This document shows, piece by piece, positions 1 through 64,000 of a stretch of DNA of 64,000 nucleotides. The DNA is from Tabrizicola sp. TH137 (GTDB lineage: Bacteria; Pseudomonadota; Alphaproteobacteria; Rhodobacterales; Rhodobacteraceae): positions 1 to 64,000 of the forward strand of contig NZ_PKRQ01000005.1 of NCBI RefSeq assembly GCF_002855575.1. Direction: 5' to 3'. Under the pieces are notes generated by a model, which had not been told where the DNA came from, searched no databases, and saw only the letters and a list, made by a program, of their open reading frames with translations. Both the position numbers and the translations under genes were made by a program. Each line of letters opens with the position of its first letter. The first letter of the stretch is position 1.

Positions 1-46
1 GTGATCAGTTCCGTCGGCTCAGGCCCTGATCTCGACGACGCAAAGA

Positions 47-90
47 GGGGTCAATTTTGGACGCCGATAGGGGGTCAGTTTTGCGTGCCG
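47..90. repeat. Direct 20-bp repeats, probable remnant of an IS21-like terminus
   Basis: Two related 20-bp units, GGGGTCAATTTTGGACGCCG (47-66) and GGGGTCAGTTTTGCGTGCCG (71-90), lie 24 bp apart. Repeated blocks of the GGGGTCARTTTT type are characteristic of IS21-family ends, where several transposase sites are arrayed. No istA or istB gene is visible here, so this is at most a terminal fragment abutting the truncated IS3-type unit. The family assignment is from memory of such ends. Confidence 0.4.
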
Positions 91-95
91 ATTGA

Positions 96-317
96 CAGGC
101 CAGTCGTGCCTATGACCTGTCACCGTCCGAGATCGAGGGCTGGGTCGATGATGCCAAGCGGGGCATGGAGAACGCCTTGCGTGCGAACCCGCTGGAGATC
201 CGTGAGCAATACGAGAAGCAGCTGAAGGACCTGCAGGAGGCCTATGGCGAGGCCATGCTGGAGTTGCGCGCCAGAAAAAAGTTGGCGGCCCTCATGGAGC
301 GGGAGGACGACAAATGA
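96..317 (+). pseudogene. IS3-type transposase OrfA, 5'-truncated
   Basis: An open frame without a start codon runs from just after a stop (93-95) to TGA at 315-317. It encodes a charged helical C-terminal segment containing SPSEIEGWVDDAKRG and a run of Glu/Lys/Arg ending REDDK. This is the usual C-terminal part of OrfA proteins that accompany the OrfB immediately downstream. The stop overlaps the orfB start as ATGA, so the two were translationally coupled. The helix-turn-helix N-terminus is missing, and the frame is lost at the IS21-like remnant, so the element is broken and probably immobile by itself. Confidence 0.6.
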
Positions 318-1135
318 TCCGGACGCTCCATGAGGGCCTTCTGGCTGATGGGATCGCGGTGCCGCTTACCAAGCTGTGCGCCTGGTTCGGCGTGCCGCGG
401 CGGACTGTCTATTACAAGCCGACCAAGGCTGCGCCGAAGGTCGATCCCCGCTTTGCTGATCCTATCAAGGCCATGATCGAGCGGGAGCCGTCCTTCGGTT
501 ATCGAACGGTGGCTTGGCTGCTGGGCTTCAACAAGAACACGGTGCAGCGCATCTTCCAGATCAAGGGCTGGCAGGTTCGCAAGCGCCCAATCGGAATGCG
601 GCCCCGCATCGAAGCGGTGCCCTCTGTCGCCACGGCTCCGAACGAGCGCTGGTCCACCGACCTGTGCCGGGTCTGGGCGGGGCGCGACGGCTGGACCACT
701 TTGGCCCTCGTCATCGACTGTCATACCCGTGAGCTTCTGGGCTGGCATCTGTCGCGATCCGGCAAGGCAACCACTGCCGCCAGCGCATTGGAGCATGCGC
801 TAATCAGCCGGTTCGGCACCTTGGGAAAGGTCACGCGTGAGTTCCTTCTGAGGTCCGACAACGGCCTCGTCTTCACCAGCCGCCGCTACACCGCGCTGGT
901 CCGAAGCTATGGCCTGAAGCAAGAGTTCATCACGCCGCATTGCCCGCAGCAGAACGGCATGGTCGAGCGTGTGATCCGGACACTGAAAGAACAGTGCATC
1001 CACCGCCAGCGCTTCGACAGCATCCAGCACGCGACACGCGCCATCGGCGACTGGATCAGCTTCTACAACTACCGCCGCCCCCATCAGGCGCTGGACATGA
1101 AAACCCCCGCTGAGGCATTCGCATTAGCGGCTTAA
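314..1135 (+). CDS. IS3-family transposase OrfB (rve integrase domain)
   Basis: The 273-residue protein has an N-terminal HTH_21-like segment (about residues 45-90, with FGYRTVAWLL) and an rve catalytic core. The DDE triad is visible as D116 (STDLC), D182 (RSDNG) and E218 (NGMVERV), with the 35-residue spacing between the last two acids that marks IS3-family transposases. The C-terminal FYNYRRPHQAL motif is also typical. The length is normal and the frame intact, but the partner orfA upstream is truncated, so transposition would need a helper. Its ATG lies inside the stop of orfA. The protein would act on DNA, cutting and joining element ends. Confidence 0.9.
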   Translation: MIRTLHEGLLADGIAVPLTKLCAWFGVPRRTVYYKPTKAAPKVDPRFADPIKAMIEREPSFGYRTVAWLLGFNKNTVQRIFQIKGWQVRKRPIGMRPRIEAVPSVATAPNERWSTDLCRVWAGRDGWTTLALVIDCHTRELLGWHLSRSGKATTAASALEHALISRFGTLGKVTREFLLRSDNGLVFTSRRYTALVRSYGLKQEFITPHCPQQNGMVERVIRTLKEQCIHRQRFDSIQHATRAIGDWISFYNYRRPHQALDMKTPAEAFALAA

Positions 1136-1607
1136 TCTGTGCAGATTCCGCTGGGTCGATACACACCAGTGCCGTCGTTTGCGACCAGTTGACACCGGGT
1201 TTGCGTGCTACGCTGGTACCCGATGCCGATACAATTCTCCACGGCGGGCAGTGTCAGCGTGGTGGCCAGCGCCGCCGTTGATCCATAGAGGCCGAAGCAT
1301 CTCATCCCGGTCGCTTGCAGCGTCGTCTGCGAAATCAGCGTCACCAAGCTTCAGCCGCCGAGACCTACCGCGTTGCCTTGCTAGCACGCCCAGCCTGCGG
1401 AAGGCCAAGCCTGCGGATCGCTGCTCGGCCGCCGAATCCGCCACCGCCGCCGAGGTAAGACGCCAGTGTGTATCATGCCGCACGTTGCCGCGCTTCCGAC
1501 GCAAGATCGCGCACTGCTGTGCCAACACTTGGATTTCGACTTTTGAACCCTTGAAGCTGACTGCAGCAGCTCCCAGATCTTTCACAGGATCGTGAGGAGG
1601 GTGAACC
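1136..1607. other. Gene-poor stretch downstream of the IS3-type transposase
   Basis: I see no convincing gene. An open frame on each strand covers part of it, but both encode Ser/Arg/Pro-rich low-complexity protein with no recognisable motif and no ribosome binding site. It may be decayed element or ancestral DNA. The only functional signal is the Shine-Dalgarno GAGGAGG at 1594-1600 that serves the small gene starting at 1608. Confidence 0.5.
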
Positions 1608-1889
1608 ATGGGCGTTGTTTCGAAGACTTTGTTCCAGACAGCAAAGAGAACTGGCGCTGCTGCGGTCGCTGCAGTCGGAGGCAGTGCTGCTCTGAAGGCG
1701 GCAGGAATTTCTGCTGTAAGGCATGTCGGTGGGAAGTGGATCGCGACGAAGGCTGGTCTGTATCTCGCCGGAACGATCGGTGCTCCTGCAGCAGGAGTTG
1801 TGGCGGCACCAGCGGTCGCCGCTGGATTGGCCTTGGCGACGGTCGCATTAGCCGCTGGAGCGGCAATTGCTGCGTCTCGCGGTTTGTGA
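1608..1889 (+). CDS. Small alanine/glycine-rich hydrophobic protein, function unknown
   Basis: I do not recognise this 93-residue protein. A strong Shine-Dalgarno (GAGGAGG, 1594-1600) sits 7 nt before the ATG, the best evidence that it is translated. The N-terminal third is basic (FQTAKRTG; RHVGGKW). Residues about 48-90 form one or two hydrophobic Ala/Gly/Val segments (GAPAAGVVAAPAVAAGLAL and LATVALAAGAAIAAS) without charged residues, so it should insert in or lie on a membrane. Size and composition would fit a small membrane peptide, a holin-like or bacteriocin-like product, or a phage/plasmid accessory protein, but nothing here settles that. It stands alone between two insertion elements. 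Confidence 0.5.
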   Translation: MGVVSKTLFQTAKRTGAAAVAAVGGSAALKAAGISAVRHVGGKWIATKAGLYLAGTIGAPAAGVVAAPAVAAGLALATVALAAGAAIAASRGL

Positions 1890-2057
1890 TTGCACCATCC
1901 AGTTCATCTCTTGACCCGCAATAACCCGACCCGTTTCACGCGATAAATGATCCGACCCCCAGCGTTTAACCGCGCGGAGGCAGAGTTGTCCGGCTTCGCT
2001 CCGGGTGACGGGCTGGTTTCCTACCCATGTTTTCGTTGACGCACGCATCGTTCATTC
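1890..2057. other. Short intergenic segment before the IS3 element
   Basis: No gene is supported. On the minus strand the segment contains two similar blocks, GGGTCGGATCATTTATCGCG and GGGTCGGGTTATTGCGGGTC, that resemble the repeated terminal blocks of IS21-like elements. It may therefore be another element scar. It ends at the target duplication of the IS3-family element. Confidence 0.3.
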
Positions 2058-2061
2058 AGAG
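2058..2061. repeat. AGAG target-site duplication of the IS3 element (left copy)
   Basis: AGAG here and again at 4946-4949, immediately outside the two TGACCT inverted-repeat ends. A four-base duplication of this kind shows the element arrived by transposition and that no flanking deletion has since removed either junction. Confidence 0.85.
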
Positions 2062-2087
2062 TGACCTGCCCCCCGGTCGTCCCTCGT

Positions 2088-2435
2088 TCATAACGAGAGT
2101 CCTTTGGGTTGATAGTGGTCGGTTTCGGGTTGGGCAAGCGCGCCGGGTGCGGCGCCCTCAGATTGCTCAAGCGCCCGGCGGGCTTCTGCCGGAGTCTTGT
2201 TGGCGAGCGAGGAATGCGGCCTGACGTGGTTGTAGTCGTAGCGCCAGAGGGCCAGTTTGCGGCGAGCTTCTGCCAGGCTGTCGAAGATTTCCTCGTTCAG
2301 ACATTCGTCGCGCAGGCTGCCGTTGAAGGACTCGATGTAGCCATTCTGCTGCGGCTTTCCGGGGTCGATGTAGTGCCATTCTACACCGTTCTCGTTTGCC
2401 CATTTCAGGATCGCCTTGCTGGTGAACTCGGTCCC
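2088..2435 (-). pseudogene. IS3 OrfB, 3' fragment (downstream of the IS1111-type insertion)
   Basis: Read on the minus strand from the insertion point, the frame gives [17 protein letters not shown], then [19 protein letters not shown] and [14 protein letters not shown], the C-terminal half of an IS3 OrfB with the catalytic Glu in YIESFNG. It ends in TGA at 2088-2090. It joins in frame to the 5' fragment ending IVSDN when the IS1111-type element is removed, which recreates the conserved SDNGTEFTS motif. As it stands the fragment has no start and is non-functional. Confidence 0.9.
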
Positions 2436-2440
2436 GTAGC

Positions 2441-2456
2441 ATGTTGGGAATGGAAT
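2441..2456 (+). repeat. IS1111-type subterminal inverted repeat, left
   Basis: ATGTTGGGAATGGAAT matches the complement of 4051-4066 (ATGTCGGGAACGATTT) at 12 of 16 positions, and lies only a few bases inside the element edge, as in IS1111 elements. Confidence 0.75.
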
Positions 2457-2470
2457 GACGCGCCGTTAAG

Positions 2471-2522
2471 GGTTATGGCCGCCTGCGCAGCCTCCAAGAC
2501 TGCGCAGCAGGCGGCCATAACC
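2471..2522 (+). promoter_or_regulatory. Strong hairpin in the left end of the IS1111-type element
   Basis: GGTTATGGCCGCCTG (2471-2485) pairs perfectly with CAGGCGGCCATAACC (2508-2522). A further CGCAG/CTGCG helix continues inside after a 3-nt bulge, leaving a 9-nt loop. No U-run follows. Such a stem upstream of a transposase could block read-through from outside promoters, or could be a recombinase recognition or RNA feature. Confidence 0.7.
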
Positions 2523-2530
2523 GGGTCTCA

Positions 2531-2572
2531 GGTCTCTATGGTGGTTTAGCGAACCACACCACAGAGGAGACC
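2531..2572 (+). promoter_or_regulatory. Hairpin that would sequester the transposase Shine-Dalgarno
   Basis: GGTCTC (2531-2536) pairs with GAGACC (2567-2572), and GTGGTT (2541-2546) with AACCAC (2552-2557). The transposase Shine-Dalgarno GAGGAG (2564-2569) lies in the closing strand, 5 nt before the ATG at 2577. Transcripts that enter from outside would fold and hide the site, as known for several transposases such as IS10; the parallel here is inference. Confidence 0.55.
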
Positions 2573-2576
2573 GGCT

Positions 2577-3860
2577 ATGGCCAAGGTTGAGCAAACTTCG
2601 GATGCCCGCGTTCTGGTAGGCATCGACATTTCCAAACACCGGCACGAGGTGCTGATCGCCGTGCCCGGCAAGTCGCGGAGGCGCCGGACGACGGTGCTGA
2701 ACACTGCCGAGGATTATCGCCGTCTGATCGCTGCTTTGCTTGAGTATGGCCTACCGGTCACTATCGGCTTCGAGGCGACGGGCAACTATCACCGGGCGCT
2801 GATGTTCGCCCTCGGGGCCGCGGGATTCGATCTGAAGCTCGTGTCGTCCGTCGCTCTCGCCCGCACGCGGGAGGCGCTGCACAACAGCTGGGACAAGAAC
2901 GATCCCAAGGATGCGCAGGTCATTCTGCGGATGCTGGAGATCGGGGCTGTCCAAGTCTTTCACGATCCGCTGGTCGCCGGCACTTGCGACATTCAGGAAC
3001 TGTCGAAGACCTACGAGATGGTCGCGCGGTCAAAGACGGAACTGTGGCATCGTATCTTGACCCATTACCTGCCACTGTATTTTCCCGAGGCGGACCGGTT
3101 CCATCGTAGCTCTCGTGGAGACTGGTTCTTGGCGTTCCTTGAGGCCTTTCCGTCTCCTCACATGATCACCGCCATGGACAAGGACGCCTTTATCGAGGCT
3201 GCTTGGCCGGTGATTGGTCGCCGCGTCGGCAAGGCGACGTTGTTGGCGGATATCTACGAGACATCAAAGACTTCCGTGGGCTTGCCCGTCGCGCCAGACT
3301 CCGATGCAATACGGATGTTCCGCCTCGTTCTGGCGCAGGGACGCAGCCTTGTCCAGCAGCGCAATGCCATTGAAGATCGTGCGGCAGAGCTGCTGGCCGA
3401 CCATCCAGATTATCAGCTGCTGCGCACGATACCCGGGATCGGGCCTGTCAATGCGCTGGCCGTTCTGGCCGAAGCCGGTGATCTGCGCCGCTTTCGTCAT
3501 CACCGTCAGTTTCTGAAGTTTTGCGGCATGGACTTGGCCACTGTGCAATCCGGCGTGTTCCGCGGACGAAGCAAGATCTCGAAGTATGGCAATGCCCGAC
3601 TGCGCCGCACGCTCTGGTTGGCCAGTCAGGCCGCTGTACTGAAGCCCGCCAACAGCTTCCGCGACAAGTTCGAGCGCTATATTGCACAGGATCGCCACAA
3701 CCCCGATCTGCGCCGCAAGGCCTATACGGCCATCGCCGCGAAGATGGCCCGCACCATTCACGCCGTGATCAAATCCGGCGAACCCTATCGCCCCTTCTTC
3801 GAAGGGGTGAGCCCAGGCGGAAGGACCCCTCTCTGTAGAGCCGTGGAGGCAGCTTCCTGA
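2577..3860 (+). CDS. IS110/IS1111-family transposase (DEDD recombinase)
   Basis: The 427-residue protein has an N-terminal DEDD RuvC-like domain with D17 (GIDISK), E66 (GFEATGN), D109 and D112 (KNDPKDAQ), all intact. A C-terminal Tnp20 domain has the HhH-like PGIGP (286-290) and the conserved SKISKYGN stretch (332-339), preceded by S325, where this family places its catalytic serine. Length and motif order are normal and the frame is complete, so the element may be active. It sits inside IS3 orfB, on the opposite strand. Members of this family recombine with the aid of a bridge RNA made from a non-coding end of the element. Translation may be held down by the hairpin over its ribosome binding site. 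Confidence 0.92.
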   Translation: MAKVEQTSDARVLVGIDISKHRHEVLIAVPGKSRRRRTTVLNTAEDYRRLIAALLEYGLPVTIGFEATGNYHRALMFALGAAGFDLKLVSSVALARTREALHNSWDKNDPKDAQVILRMLEIGAVQVFHDPLVAGTCDIQELSKTYEMVARSKTELWHRILTHYLPLYFPEADRFHRSSRGDWFLAFLEAFPSPHMITAMDKDAFIEAAWPVIGRRVGKATLLADIYETSKTSVGLPVAPDSDAIRMFRLVLAQGRSLVQQRNAIEDRAAELLADHPDYQLLRTIPGIGPVNALAVLAEAGDLRRFRHHRQFLKFCGMDLATVQSGVFRGRSKISKYGNARLRRTLWLASQAAVLKPANSFRDKFERYIAQDRHNPDLRRKAYTAIAAKMARTIHAVIKSGEPYRPFFEGVSPGGRTPLCRAVEAAS

Positions 3861-4060
3861 CCTCGTAGATAATGTTCGGGCCTTCCGCTTGGGATTTAGG
3901 ATCTCGTCTTGAGGACGGTGAGGGCGGCATCTGGGCCGACCCTGTATTTGCTATGGAAGAGACCACTTCTTGACGGCGGAGCCCGCCTGGGCAACCATTC
4001 AACAGGCATCCGGTCGCTCGGATGCACAGTGATCTGATGCCTCAAACGGCAAATCGTTCC
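3861..4060 (+). ncRNA. Candidate bridge RNA region in the right end of the IS1111-type element
   Basis: About 200 bp between the transposase stop and the right inverted repeat contain no gene but several possible stem-loops, for example CATCCG/CGGATG (4007-4024) and ATCTCGTC/GACGGTGA-like pairing near 3901-3924. In the IS1111 branch the bridge RNA is encoded in this 3' non-coding end. The location therefore supports the call, but I cannot verify guide loops by eye. A target loop should match the insertion context GGTCCCGTTGTC. Confidence 0.45.
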
Positions 4061-4605
4061 CGACATAGGACGTTGTCACTGACGATGCAGCCAGGTTTGC
4101 CGTAAATTCTGACCAGCGCATCCAGTTCCCGCGCCACTCTGGCCCCCGAGATGCTCGTGTCGGCGATCAGCGCCAGGTTCTCGCGGCAGCAGTCGTCGTT
4201 GACAGCCAGGATACGGAACTTCCGGCAGGCCCCGAACGTGTCGGACAGGAAGTCCAAGGACCAGCGCTGGTTTGGCCTCAACGGCGCTGGCATTGGCGTC
4301 CGGCTGCCACGTGCCCTCTTGCGACCACGCCTGCGACGCACCGACAGGCCCTCTTCCCGGTAGATGCGGTAAAGCTTCTTCTCGTTCATGATCATGCCTT
4401 TGCGCTCCAGCAGGATGCCCACGCGCCGATACCCGAAGCGCCGGCGCTTCTCGGCGATCCTGTGCATCTCCTCACGGATTTCCGGGTTATCGGGCGGCCT
4501 CTCACGCCGCACCGTCTTCGGATCGACACCGATCAGCACACAGGCCCGACGCTGAGAGATCGGATGATCCTTCAGCGCCCGCAGCACCGCGTCCCGCCGT
4601 TGCAC
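4042..4605 (-). pseudogene. IS3 OrfB, 5' fragment (upstream of the IS1111-type insertion)
   Basis: The fragment begins with the HTH_21-like region (RFGYRRVGILL) and the start of the rve domain (NQRWSLDFLSDTF, with the first catalytic Asp; LAVNDDCCREN). It runs to CIVSDN, the second catalytic Asp. Beyond 4071 the frame leaves the IS3 element and reads a few codons of the IS1111-type element to a chance stop. It would normally be made as an OrfAB fusion through -1 frameshifting at 4620-4626. The catalytic Glu is missing here, being in the 3' fragment at 2088-2435, so this copy is inactive. Confidence 0.9.
4051..4066 (-). repeat. IS1111-type subterminal inverted repeat, right
   Basis: On the minus strand this reads ATGTCGGGAACGATTT, matching the left repeat at 2441-2456. 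It lies 5 bp inside the element edge that was deduced from the split orfB. Confidence 0.75.
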
Positions 4606-4613
4606 CGGCGTCG

Positions 4614-4877
4614 TCAGGGCTTTCCCAGGAGATCCTTCAGAACCACATTGTCGAGCATAGCATCCGCCAGCAGGCGCTTCAGCTTCGCGTTCTCGTCCTC
4701 AAGCTGCTTCAGCCGTTTCGCGTCGGACAGGTCCATCCCGCCATACTTGGCCTTCAGCTTGTAGAAGGTCGCCGGGCTCAGCCCGTGCTTCCGGCACAAC
4801 TCGGAGGTCGGCAAACCTGCCTCCTGCTCTTTGATCATCCCGATGATTTGGGCTTCGGTGAAACGGCTTTTCCTCAT
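4614..4877 (-). CDS. IS3-family transposase OrfA (HTH_8-like)
   Basis: The 87-residue protein has the standard IS3/IS911 OrfA layout: an N-terminal helix-turn-helix (residues about 5-45; FTEAQIIGMIKEQEAG, then LCRKHGLSPATFYKLKAKYG) and a C-terminal leucine-zipper-like coiled coil (LKQLEDENAKLKRLLAD). It ends LLGKP with TGA at 4614-4616. OrfA recognises the element ends and, through frameshifting, supplies the DNA-binding part of OrfAB. It appears intact although its orfB partner is split, so it could still act as an inhibitor or helper for related copies elsewhere. Confidence 0.92.
   Translation of the reverse strand: MRKSRFTEAQIIGMIKEQEAGLPTSELCRKHGLSPATFYKLKAKYGGMDLSDAKRLKQLEDENAKLKRLLADAMLDNVVLKDLLGKP
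4620..4626 (-). promoter_or_regulatory. -1 ribosomal frameshift heptamer G GGA AAG
   Basis: Read on the minus strand in the orfA frame the sequence is CTG GGA AAG CCC TGA. The heptamer GGGAAAG fits X XXY YYZ, and slipping back one base places ribosomes in the orfB frame (AAA GCC CTG ACG). This is the classic way IS3 elements make OrfAB. Confidence 0.7.
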
Positions 4878-4945
4878 GTCGTCTGCTCCTTTTCAGATTG
4901 GGCAGACTCTACATCACGGCGAGGGAACTTCCGGGGGGCAGGTCA

Positions 4946-4949
4946 AGAG
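4946..4949. repeat. AGAG target-site duplication of the IS3 element (right copy)
   Basis: Second copy of AGAG, directly outside the right inverted repeat that ends at 4945. It matches 2058-2061. Confidence 0.85.
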
Positions 4950-4978
4950 CAGCGTTGCTGCCTTTCTGAGAACGACGC

Positions 4979-5266
4979 CTAACGTGCAGACAGGTAATCC
5001 GCAGATACGTATCCGGTCAGGCTTGGAGCGTCTGCGAGGGAGACCCTGCACCACAGCTGGCCAACCTCTGTCACACAGTCGCGACGGATCAGTTCTGTCC
5101 CGTCGGGTAAGCCAGCAATTACCTTGAAACCGAGCCCGGGTCCGGCCCTGAGCTTTAGTAGTTCGTCGGGCCCGGCGCGGTCGACCACAACCCGGTCACC
5201 TGTCCCTCCCACGCAGCCAGCCAAGAATGTGAGGGTGAGTAGCGCAGTAAAGATGATCCGGATCAT
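4979..5266 (-). CDS. Small SH3-domain lipoprotein
   Basis: A signal peptide with a lipobox (TFLAGC) puts the mature protein on a membrane, exported through Sec and lipidated at the Cys. The rest (about 75 residues) is a bacterial SH3-like domain: LKLRAGPGLGFKVIAGLPDG, a conserved Trp in LWCRVSL, and GYVSADYL at the end, the typical SH3_3 pattern for envelope or cell-wall binding. I start it at MIRIIFTAL (5266) because this gives a normal signal peptide; an upstream ATG would add 11 basic residues. The IS3 element landed 30 bp past its stop. The ligand is unknown. Confidence 0.75.
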   Translation of the reverse strand: MIRIIFTALLTLTFLAGCVGGTGDRVVVDRAGPDELLKLRAGPGLGFKVIAGLPDGTELIRRDCVTEVGQLWCRVSLADAPSLTGYVSADYLSAR

Positions 5267-5377
5267 GATTGGTCTCGATCTTCCTTGTCTGCGTGCCATT
5301 GATCTCTTGACTGCTTTCCGCGCATGGAAAATTTGCTTTCGTGATCAGATCAATGCGGTCACGAGCCGCATGAGAAC

Positions 5378-6217
5378 CTAGTTGGCGTTCAGCCCGTGCG
5401 CCCGTGCACCGAGTTTTTCCTTCCAGAACGCTTCTCGAGCCACAATGTCAGAAAGCGCCATGTCGGGCGACGCGATCTCGAGGATCGATACCGTGTAATC
5501 TCGATGCCCTCTAGCGCGCAACAACGCGTTTCCACCGTGGCCATTCGCGAGATATGACCGCCATCGCCCAATGAAGCCATCCGCCCCTGCCGCAGACCCA
5601 ACGTACTGTTCGCCCGCAGCCGTCACAAGAAGATAGACCCCTCGGACACTTTCCAAAGCACCAATCCATGACTGAGGAAAGGTTGGGATTTCGCTGATCT
5701 GGGCTCCGAAGGTTGAAAACCCAGGGAATGGTGGCTCGTAAGGCTGCTGCCGTATCTCCAGGATTTCCTTCTCGTTTCTGCTTGCCCACTGGGACCATGC
5801 ACGTGTGCCTGTACCCCAGCGAACCAAAAGGCGCTCAGCAAATGCAGTAGTGGCCGGCAACCAGCGCAGATCAAACGCTTCCAATCCCGGGCGCCCATAC
5901 TCGGTTTGCAGCACTGCATCATCTAGAAGTACCGGAAGGCGCTGTTCGTCCCAAACCCAACGGTCAAGGATCTCGGTTACCCCCAAGAACCAAGCAGTCG
6001 CTGTTCCGTCGGACAAAGCCGGACCCGGGATGAAATGGCAGGCAAAGCTAACGTCGGCATAAGGGGAGCTGGCCTTTTTCTGGAAGCTGGCAAAGCATCC
6101 AAAGGCCAGATGCCCCCCACGCCTCCATGCTTGCACACCCCTTAGGTCATGCCGCAGTAACCGCGACTCTTTTGGCACAACCCCAATTCGATCCAGAAAC
6201 TCGTTCAACGTGAACAT
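5378..6217 (-). CDS. GIY-YIG nuclease-domain protein with unknown N-terminal domain
   Basis: The 279-residue protein has a C-terminal GIY-YIG domain (about 190-279). GVYLLV (193-198), QYVGSA (204-209), GRWRSY (217-222, catalytic Arg), E262 (REAFWKEKLG, metal-binding Glu) and the final GLNAN Asn residues are all present, so it should be a competent endonuclease. Residues 1-185 are not a domain I recognise (RGVQAWRRGGHLAFG; TEILDRWVW) and may give specificity. The gene follows the DUF429 gene by 33 bp on the same strand, as if co-transcribed, in lower-GC DNA between mobile elements and metal resistance genes. That setting suggests a role in mobile-element conflict or DNA processing; this is inference. 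Confidence 0.75.
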   Translation of the reverse strand: MFTLNEFLDRIGVVPKESRLLRHDLRGVQAWRRGGHLAFGCFASFQKKASSPYADVSFACHFIPGPALSDGTATAWFLGVTEILDRWVWDEQRLPVLLDDAVLQTEYGRPGLEAFDLRWLPATTAFAERLLVRWGTGTRAWSQWASRNEKEILEIRQQPYEPPFPGFSTFGAQISEIPTFPQSWIGALESVRGVYLLVTAAGEQYVGSAAGADGFIGRWRSYLANGHGGNALLRARGHRDYTVSILEIASPDMALSDIVAREAFWKEKLGARAHGLNAN

Positions 6218-6250
6218 GCATCACCCTTTGAAATAGCAACGGACAGAAGC

Positions 6251-7084
6251 CTAAGTCATTGCCACGGAACGTCGCTGCGATGCGTCTTGCAGACGCGATC
6301 GCGTCGCAGCGGAGATCGTGGCAACCATGTAACCCGACTTCAGGTCTCCCAGCATCGTTGTGGCGTCAGGATGTCCGGAACGCCAAAGGAGGCCAATAAG
6401 GGCGCAGACCAAAGCGTCAAGCATGTCTTGATCCGCCTTTCGTGGCGTATCCAAGTCGCGAAGGGTTTCTACCCAAGCAACCACTTCTGCCAGACCAAGA
6501 GCATCGGCAACCTTTCCAACGACTTGAACAACGGCGTACCAGTCATGCATTCGGAACCTGCTTCGATTTGCCGGGTTGTACTTGGGCGCTCCCATGCGCA
6601 GGGCAAACCGGTCGTCTAAAGACGGCAGCGACAACGCTGGAAACACCTCAATCAAGAAATGACCATGCGAAGCGGCCCGAGCCTCAAGCGGAGACTGGAC
6701 AGCACCAAGTGATGCAATGAATGTCCAGATTGGAGCATCGTCACAAAACATTCCGATCTTGCTACGATTGGCGGGCTGCACACCTCCACCGACAAAGGAC
6801 ACAAGAGATGCAGCGACCTTATCGACCGGCCGGCTTCCTGTGAGGTTCGGAACAACGGTTGGTTGGTCAAGAGCCACGAGGCTCAGATCGTAATCTGTGC
6901 GCACTGCTTCGATGAAGTGCAGTGCGTCTGAAAAGGATGTCAAACGAGGCGCCAGAAATCCTGCATGACCCCTTGTATTGAATGTGATTGCGCATATCGC
7001 GCCGGGAGCCTTTGGATTATCCGTCCAAGCCGAGTCAAATCCGAAAACGACAACATTCTTCTGAGGAGTAACCAGATCCATCAA
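6251..7084 (-). CDS. DUF429 protein (predicted RNase H-fold nuclease)
   Basis: The 277-residue protein matches the DUF429 pattern: FGFDSAW (D17), LVALDQP (D73), an NRSKIG...FCDDAPIW block, LIEVFPALSLPSL (E146), KYNPANRSRF and a terminal DQDMLDALVCALIGLLW (D220/D223). The spaced acidic residues fit an RNase H-like two-metal active site. No substrate is established for the family. It is the first gene of a probable two-gene unit with the GIY-YIG gene. Base composition is closer to that gene than to the high-GC core genes. I see no clear promoter or operator in the 690-bp gap upstream. Confidence 0.75.
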   Translation of the reverse strand: MMDLVTPQKNVVVFGFDSAWTDNPKAPGAICAITFNTRGHAGFLAPRLTSFSDALHFIEAVRTDYDLSLVALDQPTVVPNLTGSRPVDKVAASLVSFVGGGVQPANRSKIGMFCDDAPIWTFIASLGAVQSPLEARAASHGHFLIEVFPALSLPSLDDRFALRMGAPKYNPANRSRFRMHDWYAVVQVVGKVADALGLAEVVAWVETLRDLDTPRKADQDMLDALVCALIGLLWRSGHPDATTMLGDLKSGYMVATISAATRSRLQDASQRRSVAMT

Positions 7085-7773
7085 TCAACCGAGTGCCTCT
7101 CTACAAAACGAGTAAGTGAGCTGGGACCTTGCCGCCCTCGTGCCACATTCGCACTATTGCACTGCTGCCCGCACCGCTCGAGTCCTTTCCTGCACTCCCC
7201 TCACATTCCCCACGCCCTATTGCCCACCCCGCCGGGTCCGGATCCCGAGGGCAGCCAGTTCTGAAGCGATCGTCTGGAGTGACGTGTGCCTTGCCGACCG
7301 GATGTCCGCGATCTGCCTCCCCTGAGCTTCCAGCCCCAGCCCTGATTGCCCCTGCCTTGCGGCAGAGTCCCGCTAATATGCCACCAGCCGCATCGTCCCC
7401 TCCGGATGTACAGAACTGCCTAACGTTGGCTACGCAGTTTTGGTCTCCTCGGTCATAAGTGGGAATCGAATCTCAGCTCTGAATCGAACCGGAAAGCGGA
7501 CGTCGTTCAAGCACAAGCCAAGGGCTGCTTTCCGCCCAATCCAATTGAGCCGTCATGCCTTGTCGGCGCGACCACTGGTCGCGGCAGACAGGCAGCAACG
7601 GGCGGAAAGCCGACGCTCACCTCTCCACCTCGACCGACCGCTCTTTCGCGCATCTTGACAGACCAATCCCTTATCTGGGATGCATGGTTCATGGGGATTG
7701 CGCGCTCCCCACGAGGCGTCAGCTGAAGACCGCGTTTCAAATCACCTGAAACATGACCCTCGGAGGGACGCGG
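7085..7773. other. 690-bp gap between the DUF429 and chromate resistance genes
   Basis: No gene is convincing on either strand: the open frames are Ser/Pro/Arg-rich and lack Shine-Dalgarno sequences. The stretch should contain the divergent promoters of the DUF429 gene and the chr genes, but I can name no site with confidence. It may include decayed coding sequence. Confidence 0.4.
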
Positions 7774-8607
7774 ATGCCTGCGCCTGACGCCATTTCCTGC
7801 GAAAAACTTGCCAAACTGATCGGCACGCCGAAGGCTCCGATCGTCCTCGACGTGCGACGGGCTGCAATGCGCGAGGAAGACCCACGCGCAATCCCAACGG
7901 CGCGCCTGCTGTCCGACGATGACATGACGCCCTCTGCTGTTTCTGGCTTGCGTCCTTCACTTGGGGGACAGCCAGTCGTCGTGGCCTGCGCTGCGGGTCA
8001 TGGGCGAAGCCAGGGGCTCGCGGCCCTGCTCCGTGCTGCTGGGGTGGCGGCAGAATATCTGGATGGGGGCCATGCTGCTTGGGTTGCCGCCGGTCTGCCC
8101 ACCTATGATCCCCGCAAGATCGGCGGGCGCGATGGCGATGGCCGCACCCTATGGGTCACGCGGGCGCGTCCCAAGATCGACCGCATTGCGTGCCCGTGGC
8201 TCATCCGGCGGTTCATCGATCCCCGCGCCATCTTCCTCTTCGTCTCACCGCAGGAAGTGCGCGCGGTTGGCGAGGCGATGGGTGCCGCTCCTTTCGACAT
8301 CGAGGATGTGTTTTGGAGCCATCGGGGCGAGACCTGCACGTTCGACACGCTGATCGCGGAGTTCGGTTTGGCAATTCCCGCGCTTGACCGGCTCGCCACC
8401 ATCGTTCGCGGTGCGGATACGGCACGGCCTGATCTCGCGCCGGAATGTGCGGGCCTGCTAGCGGCTTCGCTTGGGCTGTCGCGGATGCACACGGACGACC
8501 ACACGCAGCTCGAAGCCGGAATGGCACTTTACGACGCGTTCTACCGCTGGGCGCGCGACGCGACCGAGGAAACCCACAACTGGCCCAACAGCGCAAAGGC
8601 GAAATGA
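7774..8607 (+). CDS. ChrB-like chromate resistance protein (rhodanese + ChrB C-terminal domain)
   Basis: The 277-residue protein has an N-terminal rhodanese-like domain (VLDVRR, then CAAGHGRS with the active-site Cys at 72) joined to a ChrB_C domain (RIACPWLIRRFIDP, PFDIEDVFWSHRGE, TFDTLIAEFGL, IVRGADTARPDLAPE, ATEETHNWP). Rhodanese-ChrB fusions of this type occur beside chrA in proteobacteria and are linked to chromate sensing or resistance. I start at the second ATG (7774) because GGAGGG lies 7 nt before it. Its stop overlaps the chrA start (ATGA), so the two are co-translated. Whether it regulates chrA or handles chromate directly is not decided by the sequence. Confidence 0.85.
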   Translation: MPAPDAISCEKLAKLIGTPKAPIVLDVRRAAMREEDPRAIPTARLLSDDDMTPSAVSGLRPSLGGQPVVVACAAGHGRSQGLAALLRAAGVAAEYLDGGHAAWVAAGLPTYDPRKIGGRDGDGRTLWVTRARPKIDRIACPWLIRRFIDPRAIFLFVSPQEVRAVGEAMGAAPFDIEDVFWSHRGETCTFDTLIAEFGLAIPALDRLATIVRGADTARPDLAPECAGLLAASLGLSRMHTDDHTQLEAGMALYDAFYRWARDATEETHNWPNSAKAK

Positions 8608-9964
8608 TGAGCCGCCCCGAACGCCCGACCCTGCGGGAAGCAACCGTCGTCTGGGCGCGTATCGCGGCCCTGTCCTTTGGTGGTCCAGCGGGCCAGATCG
8701 CGGTGATGCATCGTGTGCTGGTCGAGGAAAAGCGTTGGCTGGGAGATGGGCGTTTCCTGCATGCTCTGAACTTCTGCATGCTTCTTCCGGGTCCCGAGGC
8801 GCAGCAACTGGCCACCTATATCGGTTGGTTGATGCACGGCGTGCGCGGAGCGCTGGTGGCAGGTGGCCTCTTCATTCTGCCCGGCGTGCTGGCGATCATG
8901 GGGCTGAGTTGGCTGTATGCCGCCTATGGCGAGGTGGGCTTCGTCTCGGCCCTATTCTTTGGGTTGAAGGCGGCAGTGCTGGCCATCGTCTTGCAGGCCG
9001 TGGTTCGGGTCGGAAAGCGCGCGCTTAAGAACAGCGCGATGCGCGTCATCGCGGCGATCTCGTTCCTTGCCATCTTCGCTTTCCAGACCCCGTTCCCCCT
9101 GATCGTGGCCGCCGCCGCCATGATCGGCTTGGCGGGTGCGAAGGCGGGGCTGCGTGCCTTTCGTGCGGGTGGCGGTCATGGAGCGGTGGGCAAGGCGCAT
9201 GTCGATGACGCAGAGACCCTCCTGGGCGAAGAGGCTGCCCTCCCCCCGAACGCCCGCCGCGATGCGATGCGAGCGGGGTTCGCGGCTGTCGCGCTCTGGC
9301 TTCTGCCCGTCGCGGCCATCGTCCTTTTGGCCCCCGGAACCGTCTTCGCCGACATCGCGACTTATTTCTCCAAGCTAGCCGTGCTGACCTTCGGCGGAGC
9401 GTATGCCGTTCTGGCATGGGTCGCCCAAGCGGCTGTCGGCACCTATGGCTGGCTTCAACCCGGTGAAATGCTCGATGGCCTCGGCATGGCGGAGACCACG
9501 CCCGGCCCGCTGATCATGGTGCTACAATTCGTGGGCTTCATGGGCGCACTGCGCGAGGCGGGTTGGGATTATCCCTTCATTGCCGGAACACTGGGCGGAT
9601 TGCTCACCACATGGGTGACCTTTGCCCCCTGCTTTGCGTGGATTTTTCTCGGTGCTCCCTTCATGGAGGGGTTGCGTAAGAACGAAGCACTGTCGGCAGC
9701 CCTGTCCGCGGTGACGGCGGCAGTCGTCGGGGTGATCCTGAACCTTGCGGTCTGGTTCGCCATGCACGTGGTCTGGCGGGAGGTGGAGCGTGGCGGAGCA
9801 GGACCCGTGCAGATGGACATACCCGTTTGGTCTTCGACCCTGTGGCCGCGGTCGTGTCGATCCTTGCCATCGTCGCCGTGTTCCGCGTGAAACTCGGCAT
9901 GGCGACCGTTCTCGCCGGATCGGCGGCGCTCGGACTGGCGCTGCACCTCGCCGGACTGGTCTGA
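8604..9964 (+). CDS. chrA: Chromate efflux transporter ChrA, with a C-terminal frameshift
   Basis: This is a CHR-family long-form transporter with two homologous halves: SFGGPAGQIAVMHR in the first and LTFGGAYAVLAWV in the second, each followed by a GPEAQQ- or TTPGPL-type motif and several membrane segments. It exports chromate from the cytoplasm. The start overlaps the chrB-like stop. The continuous frame ends at 9890 in a non-hydrophobic tail (WSSTLWPRSCRSL). In the -1 frame from about 9830, however, the expected last helices appear (FDPVAAVVSILAIVAVF...LALHLAGLV) and end at 9964. One base therefore seems to be missing or added near 9830. This is a real mutation or a sequencing error; most of the protein is intact. 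Confidence 0.8.
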
Positions 9965-9986
9965 TCGGGCCCAGCCGGGGCCTGCA

Positions 9987-11294
9987 TCAGGCGCTGCGCG
10001 GCCACCTTCTGTGGAGCTCGTCTATCACCAGAGCATGTGCGTGCACGGATCCATGTTCGTGCAGATGCGGATGGTCCGGCGGCAGGTCGGGATGGTCATG
10101 CGCAAGGGTCTCTGGATCATTCGCGGGCCAGAGGCGCAGGACCGCCGCCAGAGCCAGCGCCCCGATTACGGCCAGCGAGAGGGCTGCCGCGGAGAGGCCC
10201 CCCCCCGCCCCGATCCATCCGGCCAGCGGGTAGGTCACCAGCCAGCAGGCATGCGACAGGGCGAATTGCGCGGCAAAAACCGCGCCGCGATCCACCTCTC
10301 GAGCCGAGCGGTTGATGATCCGTCCGATGGGTGTCTGCGTGAGCGAGAAGCCGAAGCCGATCACCGCCCAAAGGACCAGCAAGATGGGCAAACTGCCGAC
10401 TAGTGGCACGCCCGCGACGCCCGCAACCATCAGCACCGCGCCGCCGATCATCACAGGGCGATCAGGCACTCGGGCCAGGATGCGCGGCAGAATGAACGCC
10501 GCCAGCATCGATCCCGCGCCGAAGGCTGCGAAGGCCAGCGCCACCGTTTCCTCACCCAGACGCAGCCTAGCCTGCACCAGAACGACCGTGTTCACATAAA
10601 CCATCGCCCCCGCAGCCGCGACCGCCGCCTCCATCACCATCAGTCCGCGCAGGCGCGGCGTGCGGACATAGATGCGGACGCCCTTGGTCACATCCGCCCA
10701 GAAATGCCCCGGCTCGCCAACCGCTCTTGCCGGAAGCCTCGCGGTAATGACCAGTAACGCCGACCCGAGGAACCCCGCAACCGTGCCGGCAAACAGCACC
10801 GGGAAACTGACGACAGTCAGTAGGGCTGCCGCGAGGATGGGCGAGGCGACCTGTTCCAGATCCTCGGCCAGACGCAGCAGAGAAAGCGCGTTGGTGTAAT
10901 CGTCCTCGTCCTTCAGCACATCGGGGATCACCGCCTGAAACGCGGGCGTGAAGCCCGCCGATGCGGCTTGAAGCGCGAAGATCAGCACATAGACCTGCCA
11001 GACTTGATCCACAAAGGGCAGGAAGGCGATCACCCCAGCTCGGATGAGGTCCAACGCCACCAGAAAGGCTCGGCGCGGCAGGCGCTCCGCCACAGCCGCC
11101 GCAACGGGGGCGAGCGTCACATAGGCCACCATCTTGATTGCAAGCGCGGTGCCGAGGACCGCCCCCGCTTCCTCGCCCGCCAGTTGCCATGCGAGCAAGC
11201 CGAGGGCGACCGTGGCAAGGCCCGTGCCCAGCAGCGCCACGATCTGCGCGGCAAAGAGATGGCGGAATGTCGGGTTCTTAAGGGTGAGAAGCAT
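9987..11294 (-). CDS. MFS metal exporter with His-rich tail (NrsD/NreB-like)
   Basis: The 435-residue protein is a 12-helix major facilitator. It starts LLTLKNPTFRHLFAAQIVALLGTGLA without a signal peptide and has the AERLPRRAFLVALDLIRAG loop of drug/metal exporters. The cytoplasmic C-terminus is rich in histidine (HDHPDLPPDHPHLHEHGSVHAH), a feature of nickel exporters NrsD and NreB. Its start codon overlaps the stop of the CsoR/RcnR-type repressor gene (TGATG), so expression is coupled to a metal sensor. With the HupE-like permease nearby, nickel (or cobalt) efflux is the best guess; copper cannot be excluded from sequence alone. Confidence 0.8.
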   Translation of the reverse strand: MLLTLKNPTFRHLFAAQIVALLGTGLATVALGLLAWQLAGEEAGAVLGTALAIKMVAYVTLAPVAAAVAERLPRRAFLVALDLIRAGVIAFLPFVDQVWQVYVLIFALQAASAGFTPAFQAVIPDVLKDEDDYTNALSLLRLAEDLEQVASPILAAALLTVVSFPVLFAGTVAGFLGSALLVITARLPARAVGEPGHFWADVTKGVRIYVRTPRLRGLMVMEAAVAAAGAMVYVNTVVLVQARLRLGEETVALAFAAFGAGSMLAAFILPRILARVPDRPVMIGGAVLMVAGVAGVPLVGSLPILLVLWAVIGFGFSLTQTPIGRIINRSAREVDRGAVFAAQFALSHACWLVTYPLAGWIGAGGGLSAAALSLAVIGALALAAVLRLWPANDPETLAHDHPDLPPDHPHLHEHGSVHAHALVIDELHRRWPRSA

Positions 11295-11551
11295 CAGAGC
11301 AACTTTGTCAGGGCCTTGATCTCGGCCATGTCATGCCCATGTCCGTCCGATAGGCAGTGGTCGATGTGATCGTGGATAAGAGCCCGCTTCGCCTCGGCCA
11401 TCGCCCGCTCCACCGCGTGGAGTTGGGTGGCGATGTCGAGGCAGGGCTGGCCCTCCTCGATCATCGTGACGACACGGCGCAGATGCCCTTCGGCACGTTT
11501 CAGCCGGGTGGCGATGGCGGGGTGGCTTGCATGGCGGTGCGGTTCTGTCAT
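11294..11551 (-). CDS. CsoR/RcnR/InrS-family metal-sensing repressor
   Basis: The 85-residue all-helical repressor of the CsoR/RcnR/FrmR family has ATRLKRAEGHLRRVVTMIEEG and ALIHDHIDHCL as the family signatures. The likely metal ligands are H5, C37, H62 and C66. Their spacing (32, 25, 4) equals that of the nickel sensor InrS (H21, C53, H78, C82). A pure CsoR copper site would use only the Cys-His-Cys part. It should bind the GC-tract operator at 11561-11580, repress itself and the MFS exporter, and release when metal binds. It heads the exporter operon, and the His-rich protein gene diverges from the same operator. Confidence 0.88.
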   Translation of the reverse strand: MTEPHRHASHPAIATRLKRAEGHLRRVVTMIEEGQPCLDIATQLHAVERAMAEAKRALIHDHIDHCLSDGHGHDMAEIKALTKLL

Positions 11552-11560
11552 ATAGCCAGC

Positions 11561-11580
11561 CTAACCCCCCGGGGGGGATA
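11561..11580. promoter_or_regulatory. G/C-tract operator for the CsoR/InrS-type repressor
   Basis: CTAACCCCCCGGGGGGGATA is a near-palindrome of a C6 and a G7 tract flanked by TA-rich steps. This is the layout of RcnR, CsoR and InrS operators. It lies 10 bp upstream of the repressor start and 38 bp before the divergent gene start at 11619, so one site could control both directions. Confidence 0.75.
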
Positions 11581-11618
11581 GAGCAAGGCGAGGCGTGGAA
11601 ATCACGCCTAAGGGGCAG

Positions 11619-11954
11619 ATGAGCGGAAAGCGTGGCATATTCGCGTGGATTACAGCACTTGTGCTGACGCTGTCGCTTGCCTTCGCGCCGATTTTCTCAG
11701 CGGTCACGCACGGCCCCGGACAGTTGGCCGTGGAAGCGGATCACGCCGCATGGCACGCCGAACAGGGCGAGCATTGGGATGCGACAGATCACGGCCATCA
11801 CAGTTCAGCCGACCATGACCACACGCCAAGTGTGATCCTGCCGACAGCAGGTGCAATGGAGCACCACCCGGCAACCGAGCTTTGGGTCGCCCAGTCAAGC
11901 CAGCTTTCCGGCATCACCCGCGACGGCCCGCACCGCCCTCCACGTCTGACCTGA
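11619..11954 (+). CDS. His-rich exported protein of the metal island
   Basis: The 111-residue protein has an N-terminal hydrophobic segment (FAWITALVLTLSLAFAPIFS) that serves as a signal peptide or anchor. The His/Asp-rich region after it (DHAAWHAEQGEHW, DHGHHSSADHDH, MEHHPATELW) is likely to bind metal in the periplasm. I start at 11619, where AAGGGG precedes the ATG; an upstream in-frame GTG (11595) lacks a good site. It diverges from the repressor-exporter operon over the shared operator and precedes the HupE-like gene, so it is probably the first gene of a metal-regulated unit. No catalytic motif is seen. Confidence 0.65.
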   Translation: MSGKRGIFAWITALVLTLSLAFAPIFSAVTHGPGQLAVEADHAAWHAEQGEHWDATDHGHHSSADHDHTPSVILPTAGAMEHHPATELWVAQSSQLSGITRDGPHRPPRLT

Positions 11955-12020
11955 CCGATCCTTCGCGGCGGGGCAGCTTGTCCTCGCCATGCGCCGTCAG
12001 TCATCAAACGGGAAAACCAA

Positions 12021-12728
12021 ATGACACCCTACCTTCCGACGCAAGGCCGCGTCTGGACGGTGCTTGCCATCCTCTGCGTCACGATCCTCTGGGCGGGCGC
12101 GGCGCTGGCACATGCCGTCACCCTTGGCGACAAGGGCTATATCCAGGAAATCACCGGACCGCACTTCCTCCCCTTCCTCTATCTGGGCGCGAAGCACATG
12201 GTCACGGGCTATGACCACATCCTCTTCCTTTTCGGCGTGATCTTCTTCCTCTACGGAATGAAGGAGATCGGTCTTTACGTAACCCTCTTCGCCATCGGCC
12301 ATTCGACGACGATGATCCTCGGCGTCTGGTTCAACTTCGGCATCAACGCTTACATCATCGACGCGATCATCGGCTTCTCGGTGGTCTACAAGGCGCTCGA
12401 CAATCTCGGGGCGTTCCGCCTGTGGTTCGGGGTGCAACCCGATACGCGGGTGGCGACGCTGGTCTTCGGCTTCCTGCACGGCTTTGGCCTCGCTTCGAAG
12501 ATCATCGAATACAACATCGCACCCGACGGGCTTCTGGTGAACCTGATCGCGTTCAACCTTGGCGTTGAACTCGGCCAACTCACCGCCCTCGCGCTCATCC
12601 TGCTCTTCATGCAGCGATGGCGCGCGTCACCGTCCTTTGGCCGTCAGGCCTATACCGCCAACGTCATCATGATCGGCCTTGGTGCCTACCTGATGGGCTT
12701 CCAGCTCATCGGTCTGGCCCTGGCCTGA
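12021..12728 (+). CDS. HupE/UreJ-type membrane protein (nickel/cobalt permease family)
   Basis: The 235-residue protein has a signal-like first helix ending GAALAHA and about six more membrane helices. Conserved His motifs mark the HupE/UreJ_2 group: GYDHILFLFGV, AIGHSTTMILG and FGFLHGFGLA. Family members carry nickel or cobalt across the inner membrane, often as diffusion facilitators. Here it sits between a His-rich periplasmic protein and an anchored protein of unknown role, beside a nickel-type sensor, so export or controlled entry of Ni/Co is likely. Direction of transport is not shown by the sequence. Confidence 0.82.
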   Translation: MTPYLPTQGRVWTVLAILCVTILWAGAALAHAVTLGDKGYIQEITGPHFLPFLYLGAKHMVTGYDHILFLFGVIFFLYGMKEIGLYVTLFAIGHSTTMILGVWFNFGINAYIIDAIIGFSVVYKALDNLGAFRLWFGVQPDTRVATLVFGFLHGFGLASKIIEYNIAPDGLLVNLIAFNLGVELGQLTALALILLFMQRWRASPSFGRQAYTANVIMIGLGAYLMGFQLIGLALA

Positions 12729-12739
12729 GGGAGCATCCC

Positions 12740-13633
12740 ATGAACAACAAGTTCGACATCACCCACGCCCCGCAAACCCCGCTCCGTGCCGAGCGCAACC
12801 CCCGACGTGATGGCGCAGGCCATATCCGCGGGGTGGAGGCGACGTCCGGCGGCCTGATCCGCTCCACCCTGATTGCTTCGGGGGCGGCGGCGGCCATGCT
12901 GACCATCGTCTATTTGCCCGCCGAATACGGGATCGACCCGACCGGCTTCGGTGCGGTCCTCGGCCTGACCGAAATGGGCCAGATCAAGCAGCAGCTTTAT
13001 GCAGAGGCCGAGGCGGAGGACGCCGCTGCAGCCAACGCGCCCGTCACCCTGGACTCCGACACTCTGGCCCGGCTCGACCGGATCGAGGCGCAGCTTGCCA
13101 CCATCGGCGCGGTGATTGGCGCGCCACCCGCGGTGACCGAGGCACCGACGGAAGCCGCTGAAGCAGTGTCGGCGGCAACCCCCGCCCCCGAACCGGCACC
13201 GGAACCCGCACCGGAGGTCGTGGCCGAACCAGCACCGGAGGTCGTGACCGAACCCGCACCGGAGGCCGCCCCCGCCGAAACCGCAGCCGCCGTCGAAGCG
13301 GCAGTTGCCGCGGCAACAGCCGGCTGGCGTGACGAGGTCAGCTACACCCTCGCCCCGGGCGAAGGGATCGAGGTGAAGCTCGCCATGCAGGAAGGCCAGA
13401 CCGCCCGTTTCTACTGGACGGCCAACGGCGCGGTGGTGAATTACGACACCCACGGTGACGGCAGTGGCCAGAAGGTCAGCTACGAACAAGGCCGCGGCGT
13501 GCCAGAACAGGAAGGCGAACTCACCGCCGCCTTCACCGGCAACCACGGCTGGTTCTGGCGCAACCGAACCGACGCGCCGGTGACGGTGACGCTCCGGACC
13601 GCAGGCGACTATACCGAGATGAAGGCTCCATGA
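12740..13633 (+). CDS. Membrane-anchored protein with Pro/Ala/Glu repeat linker
   Basis: The 297-residue protein has a cytoplasmic N-terminus of about 40 residues, one transmembrane helix (LIRSTLIASGAAAAMLTIVYL), a short helical region, a low-complexity linker built from PAPEP/APEVV repeats (about residues 145-180), and a C-terminal globular domain (GWRDEVSYTLAPGEGIEVKL...ARFYWTANG...NHGWFWRNRTD). Such proteins are annotated as transmembrane anchor proteins and follow hupE-like genes. The C-terminal domain is expected in the periplasm; its role is unknown. It starts 11 bp after the hupE-like stop, so it is in the same operon. A perfect hairpin follows the stop. Confidence 0.7.
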   Translation: MNNKFDITHAPQTPLRAERNPRRDGAGHIRGVEATSGGLIRSTLIASGAAAAMLTIVYLPAEYGIDPTGFGAVLGLTEMGQIKQQLYAEAEAEDAAAANAPVTLDSDTLARLDRIEAQLATIGAVIGAPPAVTEAPTEAAEAVSAATPAPEPAPEPAPEVVAEPAPEVVTEPAPEAAPAETAAAVEAAVAAATAGWRDEVSYTLAPGEGIEVKLAMQEGQTARFYWTANGAVVNYDTHGDGSGQKVSYEQGRGVPEQEGELTAAFTGNHGWFWRNRTDAPVTVTLRTAGDYTEMKAP

Positions 13634-13644
13634 AGGGAGTAAAT

Positions 13645-13668
13645 CCGGCGGCTCGGAAGAGCCGCCGG
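13645..13668 (+). terminator. Hairpin after the metal island operon
   Basis: CCGGCGGCTC, loop GGAA, GAGCCGCCGG forms a perfect 10-bp stem 11 bp after the stop at 13633. It lacks a long U-run, so it may be a weak terminator or an mRNA 3' end stabiliser. Confidence 0.6.
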
Positions 13669-13887
13669 AACAAACCTGCCGGTCGGCACATGTGCGGCAA
13701 CAGGCAGCTTTGGGCCGAAAGCACTCATTCCAAGGACAAAAGTTGTCCGGGTCATTTGCTGCTTAGGGGTGCCTATCGTTTTTCCTCGAAATAACATGAG
13801 CAACACCACAGCGGTATACCAATCGGCACACACAATTAGTCAGAAAACCAATAACATCTTGAATTATATAAACAATTTTTGAAAAAA

Positions 13888-13978
13888 TGGCGGACAGTGA
13901 GGGATTCGAACCCTCGAGACGGTTCCCCGCCTACACACTTTCCAGGCGTGCGCCTTCGACCACTCGGCCAACTGTCCG
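13888..13978 (-). tRNA. tRNA-Ser (anticodon GGA)
   Basis: Read on the minus strand this is a 91-nt class II tRNA. The acceptor stem CGGACAG/CTGTCCG (13972-13978 with 13891-13897), a long variable arm (GGCGGGGAACCGTC), the T-arm GGGTTCGAATCCC and an encoded CCA (13888-13890) are all seen. The anticodon loop CTGGAAA gives GGA, decoding UCC/UCU serine codons. Its 3' end faces the metal/IS region (1-13887), the orientation expected if an integrase used it as an attachment site. The 220 bp beyond the 3' end are AT-rich and hold no gene. Confidence 0.95.
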
Positions 13979-14114
13979 TGGCGCACTCCTTAAGGCTTGC
14001 GGGCGGAGGGCGCAAGGGGGCGGCTGTGGGGTCTTCGGAGCGGGGGGAGGCCGGTGTCGGGCGGCCGGAAGGGTGGCCGGAGGCGGCTTATGCATGAGTG
14101 GCTCCGGGCGGCGG

Positions 14115-14834
14115 TCAGTCGAGGAGGGTGATCGACACGCGGCGGTTCTGGCGACCTTTCTTCTCGATCTTGCCGATCGTCACGCGGCCGATCTCGGCGG
14201 TGCGGGCTACATGGGTGCCGCCGCAGGGTTGCAGATCCACCTGCGTGCCGCCCGTGCCGATCCGCACCAGCCGCACCCTGCCCTGCCCCATCGGCGGCAT
14301 CACCGACATGGTCTTCACCAGCCCCGGATTGGCCTCCAGCTCGGCATCGGTGATCCAGCTTTCGGTGACCGGAAGATCCAGTCCGATCAGCGCGTTCAGC
14401 CGATCCTCCAGCATCTGCACATCTTCGGGCGGGTCGGGCATGTCGAAGTCCAGCCGGCCCCTCTCGGCCCCGATCTGGCCGCCGGTAACCGGCAGAGGGA
14501 TCACAACCGACAGCAGATGCAGCGCCGTGTGAACCCGCATGTGGCGATGGCGGCGATCCCAGTCGAGGCGCTGGAGGACCCGCGTTCCGAGCGGTGGCAT
14601 GGCTGCGGGCTCGGCCGGGACAAGGGCAACCTGGCCGCCTTCGGCCTTTACCGCCGTGGCGATGGCAAGACGCCCGCCTTCCCAGACAAGCAGGCCTGAA
14701 TCGCCGGGCTGGCCGCCCCCGGTGGCGTAGAAGACCGTCCGGTCACAGAGGATGCCCCCCTCGGCGGTATGGCCCGTCACGATCGCCTCGGCCTCGCGCA
14801 GATAGGCGTCGCTGCGGAAGAGAAGATCGGTCAT
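14115..14834 (-). CDS. Alanyl-tRNA editing protein AlaX
   Basis: The 239-residue free-standing editing domain related to the AlaRS editing domain hydrolyses mischarged Ser-tRNA(Ala) or Gly-tRNA(Ala). The zinc-site residues are intact: HTALH (H102, H106) and CGGTH (C203, H207). The GGGQPGD motif near residue 40 is also typical. It acts in the cytoplasm on charged tRNA. Its ATG overlaps the stop of the mscS-type gene (ATGA), making it the last gene of a coupled cysK-mscS-alaX operon. The length is that of the AlaX-M/L group. Confidence 0.9.
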   Translation of the reverse strand: MTDLLFRSDAYLREAEAIVTGHTAEGGILCDRTVFYATGGGQPGDSGLLVWEGGRLAIATAVKAEGGQVALVPAEPAAMPPLGTRVLQRLDWDRRHRHMRVHTALHLLSVVIPLPVTGGQIGAERGRLDFDMPDPPEDVQMLEDRLNALIGLDLPVTESWITDAELEANPGLVKTMSVMPPMGQGRVRLVRIGTGGTQVDLQPCGGTHVARTAEIGRVTIGKIEKKGRQNRRVSITLLD

Positions 14835-17533
14835 GGCTCATCCTGTCTTTCAGTCGGGTCGCGGGTTTCGGCCGAGGCTGCGCCCCGTGGCCTGTTGCCG
14901 CGCCGGTCGGGGGCACGGGGCGGCCCGGAGCTGGCCGGTGTGGGGCTCGCCGGTGTGGGGTTGGGCGGAGCGGCGAGGGACACTTCGGCGGCAAGCGCTG
15001 CGGCGACTTCGGCCACGGCCTCGGCCTTCTTGGCGCCCGGCATGTCGATCCCGGCTTCGGCAAAACGCTCCACGATCCGGTGGTTGATCTCGCTGCGGAC
15101 CTGAAGCGAGAAGTTCACATCGCGCAGGATGATCCGCATCTCGAAATTCATGCTTTCCGGTCCGAAACCCATGAAGGCGATGACGGGCGGCGGGTTCAGG
15201 ATGGCGAGGGGCTGCGCTTCGGCAATCTCGCGCAGCACCTTTTCAACCTTGCGCGTCTCGCTGCCCAGCACGACGGAAACCGGCACGACCAGCCGCCCGG
15301 TCAGGTTGAAGCGGGTCCAGTTCGTCACGCGCTGAGTCACCAGATCGGCATTCGGGACGATCACATCGGACCGGTCGAAGGTCTGGATGCGGGTGGACCG
15401 GACCGAGATCGCCTTGACCGTCCCCTGCACATTGCCGACCTCGATCCAGTCGCCCTCGCTCACCGGGCGTTCGATCAGCAGGATGATGCCCGAGACGAAG
15501 TTCGAGACGATGTTTTGCAGGCCGAAACCGATACCGACGGACAGCGCACCGGCGACGATGGCCAGACCCGAAAGGTCGATCCCGGCAGAGTTGATGGCGA
15601 TCAGCGCGGCGAAGAAGACGCCGAGATAGCCGGTACCCGAGACGATGGCATTCTGCCCGCCCTGATCAAGCGAGGTGCGCGGCAGGATGGTGCCCTTGAG
15701 CGCGCCTTGCAGAAGCCGCGTCACCGCATAGCCCGCGCCGAAGATGATGGCGAAGATCAGGAAATCCGTCGGCGAGACGCGGGTCGCCCCGATCTGGAAC
15801 CCCTGGAGGAAGCGCTGCCAGAGTTCGGTGATATCGGCCCAGCGCGCGCCCCAGATCACCGCGAAGAGGGGCAGAGACCCGACGCTCATGGCAAAGCCGA
15901 TCAGCACCGGGATGAGCCCTTCCTGATCGGCCGCGTCCGAACGGGTGGCGAGGCCGTAGAGATCGGCCACCAGCCGTTGCAGCACGAAGAGCACCGCGAC
16001 CAGGCCGAGCGACAGGATCGACGGATAGACCAGCGCCGTCGCCGCCGCGAGATAGCCCACAGCCCCGAGCAGGAGCCCCGCGACGCTTGTGAGCATCACG
16101 GCCCGCGCCAGAAGCCCCAGCACGCGCAGCCCGTAGGACAAGCCCTCCTCCCCCTGCTGGACGCTGCGCACGTGGCGGCGCAGAAGCTGGCCCATGCGGA
16201 AGACAAGGACGGCGGTGGTCGCCAGAACCGGGAAGGCCAGAACGGCATTTGCCGTGTCGCTGCCGCCAACCTCGACCAGCAGGAGGTGGCGCACCGCCTC
16301 GACCGCCAGGACGAGACCGATGCTGCGCGCGAGGAACCGGCCCTCGGCCCGCCGTTCGGCGACGAGGAGGGTGGAGACCTCGTCGCCGTCTTCAAGCGGA
16401 AAGACGGCATGGCCCAGCCAGTTCGCCGCAACCAGCGCGAAGACGAGACCGGGAACAAGATCGGCCAGGGCCACGCCGACAGGGCCGAGAAGCCCGGTCG
16501 CCGTCGCCGCGCTGGACAGCGCGACCGCACCGATCACGGGCAGGATGATCTGCGCCAGGGAAAGAAGCAGCGCCACGACACGCCGCCCCCGCGCCGTTCG
16601 CGGGCGCGGAAGCCGGGTCTGGACCATCGCCGTCATGCGGCGGGTCTGGGTGATCAGGCCAAGGCCCAGAACCCCCAGCAAGAGGATCAGCGGCAGGTTG
16701 TCGAAGAGCGCCTGCCGTCCGTCGCCGCGCGTCCAGCGCGTGGAGGATTCGGTCCAGAGGCGCACGGTCACGTCGCGCAGCGCGACCAGCGCCTCGGGCC
16801 AGTTCGCCGGGTTCAGCGGCGAGGGCCAGAGTTGCAGAAGCTGGCTCGCCTGCCGTTCGCGCAAGGCGCGGTCCACCTCGCCGATCAGGCCGTCGGCGCG
16901 ACGGAAGGCCTCTTCCGCGGTCAGGCCGGGGGCTTGCAGGCGGACAAGCTGATCGGCCAGTTGCTGGCGCCGCTGGGCAATCTCGGCGGCTTCGGTCTCG
17001 CCCTCGGGCGGGGTGGGACCGAGGGCCGCGATCTGTTCGCGCACCGTAGCGATGCGGGTGGAATTGGTGTTCTGGGCGGAGAGGAACTTTGCCCGTTCCG
17101 CCGCAAGCTGGCTGCGCAGAAGCTCCAGCCCCCGTGCCTCGGTATCAGGATTGGCCAGCAGCGCCTCGGCCCGCGCGGCTAGGCGTTCCCAGGCAACGTA
17201 ATCGGGACCGGCGGTTTGACCGGATCCCTTGGACACGACGACAGTGGTGGAGGTCGGGCGCGTCACGCCCTGCGCCGGGGCCGGTGTCGGGGATGCCGCC
17301 GGGGGTGTTGTCGGGGGTGTCGTCGGGGGTGTCGTCGGGGGTGTCGGGGCGGGCGGCGTGGTGGCCCCTTCCGCAGCCGGGGAGGCGGGGGCTTCTGCCG
17401 GTGCTGCCGGGGTCTGGACGGGGGTCTGGCTGTCCTGCGCGCGACCCGGCCCGAGGCCGAGCGTCAGCGCAAGCAGGGCAGAGGCCGCCAGTTCCAGACA
17501 GCGGCGCAGGGCCGTGCCGCCTGCCCCTGTCAT
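14831..17533 (-). CDS. Large mechanosensitive channel protein (DUF3772 + MscS)
   Basis: The 900-residue inner-membrane protein has a signal peptide (SALLALTLGLGPGRAQ), then a Pro/Thr/Ala-rich spacer with four PPTT repeats (from a GGTGTCGTCGGGG-like DNA repeat near 17300-17345). A periplasmic DUF3772 region rich in Gln/Glu/Ala helices (about 100-230) follows, then about ten membrane helices and an MscS core (SVGIGFGLQNIVSNFVSGIILL, then IERPVSEGDWIEVGNVQGTV). It should gate with membrane tension and release solutes during osmotic downshift. I start at MTGAGG (17533), which overlaps the cysK stop, rather than 16 codons earlier inside cysK. The C-terminus ends in a disordered Pro/Ala/Arg tail. 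Confidence 0.88.
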   Translation of the reverse strand: MTGAGGTALRRCLELAASALLALTLGLGPGRAQDSQTPVQTPAAPAEAPASPAAEGATTPPAPTPPTTPPTTPPTTPPAASPTPAPAQGVTRPTSTTVVVSKGSGQTAGPDYVAWERLAARAEALLANPDTEARGLELLRSQLAAERAKFLSAQNTNSTRIATVREQIAALGPTPPEGETEAAEIAQRRQQLADQLVRLQAPGLTAEEAFRRADGLIGEVDRALRERQASQLLQLWPSPLNPANWPEALVALRDVTVRLWTESSTRWTRGDGRQALFDNLPLILLLGVLGLGLITQTRRMTAMVQTRLPRPRTARGRRVVALLLSLAQIILPVIGAVALSSAATATGLLGPVGVALADLVPGLVFALVAANWLGHAVFPLEDGDEVSTLLVAERRAEGRFLARSIGLVLAVEAVRHLLLVEVGGSDTANAVLAFPVLATTAVLVFRMGQLLRRHVRSVQQGEEGLSYGLRVLGLLARAVMLTSVAGLLLGAVGYLAAATALVYPSILSLGLVAVLFVLQRLVADLYGLATRSDAADQEGLIPVLIGFAMSVGSLPLFAVIWGARWADITELWQRFLQGFQIGATRVSPTDFLIFAIIFGAGYAVTRLLQGALKGTILPRTSLDQGGQNAIVSGTGYLGVFFAALIAINSAGIDLSGLAIVAGALSVGIGFGLQNIVSNFVSGIILLIERPVSEGDWIEVGNVQGTVKAISVRSTRIQTFDRSDVIVPNADLVTQRVTNWTRFNLTGRLVVPVSVVLGSETRKVEKVLREIAEAQPLAILNPPPVIAFMGFGPESMNFEMRIILRDVNFSLQVRSEINHRIVERFAEAGIDMPGAKKAEAVAEVAAALAAEVSLAAPPNPTPASPTPASSGPPRAPDRRGNRPRGAASAETRDPTERQDEP

Positions 17534-18564
17534 GCGTCTTCGAAGACGGTGGGAATGGCGCGCGGCGCGCGGTCCAGCCAATCCGGCACGGGCAGGCCCT
17601 TTTCCTTCAGGAAGGTCGGGTTATAGAGCTTGGACTGATAGCGATTGCCGTAATCGCAGAGGATCGTCACGATCGTATGGCCCGGCCCCATGTCCCGCGC
17701 CATGCGGATGGCGCCGGCGATGTTGATGCCCGACGATCCGCCGAGGCAGATGCCTTCTTCCTGGAGCATGTCGAAGACCAGCGGCAGCGCCTCGGCATCC
17801 GGGATGCGATAGCTGTAATCCGGGCGGAAGCCTTCGAGATTTGCCGTGATGCGACCCTGCCCGATCCCTTCGGTGATGGAGGTGCCGGGGGCATCGAGCT
17901 TGCCTTCGGTGTAGAAGGAATGCAGCGCCGCGCCTTCGGGATCGGCCAGACCGATCTTCACCCCTTTGGGCTGAAGCGCCATGCCGACACCGGCCAGCGT
18001 GCCGCCCGATCCCACCGCGCAGATGAAGCCATCCACCTTGCCGCCGGTCTGTTCCCAGATTTCCGGGCCCGTGGTTTCGATATGGGCCTGACGGTTGGCA
18101 ACATTGTCGAACTGGTTCGCCCAGACAGCACCATTGGGTTCGGTCCGCGCCAGCGCCTCGGCCAGACGGCCGGAATAGCGCACATAGTTGTTGGGGTTGC
18201 GATAGGGTGCCGCGGGAACTTGCACCAGTTCCGCCCCGGCCAGACGCAGCATGTCCTTCTTTTCCTGGCTTTGCGTCTCGGGGATGACGATCACGGTGCG
18301 GAAGCCCATCGAGGCCCCGACCAGCGCGAGACCGATGCCGGTATTGCCTGCCGTGCCTTCGACGATGGTCCCGCCGGGCTTCAGCGCGTCGCGCGCCACG
18401 GCGTCGCGGATGATGTAGAGCGCGGCCCGGTCCTTGACCGACTGGCCGGGATTGAGGAACTCGCACTTGCCAAGGATCGTGCAGCCCGTCATCTCGCTGG
18501 CCCGCTTCAGCTTGATGAGGGGCGTGTTGCCGATCGTGTCGGCCAGATCGCTGTGAATCCGCAT
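17530..18564 (-). CDS. cysK: Cysteine synthase A (O-acetylserine sulfhydrylase)
   Basis: The 344-residue PLP enzyme makes cysteine from O-acetylserine and sulfide in the cytoplasm. Visible motifs are IGNTPLIKL, PGQSVKDRAA (PLP lysine), EGTAGNTGIGLAL (substrate loop) and VGSGGTLAG (phosphate-binding glycines). It has the C-terminal extension common in alphaproteobacterial members (RYQSKLYNPTFLKEKG). I start at MRIHSDL (18564), preceded by AAGGA; the longer frame upstream is not coding-like. It is the first gene of the cysK-mscS-alaX operon and is linked by ATGA. The closest homologues in Rhodobacter are also associated with tellurite resistance. Confidence 0.93.
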   Translation of the reverse strand: MRIHSDLADTIGNTPLIKLKRASEMTGCTILGKCEFLNPGQSVKDRAALYIIRDAVARDALKPGGTIVEGTAGNTGIGLALVGASMGFRTVIVIPETQSQEKKDMLRLAGAELVQVPAAPYRNPNNYVRYSGRLAEALARTEPNGAVWANQFDNVANRQAHIETTGPEIWEQTGGKVDGFICAVGSGGTLAGVGMALQPKGVKIGLADPEGAALHSFYTEGKLDAPGTSITEGIGQGRITANLEGFRPDYSYRIPDAEALPLVFDMLQEEGICLGGSSGINIAGAIRMARDMGPGHTIVTILCDYGNRYQSKLYNPTFLKEKGLPVPDWLDRAPRAIPTVFEDA

Positions 18565-18754
18565 GGGGTGCGTTCCTTTTTTCGCTTTGCCCAACGTGTA
18601 GGCGCGGGCGGCGGAAATCTCAAGCCATGCAGGCGGGACCGGCGGTTTCACCCCTCGGGCCACGCACAAACAGTTTCAAATATTTCAAGACGAAGCATCC
18701 TGCGGCCTGACCCTATGCTGCCGGACCGCCACGGCATCGACTCGGACACCCGTG

Positions 18755-18824
18755 CCGCGGCCCTGCACACCCGGCGGAAAGACCGGGCCACCTAACCGGA
18801 CCGCAAGCCCGAGGGGGGCCGCGG
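18755..18824 (+). promoter_or_regulatory. Structured leader RNA of the nucleobase transporter, riboswitch candidate
   Basis: CCGCGGCCC (18755-18763) pairs perfectly with GGGCCGCGG (18816-18824), closing a 52-nt core. The core contains TGCACA, a helix CCCGG/CCGGG (18770-18774 with 18783-18787, 8-nt loop), CCACCTAA and GGACCGCAAGCCCG. The closing helix ends 43 nt before the NCS2 start. A compact structured leader before a purine-type transporter suggests a purine-sensing RNA such as the xanthine-I (NMT1) class, but I cannot confirm the consensus from memory. Confidence 0.4.
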
Positions 18825-18867
18825 AGACGGCGCGAAGATAATCCCCCTCAGGGAAAGGAAACGACGC

Positions 18868-20352
18868 ATGTCACAAGTTCACCCGGTGGACGAAGTTCTG
18901 CCGACCCCGAAACTCTTCACCCTCGGCCTTCAGCATGTGCTGGTGATGTATGCCGGCGCGGTGGCGGTTCCGCTCATCGTCGGGCGGGCGCTGAAGCTGG
19001 ACCCGGCCGATGTGGCCTTCCTGATTTCGGCAGATCTGTTTGTCTGCGGGATTGTCACGCTTATTCAATCGCTTGGTGCAACGCAGTGGTTCGGCATCCG
19101 GTTGCCCGTGATGATGGGCGTGACCTTTGCCGCCGTGGGGCCGATGGTCGCGATGGCCAATGCCAATGGCGGGTCCGAGGGCGCGCGGGCCATCTTTGGC
19201 GCGATCATGGCGGCGGGGGTGATCTCCATCCTGATCGCGCCTTTCATCAGCCGGATGCTGCGCTTTTTCCCGCCGGTGGTAACGGGGACGATCATCCTTG
19301 TGATCGGCGTCAGTCTGATGCGGATCGGGATCAACTGGATCTTCGGCAACCCGGTCGGCCCGACCGCGCCGCAGATCGTGGACCCGGCCCATGCGGATTG
19401 GTTGAAAACCGTGACCGAGGGGCTTGCAGCGGGCAGCGTGACGGGTGTCGCGCCGCCGCCGGAGGGGATGGCACTGGCTGCGAAGATGAACAACCCGGCC
19501 TATGCGCCGCTGGGCAACATCGCCGTCTCGGCCGTGGTGCTGCTGTCGATCCTGCTGATCGCGCGGTTCGGGAAGGGGTTCGTGGCCAATATCTCGGTCC
19601 TCTTGGGCATCATCATCGGGGCTGCCATTGCAGTGGCGACCGGGGCCATGACCTTTGCCAAGGTTGGCGAGGCGGCGTGGTTCGGGCTGATCACGCCCTT
19701 CCACTTTGGCGCGCCGGTCTTTGACCCGGTGATGATCCTGACGATGACCCTCGTGATGATCGTGGTGATGATCGAATCCACCGGCATGTTCCTGGCTTTG
19801 GGGGACATGACGGGCCGCAAGGTGGACCAGCCGATGCTGTCGGCGGGGCTGCGGACGGATGGGCTTGGCACACTGATCGGGGGGATCTTCAACACCTTCC
19901 CCTATACCTCCTTCTCGCAGAATGTGGGGCTGGTCGGGGTGACGGGGGTGCGGTCGCGCTTTGTCTGCGTGGCGGGGGGCATCATCCTGATCGTGCTGGG
20001 CCTTGTGCCGAAGATGGGCGCGCTGGTGGAAAGCGTGCCGACCATGGTGCTGGGTGGCGCGGGGCTGGTGATGTTCGGGATGGTCGCGGCGACGGGCATC
20101 CGCATCCTTGCGGGCGTCGATTTCGCGAAGAACCGCAACAACCTGTTCGTAGTGGCGGTCAGCCTCGGCTTCGGGATGATCCCGTTGATTGCGCCGAACT
20201 TCAAGATGTGGATGCCGCATGCGATCCATCCGCTGATCGAGAGCGGCATCCTGCTGGCCTCGGTCGCGGCAGTGGTGCTGAACGCCTTCTTCAACGGCGC
20301 GACGGTGAACGAGGACGAGATCAAGGCCGCCGCCGCCGCCGCCGATCACTGA
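18868..20352 (+). CDS. NCS2 nucleobase (xanthine/urate/uracil-type) permease
   Basis: The 494-residue nucleobase:cation symporter-2 family protein has about 14 membrane segments. Motifs are LGLQHVLVMYAGAVAVPL at TM1, GVTFAAVGPMVA at TM3, the substrate-site Glu in MIESTGMFLALGD, and the family signature SQNVGLVGVTGV. It imports purines or pyrimidines with protons or sodium. The C-terminal MPHAIHPLIESGI block is seen in the purine branch. AAAGGA precedes the ATG by 8 nt. It is monocistronic: a structured leader lies before it and a strong terminator after it. The exact base cannot be assigned, though a purine is likely. Confidence 0.87.
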   Translation: MSQVHPVDEVLPTPKLFTLGLQHVLVMYAGAVAVPLIVGRALKLDPADVAFLISADLFVCGIVTLIQSLGATQWFGIRLPVMMGVTFAAVGPMVAMANANGGSEGARAIFGAIMAAGVISILIAPFISRMLRFFPPVVTGTIILVIGVSLMRIGINWIFGNPVGPTAPQIVDPAHADWLKTVTEGLAAGSVTGVAPPPEGMALAAKMNNPAYAPLGNIAVSAVVLLSILLIARFGKGFVANISVLLGIIIGAAIAVATGAMTFAKVGEAAWFGLITPFHFGAPVFDPVMILTMTLVMIVVMIESTGMFLALGDMTGRKVDQPMLSAGLRTDGLGTLIGGIFNTFPYTSFSQNVGLVGVTGVRSRFVCVAGGIILIVLGLVPKMGALVESVPTMVLGGAGLVMFGMVAATGIRILAGVDFAKNRNNLFVVAVSLGFGMIPLIAPNFKMWMPHAIHPLIESGILLASVAAVVLNAFFNGATVNEDEIKAAAAAADH

Positions 20353-20366
20353 GGCGCGGGCAAAGG

Positions 20367-20402
20367 AAAAGGGCGGCGGTCCGGTTGGACCGCCGCCCTT
20401 TT
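20367..20402. terminator. Bidirectional intrinsic terminator
   Basis: AAAAGGGCGGCGGTCC, loop GGTT, GGACCGCCGCCCTTTT is a perfect 16-bp inverted repeat with A and T tracts on both sides. It ends both the rightward permease transcript and the leftward aminotransferase transcript, whose stop is 16 bp beyond. Confidence 0.9.
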
Positions 20403-20418
20403 GCATCAAGGGGTTGGA

Positions 20419-21819
20419 TCATTCGGCCTTGGCGACAAGCAGGCCATCCGCCTTCAGCCCGGCATAGCTTTCGTCGAGCGATTTCTTCGCCCGCTCGATG
20501 AGCTGGTCGATCTCGGAAGGCGTGATGACCAGCGGCGGGGCGATGATCATGCGGTCCCCGACATGGCGCATGATGAGGTTGTTGGCAAAGCAGCGTTCAC
20601 GGGTGCGCAGGCCGACGGTGCCGGCCTCGGAGGCGAATTTCGCGCGCTTGGCCTTGTCGGGCGTCAGCGCGATGGAGCCCATGAGACCCACCAGCTTTGC
20701 CTCGCCCACCAGCGGGTGGTCGGTCAGGGCGTCCCAGCGTTCCTTGAGGTAGGGATGCGCCACGTTACGGACGTGATCGACGATCCCTTCTTCCTGAATG
20801 ATCCGCAGGTTTTCCAGCGCGACGGCGGCGGCGACCGGGTGGCCGGAATAGGTGTAGCCGTGGAAGAATTCGCCGCCTTCGGCCACAACTGCCGCAACGT
20901 CGTCGCAGACGATGGAACCGCCGATGGGCTGATAGCCCGAGGAGAGGCCCTTGGCGATGGTCATGATATGCGGCTTGATCCCGAAGGTCTGCGAACCGAA
21001 CCAGTTGCCGGTGCGGCCGAAGCCGGTGATGACCTCATCGGCGATCAGAAGGATGCCGTATTTGTCGCAAATCCTTTGGATTTCAGGCCAGTAGGTGGCG
21101 GGCGGGACGATCACGCCGCCGGCGCCCTGGATCGGTTCGCCGATGAAGGCCGCGACGTTTTCGACGCCGAGTTCGAGGATCTTGTCTTCAAGCTGCTTGG
21201 CGCGTTCGATGCCGAATTCGGCTTCGGTCATGGCGCCGCCCTCGCCCCACCAATAGGGCTGGTCGATATGGACGATGCCGTCGATCTTGCCGCCATGGGC
21301 ATGGATCGGGGCCATGCCGCCCAGGCTGCCGCCGCCCATGGTGGAGCCGTGATAGCCGTTCTTGCGCGCGATGATGATGCGCTTGTCGGGCTGGCCCTTG
21401 ACCTGCCAGTAGCGGCGGACAAGGCGGATGTTGGTGTCATTCGCCTCGGAGCCGGAGCCCGCGAAGAAGACATGGTTCAGATCGCCCGGCGCGAGTTCGG
21501 CCAGTTTCGCGGCCAGCGCGATGGCGGGCACATGCGTTGTCTGGAAGAAGGTGTTGTAATAGGCCAGTTCTTCCATCTGGCGCGCGGCGACCTCGGCCAG
21601 TTCCTTGCGGCCATAGCCGATGTTGACGCACCAGAGGCCCGCCATGCCGTCGATGATCTGGTTGCCTTCGCTGTCGGTCAGCCAAACGCCCTTGCCGCGC
21701 GTGATCACCCGCGCGCCCTTGGCGGCCAGACCGTTCGAGTCGGTGAAGGGGTGCATGTGATGCGCCGCGTCCAGCGCCTGAAGCTCTGCCGTCGGCAGGT
21801 GGTTGGTGATCATGTTCAT
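20419..21819 (-). CDS. Class III omega-aminotransferase (putrescine/beta-alanine:pyruvate type)
   Basis: The 466-residue PLP aminotransferase belongs to the class III group. GSGSEANDTNIRLVRRYW binds the cofactor phosphate. YHGSTMGG, then EPIQGAGG and LIADEVITGFGRTG, hold the PLP pyridine, and MTIAKGLSSGYQPIGG has the Schiff-base lysine. The family transfers amino groups from omega-amines such as putrescine, beta-alanine or taurine to pyruvate or another oxoacid. The N-terminal sequence fits the spuC-like branch, but substrate is not decided. I start at MNMITNHLP (21819) with GAGGG 8 nt before it. A perfect palindrome 84 bp upstream (21903-21916) suggests control by the neighbouring GntR protein. 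Confidence 0.87.
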   Translation of the reverse strand: MNMITNHLPTAELQALDAAHHMHPFTDSNGLAAKGARVITRGKGVWLTDSEGNQIIDGMAGLWCVNIGYGRKELAEVAARQMEELAYYNTFFQTTHVPAIALAAKLAELAPGDLNHVFFAGSGSEANDTNIRLVRRYWQVKGQPDKRIIIARKNGYHGSTMGGGSLGGMAPIHAHGGKIDGIVHIDQPYWWGEGGAMTEAEFGIERAKQLEDKILELGVENVAAFIGEPIQGAGGVIVPPATYWPEIQRICDKYGILLIADEVITGFGRTGNWFGSQTFGIKPHIMTIAKGLSSGYQPIGGSIVCDDVAAVVAEGGEFFHGYTYSGHPVAAAVALENLRIIQEEGIVDHVRNVAHPYLKERWDALTDHPLVGEAKLVGLMGSIALTPDKAKRAKFASEAGTVGLRTRERCFANNLIMRHVGDRMIIAPPLVITPSEIDQLIERAKKSLDESYAGLKADGLLVAKAE

Positions 21820-21902
21820 GGAAACGGCCCTCGCGGAATCATCGCCCGCCCGGATGGCAGGTTCAGGCCTCAGCATAGGGTCAAACGGACCGCCCTTCAA
21901 GG

Positions 21903-21916
21903 AATTTGATCAAATT
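21903..21916. promoter_or_regulatory. Perfect palindrome, candidate operator of the GntR regulator
   Basis: AATTTGATCAAATT is a 14-bp perfect palindrome in the promoter region of the aminotransferase gene. A partly matching copy lies at 22771-22784, upstream of the regulator gene itself. No protein-binding data are implied. Confidence 0.6.
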
Positions 21917-21966
21917 ATGCCAGCCAGCGCGGGCGGCGCGAAAAATGGCTGGTTTTCCGGGCCTCT

Positions 21967-22035
21967 GGCCGGAATCGGATGTGCCGCATCCTGTGCCGTG
22001 TTCTGTGCCGCAAACTGTGGTCACGCAGCGGGCGG
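21967..22035 (+). repeat. 70-bp dispersed repeat, copy 1
   Basis: Begins GGCCGGAATCGGATGTGCCG and continues through three TGTGCCG units about 11-12 bp apart, then AACTGTGGTCACGCAGCGGG. It matches 25230-25300 with only a few changes, in the same orientation. It lies between the GntR gene 3' end and the aminotransferase promoter. Confidence 0.7.
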
Positions 22036-22054
22036 TCGCAACGCCCCCGTGCGG

Positions 22055-22714
22055 TCAGACGCCGCCTTCGGCCTGGGCCTGACGGATCTGGTCGATCCCC
22101 TGCTGGATGTCGTTCTCGATGGCTCGTGCCAGCGCCGCACGGTCGCCCGCCCGCATCGCGGCCAGCGCCTCTTCATGCCGGTCGGGCAGCGCCGCCGCGC
22201 CATAGCGGGCGCAGACCACCCGCAGCGAGGGACCGAAGCGCAGCCAGAGACCGCGGGCGATATCGACGAGGATCGGGGCTTCGGAGGCCTCATAGAGCGC
22301 GAAATGGAAGGCGTGGTTGGAAGCGAGGTAATCCGGCACCGATCCGCCCCGGATCGCGCGGTCCACGCCATCGTCGATCGCCTCGAGCCGGTCGATCAGG
22401 CTGGGCGTCAGATGCGCGCCGGCGAGTTCGGCCAGTTTCGGTTCCACCGTGAGGCGGACGAAGGCGAGCTGGTCCAGCAGCGCGGGGGTGAGTTGCGGCA
22501 CCGCGACGCGGCGGTTGCCCTGCGGCAGCAGCGCACCTTCGGCGGTCAGGCGGCGGATCGCCTCGCGCACCGGGGTCATCCCGGCCTCGAGATCGCGGAT
22601 CAGGCCCTGGATGGTGACGGGCTGGCCGGGCAAGAGATGGCCGAACAGGATCATGTCGCGAAGACGCGCATAGGTCACCTCATGCGACGGGATCTTGCGC
22701 GTCTGATCGTCCAT
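22055..22714 (-). CDS. GntR-family transcriptional regulator (FCD/FadR branch)
   Basis: The 219-residue protein has an N-terminal winged helix (LRDMILFGHLLPGQPVTIQG, MTPVREAIRRLTAEGALL) followed by an FCD helical ligand domain with the usual metal-site histidines (SNHAFHFALYEAS; PDRHEEAL). Such regulators sense small organic acids or sugar acids. It lies between the aminotransferase gene (same strand) and the divergent isomerase/dehydrogenase genes. Palindromes of the TTTGATCAA type occur on both flanks (21903-21916 and 22771-22784), so it probably represses itself and both neighbours. The inducer is unknown. Confidence 0.88.
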   Translation of the reverse strand: MDDQTRKIPSHEVTYARLRDMILFGHLLPGQPVTIQGLIRDLEAGMTPVREAIRRLTAEGALLPQGNRRVAVPQLTPALLDQLAFVRLTVEPKLAELAGAHLTPSLIDRLEAIDDGVDRAIRGGSVPDYLASNHAFHFALYEASEAPILVDIARGLWLRFGPSLRVVCARYGAAALPDRHEEALAAMRAGDRAALARAIENDIQQGIDQIRQAQAEGGV

Positions 22715-22770
22715 CGGTCCTGCGGCCCCCTCTGCCCCGGCATTCCGGCGACAGGTAACGCGCCCGGACG

Positions 22771-22784
22771 GATTTGATCAAGTT
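22771..22784. promoter_or_regulatory. Second TTTGATCAA-type site, GntR promoter region
   Basis: GATTTGATCAAGTT shares the 9-bp core TTTGATCAA with the perfect palindrome at 21903-21916. It lies 57 bp upstream of the GntR start and 173 bp upstream of the divergent isomerase start. Confidence 0.55.
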
Positions 22785-22956
22785 GCAAAGCGACCGCCCT
22801 GCCCTGCGCGCACCGTCATTTTCCTTGCCGAACTCTGCCTCTCGCGGTCAGATGCGGCAGGACGGGGACCAGACCCGGACCGGAGCGCAGCACCGCAAGA
22901 GAACGGGCGCGCCGCCGACCCGCCCCCGCCTGTCGCAGCCGCAAGGAGGAGGAGCG

Positions 22957-24012
22957 ATGAAGACGATCAAGGGCCCCGCGCTGTTTCTGGCGCAATTCGC
23001 GGGCGATGCCGCGCCGTTCAATTCGTGGAAGTCGATCACCCGCTGGGCCGCCGACTGCGGCTATGTCGGCGTGCAGGTACCAAGCTGGGACGGGCGGCTG
23101 TTCGATCTGGAAAAGGCTGCGGCATCAAAGGATTACTGCGACACGTTCAAGGGCGAGGCCGCCGAGGCGGGGATCGCGGTGACCGAGCTGTCCACCCATC
23201 TTCAGGGGCAGTTGGTGGCCGTGCATCCGGCCTATGACGCGGCCTTTGACGGTTTTGCCGCCCCTGCGGTGCGCGGCAATCCCAGGGCGCGGGCGGAATG
23301 GGCGGTGGATCAGGTGAAGAAGGCGCTGACCGCCAGCCGCAATCTGGGCCTGTCGGCCCATGCGACGTTTTCGGGGGCCTTGGCCTGGCCCTATGTCTAT
23401 CCCTGGCCGCAGCGCCCGGCGGGGTTGATCGAGGAAGCGTTTGACGAACTCGCCCGCCGCTGGCTGCCGATCCTGAACCATGCCGAAGAGATGGGGGTCG
23501 ATGTCTGCTATGAGATCCACCCCGGCGAAGACCTGCATGACGGGGTTTCCTATGAGATGTTCCTGGACCGGGTGGGGGGCCATGCGCGGGCCTGCATGTT
23601 GTATGATCCCAGCCACTATGTGCTGCAACATCTTGATTATCTTGACCATATCGACATCTACCACGACCGTATCCGGATGTTCCATGTCAAGGATGCCGAG
23701 TTGAACCCGACGGGGCGGCAGGGCGTCTATGGCGGCTATCAGTCCTGGGTGAACCGCGCGGGACGATTCCGCAGCCCCGGTGACGGGCAGGCGGATTTCG
23801 TGGGGATCTTCTCCAAGCTGACGCAATACGGCTTTGACGGCTGGGCGGTGGTGGAATGGGAATGCTGCCTGAAGCACCCCGAGGACGGGGCGCGGGAGGG
23901 GGCGGAATTCGTGCGCAATCACATCATCCGGGTGACCGAGAAGGCCTTTGACGATTTCGCGGATGCGGGAACGGACAGGGCGGCGAACCGGCGGATGCTG
24001 GGACTGGAATAA
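22957..24012 (+). CDS. Sugar phosphate isomerase/epimerase (xylose isomerase-like TIM barrel)
   Basis: The 351-residue AP_endonuc_2-type TIM barrel has the acidic/His metal ligands of the family: ELSTHLQGQ, CYEIHPGEDLHDG (Glu), YDPSHYVLQ (Asp, His), MFHVKDAE (His) and VVEWECC (Glu). Family members isomerise or epimerise sugars and cyclitols with a divalent metal. An excellent Shine-Dalgarno (AAGGAGGAGGAG) precedes this ATG, so I reject the longer open frame upstream. The Gfo/Idh/MocA dehydrogenase follows 11 bp later, a common pairing in inositol or sugar oxidation, where the dehydrogenase makes a keto sugar and the isomerase rearranges it. The substrate is not known. Confidence 0.85.
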   Translation: MKTIKGPALFLAQFAGDAAPFNSWKSITRWAADCGYVGVQVPSWDGRLFDLEKAAASKDYCDTFKGEAAEAGIAVTELSTHLQGQLVAVHPAYDAAFDGFAAPAVRGNPRARAEWAVDQVKKALTASRNLGLSAHATFSGALAWPYVYPWPQRPAGLIEEAFDELARRWLPILNHAEEMGVDVCYEIHPGEDLHDGVSYEMFLDRVGGHARACMLYDPSHYVLQHLDYLDHIDIYHDRIRMFHVKDAELNPTGRQGVYGGYQSWVNRAGRFRSPGDGQADFVGIFSKLTQYGFDGWAVVEWECCLKHPEDGAREGAEFVRNHIIRVTEKAFDDFADAGTDRAANRRMLGLE

Positions 24013-24023
24013 GGGAGGCCATC

Positions 24024-25199
24024 ATGGCGATCACAGGGGCACATGTGGCGCGGGCGCCGCGCATCCGGCTGGGCATGGTGGGGGGCGGGCGCGATGCCTT
24101 TATCGGCGCCGTCCACCGCATCGCGGCGCGGATTGATGACCAGTATGAACTGGTTGCGGGGTGTTTTTCATCCAATGCGGAAAAGAGCGCGGCCTCGGGC
24201 GCCGATCTGGGGGTGGACCCCAGGCGGACCTATGCGAGCTTTGCCGAGATGGCGGCGCGGGAGGCGCGGCGCAAGGATGGGATCGAGGCGGTGGCCATCG
24301 TGACGCCCAACCACATGCATGCCCCGGTGGCGATGCAGTTCCTGCGGCGGGGCATCCATGTGATCTGCGACAAGCCGCTGACCGCCACCCTGCCGGAGGC
24401 GAAGCGTCTGGCCAAGGCGGCGGAGGCGTCGGGCGTGGTCTTTGCGCTGACGCATAACTACACCGGATACCCGATGATCCGGCAGGCGGCGGCGATGGTC
24501 AGGAAGGGCGATCTGGGGGAAATCCGGGTCGTGCAGGTGGAATATGCGCAGGACTGGCTGGCGGAACCCATTGAACAGACGGGACAAAAGCAGGCCGACT
24601 GGCGGACGGACCCGGCGCGGACGGGCGCGGGCGGATCGACGGGGGATATCGGGACCCATGCCTTCAACCTTGCGGGCTTTGTCACGGGGCTGGAGTTGGA
24701 GAGCCTTGCCGCCGATCTGCAAAGCTTTGTTCCCGGGCGGCGGGTGGATGACAACGGGCATGTGATGCTGCGCTACAAGGGGGGGGCGCGGGGGATGCTG
24801 TGGTGTTCGCAGGTCGCCTCGGGCTGTGAAAACGGTTTGCGGCTGAGGGTTTACGGGACGAAGGCCGGGATCGAATGGGCGCAGGAGGACCCGAATTACC
24901 TCTGGGTCGGGCCGCTGAACCAGCCGAAATACCGCATCACGCGGGGCGGGGCCGGATCGGGGCCGGAGGCGGGGCGCGTGACGCGCGTGCCGCCGGGGCA
25001 TCCGGAGGGATATCTGGAAGGTTTTGCAAATATTTACGCCGAGGCGGCGCGGGCGATCCTGGCGCGGCGGGAGGGGGGGGCGGTCGATCCGGCGGTGACC
25101 TTCCCCGGCCTGAAGGAGGGGCTGGAGGGGGTGGCCTTCGTCGATGCCTGCGTGCGGTCGTCGAAGCGCAACGGGGCCTGGGTGCCGCTGGCGCTGTAG
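24024..25199 (+). CDS. Gfo/Idh/MocA-family NAD(P)-dependent sugar dehydrogenase
   Basis: The 391-residue oxidoreductase has an N-terminal Rossmann fold (GMVGGGRDAFIG; a little unusual in that the second domain line reads AGCFSSNAEKS), then AIVTPNHMHAPVAM and the cofactor/substrate Lys in CDKPLTATL. The C-terminal domain has STGDIGTHAFNLAGF with the conserved His. It oxidises a hydroxyl of a sugar, inositol or amino sugar with NAD(P). It is the second gene of a two-gene operon with the TIM-barrel isomerase and is divergent from the GntR gene. The 70-bp repeat copy 2 lies 30 bp after its stop. Confidence 0.88.
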   Translation: MAITGAHVARAPRIRLGMVGGGRDAFIGAVHRIAARIDDQYELVAGCFSSNAEKSAASGADLGVDPRRTYASFAEMAAREARRKDGIEAVAIVTPNHMHAPVAMQFLRRGIHVICDKPLTATLPEAKRLAKAAEASGVVFALTHNYTGYPMIRQAAAMVRKGDLGEIRVVQVEYAQDWLAEPIEQTGQKQADWRTDPARTGAGGSTGDIGTHAFNLAGFVTGLELESLAADLQSFVPGRRVDDNGHVMLRYKGGARGMLWCSQVASGCENGLRLRVYGTKAGIEWAQEDPNYLWVGPLNQPKYRITRGGAGSGPEAGRVTRVPPGHPEGYLEGFANIYAEAARAILARREGGAVDPAVTFPGLKEGLEGVAFVDACVRSSKRNGAWVPLAL

Positions 25200-25229
25200 G
25201 GTGTTAATGCCCTTCGACATCAGGGACTT

Positions 25230-25300
25230 GGCCGGAAACGGCTGTGCCGCATCTTGTGCCGTCTTCTGTGCCGCAAACTGTGGCCACGCTGCGGGCGGCG
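25230..25300 (+). repeat. 70-bp dispersed repeat, copy 2
   Basis: Starts GGCCGGAAACGGCTGTGCCG, holds three TGTGCCG units and ends CACGCTGCGGGCGGCGC. It is nearly identical to 21967-22035, in the same direction and 3.26 kb away. It sits between the dehydrogenase and trgB 3' ends. It has no open frame of interest. Confidence 0.7.
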
Positions 25301-25408
25301 CGGAAGGGCGGCGTTAAGGTTAACGATGGTCGGCCATGGGGGCGCGGCCCCCGCGCCGATGGATCGCGACAGGGTGTCGGGAGGGGGCGGGGTCCGGGGT
25401 GCGGGCGG

Positions 25409-26533
25409 TCAGCTTGCGGCGGCCTCGGCGCGCAGGCGGGGGCGTTCGCGTTGCAGCCAGAGCGCGGTGAGAAGCATCGGGCCGTTGGTCAGTTCGCCCG
25501 TCGCGGCAAGGTCCATCATCCGGTCGAAGGAGATGAGGTGGCCGCGGATATCCTCGGCCTCTTCGGCGGCGCCGAAAACGCCCGCCGTGCCATCGGGAAG
25601 ATCGGTCAGCGCGACATAGGAATAGAGATATTCCGAGATGGCGCCGGGGCTGGGGTAATAGCCCGCCACGGGGAGAAGCGGGCCGAGGGTCAGACCCGCC
25701 TCTTCCAGCGCCTCGCGCCGGGCGGCCTCTTCCGGCGTTTCGCCGGGGTCGATGCGGCCTGCGATGGCTTCGAGCTGCCAGGCGGCCTGATCGCCACGGG
25801 CCAGAGCGCCGACGCGGAACTGTTCGATCAGGAGCACGCGGTCGCGGCGCGGATCATAGGGCAGGACGGTCACCGCATCGGTCATGACGAAGACGGCGCG
25901 GTCCTGTGGCGCCCCCATCGCGCCGCCGAACTGCCGCCAGCCCAGACGCCATTCCTCGACGGCGAAGAAATGGGCATAGGGGGTGCGGATGCGGTCCACC
26001 GCCACCTCCCCTGCCCCGCCGGGCCGGCGCAGGCTGGCCGGTTGCGGGGCGGCGGCACGGACGCGGGACGCCCCGCGCGTGAGCATCGGGCCATAGCGGG
26101 CGGCGACGGCATCGGCGGGCCATTGGCCCATCAGCGCCATGAAATCCCCCGCCGTGGCCAGGGCGGCGGCGCCGTAGCGGGCCACCCAATCGGCGAGCGA
26201 CCAGCGCGCACCGGGCAACCAGCGGCCCGGCTGCGGCAGATAGACCTGCGCCATCACCGGCCCTTCGGCGGTGTCGATGCGGGTTTCGCTGCGGCCATAG
26301 CCGAAGCCGCCTTCGTAGAAATCCAGCCGCGCCGCCTCGGCCTCGGTCACCGCATCGAGCAGCAGGCCTTCGGCCTTGTCCCTTGCCGCCGGGGTGATGA
26401 GGGGGAAAGCCCCGCCCTTTGCCCAGAAGACGGCATGGCCGGCAAGCTGCGCGGGACGGGCGACGGCCTCGCGCCCCAGGACGCGCGCCAAGAGCGGGAG
26501 GTGGCACAGCGTGCCGTAGAAGAAAAACCGCAC
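25409..26533 (-). CDS. trgB: TrgB-like protein: gamma-glutamylcyclotransferase-like + Nudix domains
   Basis: The 374-residue two-domain protein has an N-terminal GGCT/AIG2-like fold (residues 1-150; FFFYGTLCHLPLLARVLG, LDFYEGGFGYGR). The C-terminal Nudix hydrolase of the ADP-ribose pyrophosphatase type (about 200-340) has a complete Nudix box (GRIDPGETPEEAARREALEE, followed by AG). The Nudix half should cleave nucleoside diphosphate-X compounds such as ADP-ribose. I start at a GTG (26533), where the YGTL-fold begins. TrgA and TrgB were described as a tellurite resistance locus in Rhodobacter sphaeroides. trgA lies 14 bp upstream on the same strand, supporting the name. Mechanism is not established. 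Confidence 0.8.
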   Translation of the reverse strand: MRFFFYGTLCHLPLLARVLGREAVARPAQLAGHAVFWAKGGAFPLITPAARDKAEGLLLDAVTEAEAARLDFYEGGFGYGRSETRIDTAEGPVMAQVYLPQPGRWLPGARWSLADWVARYGAAALATAGDFMALMGQWPADAVAARYGPMLTRGASRVRAAAPQPASLRRPGGAGEVAVDRIRTPYAHFFAVEEWRLGWRQFGGAMGAPQDRAVFVMTDAVTVLPYDPRRDRVLLIEQFRVGALARGDQAAWQLEAIAGRIDPGETPEEAARREALEEAGLTLGPLLPVAGYYPSPGAISEYLYSYVALTDLPDGTAGVFGAAEEAEDIRGHLISFDRMMDLAATGELTNGPMLLTALWLQRERPRLRAEAAAS

Positions 26534-26547
26534 CGGCCCGCCCCCTG

Positions 26548-26988
26548 TCAGCGCCAGCGCCGACCGGCGGATTCCGTCAGCATCCCGGCGAAGATTCCGC
26601 CGAGGGCGATGGCGGCGAGGGTCGGCGCATTCAGGATCATCGCGCCGAAATCCATGAATTCGTTGAAGACGTCGAGGACGGCGTCCATCGGCCCGCGATA
26701 GAGGCCGCGCAGGGAAATCTGGATCATGGTGCCGAGGGCGAAGGCGAAAAGCGCGCAGAGCGTGACCGTGGTCGCCGTCCGCAGCCCCGTTGCCGCCGCT
26801 TCGGCATAGCTGGAGCGCGGCGCCGCCCCGGAGATGAACCAGCCGCCCAGCGCCCCGATGGCGATGGATACGGGATAGAGCCGCCCGACCCTTTGCGCTT
26901 CGGGCAGCAGCCCCTCCAGCACGATGCAGACGACCCATGCCGCGAAGGCGAAACTCAGTGCGGCGACGAGTTTGGCGGCAGTGGGCAT
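26548..26988 (-). CDS. trgA: TrgA family membrane protein
   Basis: The 146-residue inner-membrane protein has four hydrophobic segments: LVAALSFAFAAWVVCIVLEG, VSIAIGALGGWFISG, TTVTLCALFAFALGTM, and LAAIALGGIFAGMLTE. The sequence matches the TrgA pattern known mainly from Rhodobacterales, and it lies directly before trgB. TrgA is associated with tellurite resistance, but its molecular role is unknown. It is followed closely by trgB and preceded by cfa (8-bp gap), all on the same strand, so cfa-trgA-trgB may form one stress-responsive unit. Confidence 0.8.
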   Translation of the reverse strand: MPTAAKLVAALSFAFAAWVVCIVLEGLLPEAQRVGRLYPVSIAIGALGGWFISGAAPRSSYAEAAATGLRTATTVTLCALFAFALGTMIQISLRGLYRGPMDAVLDVFNEFMDFGAMILNAPTLAAIALGGIFAGMLTESAGRRWR

Positions 26989-26996
26989 CGGGGGCC

Positions 26997-28211
26997 TCAG
27001 TGGGGGCGGGTGACTGTGATCTGTGTTACGTCACAATTTCCGCCCTCGAAAGCCCCGGCGCAAGAGGTGAGGTAAAAGTTCCACATCCGGCGGAAGCGAT
27101 CGTCGAAGCCCATCTTCGCCACCTCGTCCCAGCGGGTGTTGAAAGTGTCATGCCAGCGGCGGAGCGTCTGGCTGTAGCTGTCGCCGAATTCGATGGAATG
27201 CTTCACCCGCAGGCCGGCGCGTTCCACTTCGGCGCGCAGGGCGGCGGGAGAGGGCAGCATCCCGCCCGGGAAGATGTATTTCTGGATGAAATCGACGCCC
27301 TTGCGATAGACCTCCCAGCGCCGGTCGGCGATGGTGATGATCTGGAGCGTGGCGTTCTTGCCGGGTTTCAGCCTTTCGCGCAGCGCATCGAAATAGACCG
27401 GCCAGTAGCGTTCGCCCACGGCTTCGAACATCTCGATGGAGGCGATGCCGTCGTAAAGGCCGCGCTCGTCGCGGTAATCCTGAAGCTTGATCTCTACCCG
27501 GTCGGAAAGGCCCGCGCGGGCCATGCGTTCCACCGCGTAGTCGTATTGCGCCTTGCTGATGGTCAGGCCGGTGACGCGCAGCCCGCGTTCCCTGGCGGCA
27601 TATTCGGCAAAGCCGCCCCAGCCGCAGCCGATTTCAAGCACATGGTCGCCGGGGCTGGCGCCCATCTGATCGACCATGGACTTGTATTTCTCGATCTGCG
27701 CGGCTTCGAGGCTTTCCTGCCCGGTGTGGAAGATGGCGCTGGAATAGGTCATCGTGTCATCGAGCCAGAGGCGATAGAAATCGTTCCCCAGATCGTAGTG
27801 GTAGCTGATGTTCTTCCGGGCCTGCCCCTTGCTGTTGGATTGCAGCCAGAAGCGCAGGCGTTCGTAGAAGCGCAGGAGGCCCATGCCGGGGAAGCCGTCA
27901 TTGATGCGGTCATTCTCGGGCAGTTGCACGAGGTCCATCAGCGCCTGAAGGTCGGGGCTGGACCACCAGCCTTCGAGATAGGCATCGCAGAAGCCCAGAT
28001 CGCCTTCGCGGATCAGGCGGGAAAACGTGTCGGGATTGTGCACCACCACCTCGCCCACAGGGCCGGGCTTGGGCGCATCGACGCGGAAGCGGCGGCCATC
28101 GGGCAGGATGAAATCCAGCCGCCCCCGCCCCATGCCCTGCAAGACCTGGAAGGCCGAGGCGAAATAGCGCGGCAGGCCGGATTGGCCCTTGATGCTGGTC
28201 AGTACGTCCAT
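26997..28211 (-). CDS. cfa: Cyclopropane-fatty-acyl-phospholipid synthase-family methyltransferase
   Basis: The 404-residue SAM-dependent enzyme acts on unsaturated acyl chains of membrane phospholipids. The N-terminal lipid-binding part (about 1-125; DLGFCDAYLEGWW) is followed by a Rossmann methyltransferase (VLEIGCGWGGFAEYAAR motif I) and family signatures ISYHYDLGNDFYRLWLDD and FPGGMLPSPAAL. In R. sphaeroides a homologue (cfaA) next to the photolyase gene phrA belongs to the singlet-oxygen sigma-E regulon. The same order here (phr upstream, same strand) suggests the same control. The product may be cyclopropane or another methylated fatty acid. Confidence 0.88.
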   Translation of the reverse strand: MDVLTSIKGQSGLPRYFASAFQVLQGMGRGRLDFILPDGRRFRVDAPKPGPVGEVVVHNPDTFSRLIREGDLGFCDAYLEGWWSSPDLQALMDLVQLPENDRINDGFPGMGLLRFYERLRFWLQSNSKGQARKNISYHYDLGNDFYRLWLDDTMTYSSAIFHTGQESLEAAQIEKYKSMVDQMGASPGDHVLEIGCGWGGFAEYAARERGLRVTGLTISKAQYDYAVERMARAGLSDRVEIKLQDYRDERGLYDGIASIEMFEAVGERYWPVYFDALRERLKPGKNATLQIITIADRRWEVYRKGVDFIQKYIFPGGMLPSPAALRAEVERAGLRVKHSIEFGDSYSQTLRRWHDTFNTRWDEVAKMGFDDRFRRMWNFYLTSCAGAFEGGNCDVTQITVTRPH

Positions 28212-28362
28212 GAACTCCCCACGTTTCTTCTTTTTTATGCGTCACAGTTCCAGATACGAAGGCCGCACTCAAGGGTTTCATGCAGAGCTTTGCCGGGGAA
28301 TGGCAAGGGGTGAGGGGTTGCCTTGCCCGCCATTCCCGCCCCGGTTGCAGCCTTCCCTTGCG

Positions 28363-29784
28363 TCAATCGGGTTCCTGCCCTCCGCGCGCCGCATAGGCGG
28401 CCAGCGCCCGCGCCCGGCCTGTCGCGAGATCGACGATGGGGCGGGGATAGGGGCGGGCCGGATCGAGGTTCCAGGATCGCGGCGCGGCGTCGAAGAAGGC
28501 CAGCGCCTCGGGGCCGGGATTGCGGCTGAGTTCGGCGAGGAAGCGGCGGCGGTAGAGGCCGCTGGGATCGAACTTCTCGACCTGCGTGGCGGGGTTGAAG
28601 ATGCGGAAATAGGGGGCGGCGTCGGGGCCGGAGCCTGCGGCCCATTGCCAGCCCATGGCATTGGCGGCGGGGTCCCAGTCCACGAGGCAATCGGCGAACC
28701 AGTCGAGGCCGGCCTTCCAATGCGTCATCAGATGTTTGGTGAGGTAGGAGGCGACGATCATCCGGCCCCGGTTGTGCATGGTGCCGGTGACGTAAAGTTC
28801 GCGCAGGGCGGCATCGACAAAGGGCTCGCCGGTCATGCCGCGCTGCCAGGCGGTGAGCTGCGGGCCCTGGCTGGCCCAGGGGAAGCTGTCCCAGTCGGCC
28901 TTCCAGTTCGCGGTGGCGATATGGGGGGTGTGGTGCAGGAGGTGGTAGGAGAATTCGCGCCAGACCAGTTCCTTGAGGAAGGTCTCGGCCCCCGGGCTGC
29001 CCTGTTCGAAGGCGGTGAGGGCGGCATGCCAGAGGCGGCGGATGCCGATCTCGCCATAGGTGAGGTTCTCCGACAGGCGCGAGGTGCCGGGTTCGGCGGG
29101 CAGGTCGCGGGCCTCGGCGTAGCGGTGGACGGGGCCGGAGAGGAAGGCTTCCATCCGGGCCAGCGCCGCCGCCTCGCCCACCCGGACATGGGCGGCGACG
29201 ACGGGGGCGCCGCGCCGCATGGCGGCGCCGAGGTGCCAGTCCTCCAGCCGGTCGGAGGCGGGCCAGACCTCCGGCACCGGCAGGCGGGCGGGGGCGGGAT
29301 CGGGGGCGGCGACGGGAAGGCCGCGGACGGCCCGCCAATAGGGGGTATAGACGCGGTAGAAGCCGCCCTGCCCTGTCTGCACCGTCCAGGGTTCGTGCAT
29401 CAGATGGCCGGCGAAGCTTTCGGCGCGCAGGCCGCGCGCCTTGAGCGCCGCCTTCACCGCGCTGTCGCGCGCCTTGGCGGCGGGATCGTAGAGCCGCGAC
29501 CAGAGCACGCCCGTCGCCCCGGTTTCGGCCAGCAGCGACTCCAGCACCGCAAGCGCCGGGCCGCGCCGCAGGATGATACGCGCCCCCATCGCCTCCAGCC
29601 GGGCGGCAAAGGTCTGGAGTCCCAGCCCGAGCCGCCATTTCGGGGCGGCCCCCAGTGCCTCGGTTTCCGGGTCGAGAATGAAGACCGGGATCACGGGCTG
29701 CCCGCTGTCCAGCGCGGCAGAGAGCATCGGCAGGTCGTCCAGCCGCAGATCGCGGCGGAACCACAGGATGAGGGGGGGTGTCAT
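28363..29784 (-). CDS. phrB: Deoxyribodipyrimidine photolyase
   Basis: The 473-residue flavoprotein is a class I CPD photolyase. Its N-terminal antenna domain begins LILWFRRDLRLDDLPML, and its FAD domain has the hallmarks SRLSENLTYGEIGIR, ELVWREFSYHLLHHTP, ARELYVTGTMHNRGRM-like (LRELYVTGTMHNRGRMIVAS) and LDWDPAANAMGWQWAAGSG-like sequence. It repairs UV-induced pyrimidine dimers in DNA using blue light. The gene follows the cfa-trgA-trgB genes in reverse order on the same strand, about 150 bp upstream of cfa. A candidate sigma-E promoter (TGATCC at 29833-29838 on the minus strand) precedes it. Confidence 0.92.
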   Translation of the reverse strand: MTPPLILWFRRDLRLDDLPMLSAALDSGQPVIPVFILDPETEALGAAPKWRLGLGLQTFAARLEAMGARIILRRGPALAVLESLLAETGATGVLWSRLYDPAAKARDSAVKAALKARGLRAESFAGHLMHEPWTVQTGQGGFYRVYTPYWRAVRGLPVAAPDPAPARLPVPEVWPASDRLEDWHLGAAMRRGAPVVAAHVRVGEAAALARMEAFLSGPVHRYAEARDLPAEPGTSRLSENLTYGEIGIRRLWHAALTAFEQGSPGAETFLKELVWREFSYHLLHHTPHIATANWKADWDSFPWASQGPQLTAWQRGMTGEPFVDAALRELYVTGTMHNRGRMIVASYLTKHLMTHWKAGLDWFADCLVDWDPAANAMGWQWAAGSGPDAAPYFRIFNPATQVEKFDPSGLYRRRFLAELSRNPGPEALAFFDAAPRSWNLDPARPYPRPIVDLATGRARALAAYAARGGQEPD

Positions 29785-29808
29785 GCGTGTCTTCGGTCTT
29801 TCTTTACC

Positions 29809-29838
29809 GTGATACGCAGGACGCCCGCCCCCGGATCA
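29809..29838 (-). promoter_or_regulatory. Candidate RpoE (singlet-oxygen) type promoter of the photolyase gene
   Basis: On the minus strand TGATCC (29838-29833) is followed 18 bp later by TATCAC (29814-29809), 25 bp before the photolyase ATG. TGATCC is the -35 element of R. sphaeroides sigma-E promoters; the -10 match is looser. Confidence 0.4.
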
Positions 29839-29842
29839 TCTT

Positions 29843-31072
29843 TCACAGCAGCGCGTCCAGCGCGGCGATCAGGCGGGCCACGTCATCGGGCCCGGTGTAA
29901 TGCACCGCGCTCATCCTGAGGACGCCCTTCTCAAGGTCCACCCCCATCGCGGTCAGCGGGCGGACGGCGTAGAAATCGCCCGCCCAGCAGGCGATGCCGC
30001 GACGGCCCAGTTCTTCGGACAGGGGTTCGGCGGGGCGGCCCAGATCGACGGCCACGGTGGGGGCGCGGCGGGCGGCATCGCGCGGGCCGATCAGCCGGAC
30101 GTCATTCCGCGCGGCGAGATAGTCGAGAAGCGGGGCGATGACCGCCACTTCCTGCGCCCGCATCAGATCATGCACGCCGCGATTGCGCGCCGCCGCATCG
30201 CCCGTGATCCCGTGGCGGGCGGCCAGCGCATCGACATAATCGGCCATGCCCGCGCAGGCGGCGATTTGGGCATGGTCCGGCCCGGCGGGGGTGAAGCGCT
30301 TGTAAAGCGTCGCGTTGTTGAAGAAATGCGCCTGCCCCGGCAGGTCCATCCCGAACTCCTGCCGGATCACCATGATGCCCTGATGCGGGCCATAGGTCTT
30401 GTAGGCCGAGAAGAGATAGACATCGCAGCCGAGCGCCGGGATATCGGGAAAGCCGTGGGGGGCATAGCTGACGCCATCCACCACCGTCCGCGCCCCTGCC
30501 GCGCGGGCCATGGCGGCGATGGCGGCGACATCGTTGATCTCGGCCACCACATTGGAGCAATGGGGGAAGCAGACCAGCCGCACCTTGCCATCGTCCAGCA
30601 GCGGGGCGAGGGCGGCGGTCGAGAGCGACCCGGTATCGGGGTCGATCTTCCATTCGCGGACCTCCACCCCTTCATCCGCCAGACGGCGCCAGACGCCGGA
30701 ATTCGCCTCGTGGTCCTGATCGGTGACGACGATGGCCTGCCCGGTTCCGGCCAGCCATTTGCGCACCGCCTGCGCCAGAACATAGGTATTGGCGCTGGTC
30801 GAGGGGCCGAAGGAGACCTCTTCGCGCGCCACGCCCATCATGGCGGCAAGGCGGCTGCGGGCCTCGTCCATTTCGGCCCCGCCCGCCTGCGCGCCGGGAT
30901 AGGGGGCATAGGGCTGCACCTTGCGGTCGGTATAGAAGCGGTGAAGGCGATCCACGACCTGCGCGCAGGGATAGGAGCCGCCCGCATTCTCGAAGAAGGC
31001 ATGGGAGGACAGAACCGGCGAGGCGAAGGCCGGAAACTGGGAACGGACGAAATCGAGGTCGAGCGCAGGCAT
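29843..31072 (-). CDS. Class V aminotransferase (cysteine desulfurase-like, Csd/SufS fold)
   Basis: The 409-residue PLP enzyme of the class V fold-type I group has FFENAGGSYPCAQVVDRL at the N-terminus, SFGPSTSANTYVLA, the DQDHEANSGVWRRL segment with the conserved His, DGVSYAPHGFPDI, and the PLP lysine in LFSAYKTYGPHQGIM. A Tyr/Lys/Thr context instead of the desulfurase Cys loop makes true cysteine desulfurase activity uncertain; a kynureninase-like or other lyase/transaminase role is possible. I start at MPALDLDF (31072): GAAGGG lies 9 nt ahead, while the ATG three codons earlier is too close to it. It is transcribed alone. Confidence 0.78.
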   Translation of the reverse strand: MPALDLDFVRSQFPAFASPVLSSHAFFENAGGSYPCAQVVDRLHRFYTDRKVQPYAPYPGAQAGGAEMDEARSRLAAMMGVAREEVSFGPSTSANTYVLAQAVRKWLAGTGQAIVVTDQDHEANSGVWRRLADEGVEVREWKIDPDTGSLSTAALAPLLDDGKVRLVCFPHCSNVVAEINDVAAIAAMARAAGARTVVDGVSYAPHGFPDIPALGCDVYLFSAYKTYGPHQGIMVIRQEFGMDLPGQAHFFNNATLYKRFTPAGPDHAQIAACAGMADYVDALAARHGITGDAAARNRGVHDLMRAQEVAVIAPLLDYLAARNDVRLIGPRDAARRAPTVAVDLGRPAEPLSEELGRRGIACWAGDFYAVRPLTAMGVDLEKGVLRMSAVHYTGPDDVARLIAALDALL

Positions 31073-31274
31073 CGGGGGCATCCCTTCAAGGTTCGGTGTC
31101 CAGCGAACCGGGGCGCGCCCGCACGGGCGGGGTGGTCCCGATCCGTGGCAGGTCTTCCAGCCAGCCTGGCGGCATGTCGCTTCCGCAGGCAGAGGGGCGC
31201 GGCGGCCCATCGGCGACAGGCGTAGCAAGCCCCCGGCGCAGGCTCAAGCCCCCGGATGACGGCCAGCCCTGCCC

Positions 31275-31314
31275 CCTGTCACTTTCTGTCTGAACCTGTC
31301 ACTTTCTGTCTGAA
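31275..31314 (+). repeat. Tandem 20-bp duplication
   Basis: CCTGTCACTTTCTGTCTGAA occurs twice head to tail (31275-31294, 31295-31314). It is in a non-coding gap upstream of the class V aminotransferase and downstream of acuI, and has no reading frame significance. Confidence 0.85.
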
Positions 31315-31333
31315 AATATCCGCAGGGGGTGAA

Positions 31334-31369
31334 TTGGCCGCAGGCCAAGAGGGGGCGCGCGCGCCCCCT
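31334..31369. terminator. Hairpins at the acuI 3' end
   Basis: TTGGCC-GCA-GGCCAA (31334-31348) and a perfect 20-bp palindrome of GC type (AGGGGGCGCG followed by its complement, 31350-31369) lie just beyond the acuI stop at 31390. They have little U-run, but the position fits transcript termination. Confidence 0.5.
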
Positions 31370-31389
31370 GCACCGGTTGCCTCCCGCGC

Positions 31390-32379
31390 CTAGCGGCGGA
31401 CGTTGACGACGACCCGGCCCTTCACCGCCCCGTTCAGGATGGCGCGGCCAAGGTCGGGCAGATCGCCGAGCGCACATTCCTCGACCATCGCCTCGAGCTT
31501 GGCCATGGGCAGTTCGGCGGCGATGCGCTGCCAGGCCGTCACGCGCTTTGCATAGGGGACCATGACGGAGTTGATGCCGAGAAGGTTCACCCCCCGCAGG
31601 ATGAAGGGGGTCACCTTCGCCGGAAGGTCGGCCCCCCCGGCAAGGCCCACCGAGGCGACGGAGCAATCGGATTTCATCTGGCCCAGCACGCGGGCCAGCA
31701 TCGGGCCGCCGACATTGTCGATGCAGCCGGCCCAAACCTCGGATTCCAGGGGTTTCTTCACCGTTTCGGCGAGGTCCGCGCGCGGGACGATGCGGGTGGC
31801 GCCGAGGGCGCGCAGATAGGGTTCCGTCTCGGGGCGGCCCGTCACGGCGGCGACGCTGTAGCCGCGTTCGGCCAGAAGGGCGACGGCGACCGAGCCCACG
31901 CCGCCTGCGGCCCCGGTGACCAGCACCTCGCCCAGGTCGGGGGTCAGGCCATGCGCCTCCAGCGCCATGAGCGACAGCATCGCGGTGAAGCCCGCCGTGC
32001 CCACCGCCATGGCCTGGCGGGTGGTCAGCCCGTCGGGCAGCGGCACCAGCCAATCGGCCTTGACCCGCGCCTTTTCGGCAAAGCCGCCCCACCAGCTTTC
32101 GCCGACGCGCCAGCCGGTGAGGACGACCCGGTCGCCGGGGCGGTAGCGAGGATCGTCGGAGGCCTCGACCACCCCGGCGAAGTCTATGCCCGGCACATGG
32201 GGCCAGGCGCGCACCATGCCGCCGCCGGACCCGAGGCAGAGCCCGTCCTTGTAATTCAGCGTGGACCAGTCCACCGCGACGGTAACATCGCCGGCGGGAA
32301 GCCGCGCCTCCTCCAGCATCTGCACCCCGGCCGAGGTCGCCCCCGCCGCATCCTTTTCCACCACCAGCGCCCTGAACAT
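31390..32379 (-). CDS. acuI: Acryloyl-CoA reductase, zinc-free MDR family (AcuI-like)
   Basis: The 329-residue medium-chain reductase of the YhdH/AcuI branch has DWSTLNYKDGLCL and HVPGIDFAGVVEAS in the substrate domain, and VLVTGAAGGVGSVAVALLA as the NADPH-binding glycine motif. The zinc-binding Cys/His set of alcohol dehydrogenases is absent, as expected. AcuI of R. sphaeroides and Ruegeria reduces acryloyl-CoA to propionyl-CoA in 3-hydroxypropionate and DMSP metabolism, and this protein has the same length. A general quinone or enoyl reductase role is the alternative. It is expressed alone from the minus strand, with the PotD-like gene diverging upstream. Confidence 0.78.
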   Translation of the reverse strand: MFRALVVEKDAAGATSAGVQMLEEARLPAGDVTVAVDWSTLNYKDGLCLGSGGGMVRAWPHVPGIDFAGVVEASDDPRYRPGDRVVLTGWRVGESWWGGFAEKARVKADWLVPLPDGLTTRQAMAVGTAGFTAMLSLMALEAHGLTPDLGEVLVTGAAGGVGSVAVALLAERGYSVAAVTGRPETEPYLRALGATRIVPRADLAETVKKPLESEVWAGCIDNVGGPMLARVLGQMKSDCSVASVGLAGGADLPAKVTPFILRGVNLLGINSVMVPYAKRVTAWQRIAAELPMAKLEAMVEECALGDLPDLGRAILNGAVKGRVVVNVRR

Positions 32380-32613
32380 CCTGCGTCCTCTCCTTTTTTC
32401 GGGGCAGATTCCCGGCCTGATCCCGCGTCCGCGCCCAATTAATGTGCAACACGCGCCAAGTTTATCGGCAATCCGGCCCCTGCCCCCTTGCCGCGACGTC
32501 CGGCAATTCCAATGTCGATAGCGGCTTGAGGCCGACTACCGCCTGAAATAGCGTCACATCGTCATCCGGCTGCAAGGGGAAAAGCGCCGGAGACCAAACA
32601 GAGAGGAACCCGA

Positions 32614-33666
32614 ATGAGCCTGACCCGTCGTTTGCTTGCCACCGCAGCAACCCTTGTCGTCCTCACCGGAGCCGCCCGTGCCGCCGACCCCGAGATGGTG
32701 GTCTTCGACTGGGCCGGTTGGGAGATGGACGGGGTGCTGACCGAATATGTCGCGAAGCATGGCCAGAAGCCGACCTATTCCTTCTTTGCCGATGACGACG
32801 AGGCCTTCCAGAAAGTCTCTTCCGGCTTCAAGTCGGATGTGACGCATCCCTGCGTTGCCAGCCTGCCGCGCTATCGCGAGGCGGATCTGATCGAACCCTG
32901 GGACACCTCGAAGATCCCGGAATTCGCCAATCTGAACCCCGCCTTCCTTGAATCGCCCTACGTGACGGATGATGGCGGCGTGTGGTTCATCCCCACCGAT
33001 TATGCCTATACTGCCATTGCCTATAACACGACCGAGGTTCCGGCCGAGGATGTGGCCTCGCTTCAGGTCTTCACCAATCCGAAGTATGCGGGGCGCATCT
33101 CTCTCCCGGACAATTCGGACGATGTCTGGGCGCTGGCCTTCCTGGCGACCGGTCTGACAAGCTGGGACAATGTGACGGATGAGCAGTTCCAGGCGGCGGC
33201 GGACTGGCTGCGGTCGGTGCATCCGAATGTGCGCGCCTATTGGGCCGACCCGGCCGAGCTGTCGCAACTGATGGCGACGGGCGAGGTGCTGGTGGCCTGG
33301 TCGTGGAATGACGGCGTGGCGCTGTTGCAGGATGAAGGGTTCCCGGTCGGGTTCAACCGGTCGCCCGCCGAGGGCGCCTCGACCTGGTATTGCGGCTATG
33401 TGAACATGAAGGATGCGCCCGGGTCGGAAGACAAGGCCTATGACTTCATCAACTCCATGCTGGCGCATGGGTCGGCGCAGACCTTCCTCGATGAGCTGGG
33501 CTATGCCCATGCCAACAATGCCGCGATGGCGAACATTCCCGAGGATGCGCAGAAGGCCGCCTTCATCGACCCGGTGACCACGACCCTGCTGGCACAGACC
33601 CCGGTGACGGCGGAAGCCCGCGAGCGGAAGATCCAGGAGTTCGAGAACATCAAAGCCGGGTTCTGA
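32614..33666 (+). CDS. Periplasmic polyamine-type solute-binding protein (PotD-like), orphan
   Basis: The 350-residue protein has a clear Sec signal peptide (RRLLATAATLVVLTGAARAA, cleavage near residue 24). The mature part is the class D solute-binding fold: MVVFDWAGWEMDGVLTEY, IPTDYAYTAIAYNT, ISLPDNSDDVWALAFLAT and SWNDGVALLQDEG. Family members deliver spermidine, putrescine or similar cations to ABC importers. No ATPase or permease gene is next to it: the following genes are ssrA and, on the other strand, an FAD enzyme. A strong terminator follows its stop, so it is monocistronic and presumably serves a transporter encoded elsewhere. The ligand is not certain. Confidence 0.82.
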   Translation: MSLTRRLLATAATLVVLTGAARAADPEMVVFDWAGWEMDGVLTEYVAKHGQKPTYSFFADDDEAFQKVSSGFKSDVTHPCVASLPRYREADLIEPWDTSKIPEFANLNPAFLESPYVTDDGGVWFIPTDYAYTAIAYNTTEVPAEDVASLQVFTNPKYAGRISLPDNSDDVWALAFLATGLTSWDNVTDEQFQAAADWLRSVHPNVRAYWADPAELSQLMATGEVLVAWSWNDGVALLQDEGFPVGFNRSPAEGASTWYCGYVNMKDAPGSEDKAYDFINSMLAHGSAQTFLDELGYAHANNAAMANIPEDAQKAAFIDPVTTTLLAQTPVTAEARERKIQEFENIKAGF

Positions 33667-33686
33667 TCCCTGACCACGATCCCGGG

Positions 33687-33712
33687 AAGGGCGCCCTTGC
33701 GGGCGCCCTTTT
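33687..33712 (+). terminator. Intrinsic terminator of the PotD-like gene
   Basis: AAGGGCGCCC, loop TTGC, GGGCGCCCTT followed by TT forms a 10-bp stem with a U-run, 20 bp after the stop. It separates this gene from the ssrA promoter. Confidence 0.9.
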
Positions 33713-33724
33713 CCATTGCGCCGC

Positions 33725-33753
33725 TTGCGCCCCCCTGCCACGGCCCCTATATT
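33725..33753 (+). promoter_or_regulatory. Promoter of ssrA
   Basis: TTGCGC (33725-33730), a 17-bp spacer and TATATT (33748-33753) form a good sigma-70-type promoter with an expected start near 33760, at the head of the tmRNA acceptor piece. Confidence 0.7.
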
Positions 33754-33759
33754 GCGGCT

Positions 33760-34085
33760 GTCCGGGGCAACCCGGACTATGGCGATAAACGCACCTGTAA
33801 TAGACGGCTCGGACCCGGGGGCGGTACCCGGCGGCTCCACCAGACTCACCCGGTCATTGCGGGGGTAAGGGGCCGAAACAGGATCGACGAACGTTCAAAG
33901 AGGCCAGCTTTCGCTCGGTGAGGTACCACCGTTATCGGTCCAAGATCACAGTTGCCAATGACAACCGTGCTCCGGTGGCGCTGGCTGCGTAAGCGGCTCG
34001 CAATACCAAACATAAGCCCTTGCGCTTAGCCGCGTAAGGCGGGGTTCGCAGGTACCTGGCAACAGAAACCTGCACCTTCCCCCGT
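33760..34085 (+). ncRNA. ssrA: Two-piece (circularly permuted) tmRNA
   Basis: The acceptor piece comes first and ends GGCGGCTCCACCA at 33842 (CCA encoded). After a 26-nt spacer the coding piece begins GGGGCCGAAACAGG (33869). GGGGCCG pairs with CGGCTCC to restore the tRNA-like acceptor stem. The tag frame is GCC AAT GAC AAC CGT ... GCG TAA (33954-33992), giving ANDNRAPVALAA and a stop. Trans-translation rescues stalled ribosomes and marks the product for proteolysis. The permuted gene with processing into two RNAs is the alphaproteobacterial form. The 3' boundary near 34085 is approximate. Confidence 0.93.
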
Positions 34086-34126
34086 GTTTGGCCCCCCGTC
34101 TCTGGCTGCGCGCATCGCGCGCGAAG

Positions 34127-34181
34127 AATTTTCGTACGAAAACTCTTCGGATGCGAAAAATCTTCGGACGAAGATTTTTCG
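34127..34181. terminator. Nested AT-rich palindromes between ssrA and the FAD dehydrogenase gene
   Basis: CGAAAAATCTTCG and CGAAGATTTTTCG (34154-34181, 2-nt loop) form a perfect hairpin. Just before it TTTTCGTACGAAAA (34129-34142) is another palindrome, and GAAGA/TCTTC segments could pair across the two. It lies 5 bp from the stop of the minus-strand gene and after ssrA, so it probably terminates both directions. Confidence 0.7.
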
Positions 34182-34186
34182 GCCCT

Positions 34187-35599
34187 TCAGCCGCGGAGCA
34201 CCGCGCCGGGATTGAGGATGCCCGAGGGATCCAGCGCCGCCTTCACCGCCCGCATCGCGGCGAGTTTCGCGGGATCGCCATAGCGTTCCAGATCGCCCAC
34301 CTTCAGCCGTCCGATCCCGTGCTCGGCGCTGACCGATCCGCCCATGGCATGGACGAGGTCATGCACAGAGGTCTTGATCGCATCGCGCTGCGCCTCGTGG
34401 TCGCGCCGCGTGCGGCCCGGACGCGGGAAGACGTTGTAATGCAGGTTGCCATCGCCCAGATGGCCAAAGCAGTTGATGCGGAAATCGCCGATCCGGGCCA
34501 GTGCCGCCCCGGCCTGCGGGATGAAGTCCGGCACGGCCGAGAGGGGCAGCGAGATGTCATGGGAGGAGATCGACCCGACGCGGCGGTTCGCCTCGGGGAT
34601 CGACTCGCGGATGCGCCAAAGGCTGGCGCGCTGCGCCTCGGATGCCGCGATGACGCCATCCAGCACCAGCCCCGCCTCTTCCGCCTCGGCATAGAGCCCG
34701 GCCATCACCGCCTCGGCCTCGAAGACGGAGGGCAGGCCAAGGTCCAGAAGCACGCACCATTCGGGCGCGGCGGGGAAGGGGCAGGCCACATCGGGCATCG
34801 TCTCGGCCAGGAAGTCGAAGCCCATCTTCGCGATCAGTTCGAAGGCCGAGACCATACCCGGCACGCGCGACTGGCAGAGGGTCAGAAGCCGAAGGGCGGC
34901 GGCCGGATCGGGGACGACGAGCAGCGCCGTCACCTCGACCGCCGGGCGCGGGACCATGCGCAGGGCGGCGGCGGTGATGATGCCCAGCGTGCCTTCGGAG
35001 CCGATCAGAAGATGGCGGAGGTCATAGCCGGTATTGTCCTTACGCAGCCGTTTCAGCCCCGACAGGACAGAGCCGTCGGCCAGCACCGCCTCCACCCCCA
35101 GGCAGAGGTCGCGGGCATTGCCATGGCGCAGGACACCGATGCCGCCCGCATTGGTGGCGAGGCAGCCGCCGATCCGGGCCGTGCCTTCGCTGGCGAGCGA
35201 GAGGGGGAACAGGCGCCCCGCCCCTTCGGCGGCGGTCTGCACCGCCGCGAGGGTCATGCCGGCCTCGGCGATCAGGACATTCTCCTCGGGCCAGAGGCCG
35301 CGCAGCGCCTCCATCCGTTCCAGCGACAGGATGACGGGGGCGGGGCCGCCGGGCATGATCTGGCCGCCCACCAGCCCCGTCCCGCCGCCCCAGGGCAGGA
35401 TGCCCACCCGCGCCTCGGCGCAGGTCTGGACGATGGTCTGCACCTCGGCCGTGCTGCGCGGCAGGGCGAGAAACCCCCCCTGCCCCATCCAGCGCCCGCG
35501 CGGTTCTTCCAGGTATCGCGCTTCGGGCGCGCGAAGCCTGCCGTCGGGCAGGCGCGCGGCAAGGCGTTCCGCGAAGGCGGCATCGGCGGGGTTGAGCAT
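34187..35599 (-). CDS. FAD-linked 2-hydroxyacid dehydrogenase (D-lactate/D-2-hydroxyglutarate type)
   Basis: The 470-residue flavoprotein of the VAO/FAD_binding_4 type has the FAD-binding PRSTAEVQTIVQTCAEA, LPWGGGTGLVGGQ, and GGCLATNAGGIGVLRHGNARD with LIGSEGTLGIITAA. A C-terminal FAD-oxidase_C domain has HDISLPLSAVPDF, CFGHLGDGNLHYN (metal-site histidines) and SAEHGIGRLK. Relatives oxidise D-lactate, D-2-hydroxyglutarate or glycolate and pass electrons to the respiratory chain or an electron-transfer flavoprotein. Which acid is used is not clear. It is monocistronic; palindromes terminate it 5 bp after the stop. Confidence 0.87.
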   Translation of the reverse strand: MLNPADAAFAERLAARLPDGRLRAPEARYLEEPRGRWMGQGGFLALPRSTAEVQTIVQTCAEARVGILPWGGGTGLVGGQIMPGGPAPVILSLERMEALRGLWPEENVLIAEAGMTLAAVQTAAEGAGRLFPLSLASEGTARIGGCLATNAGGIGVLRHGNARDLCLGVEAVLADGSVLSGLKRLRKDNTGYDLRHLLIGSEGTLGIITAAALRMVPRPAVEVTALLVVPDPAAALRLLTLCQSRVPGMVSAFELIAKMGFDFLAETMPDVACPFPAAPEWCVLLDLGLPSVFEAEAVMAGLYAEAEEAGLVLDGVIAASEAQRASLWRIRESIPEANRRVGSISSHDISLPLSAVPDFIPQAGAALARIGDFRINCFGHLGDGNLHYNVFPRPGRTRRDHEAQRDAIKTSVHDLVHAMGGSVSAEHGIGRLKVGDLERYGDPAKLAAMRAVKAALDPSGILNPGAVLRG

Positions 35600-35651
35600 G
35601 GCGGACTCCTTCCTTGCGCTTCGTAGCCTGTGCCATCCCCGGACGGAAGGG

Positions 35652-36512
35652 TCAGGGATGGAGCTGCGGGAAAAGCACGATCACAGTCGGGCTGGCGGGC
35701 AGAGTGCCGAGCGACAGGTCGAGCTGCGGTTCGAAGGTCTGGACGATCTGGAACGGACCTTCCATCTCCTGGAGGAATTGCATCAGCGGTTCGAGCGAGA
35801 GCCAATGGACCGGGATCACCACCCGCGCTTGCAGCCGGTCGAGGATGGCAAGCATTTCGGCCCGGCTCGGCCGGTTCGGCCCCTCCACCGCGACCATGAC
35901 CACGTCCAGCCGCCCGATCGCGGCGAAGGCACTGTCATCCGGCATGCCCTGAAGAGCGCCGAGATGACCGATGCAGAGACCTTCCACCTCGAAGATGAAG
36001 ATGGAATTGCCGTCGGGCCGCATCCCCTGCCCTGCCGTGCCGCGCGTGTCGGTGGTGACGTTGCGCACCATCAGGGAGCCGAGATCGAGATGATGGTCCG
36101 CCGGTCGGCCTTCGGCGTCGGGCCAGCCCTTCAGCACATGGGGAATGCGCGGATGGGGACTGTCGGTGGATTGCAGTCGCATCGTGTCGTTCATGGTGAC
36201 GACATCCGGCAGCCACACCTCGCCGAAGCCGATGCCGGTGTAATCCGTCACCGCCATCACCCGATCCGAGGAATGGATGGCGACGCTGCCATGCCCCGTG
36301 TAGTAGAGCCGCACCTTGCCCGGCGCGATGGGTGCGAAAGGATCGACAAGCTGCGCCTGCCAGAGCCGTTCCGCCCCCGTCTGCGCCACGGCGGAACAGG
36401 TGGATTGGGCATGGGTCGGCCCGGCGAGGGCCGCAAGGAGCAGCGCAAGGGCAGAGAGGGCACGGGTGAGGCGGGGGAGACAGGTCGGCACGCGGGCGAT
36501 CATCCGGAACAC
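35652..36512 (-). CDS. Secreted metallo-beta-lactamase-fold protein, paralogue 1
   Basis: The 286-residue protein has a signal peptide (SALALLLAALAGPTHAQS). The mature part is an UlaG-like MBL fold: YYTGHGSVAIHSSDRVMAVT, VTMNDTMRLQ, a MVRNVTTDTRGTAGQG segment, IFIFEVEGLCIGHLG (metal-site His) and VVIPVHWLSLEPL. The classic HxHxDH motif is not seen, so metal ligands differ from beta-lactamases and it may be a hydrolase of another ester or phosphodiester type. The next gene on the same strand is a close paralogue, and the pair appears to be a tandem duplication. Function unknown; expected in the periplasm. Confidence 0.75.
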   Translation of the reverse strand: MFRMIARVPTCLPRLTRALSALALLLAALAGPTHAQSTCSAVAQTGAERLWQAQLVDPFAPIAPGKVRLYYTGHGSVAIHSSDRVMAVTDYTGIGFGEVWLPDVVTMNDTMRLQSTDSPHPRIPHVLKGWPDAEGRPADHHLDLGSLMVRNVTTDTRGTAGQGMRPDGNSIFIFEVEGLCIGHLGALQGMPDDSAFAAIGRLDVVMVAVEGPNRPSRAEMLAILDRLQARVVIPVHWLSLEPLMQFLQEMEGPFQIVQTFEPQLDLSLGTLPASPTVIVLFPQLHP

Positions 36513-36569
36513 AGGACAGGAGGGTATGCCATCACCCTAACCGCATGGCGCGGTTGCAGAAAAGCCAAA

Positions 36570-37433
36570 TCAGGGGATGAATTCCGGTTCCAGCACCATG
36601 ATCGTCGGGCTTCCCGGCAGGTCCTGGAGCGACAGTTCTAGATCGGGACCGCCCACCTCCACCACCTGGAACTGGCCTTCCATCTCATCGAGGAAGGTTA
36701 CGAGAGAGGCGCCGGAGAACCAGTGCATCGGGATCACGACCGAGGCGCGCAGGCGGCTGACGACTTCGGCCATGGCCTCGGTGCTCATGGTATAGCCGCC
36801 ATCGACGGGGACCATGACCACATCGAGCCGCCCGATGGAGGCGTATTGCGCATCGTCCGGGATCTGGTGGAGGTGGCCGAGATGGCCGATGCAGAGACCG
36901 CCCGCCTCGAAGACGAAGATGGAATTGCCGTCGGCGCGGGCGCCTTCGCCGAAGGGGCCGCGCGTGTCGGTGGTGACGTTGCGGACGAGCATGGCGCCGA
37001 GGTCGAGTTCGTGGAAGGCGGGCTGGCCATCGGTCGGCCAGCCGGGAAGGACATGGGGGATGCGCGGATCGGGGTTTGAGGTCCAGTGGGTGGAATGGGC
37101 GTTGTTCATCGTCACCACATCCGGCACGACATCGGGGTTGCCGATATAGCCGGTGTAATCGGTCACGGCGAGGATGCCGCCTTCGGCCTCGATCGCGAAG
37201 GAGGCGTGGTCGATATAGCGGATGCGGACATGGGCGCGGTCGATGGGCTGGCCGATGGAGGCGCGCCAGAGCGTTTCGACCGGGGCGAGCGGGGCCTGGG
37301 CCAGGGCGAAGCAGTTGGAGGGGATGCGGTCCTGCGCGGCGGCCGGGAAGGCGAGGGCGGCCAGAAGGAGGGCGGCCGCGGTGGCGCGGATCGGCCGGGT
37401 TTGCGGCACAGGGTTGGGCAAAGCGTGCGGCAT
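36570..37433 (-). CDS. Secreted metallo-beta-lactamase-fold protein, paralogue 2
   Basis: The 287-residue relative of the preceding gene has a signal peptide (ATAAALLLAALAFPAAAQ) and the same motif order: YIDHASFAIEAEGGILAVTD, VTMNNAHSTHW, LVRNVTTDTRGPFGEG, IFVFEAGGLCIGHLGHLH and VVIPMHWFSGASL. The shared TTDTRG and GLCIGHLG blocks show recent common origin. This copy has HST HW and GHLGHLH, giving more histidines and possibly a fuller metal site than paralogue 1. It is 57 bp upstream of paralogue 1 on the same strand. Role unknown. Confidence 0.75.
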   Translation of the reverse strand: MPHALPNPVPQTRPIRATAAALLLAALAFPAAAQDRIPSNCFALAQAPLAPVETLWRASIGQPIDRAHVRIRYIDHASFAIEAEGGILAVTDYTGYIGNPDVVPDVVTMNNAHSTHWTSNPDPRIPHVLPGWPTDGQPAFHELDLGAMLVRNVTTDTRGPFGEGARADGNSIFVFEAGGLCIGHLGHLHQIPDDAQYASIGRLDVVMVPVDGGYTMSTEAMAEVVSRLRASVVIPMHWFSGASLVTFLDEMEGQFQVVEVGGPDLELSLQDLPGSPTIMVLEPEFIP

Positions 37434-37536
37434 GGTGGCGTCCTCCCGATCCGATGGGCAAGAAGATGCGTCAGCCTGCCATGGGGACAGCCCCCCGTGC
37501 CTTCACGCTTTCGTCAGAACGGGGGCGGGGGCGGCG

Positions 37537-38121
37537 TCAGCCGACATCCGTCCGGCCACGCCGATCGGGCCTAAGCGCCGCATAAAGCACGTGATTTCGC
37601 CAGCGGCCCGCGATCTGAAGATAGCTTTGCGCCACGCCTTCATATTTGAAGCCGCATTTTTCCAGCACGCCGCGAGATGCCGCGTTTTCGGGCAGGCAGG
37701 CGGCCTCGATCCGGCTGAGGTCGAGCGTGGTGAAGGCGTGATGCACCACGGCCAGAATCGCCTCGCGCATGTAGCCGCGGCGGGAGAAGCGTTCGCCGAT
37801 CCAGTAGCCCAGCGTGCCGGATTGCGAGGGGCCGCGGCGGATGTTGTCGAGCGTGATCGCGCCGAGAAGCGCCTGATCCTCGCGCCGGATGAGCAGGAGG
37901 GGCAGTGCGGTCCCCTGCCCTTCGGCGCGGGCCGCCCAGTAGACGCGGTTGGTGAAGGCGCGGCGGGTGAGGTGGTCGCCCGCCCAGATCGGTTCCCACT
38001 GGGTGAGGAAGAAGGCGCTTTCCGCGCGCAGCTCGGCCCATGGCCTCCAGTCGGCATGCTGCGGCAGGCGCAGGGTCATCCGCTCGGTCTCGATCCGAAC
38101 CTTGCGGCGGAAGGTCAGCAT
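37537..38121 (-). CDS. GNAT acetyltransferase, RimJ/RimL type
   Basis: The 194-residue GNAT-fold enzyme of the ribosomal protein N-acetyltransferase group begins VRIETERMTLRLPQHADWRPW, the standard start of the subfamily. It has the acetyl-CoA loop around GYWIGERFSRRGYMREAIL and a C-terminal ENAASRGVLEKCGFKYEG. It probably acetylates an amino group of a protein N-terminus or small amine. Its ATG shares bases with the stop of the M16 peptidase gene (1-bp overlap at 38121), a coupling kept in Rhodobacterales downstream of thrC. Confidence 0.85.
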   Translation of the reverse strand: MLTFRRKVRIETERMTLRLPQHADWRPWAELRAESAFFLTQWEPIWAGDHLTRRAFTNRVYWAARAEGQGTALPLLLIRREDQALLGAITLDNIRRGPSQSGTLGYWIGERFSRRGYMREAILAVVHHAFTTLDLSRIEAACLPENAASRGVLEKCGFKYEGVAQSYLQIAGRWRNHVLYAALRPDRRGRTDVG

Positions 38122-39380
38122 CAGGCGGCGAGCCTTGCCTTGACCGCCTCCAGATCGGGGGCGTCGTCCACCGGGCCGTAGAGGGCCATGGCGGCCCTGG
38201 CGCCGACCAGACCTTCGGCATAGCGGCGGACATCGGCAACCGAGACGGCGTCGATCTTGGCGACGGTTTCCTCGACCCCCGGCACGCGGCCCCAGATGGC
38301 CAGGAGGCGGGCGTTGCGTTCGGCGCGGCTGGAGGGGCTTTCCAGCCCCATCAGGAGCCCTGCCTTGAGCTGTGCGCGGGCGCGGTTCACCTCGGCCTCG
38401 GACATGTCATCGGCGGCGCGCTTGAGTTCGTCCATGGTGAGGCCGATCAGATCGCCGATCTCTTCTTCGGAGGTGCCGGCATAGACGGTGATCTGGCCGG
38501 TATCCTCATAGGCGCCCGACTGGGCGAAGATGGAATAGCAGAGGCCGCGTTCTTCGCGGATCTTCTGGAAGAGGCGCGAGGACATGCCGCCGCCCATCGC
38601 GGTGGCATAGACCTGCGCGGCATAGACATCGGGGGCGCGGTAGCCGGGGCCTTCGAAGGCGAGCGCGACATGGACCTGTTCGAGATCCTTGATTTCGCGG
38701 CGTTCGCCACCGGCAAAGCGCGCGGGTTGCAGGCTGGAATTGCCCACGGGTTTCAGATGGCCGAAGGTCGCCTCGGCCTGCGCCACGATGGCGTCATGGT
38801 CCACCCCCCCGGCGGCGGCGAGGATCATCTGGTCGGGGCCGTAATGTTCGCCGACGAAGGTGCGCAGGTCCTGCTGGCCGAAGGCGGAGACGCGTTCGGC
38901 GGGGCCGAGGATGGTGCGGCCGAAGGGTTGGTCGGGGTAGCTGACTTCCTGAAGCCAGTCGAAGATGATGTCATCGGGCGTGTCGAGCGCCTGCCCGATT
39001 TCCTGAAGGATGACATGGCGTTCGGTTTCGATCTCTTTCGGGTCGAAGACCGGGTTCAGCACGATGTCGGAGATGACGTCGAGCGCGAGGCCCACATCGG
39101 GCGACAGGATGCGGGCGTAATAGGCCGTCATCTCGCGGCTGGTATAGGCGTTGATATAGCCGCCCACATCCTCGATTTCTTCGGCGATGCGGAGGGCGGA
39201 GCGTTTCTCGGTGCCTTTGAAGGCCATATGTTCCAGGAAATGCGCGATGCCGTTCTGTTCGGCGCGTTCGTGCCGCCCGCCCGCCGTGACCCAGATGCCC
39301 GCCGAGGCCGAGAGGAGGCCGGGCATGTCTTCCGTCACGATGCGGAAGCCGTTGGAAAGCGTGGTGATCTTCAGGCTCAA
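38121..39380 (-). CDS. M16-family zinc metallopeptidase (mitochondrial processing peptidase-like)
   Basis: The 419-residue M16B peptidase has the inverted zinc motif HFLEH (H47, E50, H51) in GIAHFLEHMAFKGT and the distal Glu in the ETERHVILQEI segment (about 120-130). The second domain keeps GGGMSSRLFQKIREERGLCYSI. Family members degrade or process peptides and resemble the beta subunit of mitochondrial processing peptidase. The ATG overlaps the thrC stop by 4 bp and the gene ends within the rimJ-like start, so three genes are coupled. Predicted cytoplasmic or periplasmic location is not clear as no signal peptide is seen. Confidence 0.9.
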   Translation of the reverse strand: MSLKITTLSNGFRIVTEDMPGLLSASAGIWVTAGGRHERAEQNGIAHFLEHMAFKGTEKRSALRIAEEIEDVGGYINAYTSREMTAYYARILSPDVGLALDVISDIVLNPVFDPKEIETERHVILQEIGQALDTPDDIIFDWLQEVSYPDQPFGRTILGPAERVSAFGQQDLRTFVGEHYGPDQMILAAAGGVDHDAIVAQAEATFGHLKPVGNSSLQPARFAGGERREIKDLEQVHVALAFEGPGYRAPDVYAAQVYATAMGGGMSSRLFQKIREERGLCYSIFAQSGAYEDTGQITVYAGTSEEEIGDLIGLTMDELKRAADDMSEAEVNRARAQLKAGLLMGLESPSSRAERNARLLAIWGRVPGVEETVAKIDAVSVADVRRYAEGLVGARAAMALYGPVDDAPDLEAVKARLAA

Positions 39381-40762
39381 CCGCCGATCCTTTCACGTAT
39401 CAGGGTTTGCAGGGCTGCAAGGTCGTTGGGCACGCGCGTCAACCGTTCGGGGCGCGTGAAGAGGTCGGCCATGCGCGGGGGCAGCGCGGGGCGGGTGCCC
39501 ATGGCGCCTTCGACGGCATCGGGGAATTTCGCCGGATGGGCGGTGGCGAGGGTGATCATCGGGGTGGTGCCCAGATGATCCCCGGCCACTTTCACGCCTA
39601 CGGCGGAATGCGGACAGAGCACCTCGCCCGTGCGGGCGAAGGCGGCGCGGATGGTGGCGGTGGTTTCCTCTTCCGAGCAGCGGCCCGAGGCGAAGGTGGC
39701 GCGCAGGGTTTCCATCGCGCCTTGCGAGATGTGGAAACCGCCCGCCTTGAGTTCCGCCATGAGCTGCGCCACGGCCTTGCCGTCGCGGCCATAGGCATCG
39801 AAGAGGGCGCGTTCGAAATTCGACGATACCTGAATGTCCATCGACGGGCTGATCGAGGGTTTGACCCCGTCCGTCACATAGGCACCCGAGCGGAGGGCGC
39901 GGTCGAGGATGTCGTTCTGGTTGGTGGCGATCACCAGTTTCTCGATGGGCAGGCCCATCTGGCGGGCGATGTAGCCTGCGAAGATATCGCCGAAATTGCC
40001 GGTGGGCACGGTGAAGCTGACGGCACGATGGGGCGCGCCGAGGGAGACGGCGGAGGAGAAGTAATAGACGACCTGCGCCAGAACCCGCGCCCAGTTGATG
40101 GAGTTCACGCCCGCGAGCCGCACGCCATCGCGGAAGGCGAAATCGTTGAACATGTCCTTCACGCGGGCCTGGCAATCGTCGAAATCGCCATCCATGGCGA
40201 GGGCGTGGACATTGGATTCGACCGGCGTCGTCATCTGGCGGCGCTGCACTTCCGACACGCGGCCATGCGGGTAGAGGATGAAGAGATCGACATTGGCGAG
40301 GCCACGGAAGGCCTCCATCGCCGCCGATCCGGTATCGCCGGAGGTGGCGCCGACGATGGTGATGCGGTCGCCCGTCTTGGCCAGCGCCGCCTGCATCATC
40401 TGACCGATGAGCTGCATGGCGAAGTCCTTGAAGGCCAGCGTGGGGCCGTGGAACAGTTCCAGCAGGAAATGATTGGGGGCGAGTTGCACCAGAGGCGCGC
40501 GGGCCTCGTGGCCGAAGCCCGCATAGGCCTTGGCGATGAGGCCGCGGAATTCGTCATCGCCGAAGGTGGTGCCGAGGAAGGGGCGCATCACGCGGAAGGC
40601 GATCTCTTCGTAAGGCAGGCCCGCCAGCGCCGCGATATCGGCCGATGCCATCTGCGGCACGGCTTCGGGGACGTAAAGCCCGCCGTCGCGGGCGAGGCCG
40701 GTCATCATCGCCTCGCCGAAGGTCAGGATCGGGGCCGCACCGCGGGTGGAGATGTAATTCAT
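39377..40762 (-). CDS. thrC: Threonine synthase
   Basis: The 461-residue PLP enzyme converts O-phosphohomoserine to threonine. The N-terminal motif MNYISTRGAAPILTFGEAM, the PLP-lysine segment LELFHGPTLAFKDFAMQLIG, VGATSGDTGSAAMEAFRG, and VPTGNFGDIFAGYIARQMG identify the long bacterial/fungal class. I start at 40762, because GAAGG lies 7 nt before it and only 1 nt before the ATG two codons earlier. It lies 10 bp from the surf1 stop, the end of the oxidase assembly operon, and is coupled to the M16 gene downstream. This arrangement (cta-surf1-thrC-M16) is common in Rhodobacterales. Confidence 0.93.
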   Translation of the reverse strand: MNYISTRGAAPILTFGEAMMTGLARDGGLYVPEAVPQMASADIAALAGLPYEEIAFRVMRPFLGTTFGDDEFRGLIAKAYAGFGHEARAPLVQLAPNHFLLELFHGPTLAFKDFAMQLIGQMMQAALAKTGDRITIVGATSGDTGSAAMEAFRGLANVDLFILYPHGRVSEVQRRQMTTPVESNVHALAMDGDFDDCQARVKDMFNDFAFRDGVRLAGVNSINWARVLAQVVYYFSSAVSLGAPHRAVSFTVPTGNFGDIFAGYIARQMGLPIEKLVIATNQNDILDRALRSGAYVTDGVKPSISPSMDIQVSSNFERALFDAYGRDGKAVAQLMAELKAGGFHISQGAMETLRATFASGRCSEEETTATIRAAFARTGEVLCPHSAVGVKVAGDHLGTTPMITLATAHPAKFPDAVEGAMGTRPALPPRMADLFTRPERLTRVPNDLAALQTLIRERIGG

Positions 40763-40772
40763 CGTCATGCCT

Positions 40773-41444
40773 TCAAACCGTCCGCTGCCTGATACGCCAC
40801 AGAAGATACGCTGTCATCCCCAGCCAGACGGCGGCGAGCGAAAACCACGTGATGGCGTAGTTCATGTGGTCATTGGGAATACCCGAGGAATCCACGGGCA
40901 TCGGTTCGATCTCGCCACCCGTTGGCCTGCGGGCGACAATAAATGTCGCCTCCGTGTTCAGGGCCTGCGCCATGGCCGCCACGTCGCGGGCGAACCAGAG
41001 GCCCGTGGCGGCATCGGGGGGCGGGGTGAAACCGTCCACCTCATCGGGCCAGTGCAGGTTGCCTTCGACCGTGGCGGGACCCGAGTCGCGCGGGGCGTCG
41101 CGGTCATCCTGCCGGACGAAGCCGCGATCGACGAGGATGCGGCGGCCATCGGCGGTTTCGAAAACCTCCACCACGCGGATGCCGGGGCCGATCTGCTTGC
41201 GGCTGACCAGCACGTCGAGATGTTCGCCGGTGAAGCGGCCCTGCGCCGTGACGGGAAGATAGCGGTCGGCCTGCGGGTCGGGCGCGGCGGGAAGGGGGAC
41301 GGGGGCATCGGCGATGCGGGCGTCGATTTCGGCAAGCACCGCCTCTTTCCAGGCGAGGCGGTTCAACTGCCAGACACCGAGCGAAATGAGGATCGCCCCG
41401 CCCAGAAGGCCGATCAGAAGGGGGATGATCATGCGGCGGGTCAT
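40773..41444 (-). CDS. SURF1-family cytochrome c oxidase biogenesis protein
   Basis: The 223-residue inner-membrane protein has a helix at each end (MIIPLLIGLLGGAILISLGV near the start, ending VWQLNRLAWKEAVLA; and NYAITWFSLAAVWLGMTAYL near the C-terminus). The periplasmic domain between has the SURF1 pattern YLPVTAQGRFTGEHLDVLVS, LVDRGFVRQDDRD and FTPPPDAATGLWFARDV. SURF1 helps insert heme a into subunit I of aa3 oxidase. It lies directly after the subunit III gene and before thrC. A strong hairpin occurs in the 107-bp gap from coxIII, so its mRNA level may be lower than that of the upstream genes. Confidence 0.9.
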   Translation of the reverse strand: MTRRMIIPLLIGLLGGAILISLGVWQLNRLAWKEAVLAEIDARIADAPVPLPAAPDPQADRYLPVTAQGRFTGEHLDVLVSRKQIGPGIRVVEVFETADGRRILVDRGFVRQDDRDAPRDSGPATVEGNLHWPDEVDGFTPPPDAATGLWFARDVAAMAQALNTEATFIVARRPTGGEIEPMPVDSSGIPNDHMNYAITWFSLAAVWLGMTAYLLWRIRQRTV

Positions 41445-41507
41445 GGCAACCTCGGGTCAAAAGGAAAGGCGCGCACCCGGTGGGGTCCGCGCCTTCCCGC
41501 AAGGGGT

Positions 41508-41529
41508 GGGGGGCGGGGCGCCGCCCCCC
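41508..41529 (-). terminator. GC-rich hairpin between coxIII and surf1
   Basis: GGGGGGCGG, loop GGCG, CCGCCCCCC is a perfect 9-bp stem in the gap. A second AAGGCGCG/CGCGCCTT stem precedes it (about 41465-41495). Neither has a U-run. They may attenuate or process the operon transcript. Confidence 0.5.
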
Positions 41530-41551
41530 AGGTTCGATCCGGCGTCAGGGA

Positions 41552-42352
41552 TCAGCGGCCCCAGACGTAGATCGAAGCGAAGAGGAACAGCCAGACCACA
41601 TCGACGAAGTGCCAGTACCAGGCGGCGGCCTCAAACCCGACATGCTTTTCGGGGGTGAAATGGCCCTTCATCGCGCGGATCAGGCAGACGCCGAGGAAGA
41701 TGGTGCCGATGATGACGTGGAAGCCGTGGAAGCCCGTCGCCATGAAGAAGTTCGCGCCATAGATGTTGCCGGCGAAGCCGAAGGCGGCGTGGCTGTATTC
41801 ATAGGCCTGGAAGCCCGTGAAGATGATGCCGAGCGCGATGGCGAGGGCGAGGCCGTTGATGAGGTCCTTGCGGTTGTTCTCATGCACCAGGGCGTGATGC
41901 GCCCAGGTGGCGGCGGCGCCCGAGCAGAGCAGGATCAGCGTGTTGATGAGCGGCAGGTGCCAGGGGTCGAAGGTTTCGATGCCCGCGGGCGGCCAGACGC
42001 CATCGACGGCGGGGCTGAGCGGCCCCATCGGATAGAGTGCGTGCTTGAAGAAGGACCAGAACCAGGCCGCGAAGAACATGACTTCGGACATGATGAACAT
42101 GATGAAGCCATAGCGCAGGCCGAGGCGGACGACGGGGGTGTGATCGCCGACCTGGCTTTCCTTCACCACATCGGCCCACCAGCCGAACATCACGTAGAGC
42201 ACGCCGACGAAGCCGATCAGACCCAGCCACGGCCCCTGCCCGTGCATCCACAGCACCGCGCCGAAGAGCATGAGGAAGGCCGACACTGCCGCCATGAACG
42301 GCCAGATGGACGGCGGAAGGATGTGATAATCGTGGTTCTTGGCATGTGCCAT
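41552..42352 (-). CDS. ctaE: Cytochrome c oxidase subunit III
   Basis: The 266-residue subunit III has seven membrane helices and the family motifs [13 protein letters not shown] at the start, [38 protein letters not shown]-like ([11 protein letters not shown]), [19 protein letters not shown], and [17 protein letters not shown] at the end. It is part of the aa3-type terminal oxidase in the cytoplasmic membrane, where it stabilises subunit I and guides oxygen. It lies after ctaG (22-bp gap). Subunit I (ctaD) is not in this window, which is normal for this operon type. Confidence 0.94.
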
Positions 42353-42374
42353 TCCGGTTCCCTCGCGTTTTTTA

Positions 42375-42944
42375 TCAGTTTACCGCGCCATCCGCAGGGG
42401 CGGCAAGCGCCGCCTGCTCTTCGGGCAGGGGTGTTTGGTAGAAGGTGTAGGAGAGCGTGATCTCCTTCACGAATGCGCCTTCCGGGTCTTTCACCATTTC
42501 GGGGTCCACGAAGAAGGAGACGGGCATCTGCACCCTTTCGCCCGGTTGCAGGACCTGTTCGGTGAAGCAGAAGCAGGCGATCTTGTCGAAATAGCCGCCT
42601 GCCGCCTCGGGCGCGACGTTGAAGCTGGCGGTGCCGGCGACGGGGCGGTCGGTGGGGTTGTAGGCCTCGTAGAAGGCCAGCGCATTTTCACCGATGCGCA
42701 CCGTCATCTCGCGCTTCACGGGGCGGAATTCCCAGGGCATGCCGCGTTCGGTGGTGGCGTCGAACTTGATGACGACGGTCCGGTCGAGGATCGTGTCGGG
42801 CGCGGCCTCGGCCACGCCGGGGGTGCCGCCGAAGCCGGTGACGCGGCAGAACCAGTCGTAGAAAGGCACGGCGGCGAAGGAGAGGGAGCCCATGGTCGCC
42901 ACCACCCCAACCAGATAGAGCGCCGTGCGGTTGTGACCCTTCAT
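42375..42944 (-). CDS. ctaG: Cytochrome c oxidase assembly protein CtaG/Cox11
   Basis: The 189-residue copper chaperone delivers Cu(B) to subunit I. It has one N-terminal membrane helix ([20 protein letters not shown]), a periplasmic Ig-like domain with [15 protein letters not shown], and the copper motif IACFCFTEQ (C-x-C). PVSFFVDPE is also typical. Its ATG overlaps the stop of the small CtaB-CtaG linker gene (42941-42944), showing coupling. It is conserved in place between ctaB and ctaE in alphaproteobacteria. Confidence 0.94.
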
Positions 42945-43129
42945 TCTGCCTCCTCTGCCGCCAGTTCGGGGCGGACCGAATGATCGAAAGCCTGCATCGG
43001 ATCGCCGCGCGTGACCTTGACCACCGTCAGGGCGAAGACCAGCACGATGAACAGGGCGAGCGTCACCGCCACGCCGATATTGCGCCCGAAGCGGCGTCTG
43101 TGGATTTCATGTTCCGGGGGAAAGGCCAT
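42941..43129 (-). CDS. Small single-helix protein of the cytochrome oxidase operon (CoxF-like)
   Basis: The 62-residue protein has a basic N-terminus (HEIHRRRFGRN), one membrane helix (IGVAVTLALFIVLVFALTV) and a short acidic C-terminal tail. A gene of this type occupies the same spot between ctaB and ctaG in Paracoccus and Rhodobacter and is presumed to act in oxidase assembly or to be a small subunit; no activity is known. Its ATG overlaps the ctaB stop by one base (TGATG), and its stop overlaps the ctaG start. The longer open frame reading upstream into ctaB is not used. Confidence 0.75.
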   Translation of the reverse strand: MAFPPEHEIHRRRFGRNIGVAVTLALFIVLVFALTVVKVTRGDPMQAFDHSVRPELAAEEAE

Positions 43130-44061
43130 CACCAGCCCCCCATGCCATAGGGCCGCAGCGCGGCTTCCGCGAGGAAGGCCCCGAAATGCAGGAAGAGGTA
43201 GGAGAGCGAGAAGCGGAAGACCGATTTCTCGGTGGCGTAGCCATCCGCCTCGGCCATCGCCTCGTCGCGCCGCCATATGCGCCATGCGCCGATCAGGAAC
43301 CAGCCGTTCAGCGCGATGGAGGCCGCCAGATAGATCGGCCCGCCGATGGAGGTGAAGGCCGCGCCGACGGCGACCGGAACCAGCAGGATGGTATAGACGA
43401 GGATATGGGTCCGCGTCGCCTTGCGCCCGTGGGTCACGGTCAGCATCGGCACGCCGGCATTGGAATAGTCATCCTTCATGAAGAGCGCGAGCGCCCAGAA
43501 ATGCGGCGGCGTCCACATGAAGATCAGCGCGAACATGAGCAGGCTTTCGACCGAGATGCCGCCCGTGGCGCAGGCCCAGCCGATCATGGGCGGGAAGGCC
43601 CCCGCCGCGCCGCCGATCACGATGTTCTGCGGCGTGGAGCGTTTCAGCCACATCGAATAGACGACGGCGTAGAAGAAGATGGTGAAGGCCAGAAGCCCCG
43701 CCGCCAGCCAGTTTGCGGCCAGACCGAGCATGACCACGGCGATGCCGGACAGGGCCAGACCGACGGCCAGCGCCTCGCCCGCCGCGACCTTGCCCGCGGG
43801 CACGGGGCGGGATTTGGTGCGGCGCATGACCGCGTCGATATCGGCATCCCACCACATGTTCAGCGCGCCCGAGGCCCCTGCCCCCAGCGCGATGAAGAGG
43901 ATGGAGGCGAAGGCGATCACGGGATGCACCGAGACCGGGGCCACCAGAAGCCCCACCAGCGCGGTGAAGACGACCAGCGACATCACGCGCGGCTTCAGAA
44001 GCTGCACGTAATCGCCGAAGCCCGCTTCTCCCGGCTGTTCATAGGCGCGGATATCGCTCAT
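43129..44061 (-). CDS. ctaB: Protoheme IX farnesyltransferase (heme O synthase)
   Basis: The 310-residue UbiA-family prenyltransferase attaches a farnesyl group to heme b to make heme o, the precursor of heme a. The two Asp-rich motifs are visible: NMWWDADIDAVMRRTKSRP and, in the second half, FMKDDYSNAGVPML, with PHFWALALF between them. Eight or nine membrane helices are predicted. I start at MSDIRAY (44061), which is spaced correctly from GGGAGGA; the ATG three codons earlier is too close. It follows ctaC with a 73-bp gap containing a hairpin. Confidence 0.93.
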   Translation of the reverse strand: MSDIRAYEQPGEAGFGDYVQLLKPRVMSLVVFTALVGLLVAPVSVHPVIAFASILFIALGAGASGALNMWWDADIDAVMRRTKSRPVPAGKVAAGEALAVGLALSGIAVVMLGLAANWLAAGLLAFTIFFYAVVYSMWLKRSTPQNIVIGGAAGAFPPMIGWACATGGISVESLLMFALIFMWTPPHFWALALFMKDDYSNAGVPMLTVTHGRKATRTHILVYTILLVPVAVGAAFTSIGGPIYLAASIALNGWFLIGAWRIWRRDEAMAEADGYATEKSVFRFSLSYLFLHFGAFLAEAALRPYGMGGW

Positions 44062-44089
44062 GCGCTGCATTTCCTCCCGGTGGGGATGC

Positions 44090-44109
44090 GGCCCCGCCGC
44101 AGCGGGGCC
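44090..44109 (-). promoter_or_regulatory. Intercistronic hairpin between ctaC and ctaB
   Basis: GGCCCCGC, loop CGCA, GCGGGGCC is a perfect 8-bp stem 25 bp after the ctaC stop (in the minus direction). It lacks a U-run and may stabilise the ctaC mRNA end or reduce read-through to the assembly genes. Confidence 0.5.
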
Positions 44110-44134
44110 ATCCCTGCCACGCCCCCTCGGGCGA

Positions 44135-45025
44135 TCAGTTCGACGCCAAGGTGACCGGCTGCGCCATGTCGGCCGCCGAGAGGAGGACATCGCCCGCCTC
44201 GGCCTGGGCGACCCAGGCGGCATAGACCTCTTCCGACACGACCTTGACGGTGATGGGCATATAGGCGTGGTCCTTGCCGCAGAGTTCCGAGCACTGGCCG
44301 AAATAGATGCCCTCACGCTCGGCGCTGAACCAGAGCTGGGCGAGGCGGCCCGGCACGGCATCCTGCATCACGCCGAAGGCGGGGATCTTCCAGGAATGGA
44401 TCACATCGGCGCCGGTGACGTTCATCACCACGGTCTTGCCCACGGGCACGACAACGGCAGTGTCGGTGGCGAGCAGGTAGTGGCTTTCGTCATAGCCGTA
44501 TTCGGCAAGCTGGTCCTTCTGGAGCATGAAGCTGTCGAAGGCGATGGGGGTGGCCTCGGGGTCTTCGGTCACGCCGTTGTCGGTGTATTCATAGGACCAG
44601 TACCACTGCGCGCCGGTCACCTTGATGGTGATGTCGGCGGTGGGGATTTCCTGCTGCTTGAACAGGACGGGCAGCGAGAAGGCCCCGATGAAGACGAGGA
44701 TGAGGATCGGGATCACCGTCCATGCCACTTCCAGAGGCGAATTATGCGTGAAGGTGGCGGGCGTCTTGTTGGCCTTCGTGTTGTAGCGGATCATCACCCA
44801 GACGAGCAGCGCGGTGACGAAGATCGTGATCACCGTGATGATGATCAGGATCATGTGGTCCAGACCCTGAAGGTCGCGGGCGAGTTCCGTCGCGGCGGGC
44901 TGGAAGCCCATCTCCTTGGGCAGCGGTTGCCCCACCACCTCCAGCCCCTGCGCGAAGGCCGCGCCGGACAGAAGTGCGCCGAGGCCGGATGCGGCCACTG
45001 CTTTGAAAATGGTCGAATGACGCAT
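44135..45025 (-). CDS. ctaC: Cytochrome c oxidase subunit II (Cu-A)
   Basis: The 296-residue subunit II has a signal-like N-terminus ([14 protein letters not shown]), two membrane helices ([37 protein letters not shown]) and the periplasmic Cu-A domain: [25 protein letters not shown] (His ligand), and [17 protein letters not shown] with both Cys ligands, the Glu, His and Met. It takes electrons from cytochrome c to the aa3 center. It starts the operon; the gap to divergent tldD has an FNR box at 45186-45199. The start at 45025 gives the usual precursor. Confidence 0.95.
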
Positions 45026-45185
45026 GGTCTTTTCCCGTTCGAGTGCGCGGCCTGTCGCCGCTGCTTCTTTGCCCGCCTGCCGCCCGCAACAAGCGAGCAG
45101 ACGAGAATCCCGTTGTTTCCCGACCGCTTGAAACCATATTAGGGGCTGCGCGGCAAGCCAAACCGTTGCGGCAAAAGCGCGCCGT

Positions 45186-45199
45186 TTGACCCAGATCAA
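45186..45199. promoter_or_regulatory. FNR/FnrL-type box between ctaC and tldD
   Basis: TTGACCCAGATCAA differs from the consensus TTGAT-N4-ATCAA by one base. It ends 10 bp before the tldD ATG and lies 161 bp upstream of the ctaC start. A bound FnrL here could repress the tldD transcript or regulate the oxidase promoter in response to oxygen. Confidence 0.6.
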
Positions 45200-45209
45200 G
45201 GACATTGCC

Positions 45210-46631
45210 ATGACCGACGCCCCCTTCCGCCCCTTCGAGACGGCGCTGGACGAAGGGGCCGCGCTGGCCCTGCTGCGGCAGGCCACGGCGGAGGCCGAGG
45301 ATGGGGAACTGTTCCTGGAACGCAAGCGCAGCGAGGCGATCGTCCTGGATGACGGGCGGATCAAGACCGCCTCTTACGATGCCTCCGAAGGGTTCGGGCT
45401 GCGGGCGGTGAAGGGCGAGGTCGCGGCCTATGCCCATTCGACCGAGATTTCCGAACGCGCGCTGCGGCGGGCGGTGGATACGGCGCGGCTGGCCGTGGGC
45501 GCGGGCGGGGGGACGCTGGCCGAGGCGCCGCAGGGGACGAATGTGAAGCTTTACGGCGATGCCGATCCGATGGCGGATGCGACGTTCCCGGTGAAGATCG
45601 ACATGCTGAAGGAGATCGACGCCTATGCGCGGGGCCTTGATCCCCGCGTGGTGCAGGTGTCGGCGACGCTGTCCGCCGGGTTGCAGGAGGTGGAGATTCT
45701 GCGCCCCGAAGGGCTGCGGCTGGCCGATGTGCGGCCGATGGCGCGGCTGAACGTGTCGGTCATCGTGGAACAGGGCGGGCGGCGCGAACAGGGGGGCATG
45801 GGCAGCGGCGGGCGCTTTGGCCTTGCCGCGCTGATGGAGCCCGCCCGGTGGAAGCCGATGGTGCAGGAGGCGCTGCGGATCGCGGTGGTGAACCTTGACG
45901 CGGTGCCTGCGCCGGCGGGGGTGATGGATGTGGTGCTTGGCCCCGGCTGGCCGGGCATCCTGCTGCATGAGGCCATCGGGCATGGGCTGGAGGGGGATTT
46001 CAACCGCAAGCAGACCTCGGCCTTTGCCGGGCTGATGGGCCAGCGGATCGCGGCACCGGGGGTGACGGTGCTGGATGACGGCACGCTGCCGGATCGGCGG
46101 GGGTCGATTTCCATCGACGACGAGGGGACGCCCTCGGGGAAGAATGTGCTGATCGAGGATGGCATCCTTGTGGGCTACATGCAGGATCGCCAGAATGCGC
46201 GGCTGATGGGGGTGGCGCCGACGGGGAACGGGCGGCGCGAGAGTTTCGCCCATATCCCGATGCCGCGGATGACGAATACCTACATGCTGGCAGGGGCCGA
46301 GGATCCGGCGGTGATCCTTGCCGGGCTGAAGGACGGCATCTATGCCGTGGGCTTTGGCGGCGGGCAGGTGGACATCACGAACGGGAAGTTCGTGTTTTCC
46401 TGCACCGAGGCCTATCGGGTACAGAACGGCAAGGTAGGCGCGCCGGTCAAGGGCGCGACGCTGATCGGCGACGGGGCGACGGCGTTGAAGCAGATCCGGG
46501 CGATCGGGAATGATCTGGCACTTGATCCCGGTATCGGGAATTGCGGCAAGGCCGGGCAATGGGTGCCGGTGGGGGTTGGCCAGCCCACGCTTTTGATCGG
46601 CGGGTTGACGGTGGGCGGCGCGGCGGCGTGA
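45210..46631 (+). CDS. tldD: TldD-family metalloprotease
   Basis: The 473-residue protein has the TldD zinc motif [11 protein letters not shown], preceded by GPGWPGILL. The N-terminal half has the [20 protein letters not shown] pattern. TldD pairs with PmbA/TldE to make a small-peptide protease that processes microcins and antitoxins; the partner is not in the window. I start at MTDAPFRP (45210) with CAAGGA 7 nt before it; the codons upstream overlap the FNR box. It diverges from ctaC, the standard arrangement in this family of bacteria. A tandem palindrome array follows its stop. Confidence 0.93.
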
Positions 46632-46651
46632 CGGTGGGGCGGGGAGACCCC

Positions 46652-46770
46652 CGCCCTATGGTTGCAGGGTATGGCGGGGTGAACCCCGCCCTACGGTCGC
46701 GGGGTATGGCGGGGTGAACCCCGCCCTACGGTCGCGGGGGATGGCGGGGTGAACCCCGCCCTACGGCGGG
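46652..46770. repeat. Tandem array of a 35-bp palindromic unit (REP-like)
   Basis: Three 35-bp units (46652-46686, 46687-46721, 46722-46756) of the form CGCCCTACGGTCGCGGGG + TATGGCGGGGTGAACCC and a partial fourth unit lie head to tail between the 3' ends of tldD and tex. Each junction contains GGCGGGG-TGAA-CCCCGCC, a perfect 7-bp hairpin, so the transcript would fold as a row of stems on either strand. Confidence 0.9.
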
Positions 46771-46826
46771 TCACCCGGACCTGCCCTTGGACGGGGGGCT
46801 GTCTGCCCCGCCCGCCAGCCCGCGCC

Positions 46827-49142
46827 TCAGCGGGTGAATTTGCCTTTCAGCGCATCGGCGAAGGCATTGCCGCCACTGCCTGCCTTCGGCGCAGAGGACA
46901 TGGGGCCGCGCGGGGGCTGACCCTTGGGCGGGGCGGCGCGGCGGTCCTGTGCGGCCTCGCGCGCCTCGCCCGACTGGGATTTCATCGTCAGGCCGATGCG
47001 CTTCCTTGCCGCGTCCACCTCGACCACGCGGACCTTCACCACATCGCCGGCCTTCACCACCTCATGCGGGTCTTTCACGAAACGGTCGGCAAGCTGGCTG
47101 ACATGGACCAGCCCGTCCTGATGCACGCCGATATCGACGAAGGCACCGAAGGCGGCGACATTGGTGACGGTGCCTTCCAGGAGCATCCCCGGTTTCAGGT
47201 CGGAGATTTCGTTGACGCCTTCGGTGAAGGTGGCGGTCTTGAAGGACGGGCGCGGGTCGCGGCCGGGTTTTTCGAGTTCGGCCAGAATGTCCTTCACCGT
47301 GGGCAGACCGAAGCGGTCATCGACGAAACGCTTCGGGTCAACGGATTTCAGCGCCGCCGCATCGCCCATCAGTGCGCGGATGTCGCGTCCGCAGGCCGCG
47401 ACGATGCGGCGGGCGACATCATAGGCTTCGGGGTGGACGGAGGAGGCGTCGAGCGGTTCGGCCCCATCAGGGATGCGCAGGAAGCCCGCCGCCTGTTCAA
47501 AGGCCTTGGGGCCGAGGCGCGCGACCTTCAGAAGGTCGCGGCGGGTGCGGAAGGGGCCGTTCTGGTCGCGGTGGGTGACGATGGCCTCGGCCAATGACGG
47601 GCCCACGCCCGAAACGCGGGCGAGAAGCGGCGCAGAGGCGGTGTTGAGGTCCACGCCCACCGCGTTCACGGCATCTTCCACCACCGCCTCCAGCGATTTG
47701 CCAAGGCGGTGCTGATCGACGTCATGCTGATACTGGCCGACGCCGATGGATTTGGGTTCGATCTTCACCAGTTCGGCCAGCGGGTCTTGCAGGCGGCGCG
47801 CGATGGAGACAGCGCCGCGCAGGCTGACGTCAAGACCGGGGAATTCCTTGGCGGCGAGTTCGGAAGCGGAATAGACCGAGGCGCCGGCCTCGCTGACAAT
47901 CACCTTCACGAGTTTTTCGCTGCCGGGCAGGACGGCGAGGAGGTCGGCCACCATCTTTTCCGTCTCGCGGCTGGCGGTGCCGTTGCCGATGGCGATGAGC
48001 TGGACCTTGTGCTTCTGGATCAGTTGCGCCAGCGCCACTTGCGCGCCGCGCAGGTCGTTCTTGGGCTGGAAGGGATAGACGGTGTCGGTGGCAAGGAGTT
48101 TTCCGGTGGCATCCACCACCGCGACCTTGACGCCGGTACGGATGCCGGGATCGAGGCCCATCGTGGCCTTGCCCCCGGCGGGGGCGGCAAGGAGCAGGTC
48201 CTTGAGGTTGCGGGCGAAGACGCGGATCGCCTCTTCCTCGGCCCGATCCCGCATCTCGGCCATCAGGTCGAGGGTGAGGGAAGTGCGGATCTTCACCCGC
48301 CAGGCCCAGGCGGCGGCTTCGCGCAGCCAGATGTCGCCTGCCCCGCGCGTGCCGGCCTGAAGGACGGCGGCACAGGCGCGTTCGGCCGGGCTTTCGCCCT
48401 TGGGCGCGTCGGCGTCGATGTCGAGGTCGATGGCGAGGATGCCTTCGTTGCGGCCGCGCAGCATGGCGAGGACGCGGTGCGAGGGGGCGGTGGCCCAGAC
48501 TTCGGAATGGGCGAAATAGTCGGAGAATTTGGCCCCTTCGGTTTCCTTCCCTTCCACCACCTTGGCGGTGAGTTTCGCCACCTGTTTCATGTGGCCGCGC
48601 AGGCGGCCCAGCAGATCGGCGTTTTCGGCAAGGCTTTCGGCGAGGATGTCGCGCGCGCCTTCGAGGGCGGATTTGGTGTCGGGGACGGCTTCGGTGATAT
48701 AGGTTTCGGCCAGTTTGGCCGGGTCTGCCGCGCGGTCGGCGAGGATGGCGTCGAGGAGCGGGCCGAGGCCGTTCTCGCGGGCGATCATCGCGCGGGTGCG
48801 GCGTTTGGGTTTGTAGGGAAGGTAGATGTCTTCGAGTTCGGCCTTGGTCGTGGCCTTGAGGATGGCGCCTTGCAGGCTGTCGGTCATCTTGCCCTGTTCG
48901 GTGATCGAGGACAGGATCGCGGCGCGCCTCGCCTCCATCTCGCGCAGATAGGCGAGGCGGTCGGAGAGGGTGCGCAGCTGCGTGTCATCCAGCCCGCCCG
49001 TAACCTCTTTCCGATAGCGCGCGACGAAGGGCACGGTCGCGCCTTCGTCCAGAAGGCCGATGGCGGCGGCCACCTGCGCGGGCTGCGCGCCGATTTCGGC
49101 GGCAATGATCTGGGGGATGCGGCGGGCGGTGTCGAGGGTCAT
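46827..49142 (-). CDS. tex: Tex-family RNA-binding transcription accessory protein
   Basis: The 771-residue cytoplasmic protein has the Tex domain order: an N-terminal helical region ([22 protein letters not shown]), a YqgF-like RNase H fold in the middle ([16 protein letters not shown]), a helix-hairpin-helix block ([20 protein letters not shown]), and an S1 RNA-binding domain ([20 protein letters not shown], then [15 protein letters not shown]). A Gly/Pro/Lys-rich tail ends the protein. Tex affects transcription and virulence gene expression by binding nucleic acids. It is transcribed alone toward the palindrome array. Confidence 0.93.
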
Positions 49143-49235
49143 GTTCGTCCTGTGGCGGGGGTCTTCTGGGGGGCCGAGTCAGCGGGCCGCGACCATAGCC
49201 GGGCTGGCGGTGGGCTGCCAGAGTGGCGGGCCGCG

Positions 49236-50525
49236 TCAGCCGGACGGGGGCAGGATCAGAATGGCGCGGAAGTCGTTCACATTGGTCAGGGTGGGGCCGG
49301 TGATGACCTGATCCTTCAGGGCGGCGAAGAAGGAATGGGCGTCGTTGCGGGCCAGGGATTGCGCGGCGTCGATCCCGGCGGATGTGGCGCGGGGGAGTGT
49401 ATCGGGGGCGATGACTGCGCCCGCCACCTCGGCCGCGCCATCGACACCGTCGGTGTCGCAGGCCAGCGCATGGATGCCCGGGGTGCCGTTCAGGGCGAGG
49501 GCAAGGGCGAGGCAGAATTCGGCATTGGGGCCGCCGATCCCGTCGCCGCGGCGGGTGACGGTCAATTCGCCGCCCGAGAGGAGGAGGACGGGCGGGTCGG
49601 TCGGGCGCAGTGCGGCGCGGATCGCCTGCGCCTGCGCGGCCTGGGCTGCGGCGACCTCGCGCGCCTCGCCTTCCAGCGCGTCGCCGAGAAGGCGGACGTC
49701 GATCCCTGCGGCGCGGGCCAGAGTGGCGGCGGCCTCCAGCGACTGGGCGGGGGCGGCGATGACGCGGTTTTCAACGCGCGTGAGACGCGGATCGCCGGGG
49801 GGCACCACGCCCGAGCCTTGCGCCAGCGCCGCTGTGACGGAAGCAGGCACCGGGATCGACCAGCGGTCAAGCACGGCGCGGGCATCGGCAAGGGTGGAAG
49901 GATCGCCCACCGTCGGCCCCGATCCGATGAAGGCGGGGTCATCCCCCGGCACGTCGGAGATCATGAGCGCGAGCATCCGCGCGGGGTGGGCGGCGGCGGC
50001 AAGCTGGCCGCCCTTCACGCGGCTGAGATGCTTGCGGACCGTGTTCATCCGGTCGATCGGCGCGCCGGAGGCGAGGAGGGCCGCGTTGACGGCGCGCTTT
50101 TCCTCCAGCGTCACGCCCGTGACCGGGGAAACCAGCAGGGCCGAGGCCCCGCCGGAGATCAGGGCGAGGACGAAATCCTCTTCCCCCAGACCCGAGAGGA
50201 GGTCAAGCATCCGCGCCGTTGCCGCCGCACCTGCGGCATCGGGGACGGGATGGGCGGCCTCCACGATCTCGATCCCCTTGCAGGGGCGGGCATAGCCGTA
50301 GCGGGTGATGACCAACCCTTCGCAGGGGCCCCAGACGCTTTCCACCGCCTCGGCCATGCGGGCGCTGGCCTTGCCTGCGCCGATGACGAGGACGCGACCG
50401 GGGACGCGGCCGGGCGGTTTCGGCGGCAGATGGGCGGGCATCATCCGCATCGGATCGGCCACTTCGACCGCCCGGTCGAAAAGCCCGCGCAGAAAGCCTG
50501 CCGCGCCCGTTTCGTCGATAGCCAT
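49236..50525 (-). CDS. Glycerate 2-kinase (DUF4147/MOFRL, TtuD/GckA type)
   Basis: The 429-residue kinase phosphorylates glycerate to 2-phosphoglycerate. The N-terminal DUF4147 domain has LVIGAGKASARMAEAVE, LISGGASALLVSPVTG and AHPARMLALMISDVPGDDPAFIGSGP. The C-terminal MOFRL domain ends HALACDTDGVDGAAEVAGA and PTLTNVNDFRAIL. The gene follows pxpC by 31 bp; that gap has two TTTACGTA repeats (50538-50554) near its start codon. It may be transcribed with the pxp genes or from its own promoter there. The start at 50525 is the only good ATG. Confidence 0.9.
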   Translation of the reverse strand: MAIDETGAAGFLRGLFDRAVEVADPMRMMPAHLPPKPPGRVPGRVLVIGAGKASARMAEAVESVWGPCEGLVITRYGYARPCKGIEIVEAAHPVPDAAGAAATARMLDLLSGLGEEDFVLALISGGASALLVSPVTGVTLEEKRAVNAALLASGAPIDRMNTVRKHLSRVKGGQLAAAAHPARMLALMISDVPGDDPAFIGSGPTVGDPSTLADARAVLDRWSIPVPASVTAALAQGSGVVPPGDPRLTRVENRVIAAPAQSLEAAATLARAAGIDVRLLGDALEGEAREVAAAQAAQAQAIRAALRPTDPPVLLLSGGELTVTRRGDGIGGPNAEFCLALALALNGTPGIHALACDTDGVDGAAEVAGAVIAPDTLPRATSAGIDAAQSLARNDAHSFFAALKDQVITGPTLTNVNDFRAILILPPSG

Positions 50526-50537
50526 GCCCACCCCCGG

Positions 50538-50554
50538 TTTACGTAATTTACGTA
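50538..50554. promoter_or_regulatory. Two TTTACGTA repeats in the pxpC-glycerate kinase gap
   Basis: TTTACGTA occurs at 50538-50545 and 50547-50554. Each includes the palindrome TACGTA. Repeats 9 bp apart in a 31-bp gap of otherwise GC-rich DNA look like a regulator site or -10-like AT-rich promoter. Confidence 0.35.
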
Positions 50555-50556
50555 TT

Positions 50557-51483
50557 TTATCGTTCCAGCAGCCGCGCCAAGGCGGCGGCGCGCAGCCGGG
50601 CCATCCCCACCGCCTGTTCCGGGCTGACGGCCCGGAAGGCCACCGCCGCATGTGGCCTGAGTTGGGCGAAGCCGTCCAGTTCAGAACCGACCAGCGTGGC
50701 GATCTTGGGATATCCGCCCGTGGTCTGGTGATCGGCCAGCAGGACCACGGGCACGCCGTCGCCCGCCACCTGGATCGACCCGCGCAGCACGGGTTCGGAG
50801 GGGATGGCCAGCGCCGATTGCGGGGCGAGCGAGGGGCCGCGCAGGCGCACCCCCATCCGGTCATAGGCATCGGTCAGGTGGAAGGTCGTGCCGAGCAGAA
50901 GGTCGATCCGGTCGGAACCGAAGAAGCGGTCCTGCGGGCCGATGACCACCGCCACCTCGCCGCGCGGGCGGGCCCAGACCGGGCAGGCGATCGGGCGTTC
51001 GGGCAGGAGGCGCGAGTCTTCGACGACAAGCCGCTGTCCTTTGGTCACCGCGCCGCCGCCCAGACCGGACAGGGCATGGGTGGCGCGGCTGCCCAGCCAA
51101 TCGGGCGCGATCAGGCGCCCGGCGAAGGCCATCACGCTCCACGCCCCCCAGGGACCGCGCCGCACCGCCAGCCGGTCGCCTTCGCGCAGGGTGACGACCT
51201 GCCATGAGCCGAGGCGCGTTGACCCGCGGTCCAGAAGAAAGCCACCGCCCGCGATGGCGATGGAGAGCGCGCCTTCCTCCACCTCCAGCGTCAGGCCGCC
51301 GAGCGACACTTCCACCGCTGCCGCGCCGGGCGGATTGCCGAGGCCGTGGTTGGCGAGAGCCAGCGCCGCCCGGTCCATCGCGCCCGAAGCGGGAACGCCG
51401 AAGCGCAGGAAGCCCGCGCGCCCGCCATCCTGGACGGAACAGAGCGGCCCCGCCGCCGTCACGCGCAGCACCGCGCGGGTCAT
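50557..51483 (-). CDS. pxpC: 5-Oxoprolinase subunit C (KipA-like, biotin-dependent carboxyltransferase family)
   Basis: The 308-residue protein of the AHS2/KipA family has VTAAGPLCSVQDGGRAGFLRFG at the start (read in two parts here: GPLCSVQDGG and FLRFGVPASGAMD), then LANHGLGNPPGAAAVEVSLG and LADHQTTGGYPKIATLV. With PxpB and PxpA it hydrolyses 5-oxoproline to glutamate using ATP. The ATG overlaps the pxpB stop, so all three subunits are coupled. Fused forms of B and C exist elsewhere, but here they are separate. The start at 51483 gives a normal length. Confidence 0.9.
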   Translation of the reverse strand: MTRAVLRVTAAGPLCSVQDGGRAGFLRFGVPASGAMDRAALALANHGLGNPPGAAAVEVSLGGLTLEVEEGALSIAIAGGGFLLDRGSTRLGSWQVVTLREGDRLAVRRGPWGAWSVMAFAGRLIAPDWLGSRATHALSGLGGGAVTKGQRLVVEDSRLLPERPIACPVWARPRGEVAVVIGPQDRFFGSDRIDLLLGTTFHLTDAYDRMGVRLRGPSLAPQSALAIPSEPVLRGSIQVAGDGVPVVLLADHQTTGGYPKIATLVGSELDGFAQLRPHAAVAFRAVSPEQAVGMARLRAAALARLLER

Positions 51484-52157
51484 GCCCCCTGCTCCAGTTC
51501 CGAGGCCGGGATACGGCGGAAGCGGACCCTGTCGCCCACGTCGAAGAGGAAGGGATGCGCCTCGGCCCCGGTGAGGATACGGGTGGGGGAGCGGCCGATG
51601 ATCCACCATCCTGTCGGCATGGTGAGCGTCGTCACGAGGCATTGCCCGCCCGCGATGATGACGCTGCCGGCGGGAACGGCGCGGAGGGGGGCGGTCTTGC
51701 GCGGCAGGCGGATCGGCTCGGGGAGGCCGGTCAGATAGGCATAGCCCGGCGCGAAGCCATACATGGCGACGCGGAACTCGCCCGCCAGATGGGCGGCGAT
51801 GACGGCCTCTTCCGTAAGCCCGGTCTGCGCGGCGACGGCCGCCAGATCGGGGGCATGGGGCGGATCGTAGCAGACCAGCACCTCGCGCGGGGTGGCGTCC
51901 TGCGGCACCTCGGGCAGGCTGGCCAGCCGTGCCAGCACCGCCGCCGCGACGGCGGCATGATCGGTCACAAGCGGGTCGAAGATCACCAGCAGGTTGACCA
52001 TGGCGGGCACCAGTTCCACCTGCCCCGGCACGGGATCGCCGCGCAGCGCGCGGTCGAGCGCCCAGACCTGCGCCTGCACCTCGGGCGCGACGGCATCGCC
52101 CAGTTCCACGAGGAGGGCGCGATCCGCCACCGGCACGGCGCGGGGCGGCATGGTCAT
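51480..52157 (-). CDS. pxpB: 5-Oxoprolinase subunit B (KipI-like, AHS1 family)
   Basis: The 225-residue AHS1-family protein has VPVADRALLVELGDAVAPEV, then VLVCYDPPHAPDL, and the signature FRVAMYGFAPGYAYLTGLPE. It forms the PxpBC complex that activates 5-oxoproline. Its ATG overlaps the pxpA stop by 4 bp and its stop overlaps the pxpC start, the standard co-translated trio. Confidence 0.9.
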   Translation of the reverse strand: MTMPPRAVPVADRALLVELGDAVAPEVQAQVWALDRALRGDPVPGQVELVPAMVNLLVIFDPLVTDHAAVAAAVLARLASLPEVPQDATPREVLVCYDPPHAPDLAAVAAQTGLTEEAVIAAHLAGEFRVAMYGFAPGYAYLTGLPEPIRLPRKTAPLRAVPAGSVIIAGGQCLVTTLTMPTGWWIIGRSPTRILTGAEAHPFLFDVGDRVRFRRIPASELEQGA

Positions 52158-52918
52158 GGCCCCGCGAAGGGCCGCAGGGCGAGGCCCGCGCCTTCCAGCG
52201 CTGCCCGCACGGCCCGCGCCATGGCGACGGAATCGGGGCTGTCGCCGTGCACGCAGATGGAGCCCGCATCAAGGGCGATCTCGCCCCCGCCCAGAACCGG
52301 CATCCGGCCGGTTTCCACGAAGTGCCGCATCCGCGCGGCGGCCTCGGTTGCGTCGTGCAGCACGGCCCCCGGCTGGCCGCGCGGAACGAGGCGGCCTTGC
52401 GCGGTATAGGCGCGGTCGGCGAAAACCTCGGCCACCACGGGCAGGCCGGCCTTGCGGCCTTCGCGTTCCAGTTCGGTGCCGGAGATGGCGAGAAGGGCCA
52501 GCCGCCCCGGCTGCGCCGCGACGGCGCCCGCGATGGCGGCGGCGACTTCGGCCCGGTCGGCGGCGAGATTGGCCAAAGCGCCATGCGCCTTGACATAGCG
52601 GACCGGCACCCCGGCCAGCGCCGCCACGCCCAGAAGCGCCCCGATCTGGGCCGCGACCATGCGGCCGATCTCGGCGGGGGTCATGGGGATGATGCGGCGG
52701 CCGAACCCCTCGCGGTCGGCAAAGCCGGGATGGGCGCCGACGACCACGCCGCGCGCGGCGGCGGCGCGGAGGGTGGCGAACATCACCTCGGCATCGCCGG
52801 CATGGCCGCCGCAGGCGAGGTTGGCGCTGGTGACCAGGTCCAGAAGGGCGGCATCGTCGCCCATCGTCCAGGGGCCGAACCCTTCGCCCAGATCGGCATT
52901 CAGGTCGATCTCGCGCAT
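52154..52918 (-). CDS. pxpA: 5-Oxoprolinase subunit A (LamB/YcsF family)
   Basis: The 254-residue LamB/YcsF-family protein has the N-terminal signature DLNADLGEGFGPWTMGDDAALL, read here as NADLGEGFG, then SANLACGGHAGD, VGAHPGFADREGFGRR and VKAHGALANLAA. It carries the hydrolytic center for 5-oxoproline in the PxpABC complex. It is the first gene of the pxpABC-glycerate kinase unit. A possible second use on another small lactam cannot be excluded, because a cluster for a lactam-forming N-heterocycle pathway lies just past the tRNA gene. Confidence 0.92.
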   Translation of the reverse strand: MREIDLNADLGEGFGPWTMGDDAALLDLVTSANLACGGHAGDAEVMFATLRAAAARGVVVGAHPGFADREGFGRRIIPMTPAEIGRMVAAQIGALLGVAALAGVPVRYVKAHGALANLAADRAEVAAAIAGAVAAQPGRLALLAISGTELEREGRKAGLPVVAEVFADRAYTAQGRLVPRGQPGAVLHDATEAAARMRHFVETGRMPVLGGGEIALDAGSICVHGDSPDSVAMARAVRAALEGAGLALRPFAGP

Positions 52919-53084
52919 TGCCCCTCCTTCTGATTCGCCCGGCTTGCGGGTGCCGATCCTGCCCGCCCCCTGCGGGAAGCGAAACCCGTTGCGGCAGGCG
53001 CGCAGGGGGCAAAAGGAGAAACCGGCGATTATCCCCCTTGCGCCGGGATTTGGCCTTCGTTAAATCCGCCCCACCTGCCAGCGT

Positions 53085-53159
53085 GGCCCGTTCGTCTATC
53101 GGTTAGGACACCAGGTTTTCAACCTGGGAAGAGGGGTTCGACTCCCCTACGGGCTGCCA
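53085..53159 (+). tRNA. tRNA-Glu (anticodon TTC)
   Basis: The 75-nt gene has the acceptor stem GGCCCGT/ACGGGCT, D-arm TCTATCGGTTAGGA, anticodon stem-loop CCAGG-TTTTCAA-CCTGG with anticodon TTC, T-arm GGGGTTCGACTCCCC and an encoded CCA. It decodes GAA/GAG. It lies between pxpA and the nicotinate-type operon. Confidence 0.96.
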
Positions 53160-53201
53160 CCCTTCCCATCATCGCAAACAGCAAGCATCGCCCGAGCGGC
53201 G

Positions 53202-53786
53202 TCAGCGCAGCCCGTCCTTGCCGATGGCCGCCTCATGCGTCAGGCCGCCGACGCGGGGCAGCGGGCGGCCGCCATCGGTGACGGCGACGGCGACCATGAT
53301 CTCGGCGGCGCGGGGGCTGTCGTTCAGGCGGACCTCGATCCCGTCGAAATGGCTGCGGACATAGGCGGCATCCTTGTGGCCGAGCGGCACGTCCAGCACC
53401 TGCCCCGGACCGCCCATCTTCTTGGACGAGGGCACCAGTGCCGCGCCGCCGCCGACGGCTTCGCGCAGGGGGGCGCCGAGTTTGGGGTGGAGGATCGCGG
53501 CGGCATGTTCCAACTCGCCCGCCTCGCCCACCATGGCGGCCTTGCCATAGCTCTGGGCCTGTTCGGGGGCGATGCCCAGCGCCGCCACGCAGCGCCGCCC
53601 CAGAAGCGCGCCGAGTTCGGCGCCGATCTCGGTCAGCGGGGTAAGATCCTCGACATAGCGGCCGGCGAAGGGATTGGCGATCACCGCCACGGCGACGGCC
53701 TTGCGGGTGGGGGGCGCGATGGGGCGCCCGGCCTCGTGATGCGTTTCCTCGACCCAGACGGCGAGCTTGCGGATATCGGCACTCAT
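53202..53786 (-). CDS. AA_synth (PF06684) family protein, paralogue A
   Basis: The 194-residue protein of the amino acid synthesis family has AVIANPFAGRYVEDLTPL, a GKAAMVGEAGELEHAAAILHP segment, ALVPSSKKMGGPGQVLDVPL and VRSHFDGIEVRLNDSPRAAE. The family has no proven chemistry. A close relative is encoded directly upstream, with overlapping stop and start codons (4 bp), and both lie at the end of an operon with a molybdenum hydroxylase and 6-hydroxynicotinate reductase. They may form a heteromer acting on an intermediate of this route. No signal peptide or membrane segment is seen. Confidence 0.75.
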   Translation of the reverse strand: MSADIRKLAVWVEETHHEAGRPIAPPTRKAVAVAVIANPFAGRYVEDLTPLTEIGAELGALLGRRCVAALGIAPEQAQSYGKAAMVGEAGELEHAAAILHPKLGAPLREAVGGGAALVPSSKKMGGPGQVLDVPLGHKDAAYVRSHFDGIEVRLNDSPRAAEIMVAVAVTDGGRPLPRVGGLTHEAAIGKDGLR

Positions 53787-54367
53787 CTCAGACCATCCTC
53801 TCCCTTGATGTCGGTGGCGGCGAGCCCGCCTGAACGGGCATGGACCCGCGCGCCGGTGGTCATCACGAGGACGACCATCATCTCGTCGGCGCGGGGGCTG
53901 TCATTCAGGCCGACCTCCATCGAATCGAAATGGCTGCGGACATAGGAGGCATCGACATGGGTGATCGGCACGTCGAGCCTTGCGCCGACCCCGCCGACCT
54001 TTTTCGACGAGGGGACGATGGCCTTGGCACCGCCCAGCACCTCGCGCATGGCATAGCCGCCGGGGGCGTGCCAGAGCGCGCCATGTTCCAGCTCGCCCGC
54101 GCTGCCGATCAGCGCGCCCTTGCCATAGCCTTCGATGGCGTCGGGATTGCCGCCGAGTTCGGCCAGAAGGCGCTGCGCCATCTGGAGGCCGAGGGGTTTC
54201 AGATCCTCCATGAAGGGCTGGATCTCTTCGACATAGGCCCCGGCGAAGGGGTTGCGGATGACGGCCATGATCGCCCCGCGGCGCAGCGGGGTGGCGGCGA
54301 CCGGGCCGCCTTCGTGGAAGATCTCTTCCACCGCCGTGGCGAGTTTGCGCAGGATGACGTCAGGCAT
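53783..54367 (-). CDS. AA_synth (PF06684) family protein, paralogue B
   Basis: The 194-residue relative of the preceding protein has AVIRNPFAGAYVEEIQPF, GKGALIGSAGELEHGALWH, AIVPSSKKVGGVGARLDVPI and VRSHFDSMEVGLNDSPRADE. The two are the same length and align without gaps, so they arose by duplication. The main difference is LWHAPGGYAM here against ILHPKLGAPL in paralogue A, next to the shared GELEH. The start at 54367 overlaps the UPF0280 stop by 8 bp. Role unknown; see the neighbouring enzymes. Confidence 0.75.
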   Translation of the reverse strand: MPDVILRKLATAVEEIFHEGGPVAATPLRRGAIMAVIRNPFAGAYVEEIQPFMEDLKPLGLQMAQRLLAELGGNPDAIEGYGKGALIGSAGELEHGALWHAPGGYAMREVLGGAKAIVPSSKKVGGVGARLDVPITHVDASYVRSHFDSMEVGLNDSPRADEMMVVLVMTTGARVHARSGGLAATDIKGEDGLR

Positions 54368-55199
54368 GGCAGGGGCTCCGCAGGAGAAGGGGATGTGTCT
54401 CGCCGACCAGCCGGGTCTGGCCGTCGAGGAAGAGGGCGACCGAGGTTGCAAGGCCGCGCGCACAGATCGCCCGCGCCGTTTCTGCGGCCCGGTCCAGGGC
54501 TTGGGCCACTTCGGCCATGGCAAGCGGGCCGCGCCCGGTGGTGACCATGCGCGGGCCGAGATCGCTGTCGGGCTGGAGCGCATCGGCCCGGCTGCGGCGG
54601 ATGGCGGGATGGCCGGGAAGATCGACATCATTGGCGATGAGCGTGGCGGCGACATCGGCCATGGCCGCAGAGGGGGCCAGCACGGTGACGGCATCCGCGA
54701 TGCCGAGCGAGTGGCTGCGCCCGCCGAGGCCCGAGGTCGCGCAGCCGCGGATGGGGCTGTCATGGGACAGGTCCACCCGGCCCAGATCGCGCCCGTCCGG
54801 GGCGGCGATGGCGAGGCGGAAGCCGTGGCCTTCGGCAAGGTGCAGGGCGATATCGCCGCCATTGTTCACATAGGCCCGCGTCAGGCGGCAGACGGTCATG
54901 GCGGCCAGAACCTCTTCGGCCACGGCCCCTGCCACTGCCGCCATGGGCGTGACGAAGACGGGCCGGTGCGGCAGGCAGGCGGCGACCATGCGGCGGGCCG
55001 TGGTGCCGGTGGCGGGGTCGCCGACGGGGCGGCGCAGGAGGGGCAGTTCCGCCACGAGTTCGGGCAGGAGGGTGCGGAACCGGTCCCAGGCGGCGCGGAA
55101 GGCGGCCTCGCGGTCGCCTTCCGCGCCGATGATCAGGTCGATCGGCCCGTGGCGCAGATGCAACCGGTCATCAAGGCGCTGCGCGACGGGGGCCTCCAT
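54360..55199 (-). CDS. UPF0280 family protein, ApbE-like fold
   Basis: The 279-residue protein matches the UPF0280 pattern: FVTPMAAVAGAVAEEVLAAM, TRAYVNNGGDIALHL, SPIRGCATSGLGGRSHSLGI, ADAVTVLAPSAAMADVAAT and ANDVDLPGHPAI. The family is related to ApbE, the flavin transferase that links FMN to a Thr of target proteins, and the NNGGD motif corresponds to its metal/flavin site. The neighbour upstream is 6-hydroxynicotinate reductase, whose Eubacterium homologue is reported to hold covalent flavin. A flavin transfer job is therefore a reasonable guess but is unproved. No signal peptide is seen, unlike periplasmic ApbE. Confidence 0.78.
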   Translation of the reverse strand: MEAPVAQRLDDRLHLRHGPIDLIIGAEGDREAAFRAAWDRFRTLLPELVAELPLLRRPVGDPATGTTARRMVAACLPHRPVFVTPMAAVAGAVAEEVLAAMTVCRLTRAYVNNGGDIALHLAEGHGFRLAIAAPDGRDLGRVDLSHDSPIRGCATSGLGGRSHSLGIADAVTVLAPSAAMADVAATLIANDVDLPGHPAIRRSRADALQPDSDLGPRMVTTGRGPLAMAEVAQALDRAAETARAICARGLATSVALFLDGQTRLVGETHPLLLRSPCHA

Positions 55200-56647
55200 C
55201 AGCGGCCCCAGGGGAAATGGATGGGGGCGAGCGGTTCCTCTTCGGAACTGACCAGCCGGATATCGGGCTTGAGCACGCTGCTGACCGGGCGGACGTGATC
55301 CACATGGCCGCCCAGCGCGGCATAGTCGGACAGGCGCAGGGTGAATTCGATGGGGGCGACGAGGGCCGGGGTCGGGACATAGCCGAAGGAATTGACGGGC
55401 ATGTCCAGCACATCCGCCATGACGGTGATGCCGCCGCCGGGCCAGACATAGGCCTGCGCCCCGCCGCAGGTGACGCGGGTCAGCGCCGCCTTCACCGATT
55501 GCGTGAGCCGGACGGGATTGGAGGTGACCCCCGCCCGGAGCGAGCCGCCCGCCCCGGCCATGAAGACCACCGAGCAGACCGAGGGTTCGCAATTCTCGCC
55601 GATCAGGCGGGCGCTTTCGGCGAGGCCGGGCAAGGCCTCGGCCGGGCGCGGGACGAGGTCCGCGTCAAGTTCGTAATAGCCCCATTGTTCGCCCGTGGTG
55701 GAGATCATCAGAAGCCGCAGGCCGGGCCAGGCGACCTTGGGGTCGAAGGGTTTCAGGATGGTGAGCGGGTCTTCGACATCCGTCCCGCCCCAGCCGCGGC
55801 CGGGATGGGCGACCTGGAAATAGCGGCCCGGCGTGGAGCGGCGGCCATTCAGCCGGATGCCGGTGGCGGGGATGTCGAGGAGCTTGCCCGCCTGATGTTC
55901 CGACAGGACGCCGGTGATGTGGTCATCGACCACCACCACCTCATCCACCTGACCCAGCCATTGCTTGGCGAACATGCCGATGGTGGCCGAGCCGCAGCCT
56001 ACCCGCATCAGCTTTTCCGCCACGCCGTTGATGACGGGGGCCTTGCCCGCCTGGATCACCACCGTCGCGCCGTCGTCGATGGTCACCTCCACCGCCTCGC
56101 GGTTGCACAGGCGCATCAGGGCATCGCAGGTGACGCGGCCTTCCTTCTTGCTGCCGCCGGTCAGGTGCAGCACGCCGCCGAGCGACAGCATGGCCGAGCC
56201 ATATTCCCCGGTCATCACATGGCCGACGGGTTCGCCCTCCACCCGCACCAGCGCGCGTTCGGCGCCGATATGACGATCGGTGTCGATCTTCACCTTGACG
56301 CCGCAATAGCTGAAGATGCCTTCGGTGACGACGGTGACCATGTCCACCCCGTCGATCTTCTGGCTGACGATGAAGGGGGCGGGCTTGTAATCGGGATAGG
56401 TGGTTCCGGCACCGACGGCGGTGACGAAGGTCCGTCCGCCCTGGATCAGGTCGCCGTCCCAATCCTCGGTCGTAAGGAACGGCACCGCCTGCGCGCCGGA
56501 TTGCAGCACGGTGAGCGGATCGAGCCGGACCAGTTCGCCCTTGTGATTGGCATAGCGGTCGCAGGCCCCGGCGCGGCCTTCGGCGATGTAGCACATCACC
56601 GGGCAGGCATCGCAGCGGATCTTTTCGGGGGTGGGCGTGTCAGTCAT
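55199..56647 (-). CDS. hnr: 6-Hydroxynicotinate reductase
   Basis: The 482-residue iron-sulfur protein matches the enzyme that reduces 6-hydroxynicotinate to 6-oxo-1,4,5,6-tetrahydronicotinate with ferredoxin. The N-terminal cluster motif C12-x2-C15-x3-C19-x9-C29 is visible (CDACPVMC), with further Cys in SYCGVKVK (115), VTCDALMRLC (174, 181) and TRVTCGGAQAY. Conserved blocks include FVTAVGAGTTYPDYKPAPFI and VEDPLTILKPFDP. TIDDGATVV (residues 189-197) contains a D-x-GAT-like segment that could be a flavinylation site; this is speculation. It overlaps the Mo-enzyme stop by 8 bp and the UPF0280 start by 1 bp, so they are coupled. Identity rests on family recall and gene context. Confidence 0.75.
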   Translation of the reverse strand: MTDTPTPEKIRCDACPVMCYIAEGRAGACDRYANHKGELVRLDPLTVLQSGAQAVPFLTTEDWDGDLIQGGRTFVTAVGAGTTYPDYKPAPFIVSQKIDGVDMVTVVTEGIFSYCGVKVKIDTDRHIGAERALVRVEGEPVGHVMTGEYGSAMLSLGGVLHLTGGSKKEGRVTCDALMRLCNREAVEVTIDDGATVVIQAGKAPVINGVAEKLMRVGCGSATIGMFAKQWLGQVDEVVVVDDHITGVLSEHQAGKLLDIPATGIRLNGRRSTPGRYFQVAHPGRGWGGTDVEDPLTILKPFDPKVAWPGLRLLMISTTGEQWGYYELDADLVPRPAEALPGLAESARLIGENCEPSVCSVVFMAGAGGSLRAGVTSNPVRLTQSVKAALTRVTCGGAQAYVWPGGGITVMADVLDMPVNSFGYVPTPALVAPIEFTLRLSDYAALGGHVDHVRPVSSVLKPDIRLVSSEEEPLAPIHFPWGR

Positions 56648-59357
56648 ATCCGGCTTCCTTCAGGGCGGCACGCAGCCGGGCGGGCGTCACGGGCAGGCGG
56701 CGGACCGACACCCCTGTCGCGTCGCGGATCGCGTTCAGGATGGCGGGCGCGGTGGGGATCAGCACATGTTCGCCAAGCCCCTTGGCCCCGTAGGGACCAT
56801 GCGCATCGGGTTCCTCGATGATCAAGGTCTCGATGGGGGGGAGGTCGCCGATGGTAGGGATCAGGTAGTCGTGCAGGTTCTCGGTCCGGCCGGGGATGTA
56901 TTCCTCCATCAGCGCCATGCCGAGACCCTGGGCGATGCCGCCCTGAACCTGGCCTTCGACGAGGAGCGGGTTGATCGCCCGGCCCACATCATGCGCGGCG
57001 GTGAAGGAGAGCGGGCGGACGAGGCCGAGCTTCACATCCACCTCGACCACGGCCAGATGGGCGGCATAGCCGAACTGGGCATAGGGCGCGCCCTGCCCGT
57101 CGGCATCGAGCGGCCGGGTGGGCGGATCGTAGCTTTCCTGTGCCGCGAGGACATAGCCGGAGCTGTCGGGCGGCAGGGTCGCGAGGTCCAGCCGCTGGCC
57201 GGCGGCGGCGACAGTGCCGGGGCCGAAGGTCAGGGCCGCATCCGGGGCGACATTGAGGCGGGTGGTGATGGCGCGGCGCAAGGCCTCGCCCGCCAGCCGG
57301 GCCGCGTTGCCGGTGACGAAGGTCTGGCGCGAGGCGGAGGTCTTGCCGGCATCGGGCGTGAGGTCGGTATCGGGGCCGATCAGGCGGATCAGGCCCATCG
57401 GCGCGCCCAGCGCGGTGGCGAAGATCTGGGTGATGACGGTATTGGCCCCCTGCCCGATATCCATGGCGCCCTGATGCAGGACGATGGTGCCGTCGGCCTG
57501 CACACCGGCCCGGATGGTGGAGGGGTTGGGCAGCGAGGTATTGCCGCAGCCATACCAGCCGGAGGCGAGGCCGACCCCGCGCCGCAGCGGGCCTGCGCCC
57601 GCGTTGAAGGCACGGGTTTCGGCGCGGGCGCGGTCATAGGCGGGGCGCAGGGCTTCGAGGCAGGCGGCGATGCCCACGCCCTGCGGGAAGACCTGGCCGC
57701 AGACCGTGGGCTGGCCGTTGCGCAGGGCGTTGAGCAGGCGGAATTCCAGCGGGTCGATCCCCAGCCGGGCGGCCAGTTCGTCGAAGAGGCCTTCCTGCGC
57801 CACTGCCGATTGCGGCACGCCGAAGCCGCGGAAGGCGCCGGAGGGCGGGCAATGGGTGTGGATGGCCCGCGTCTCGGCCCGGTAATCCGGCACGAGATAG
57901 GGGCCGGAGGCATGGACCGGCACGCGATTGGCCACGGTCGGCCCCCAGGAGGCATAGGAGCCGGTGTTGAAATCGCCTTCGAACACCATCCCCGAGAGCC
58001 GCCCCTCTGCCGTCGCCCCGAGCCGGAGGCGGATGGCGGAGGGGTGCCGCTTGGTTGTCGATTGCATGGATTCGGTGCGGCTGTAGGTGATGCGCGCGGG
58101 GCGCCCGGTTTTCAGCGCGGCCAGCGCCACGAAGGGCTGGACCGAGATGTCGAGCTTGGAGCCGAAGCCGCCGCCGACCGCCGTCGGGACGATGCGGATA
58201 CGGGACGGGTCCATCGCGAGGACCTCGGCCATGGACTCCTGATCCATCACCGGGGCCTGGGTGCAGGCGTGAATCTCCAGCCTGTCGCCGACGAGCCGGG
58301 CGAAGCCTGCCTCGGGTTCGATATAGGCATGTTCGACGAAGCCGGTCTCGAAATGACCCTCGACCACCACGGCGGCGGCGGCCAGCGCCGCCTCGGCATC
58401 GCCGCGCCGCACGCGGCCCCGGCACATCACGTTGCCGGCGCGGTCGGGATGCAGGAGCGGCGCATCCTCGGCCAGCGCCTCGGCCGGGGTGAGGACGGCG
58501 GGGAGCGGGGTCCAGGTCACGGGGAAGGTGGCAGGGTCGAAGCGGGCGATGCGGTCGGCCTCGCCCACCACGGCGGCGATGGCCTCGCCGCGGAAGCGGG
58601 CTTCGCTTTCGGCGAAGACCGGCTGATCGACGAAGGCCGGGATGACGCCAAAAGCGTTGCGCCCCGGCACATCGCGGGCCGTCAGCACGACAAGGCCGGT
58701 CTGCGCGGACCATGCCGCCAGATCGCCGAAGCGGAAGGCGGCGCGGGGATGGGGCGAGCGGATGACCTTCACGACAAGGGCATCGGGCGGGGCGACGTCA
58801 TCGCCATAGGCTTCGTCGCCGGTGATCTTGGGCAGGCCGTCGATGCGGGGCATGGCGGTGCCGACACCGCCCGGTTCCGCCGCCGCCTGCCCCGCCCCCA
58901 CCACAGCGTCGATGATCTTGCGATAGCCGGTGCAGCGGCAGAGGACGCCGCCCAGCGCATCCTGCACCTCGGCGGTGGTGGGGTCTGCCACCGCGCGCAG
59001 GAGCGCCACGGCGGCAACCATCATGCCGGGCGTGCAGATGCCGCATTGTGCCGCCTGATGCGATTCGAAGCTTTGCACCAGCCTCTTTGCGACAGGGTCG
59101 GCGAGGACGCCTTTCAGCGTTTCCACCCGCCGCCCGGCCGCCTGATGGGTGGGCATCAGGCAGGCACAGACGGGGCGGCCATCGACCAGCACGGAACAGG
59201 CCCCGCAATCGCCGGCATTGCAGCCAAGCTTCACCTCGCGCGCGCCGAGCGTTTCGCGCAAGGTATGCGACAGGCGTTCGCCCGTCTCGGGCAGGGCGGT
59301 GACGGGCCCGCCGTTCAGGGTGAAATGGACAGCCGCCGATTGCCCCTGCACCGTCAT
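56640..59357 (-). CDS. Fused FeS + molybdenum hydroxylase (xanthine dehydrogenase family; nicotinate-type)
   Basis: The 905-residue protein joins a small 2x[2Fe-2S] domain to a large molybdopterin domain. Plant-type cluster Cys are C46, C51, C54, C66 (CNAGDCGACSVLVDG), and the second cluster uses C105, C108, C140 and C142 (QCGICTPGMM; LCRCTGY). The Mo part has AVGGGFGSKLDISVQ, PSGAFRGFGVPQS, GAMDIGQGANTVITQ and the catalytic Glu in YGAKGLGEHVLIP. Members hydroxylate purines or N-heterocycles such as nicotinate at a ring carbon. It lies between an FAD subunit gene and the 6-hydroxynicotinate reductase, so nicotinate 6-hydroxylation fits best. Fusion of S and L but not FAD is a variant form. 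Confidence 0.85.
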   Translation of the reverse strand: MTVQGQSAAVHFTLNGGPVTALPETGERLSHTLRETLGAREVKLGCNAGDCGACSVLVDGRPVCACLMPTHQAAGRRVETLKGVLADPVAKRLVQSFESHQAAQCGICTPGMMVAAVALLRAVADPTTAEVQDALGGVLCRCTGYRKIIDAVVGAGQAAAEPGGVGTAMPRIDGLPKITGDEAYGDDVAPPDALVVKVIRSPHPRAAFRFGDLAAWSAQTGLVVLTARDVPGRNAFGVIPAFVDQPVFAESEARFRGEAIAAVVGEADRIARFDPATFPVTWTPLPAVLTPAEALAEDAPLLHPDRAGNVMCRGRVRRGDAEAALAAAAVVVEGHFETGFVEHAYIEPEAGFARLVGDRLEIHACTQAPVMDQESMAEVLAMDPSRIRIVPTAVGGGFGSKLDISVQPFVALAALKTGRPARITYSRTESMQSTTKRHPSAIRLRLGATAEGRLSGMVFEGDFNTGSYASWGPTVANRVPVHASGPYLVPDYRAETRAIHTHCPPSGAFRGFGVPQSAVAQEGLFDELAARLGIDPLEFRLLNALRNGQPTVCGQVFPQGVGIAACLEALRPAYDRARAETRAFNAGAGPLRRGVGLASGWYGCGNTSLPNPSTIRAGVQADGTIVLHQGAMDIGQGANTVITQIFATALGAPMGLIRLIGPDTDLTPDAGKTSASRQTFVTGNAARLAGEALRRAITTRLNVAPDAALTFGPGTVAAAGQRLDLATLPPDSSGYVLAAQESYDPPTRPLDADGQGAPYAQFGYAAHLAVVEVDVKLGLVRPLSFTAAHDVGRAINPLLVEGQVQGGIAQGLGMALMEEYIPGRTENLHDYLIPTIGDLPPIETLIIEEPDAHGPYGAKGLGEHVLIPTAPAILNAIRDATGVSVRRLPVTPARLRAALKEAGYD

Positions 59358-60190
59358 GCGCCTGCCCCTTTCGCGATCAGTTCATCCAACAAGCGCGACA
59401 GCATCTCGGCCACGGCCTCGATACGGAAGGCGTCGGTTCCCCGGATATCCGTCAGCGGTGCCAATCCGTCGAGATCCCCTGCCTCCACCCGGACCGGTTG
59501 GTCCGCGGGATGGCCGCGCAGACGCGCCTCCAGCCGCGGCAGGCGGCGGGCGACAGGGGAACAGGCGCCGACGGCCAGGCGGGCGTCGGTCAGCCGCCCC
59601 TCCGACAGGCGCAGCGCGCCGGCGACCATGACGATGGAGATGACCATGTAGCGCCGGGCGCCCAGCTTGGCGAAGCCCGCCAGCGGGGTTTCGGGATCGG
59701 GGACGAGCACGGCGGAGAGAAGTTCATCGGGCTGCCGCGCCGTCCGGCGCGGACCGAGCAGGAAGTCGGCCAGGGCAAGTACCCGGACCCCGCGCGGCGA
59801 CACGAGTTCCACCTGCGCATCGAGTGTGAGAAGCGGCGGCACCCCATCGGCGGCGGGGGAGGCGTTGCAGAGATTGCCGCCGATCGTGCCGGCATTCTGG
59901 ATCTGGAGCGAGCCCACCTCGCGCGCGGCGGCGCGCAGGCCGTCGAAGGCGGGGGGAAGATCGGCCTCGGCGATGTCCGTCCAGGTCGTGGCGGCGCCGA
60001 TGCGCCAGCCCTCCGGCCCCTGCGAGATGCCGCGAAAGCCGGGCAGCGCGGTGACGTCGAGGATCGGCAGATCGGTGAGATGGTCGCGCGGCCCGGCGAA
60101 CCAGTCCGTCCCCCCGGCGATCACCGCGACGGGCCCGCGCGAGAGTGCGGCGAGGGCCTCTTCCATCCGGGTTGCAGAAAGATAGCTCAT
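59354..60190 (-). CDS. FAD-binding subunit of the molybdenum hydroxylase
   Basis: The 278-residue protein of the CO dehydrogenase/xanthine dehydrogenase FAD-subunit fold has PVAVIAGGTDWFAGPRD, the IQNAGTIGGNLCNASPAADG motif that binds FAD phosphate, and a C-terminal CO_deh_flav domain (AKLGARRYMVISIVMVAGAL). It takes electrons from the Fe-S clusters and passes them to NAD or a quinone. I start at MSYLSATRMEE (60190), 12 codons inside the open frame. The frame before it contains an AT-rich palindrome region more likely to be the promoter. It is the first gene of the six-gene operon. Its stop overlaps the next ATG. Confidence 0.85.
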   Translation of the reverse strand: MSYLSATRMEEALAALSRGPVAVIAGGTDWFAGPRDHLTDLPILDVTALPGFRGISQGPEGWRIGAATTWTDIAEADLPPAFDGLRAAAREVGSLQIQNAGTIGGNLCNASPAADGVPPLLTLDAQVELVSPRGVRVLALADFLLGPRRTARQPDELLSAVLVPDPETPLAGFAKLGARRYMVISIVMVAGALRLSEGRLTDARLAVGACSPVARRLPRLEARLRGHPADQPVRVEAGDLDGLAPLTDIRGTDAFRIEAVAEMLSRLLDELIAKGAGA

Positions 60191-60408
60191 CCTGGGGACC
60201 TGGGCTTGAAACTTGTTCGCATGCAAATAAGAACCCGGCCCGCTGCTTCTGTCAAATCCTATCGACGGCCGCCGTGCCGATAATCCGCCGCGGCGGCCTT
60301 CGGGCGGGGGGCGCGCTGAAAGAACGATCCTGCAAGATGCGCTTGATCCGTGGGGAAAGACTGTTAGCCTACGAATGACAGGACCACAGGCTCATCCGGA
60401 GGTGCCAC
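60191..60408. other. Divergent promoter region with candidate operator
   Basis: The 218-bp gap separates the divergent FAD subunit operon and the enamidase gene. TTCGCATGCAAA (60216-60227) is a near-perfect palindrome, flanked by GTTC and GAAC (60215-60218, 60231-60234). It lies 26 bp from the FAD-subunit start and is a likely site for a regulator of this catabolic cluster. TTGATC and TAGCCT near 60344-60375 could serve as a promoter for the enamidase gene. Confidence 0.4.
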
Positions 60409-61614
60409 ATGAGCGAGACGCAGAGCAAGCTGGTGATCCGGAATGTCGGCCTGATGCTGTCGGGGCGGATGGAGGCCCCGATCCTCGATGCCGATTGCCT
60501 GATCGCGCTGGACGGGCGCATCACCGCCTGGGGGCGGGCGGCGGATCTGGATACCGAGGGGGCCACGACCGAGATCGACGCGCAGGGCGCGACCCTGGCG
60601 CCGGGGCTGATCGACAGCCATGTCCACCCGGTTGTGGGGGATTACACGCCACGGCAGAGCCAGTTGAACTGGATCGATTCCACCCTGCATGGCGGGGTGA
60701 CGACGCTGATCTCGGCGGGCGAGGTGCATATGCCGGGTCGCCCGCGCGACATCGTCGGGTTGAAGGCCATGGCGATCGCGGCGCAGCGCTGGTACGAGAA
60801 TTTCCGCCCCTCGGGCGTGAAGGTGATGGCGGGGGCGCCGGTCATCGAGCATGGTCTGGTGGAAGAGGATTTTCGCGAATTGGCCGCCGCCGGGGTGAAG
60901 CTTCTGGGCGAGGTGGGGCTTGGCACCGTGAAGGATGGCAAGACCGCGCGGCAGATGGTGGATTGGGCGCGGAAATACGGCATCCAGAGCACGATCCACA
61001 CCGGCGGCCCCTCGATCCCCGGATCGGGGCTGATCGACGCGGATATGGTGCTGGAGACGGGGACGGACATCATCGGCCATGTGAATGGCGGCCATTCCGC
61101 CCTGCCCGATGACCAGATCATCTGCCTGTGCGAAAGTTGCAGCATGGGGCTGGAGATCGTGCATAACGGCAATGAACGGGCGGCGCTGCTGACGCTGAAC
61201 ACGGCGCGGGAACTGGGGCAGATGGACCGCATTCTTCTGGGCACCGACGGGCCGGCCGGATCGGGGGTGCAGCCTCTGGGCATCCTGCGGATGATCGCGA
61301 TGCTGTCGAGCCTGGGCAATGTGCCGGCAGAGATCGCCTTCTGCTTTGGCACCGGCAACACGGCGCGGCAGCGCAATCTGGACACGGGCATGATCGAGAC
61401 GGGCTATTGCGCGGATTTCGTGCTGATGGATCAGGCGCAGCATACGGCGGGGAAGACGATCCTTGAGTCCGTGCAGTTCGGCAATCTGCCGGGCGTGGGG
61501 ATGACGATCATCGACGGGGTGGTGCGCAGCCAGCGCAGCCGCAACACCCCGCCCGCCTGGCGGGTGCCGAAGATCCTGCGCCAGCCCGCCCCGGCCGAGG
61601 GCGGCGGCCACTAG
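60409..61614 (+). CDS. ena: Enamidase (amidohydrolase family), tetrahydro-6-oxonicotinate ring opening
   Basis: The 401-residue TIM-barrel amidohydrolase has the metal motif GLIDSHVHPVVGDYTPRQ (His-x-His), STIHTGGPS, DIIGHVNGGHSALPDDQ and the Asp of LLGTDGPAGSGVQPLG. Its first half (GGVTTLISAGEVHMPGRP) matches the enamidase of nicotinate fermentation, which hydrolyses 6-oxo-1,4,5,6-tetrahydronicotinate to 2-formylglutarate and ammonia. This is the product of the reductase encoded across the divergent promoter. CCGGAGG lies 6 nt before the ATG. Related imidazolonepropionase-type hydrolases are the main alternative, but the context favours enamidase. Confidence 0.75.
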   Translation: MSETQSKLVIRNVGLMLSGRMEAPILDADCLIALDGRITAWGRAADLDTEGATTEIDAQGATLAPGLIDSHVHPVVGDYTPRQSQLNWIDSTLHGGVTTLISAGEVHMPGRPRDIVGLKAMAIAAQRWYENFRPSGVKVMAGAPVIEHGLVEEDFRELAAAGVKLLGEVGLGTVKDGKTARQMVDWARKYGIQSTIHTGGPSIPGSGLIDADMVLETGTDIIGHVNGGHSALPDDQIICLCESCSMGLEIVHNGNERAALLTLNTARELGQMDRILLGTDGPAGSGVQPLGILRMIAMLSSLGNVPAEIAFCFGTGNTARQRNLDTGMIETGYCADFVLMDQAQHTAGKTILESVQFGNLPGVGMTIIDGVVRSQRSRNTPPAWRVPKILRQPAPAEGGGH

Positions 61615-61659
61615 GAAGGCTGCGCCCTTTCTGCTTTGCTGGCCGCGACAGGAGGACCC

Positions 61660-63819
61660 ATGCTGCGCCACATCACCATCCCGCCCGAACGCGCCTGGAA
61701 TTCCTGGTCGGACCGGCCCGGCGAGATGGTGTTCCTGCCGCTCGGCCTGCGGGTGACGCCGATCCTCTATTCTTCCCGCCTGCGGCAGACGGCGCGGATG
61801 GAGCCGCGACGGGATGCGATGCGGCTGGGGCGGCACGCGATCGACGGGTCGCTGATCGAATGGGAGGCCGATCTGGCGGGGACGGTGGTGGCCTTTTCCA
61901 CCACCAAGCCCGATCCCTTTGCCTTTCGCGGCTCTTGGTCCGGGCGGCCATCGGAATGGGGGCTGCGCTTCTGGGTGACCCTCGCGATTCATGCCGAGGG
62001 CGGCGAGACCGCGCGGATGGTGGACGGGGCTGCGGTGATCCGCTTTGGGGACCGCCATGTCGCGCTGGTGGCGGATCAGGCGCCGGTGCAGGTGACCGGG
62101 CATGAGAGCCTGGACGCGCTTTGCGCGGAGTATGAGACGCATGGCTATTTCCACCGCGACAGCCGGGCGGAGGCAGCGCCGGTGCTGGCGCTGCGCTTCA
62201 ATCTGGAGATGATGCGGAGCGGCGCCTATGCCGCCGCTGTGGCGGATGACGAGGCGCTGGCCATCGCGCAGGCGCGTGCGGCGCTGGCCCCACCTGCCCC
62301 GGCTACGGCGCTGGACCCGGCCTGCGAGGCGATCCGCGACATCGTGGCCTGGAACACGGTCTGGGACGGGGCGAATGCCCGCCCCTATACCGCCGTGACG
62401 CGCATCTGGAACCTGGGCGACTGGGCAGTCTGGCACAATGACCAGACCTATGCCGCGCTGCTGGCCGGGGTCTTCGACATGCAACTGGCGCGCGAGAACC
62501 TGGCGGTGGCCCTGTCTCATGCCACGCCGCAGGGCAATTTCGCCTGCATCGCCACGTCGCGCGATACCTGGGTGGATCGCAGCCAGCCGCCGCTGGGCAG
62601 CCTGATCGCCTGGACGCTGTATCAGCGCAGCGGCGAGCGGTCGGTGCTGGAGCAGGTCTTCGACACGATGGCGCGCAATCATCGCTGGTGGCGGCGGATG
62701 CGCGATCCGGAAGGGACGGGGCTGGTCTCCTGCGGGACGTCGGATGTGGGCGAGGCGCTGTACAAGGGCACCGCCTTCGGGGCGCGGAACGAGACGGGGA
62801 TGGACAATTCCGCGACGCATGACGAAGCCGTCTATGACCCCGAGACGCGGACCCTTTCGACCTGGGACCTTGGGCTGAACTGCGTGCTTGCACTGGATGC
62901 CGAGATGCTGGCGCGCATGGCCGAGGTGCTGGGGCGGCGGGAGGAGGCGGCGGAATTCGCCGCCCTGGCCGAGCGGCACCGGGCGCTGATCCGCAGCGAA
63001 CTCTGGGATGACGGGCGGAAGATCTTTGCCAATCGCCAGCGGCGGGGCGGTTTCGTGCGGTCGGTGTCGCCGACGAGTTTCTACCCGTTGCTTTGCGGGG
63101 CGGCGGATGCGGCGCAGACCGCGCATCTGATGCGGCATCTGGCCGATCCGGCGACCTTTGCGGGCGACTGGGTGCTGCCTAATGCCACGCGGGACGATCC
63201 CGCCTTTGCCGAGAATGTCTATTGGCGCGGGCGCATCTGGCCGAATGTCAACTATCTGGTCTGGCTCGGGCTGCGCCGCGCCGGGCGGGCGGCGGAGGCG
63301 AAGGCGCTGGCCGACCGATCTGCCGCCCTGTTCCGCAAGAACTGGGAGGGGCGGCGCATCGCCGCCGAGAATTACAGCGCCGTCACCGGCGAGGCGATGG
63401 ATCAGGGGGATACCGATCCCTTCTACATCTGGGCGGCGCTGCTGCCTTTGATGGAGATGGGCGAGACGGCGGATTTCGATCCCTGGCGCGGGCTCGTCCT
63501 GCAACCGGGGGCGCAGCGGCGGATCGGGCCGATGGTTTCGCCCTGGGGGGCGATGACGGTCGCCTCTTCGGAACAGGGGCTGAGCGTGGCGCTGGACGGG
63601 CGCGAGCTTCTGTTGGTGGAGGGCGGCGGGATCGACAGCGTCATCCTGCGCGGCGATCACGTCTCGGCCCGCGCGGCCGCGCCCTGCCGGATCACCCTGC
63701 GGCGGGAGGCGCCGGTGCTGGCGCTGTGCGACGGCGCGGCGATTCGAGCGCAGGCCGTTGCGGGCGGACAGGCCTTTGACCTGACCGAGGGCCAAAGGCT
63801 TGACCTCTGGTTTCGTTGA
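61660..63819 (+). CDS. MGH1/GH63-like (alpha/alpha)6-barrel glycoside hydrolase
   Basis: The 719-residue protein has an N-terminal beta-sandwich (about 1-230; ending EMMRSGAYAAAVADDEA) and a C-terminal alpha-toroid. ACEAIRDIVAWNTVWDGANA, TRIWNLGDWAVWHNDQTYAA, TGMDNSATHDEAVYD, and VYWRGRIWPNVNYLVWLGL carry the acidic pair typical of GH63/trehalase-like glycosidases (Asp in WNLGDW, Glu further on). It would cleave an alpha-glucoside or mannosylglycerate-type bond. I start at 61660, after AGGAGG; the longer frame begins inside the enamidase tail spacer. It lies 45 bp after the enamidase gene on the same strand, but no functional tie to N-heterocycle use is evident. No signal peptide, so cytoplasmic. 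Confidence 0.72.
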   Translation: MLRHITIPPERAWNSWSDRPGEMVFLPLGLRVTPILYSSRLRQTARMEPRRDAMRLGRHAIDGSLIEWEADLAGTVVAFSTTKPDPFAFRGSWSGRPSEWGLRFWVTLAIHAEGGETARMVDGAAVIRFGDRHVALVADQAPVQVTGHESLDALCAEYETHGYFHRDSRAEAAPVLALRFNLEMMRSGAYAAAVADDEALAIAQARAALAPPAPATALDPACEAIRDIVAWNTVWDGANARPYTAVTRIWNLGDWAVWHNDQTYAALLAGVFDMQLARENLAVALSHATPQGNFACIATSRDTWVDRSQPPLGSLIAWTLYQRSGERSVLEQVFDTMARNHRWWRRMRDPEGTGLVSCGTSDVGEALYKGTAFGARNETGMDNSATHDEAVYDPETRTLSTWDLGLNCVLALDAEMLARMAEVLGRREEAAEFAALAERHRALIRSELWDDGRKIFANRQRRGGFVRSVSPTSFYPLLCGAADAAQTAHLMRHLADPATFAGDWVLPNATRDDPAFAENVYWRGRIWPNVNYLVWLGLRRAGRAAEAKALADRSAALFRKNWEGRRIAAENYSAVTGEAMDQGDTDPFYIWAALLPLMEMGETADFDPWRGLVLQPGAQRRIGPMVSPWGAMTVASSEQGLSVALDGRELLLVEGGGIDSVILRGDHVSARAAAPCRITLRREAPVLALCDGAAIRAQAVAGGQAFDLTEGQRLDLWFR

Positions 63820-63855
63820 GTTTTTCTCCAGGAAAACAGTGCGGGAAAAAAGGAT

Positions 63856-63883
63856 TTGACAGGTCGGGACGGGAAAATAATAG
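63856..63883 (+). promoter_or_regulatory. Strong sigma-70-type promoter for an off-window gene
   Basis: TTGACA (63856-63861) and TAATAG (63878-63883, 16-bp spacer) form a consensus-like promoter firing rightward out of the window. The palindrome GTATGCATAC (63883-63892) overlaps the start region, and TTTGATCA (63900-63907) follows. Confidence 0.55.
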
Positions 63884-63922
63884 TATGCATACCAACAAAT
63901 TTGATCACCGGGGAAGGTGATC
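63883..63922 (+). promoter_or_regulatory. Operator-like palindromes after the terminal promoter
   Basis: GTATGCATAC (63883-63892) is a perfect palindrome at the expected transcription start, a typical repressor position. AAATTTGATCA (63897-63907) shares the TTTGATCA core with the two sites beside the GntR gene. GATCACC/GGTGATC (63903-63909 with 63916-63922) also forms a hairpin. The regulator is not identified. Confidence 0.45.
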
Positions 63923-64000
63923 TGCGACAGGGAAACTGCGCCTTGGACCGACCGCGATGTGCGCGCGTCATCGTCAGGTCACGGGCTTTGCGCGACGAAG

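Follow-up and report, generated by a model that had tools for sequence, protein, structure and literature searches.

The window, by which we mean the whole 64,000-nucleotide stretch of Tabrizicola sp. TH137 DNA that was analysed, probably carries a nicotinate catabolic operon in which the UPF0280 protein acts as flavin loader of 6-hydroxynicotinate reductase (HNR). Six overlapping minus-strand genes encode the FAD subunit and the fused FeS-Mo chain of a hydroxylase, HNR, UPF0280, and two AA_synth paralogues, with junction overlaps of 4, 8, 1, 8, and 4 bases in transcription order from the FAD subunit to the second AA_synth gene (Table 1). The FAD subunit starts at an ATG at 60190 with an AGG upstream, the UPF0280 start codon overlaps the HNR stop codon, and the divergent enamidase gene is separated from the FAD subunit by 218 bp (60191–60408). 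The six-gene minus-strand block facing an enamidase, as described in the first-pass annotation, was recovered with every gene in place and all overlaps confirmed in the sequence. The 218-bp promoter with a palindrome (TTGTTCGCATGCAAATA) that it had claimed is equally real; shuffling the window gives an expectation of 0 copies. It had also proposed to check whether the six genes occur together in Rhodobacterales and Rhizobiales, and a locus survey bore this out. The survey used the best 80 of 585 relatives, hence near kin of the window locus; two loci (L047 and L049) share the same HNR, and this pair is counted twice. Among these best 80 of 585 relatives, UPF0280 lies directly downstream of HNR in 78 of the 79 loci with room for it, two AA_synth genes are present in 67 of 76 named loci, and the hydroxylase is upstream of HNR in 71 of 78; since it is kept across these relatives, the arrangement is not due to chance.

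Table 1 Genes and proposed control elements of the cluster (positions in the window)
Feature	Position	Strand	Basis
AA_synth paralogue 2 (PF06684), position and type as SPO0826 / PDB 2QTP	53202..53786	-	Pfam
AA_synth paralogue 1 (PF06684)	53783..54367	-	Pfam; 3BYQ
UPF0280 protein, ApbE fold, proposed HNR flavin transferase/loader	54360..55199	-	NF003322/PRK04334, predicted model
HNR, FeS and (inferred) flavin enzyme	55199..56647	-	orthologue annotation in plasmid records
Putative nicotinate dehydrogenase, fused FeS + molybdopterin subunit	56640..59357	-	Fer2_2, MoCoBD_1, MoCoBD_2
FAD subunit of molybdenum hydroxylase (putative nicotinate dehydrogenase, NdhF-like)	59354..60190	-	PF00941, PF03450
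Palindrome TTGTTCGCATGCAAATA (60213-60229), proposed MarR-type repressor operator	60212..60231	.	sequence, 7-promoter alignment
-35-like TTGACA of minus-strand operon	60250..60255	-	~17 nt from palindrome region
Promoter-like CTTGATC .. TGTTAGCCTA of enamidase gene	60342..60371	+	block conserved in 7-promoter alignment
Putative enamidase, would open 6-oxo-1,4,5,6-tetrahydronicotinate	60409..61614	+	PDB 2VUN

The FAD subunit matched PF00941 (3.2e-38) and PF03450 (1.7e-12) in Pfam, and the fused hydroxylase chain combines Fer2_2, MoCoBD_1, and MoCoBD_2, as a predicted member of the xanthine dehydrogenase family. Its best single PDB chain was 1SIJ, an aldehyde oxidoreductase (380 bits), whereas chains A, B, and D of nicotinate dehydrogenase 3HRD together reached 581 bits; by summed bits, and as far as sequence goes, the hydroxylase is nearest to nicotinate dehydrogenase. 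The putative enamidase aligned over residues 6–390 of 401 with Eubacterium barkeri enamidase (2VUN, E = 1.2e-106), its sole PDB match at E ≤ 1e-10, including His- and Asp-containing stretches that we take to be metal-binding. HNR itself was recognised neither by a Pfam family at E ≤ 0.01 nor by any NCBIfam family better than E 0.032, a PDB fold search with its AF2 model (pLDDT 79) was empty at E ≤ 0.001, and we found no established maturation factor. Its name comes from orthologues annotated as 6-hydroxynicotinate reductase in plasmid records. It is 62–86% identical to 48 orthologues, against which cysteines C12, C15, C19, C29, C115, C218, and C353 are invariant. The HNR of E. barkeri reportedly contains a covalently bound flavin. 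In the available text of PMC3511419, the HNR proteins of strain SG-6C and E. barkeri are compared at 42%.

The presence of UPF0280 follows that of HNR closely. Among 289 sampled alphaproteobacterial genomes, 44 carry HNR and exactly these carry UPF0280, with the two genes adjacent in 43; UPF0280 exceeds the family cut-off in 42 and is in fragments in the other two (G064 and G087), and no strong match was found in the 245 HNR-less genomes, four of which gave weak NF003322 matches (19.7–29.5 bits) that were left out of this count. All 28 further HNR genomes likewise carry UPF0280, adjacent in each case, with 12–555 bases between match ends. One metagenome-assembled locus has HNR and no UPF0280 within the 21 kb examined. 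Two methanogen controls matched NF003322 below its cut-off, and these, with the weak matches in the four HNR-less genomes, imply that the wider UPF0280 family must have other partners.

The window protein scored well above the NF003322/PRK04334 cut-off (346.9 vs 290 bits, NCBIfam), and its predicted structure (pLDDT 94.8) appears to adopt the ApbE fold: the best 41 PDB fold matches were 2O34 and ApbE, FmnB, or Ftp chains (E from 1.4e-9 to 0.037), albeit distant ones with TM-scores of 0.26–0.53 against ApbE, and a profile-profile comparison also matched ApbE (E = 1.6e-7, 93.9%). Residues S156, D182, and T186, in the ATSG and ADxxxT stretches, are invariant in 132 of 132 sequences, S156 and D182 corresponding to the conserved Ser241 and Asp285 of Vibrio cholerae ApbE. 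Fold, catalytic Ser and Asp, and the ADxxxT stretch are thus shared with ApbE, FmnB, and Ftp as described in the accessible parts of PMC12052999 and PMC4767422, and UPF0280 is presumably cytosolic, like a minority of ApbEs in those parts. Unlike those enzymes, it does not conserve the general-base histidine (His257), position 163 being Leu in 60, Phe in 47, His in 17, Gln in 6, and Met in 2 of 132 sequences; the histidine loop of ApbE adjoins gaps in the profile alignment. The window protein also falls under the Pfam ApbE cut-off (18.8 vs 25.6 bits), this model matching 23 of 49 UPF0280 members at E ≤ 0.1, and the ApbE target motif D-x-x-[ST]-G-A-[ST] was present in none of 137 HNR sequences. 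Lacking the usual histidine, and with a partner lacking the DxxSGAT-type target motif, UPF0280 is not a canonical ApbE.

On the strength of the predicted ApbE fold and the co-occurrence with HNR, we propose that UPF0280, a presumably cytosolic protein outside the pathway proper, may install the flavin of HNR, the likeliest mode being that FMN taken from FAD is attached covalently. The missing general base and target motif would also suit a protein that aids HNR in another way, as an FAD pyrophosphatase, a flavin chaperone handing over FMN, or a factor in FeS-flavin assembly, and FAD hydrolase activity is described for some ApbEs in the available text of PMC12052999. We regard such noncovalent help as rather unlikely, because a strict one-to-one linkage is more what one would expect of a modifier with a single target than of a protein supplying flavin in general. 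The covalent flavin reported for the E. barkeri enzyme also speaks against it. Flavin loading by covalent transfer, taken further, would make UPF0280 a flavin transferase of a second, dedicated type, with the ApbE fold, another base, and a signal other than DxxSGAT, tied one-to-one to HNR and accompanied by an enamidase/HyuAB ring-opening module that was repeatedly switched; we give this extended version even chances.

For the pathway as a whole, we infer that the FAD and FeS-Mo enzyme would hydroxylate nicotinate to 6-hydroxynicotinate, that HNR would reduce this to the delta-lactam 6-oxo-1,4,5,6-tetrahydronicotinate (THON), and that the enamidase would open the ring to give 2-formylglutarate and ammonia, the carbon of 2-formylglutarate then continuing through glutarate. 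Electrons would probably reach HNR from NADPH through ferredoxin reductase and ferredoxin; a ferredoxin-reductase family member is found in 30 of 101 HNR loci. In E. barkeri, nicotinate dehydrogenase, HNR, and enamidase reportedly act in series. The enamidase is clearly homologous to that of this fermentation, but the window's FeS-Mo chain is fused where 3HRD has separate chains, and the later steps are absent from the window. Passages of PMC3511419 describe a cluster of the same type in strain SG-6C, which breaks down both nicotinate and 6-hydroxynicotinate for carbon, and conversion of THON to TCA-cycle intermediates via glutarate in Azorhizobium; those of PMC9304392 give the same nicotinate route for E. 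barkeri and Azorhizobium. The Azorhizobium caulinodans/Bradyrhizobiaceae SG-6C cluster also includes, in the former source's available text, a putative nicotinate ABC transporter, whereas no such transporter could be identified next to the window's six genes.

These comparisons bear on three further points of the first-pass annotation. The enzymes and the nicotinate pathway it named are supported by the 2VUN and 3HRD matches and the family profiles, and its suggestion that the pathway continues elsewhere fits both the glutarate route in the available part of PMC3511419 and a CoA-transferase family member in 10 of 101 HNR loci, the scanned one resembling succinate-glutarate CoA-transferase (530 bits, under the cut-off of 750). 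The reductive route it described for an aerobic alphaproteobacterium is not a novelty, being already known from related bacteria, and conserved extra genes of unknown function, left unnamed, had been remarked on in such clusters (PMC3511419, in the text available). The annotation assigned no function to the extra genes; for UPF0280 the data now indicate a specific one. That the cluster degrades some other 3-carboxylated N-heterocycle, with nicotinate as a side substrate, is highly improbable. The texts consulted report no assay for any HNR of this group, and 7 of 78 loci among the best 80 of 585 relatives have no such hydroxylase beside HNR. Against this stand the closest matches of the enamidase and the hydroxylase, which are to nicotinate enzymes, and a Neorhizobium NCHU2750 gene annotated as nicB (nicotinate dehydrogenase) that lies 8 kb from hnr; SG-6C, with such a cluster, also degrades both nicotinate and 6-hydroxynicotinate in the PMC3511419 passages.

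The AA_synth paralogues belong to PF06684 (1.4e-71 and 1.3e-73; 246.6 and 240 bits against a cut-off of 27), and paralogue 1 also matched PDB 3BYQ (1.8e-56). Structure 2QTP of this family is, with one substitution in 193, the AAs2 protein (SPO0826) of an R. pomeroyi cluster like that of the window, which makes the family name "amino acid synthesis" doubtful. Transporter genes near AA_synth are interpreted in excerpts of PMC2954203 as serving branched-chain amino acids; in such a cluster they more likely carry the pathway substrate. AA_synth was present in 21 of 21 HNR genomes with enamidase. Five of the 44 HNR genomes lack it and 17 of the 245 HNR-less ones have it (one weak match left out), so its tie to the HNR pathway step is not strict. 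Away from HNR, AA_synth was located at 20 sites: 3 of these border an enamidase-like gene, and 10 lie near a PcaD-like hydrolase and/or a luciferase-like monooxygenase.

The pair most likely takes part in the step right after the ring is opened, where its target would be the 2-formyl acid (enol-aldehyde) or the decarboxylation of that acid into the semialdehyde. A possible though somewhat doubtful alternative is that AA_synth serves the reductase or enamidase as a subunit or activator, with no catalytic step of its own. This would explain the two copies in the HNR-UPF0280 operon (67 of 76 named loci among the best 80 of 585 relatives) and their retention in Rhizobium and Agrobacterium loci without such a hydroxylase and enamidase nearby, and the relative TgnF is said, in the available text of PMC7913881, to stimulate succinate semialdehyde oxidation by another enzyme. 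The 17 HNR-less genomes, with their other enzyme contexts, speak against this alternative, as do the hexamer with a large cavity formed by a PF06684/DUF1185 relative, with a BCM-like fold in relatives (excerpts of PMC2954203), and the failure, within the source text available, of attempts at HcdD stimulation.

An enamidase or an ATP-dependent lactamase-like pair was found in 72 of 72 HNR genomes, exactly one of them in 70. On the HNR tree the one has replaced the other at least four times with good support, a sign that ring opening in related bacteria may rely on either of two alternative enzymes. HyuA and HyuB of one such locus (L100) matched caprolactamase models best in NCBIfam, far below the equivalog cut-off (483.8 and 326.8 vs 1000 bits). 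Like caprolactamase CapAB (PMC8453981, available text), the variant has the phosphate motifs DVGGTFTD and DMGGT, and by manual counting CapB D41, H99, H124, and the Asp three residues past H99 align in it; among PDB entries, however, HyuA scored higher against an N-methylhydantoinase (7HK5, 414.8 bits) than against CapA (6YRA, 347.7 bits).

In the promoter, the palindrome overlaps the sequence that probably serves the hydroxylase operon as -10 region. Of 7 aligned promoters, 4 (the window's among them) have it in a close form and 2 in a degenerate one; Flavimaricola lacks it, and there the promoter-like block of the enamidase gene is also weaker. The TCTGTCAAA block at the -35-like TTGACA is identical in 7 of 7. 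A search of the 80 named loci (best 80 of 585 relatives) with a strict pattern gave hits in 14, and most strict sites adjoin the start of the FAD subunit, ferredoxin reductase, enamidase, or HNR gene. The palindrome is probably bound by a MarR repressor that responds to 6-hydroxynicotinate: a MarR gene is present in 70 of 101 HNR loci, and in 58 of the 70 proteins Tyr, Arg, and His are retained at the spacing of the 6HNA site of BpsR. All four residues are retained in 4 of these 58; substitution of BpsR His23 by Phe or Tyr, seen in 54 of the 70 proteins, speaks against such sensing.

The newer parts of this picture are the link between UPF0280 and HNR with its predicted ApbE fold, the alternative ring openers, and the doubt over the AA_synth name. 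If UPF0280 does load the flavin of HNR, an uncharacterised family with weaker relatives in two methanogen controls would gain its first testable function, and ApbE-type flavinylation would reach a new class of targets. The alternative ring opener would give the ATP-dependent lactamase-like group a natural substrate, and the AA_synth result casts doubt on the family name used in annotations of such clusters.

The first-pass annotation was borne out for all six genes on the minus strand and for the enamidase facing them, with each junction in the operon overlapping by 1–8 bases. In Pfam searches the FAD subunit matched PF00941 and PF03450, and the fused FeS-Mo protein (905 residues) matched Fer2_2, MoCoBD_1 and MoCoBD_2; from these domains the two would form a xanthine-dehydrogenase-type hydroxylase. 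Its top single PDB chain was aldehyde oxidoreductase 1SIJ (380 bits), and chains A, B and D of 3HRD, the nicotinate dehydrogenase of Eubacterium barkeri, summed to 581 bits over a similar length; these chains are separate in E. barkeri, whereas the FeS-Mo protein of the window is fused. The enamidase aligned nearly end to end with 2VUN (E = 1.2e-106). Judged by sequence, the cluster is genuine and conserved, a nicotinate operon of an already familiar type in which all functions are predicted. The suggestion of a reductive route in an aerobic alphaproteobacterium was right but is not new; the same route through 6-oxo-1,4,5,6-tetrahydronicotinate (THON) is already known in both E. barkeri and Azorhizobium (accessible text of PMC9304392). 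The pathway is expected to continue via glutarate, as the accessible part of PMC3511419 has it for Azorhizobium.

Coordinates of the features (in the window unless a locus or genome is named)
Feature	Position	Strand	Remark
DUF4147/MOFRL gene, LamB/YcsF gene, tRNA-Glu	49236-53159		adjoins cluster; also frames resembling 5-oxoprolinase-type subunits (judged by eye)
AA_synth (PF06684) paralogue	53202..53786	-	
AA_synth (PF06684) paralogue	53783..54367	-	
UPF0280 protein	54360..55199	-	
6-Hydroxynicotinate reductase (HNR)	55199..56647	-	
Fused FeS-Mo hydroxylase	56640..59357	-	
FAD subunit	59354..60190	-	
Palindrome	60212-60231		unique in window, 0 expected by chance
Enamidase	60409..61614	+	
Glycoside hydrolase (MGH1-like, PF22422)	61636-63819		begins 22 bases past enamidase
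MarR gene, own genome	70814-71242		beyond window
Third AA_synth, own genome	L141:8064-8606 (G000:C22:102063-102593)		
HNR in two pieces, L166	G028:C1:2969820-2971198		otherwise good genome
HNR in two pieces, L170	G475:C2:210165-211598		otherwise good genome
AA_synth protein, L202	L202:12970-13554		labelled 'peptide synthetase' in plasmid record

The genes between 49236 and 53159 gave no sign of belonging to the operon. More same-strand genes follow the glycoside hydrolase beyond the window, and transcription from the enamidase promoter may run on into this hydrolase, though the two are functionally unrelated.

Of 289 evenly sampled alphaproteobacterial genomes, 44 carried HNR and 48 matched the UPF0280 model NF003322. 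After four weak matches in genomes without HNR (G099, G109, G121 and G143; 19.7–29.5 bits, E 4.6e-7 to 6.5e-4) were dropped, the remaining UPF0280 genomes were the same 44, with 42 above the family cut-off and the gene in fragments in two (G064 and G087). UPF0280 lay directly downstream of HNR on the same strand in 43 of them; in the 44th, G231, the HNR match was partial and UPF0280 stood at base 32 of another contig. A further test set drawn from the phylum sample held 28 HNR genomes, 25 from the same class and three from others. All 28 had UPF0280 above cut-off, next to HNR and on its strand, the match ends being 12 to 555 bases apart. The 80 named loci, taken as the best 80 of 585 relatives and so closely related to the window, were all proteobacterial, with no Firmicutes HNR neighbourhood among them; UPF0280 was present in 78 of the 79 with room. 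These counts include one locus twice, since L047 and L049 (PCCY01000007.1) are one HNR gene repeated at both ends of a single deposited contig, probably an unclosed circle. Even a profile found no UPF0280 in the 21 kb fetched for L103, a locus from a metagenome-assembled genome; HNR is present there with its hydroxylase, and a FAD-oxidoreductase-like frame, read by eye, follows it in place of UPF0280. The two-piece HNR of L166 and L170 may reflect a broken gene, a sequencing error or a true split. Relatives of UPF0280 below cut-off were also seen in two of 14 control genomes, those of the methanogens Methanocaldococcus jannaschii and Methanosarcina acetivorans, which makes other partners probable for the wider family in these organisms.

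The window HNR matched no Pfam family at E ≤ 0.01 and no NCBIfam model better than E = 0.032, nothing in either rising above chance, nor any PDB sequence (best E = 0.9), and its model returned no PDB fold at E ≤ 0.001; a weak GCV_T_C match was detected in 44 of 49 HNR proteins (best 0.0002). The UPF0280 model (pLDDT 94.8, built from 49 sequences) first matched two chains of 2O34, which comes from Desulfovibrio and is assigned to DUF375, followed by 39 chains of ApbE, FmnB and Ftp, with the first other protein at rank 42. E-values were ≤0.001 for 21 of these top 41 matches, and TM-scores of 0.26–0.53 against ApbE chains indicate a distant relation. Profile comparison with 13 ApbE proteins (E = 1.6e-7, probability 93.9%) aligned the GGD, ATSG and ADxxxT stretches. 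Residues S156, D182 and T186 were invariant in 132 of 132 UPF0280 sequences and R161 was kept in 131; the Ser and Asp match those listed as conserved in the accessible part of an ApbE review (PMC12052999).

ApbE has a general-base histidine and a target motif, whereas the UPF0280/HNR pair has neither: His257 found no UPF0280 counterpart (position 163 is Leu in 60, Phe in 47, His in 17, Gln in 6 and Met in 2 of 132 sequences), and the standard flavinylation motif occurred in 0 of 137 HNR sequences. We think that UPF0280 works like ApbE, though it is not a canonical one, and it is most simply read as a flavin transferase with HNR as its specific target. Candidate attachment sites in HNR are Ser and Thr residues that vary little or not at all, such as T82/T83, S220, T375 and T382. 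The main rival is that UPF0280 loads HNR with flavin non-covalently; Alhapel and colleagues reportedly found in 2006 that the E. barkeri reductase holds covalently bound flavin together with FeS clusters. A role for UPF0280 as an ordinary pathway enzyme was rejected, its sole partner in the sample being HNR and its fold that of ApbE. Taken as a whole, a nicotinate catabolic operon with UPF0280 as the flavin loader of HNR appears reasonably probable to us, our confidence being slightly lowered by the distant fold matches and the uneven promoter motif.

The window cluster is of the enamidase type; HNR genomes without enamidase carry HyuA/HyuB, an ATP-dependent lactamase-like pair. When three HNR genomes from other classes were added to the 44, giving 47, an enamidase orthologue (≥66% identity) was found in 21 and HyuB of one close group (≥64%, a line set at the gap from 64 to 52% among these genomes) in 26, with both in none and neither in none. 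Another 25 fresh HNR genomes gave enamidase in 13 (two at 63%), HyuB in 14, both in two and neither in none; the two with both (G395 and G462) have the enamidase at 63% identity, and exclusion is thus not absolute. In total, at least one opener was present in 72 of 72 HNR genomes and exactly one in 70. HyuB lay within 15 kb of HNR in at least 14 of the first 26 HyuB genomes. Throughout the 289-genome sample, HyuB at ≥64% occurred in 26 genomes, every one with HNR; relatives in genomes without HNR reached 63% (G217) and 61% (G114), just beneath the line, and 54–57% in five more. On a quick HNR tree of the 33 among these 47 genomes that had a near-complete HNR locus, the opener label changed at least six times, at least four of them forced by well-supported branches, and was clustered (shuffled mean 11.3; 0 of 500 shuffles as low).

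From these counts and repeated changes, enamidase and HyuAB most likely open one and the same HNR product. That HyuAB instead marks a different substrate was judged unlikely, given the label changes and the Neorhizobium locus, where a nicB-annotated gene lies 8 kb away from hnr and hyuAB follows downstream. Hydrolysis of a lactam at the cost of ATP would suit the chemistry, THON being a delta-lactam. The best NCBIfam matches of HyuA and HyuB from L100, a Rhizobiaceae locus, were ATP-dependent caprolactamase models, below cut-off; HyuA keeps two phosphate motifs and is nearer N-methylhydantoinase than CapA among solved structures; for HyuB the nearest is CapB, with whose metal site it aligns. 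Six Rhizobiaceae loci (L100, L101, L102, L104, L111 and L202) have the order HNR-UPF0280-AA_synth-HyuA-HyuB, without a window-type hydroxylase or enamidase nearby; L202 also has a nicB-annotated gene and a ferredoxin reductase close to the HNR cluster. Among the matches listed by a literature search outside most subscription journals, only PMC3511419 named 6-hydroxynicotinate reductase, none used the term UPF0280, which is no proof of its absence from print, and none linked HyuAB with nicotinate, a link that may still be in print.

AA_synth was present in 39 of 44 HNR genomes and 17 of 245 others (one weak match dropped). Apart from one substitution in 193, PDB 2QTP (SPO0826) is the second AA_synth protein of the R. 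pomeroyi cluster, and in L074 branched-chain amino acid transport-type genes follow the HNR-UPF0280-AA_synth operon. We considered 20 AA_synth sites away from HNR, comprising 16 of the 17 genomes with AA_synth but no HNR and four extra sites in HNR genomes (own included). At least ten lay near a PcaD-like hydrolase and/or a luciferase-like monooxygenase, with aldehyde dehydrogenase families at seven of the ten and flavin reductase families at four, each family name resting on one scanned member below cut-off. By operon content, these ten resemble trigonelline operons; three of the 20 adjoin an enamidase-like gene, and the other seven were assigned to neither set. The third AA_synth of the own genome neighbours aldehyde dehydrogenase, luciferase-like monooxygenase and flavin reductase families, presumably a trigonelline (N-methylnicotinate) operon. 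Nicotinate breakdown probably passes through a 2-formyl dicarboxylate that loses CO2 to give a semialdehyde, as trigonelline breakdown probably does too. Because an intermediate of this type is probably common to both routes, we tentatively place AA_synth there, where it might speed tautomerisation or decarboxylation, a proposal we hold to be possible but somewhat doubtful. According to the accessible part of PMC7913881, TgnF, an AA_synth relative, stimulated succinate semialdehyde oxidation, and the same attempts with HcdD failed.

In the minus-strand operon the palindrome covers what is likely the -10 region. A TTGACA about 17 nt away is kept in all seven aligned promoters, of which four have a close copy of the palindrome, two a degenerate one and one none. 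Its strict pattern occurs in 14 of the 80 named loci (1.5 Mb; a raw count with no shuffled control), and at most sites the gene caller puts the start of a FAD, ferredoxin reductase, enamidase or HNR gene alongside, though it shows none nearby in L044 and at one of the two L106 sites. This simple caller overlooks genes in GC-rich DNA or sets them in the wrong place, making its neighbour counts lower bounds: a MarR gene in at least 70 of 101 HNR loci, the ferredoxin-reductase family in at least 30 (the scanned member below its NCBIfam cut-off) and ferredoxin genes in at least seven. The own-genome MarR shares 61% identity with its counterpart in the cluster of Planktotalea frisia. The MarR protein BpsR binds 6-hydroxynicotinate via Tyr15, His23, Arg26 and His32 (accessible part of PMC6837509); the spacing of its Tyr, Arg and His32 is kept in 58 of 70 MarR proteins, four of which have all four residues, with less of the site kept in two and no pattern obtained for ten.

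What makes this cluster of interest is the flavin loader that we propose, together with the interchangeable ring opener and the correction to the context of AA_synth.
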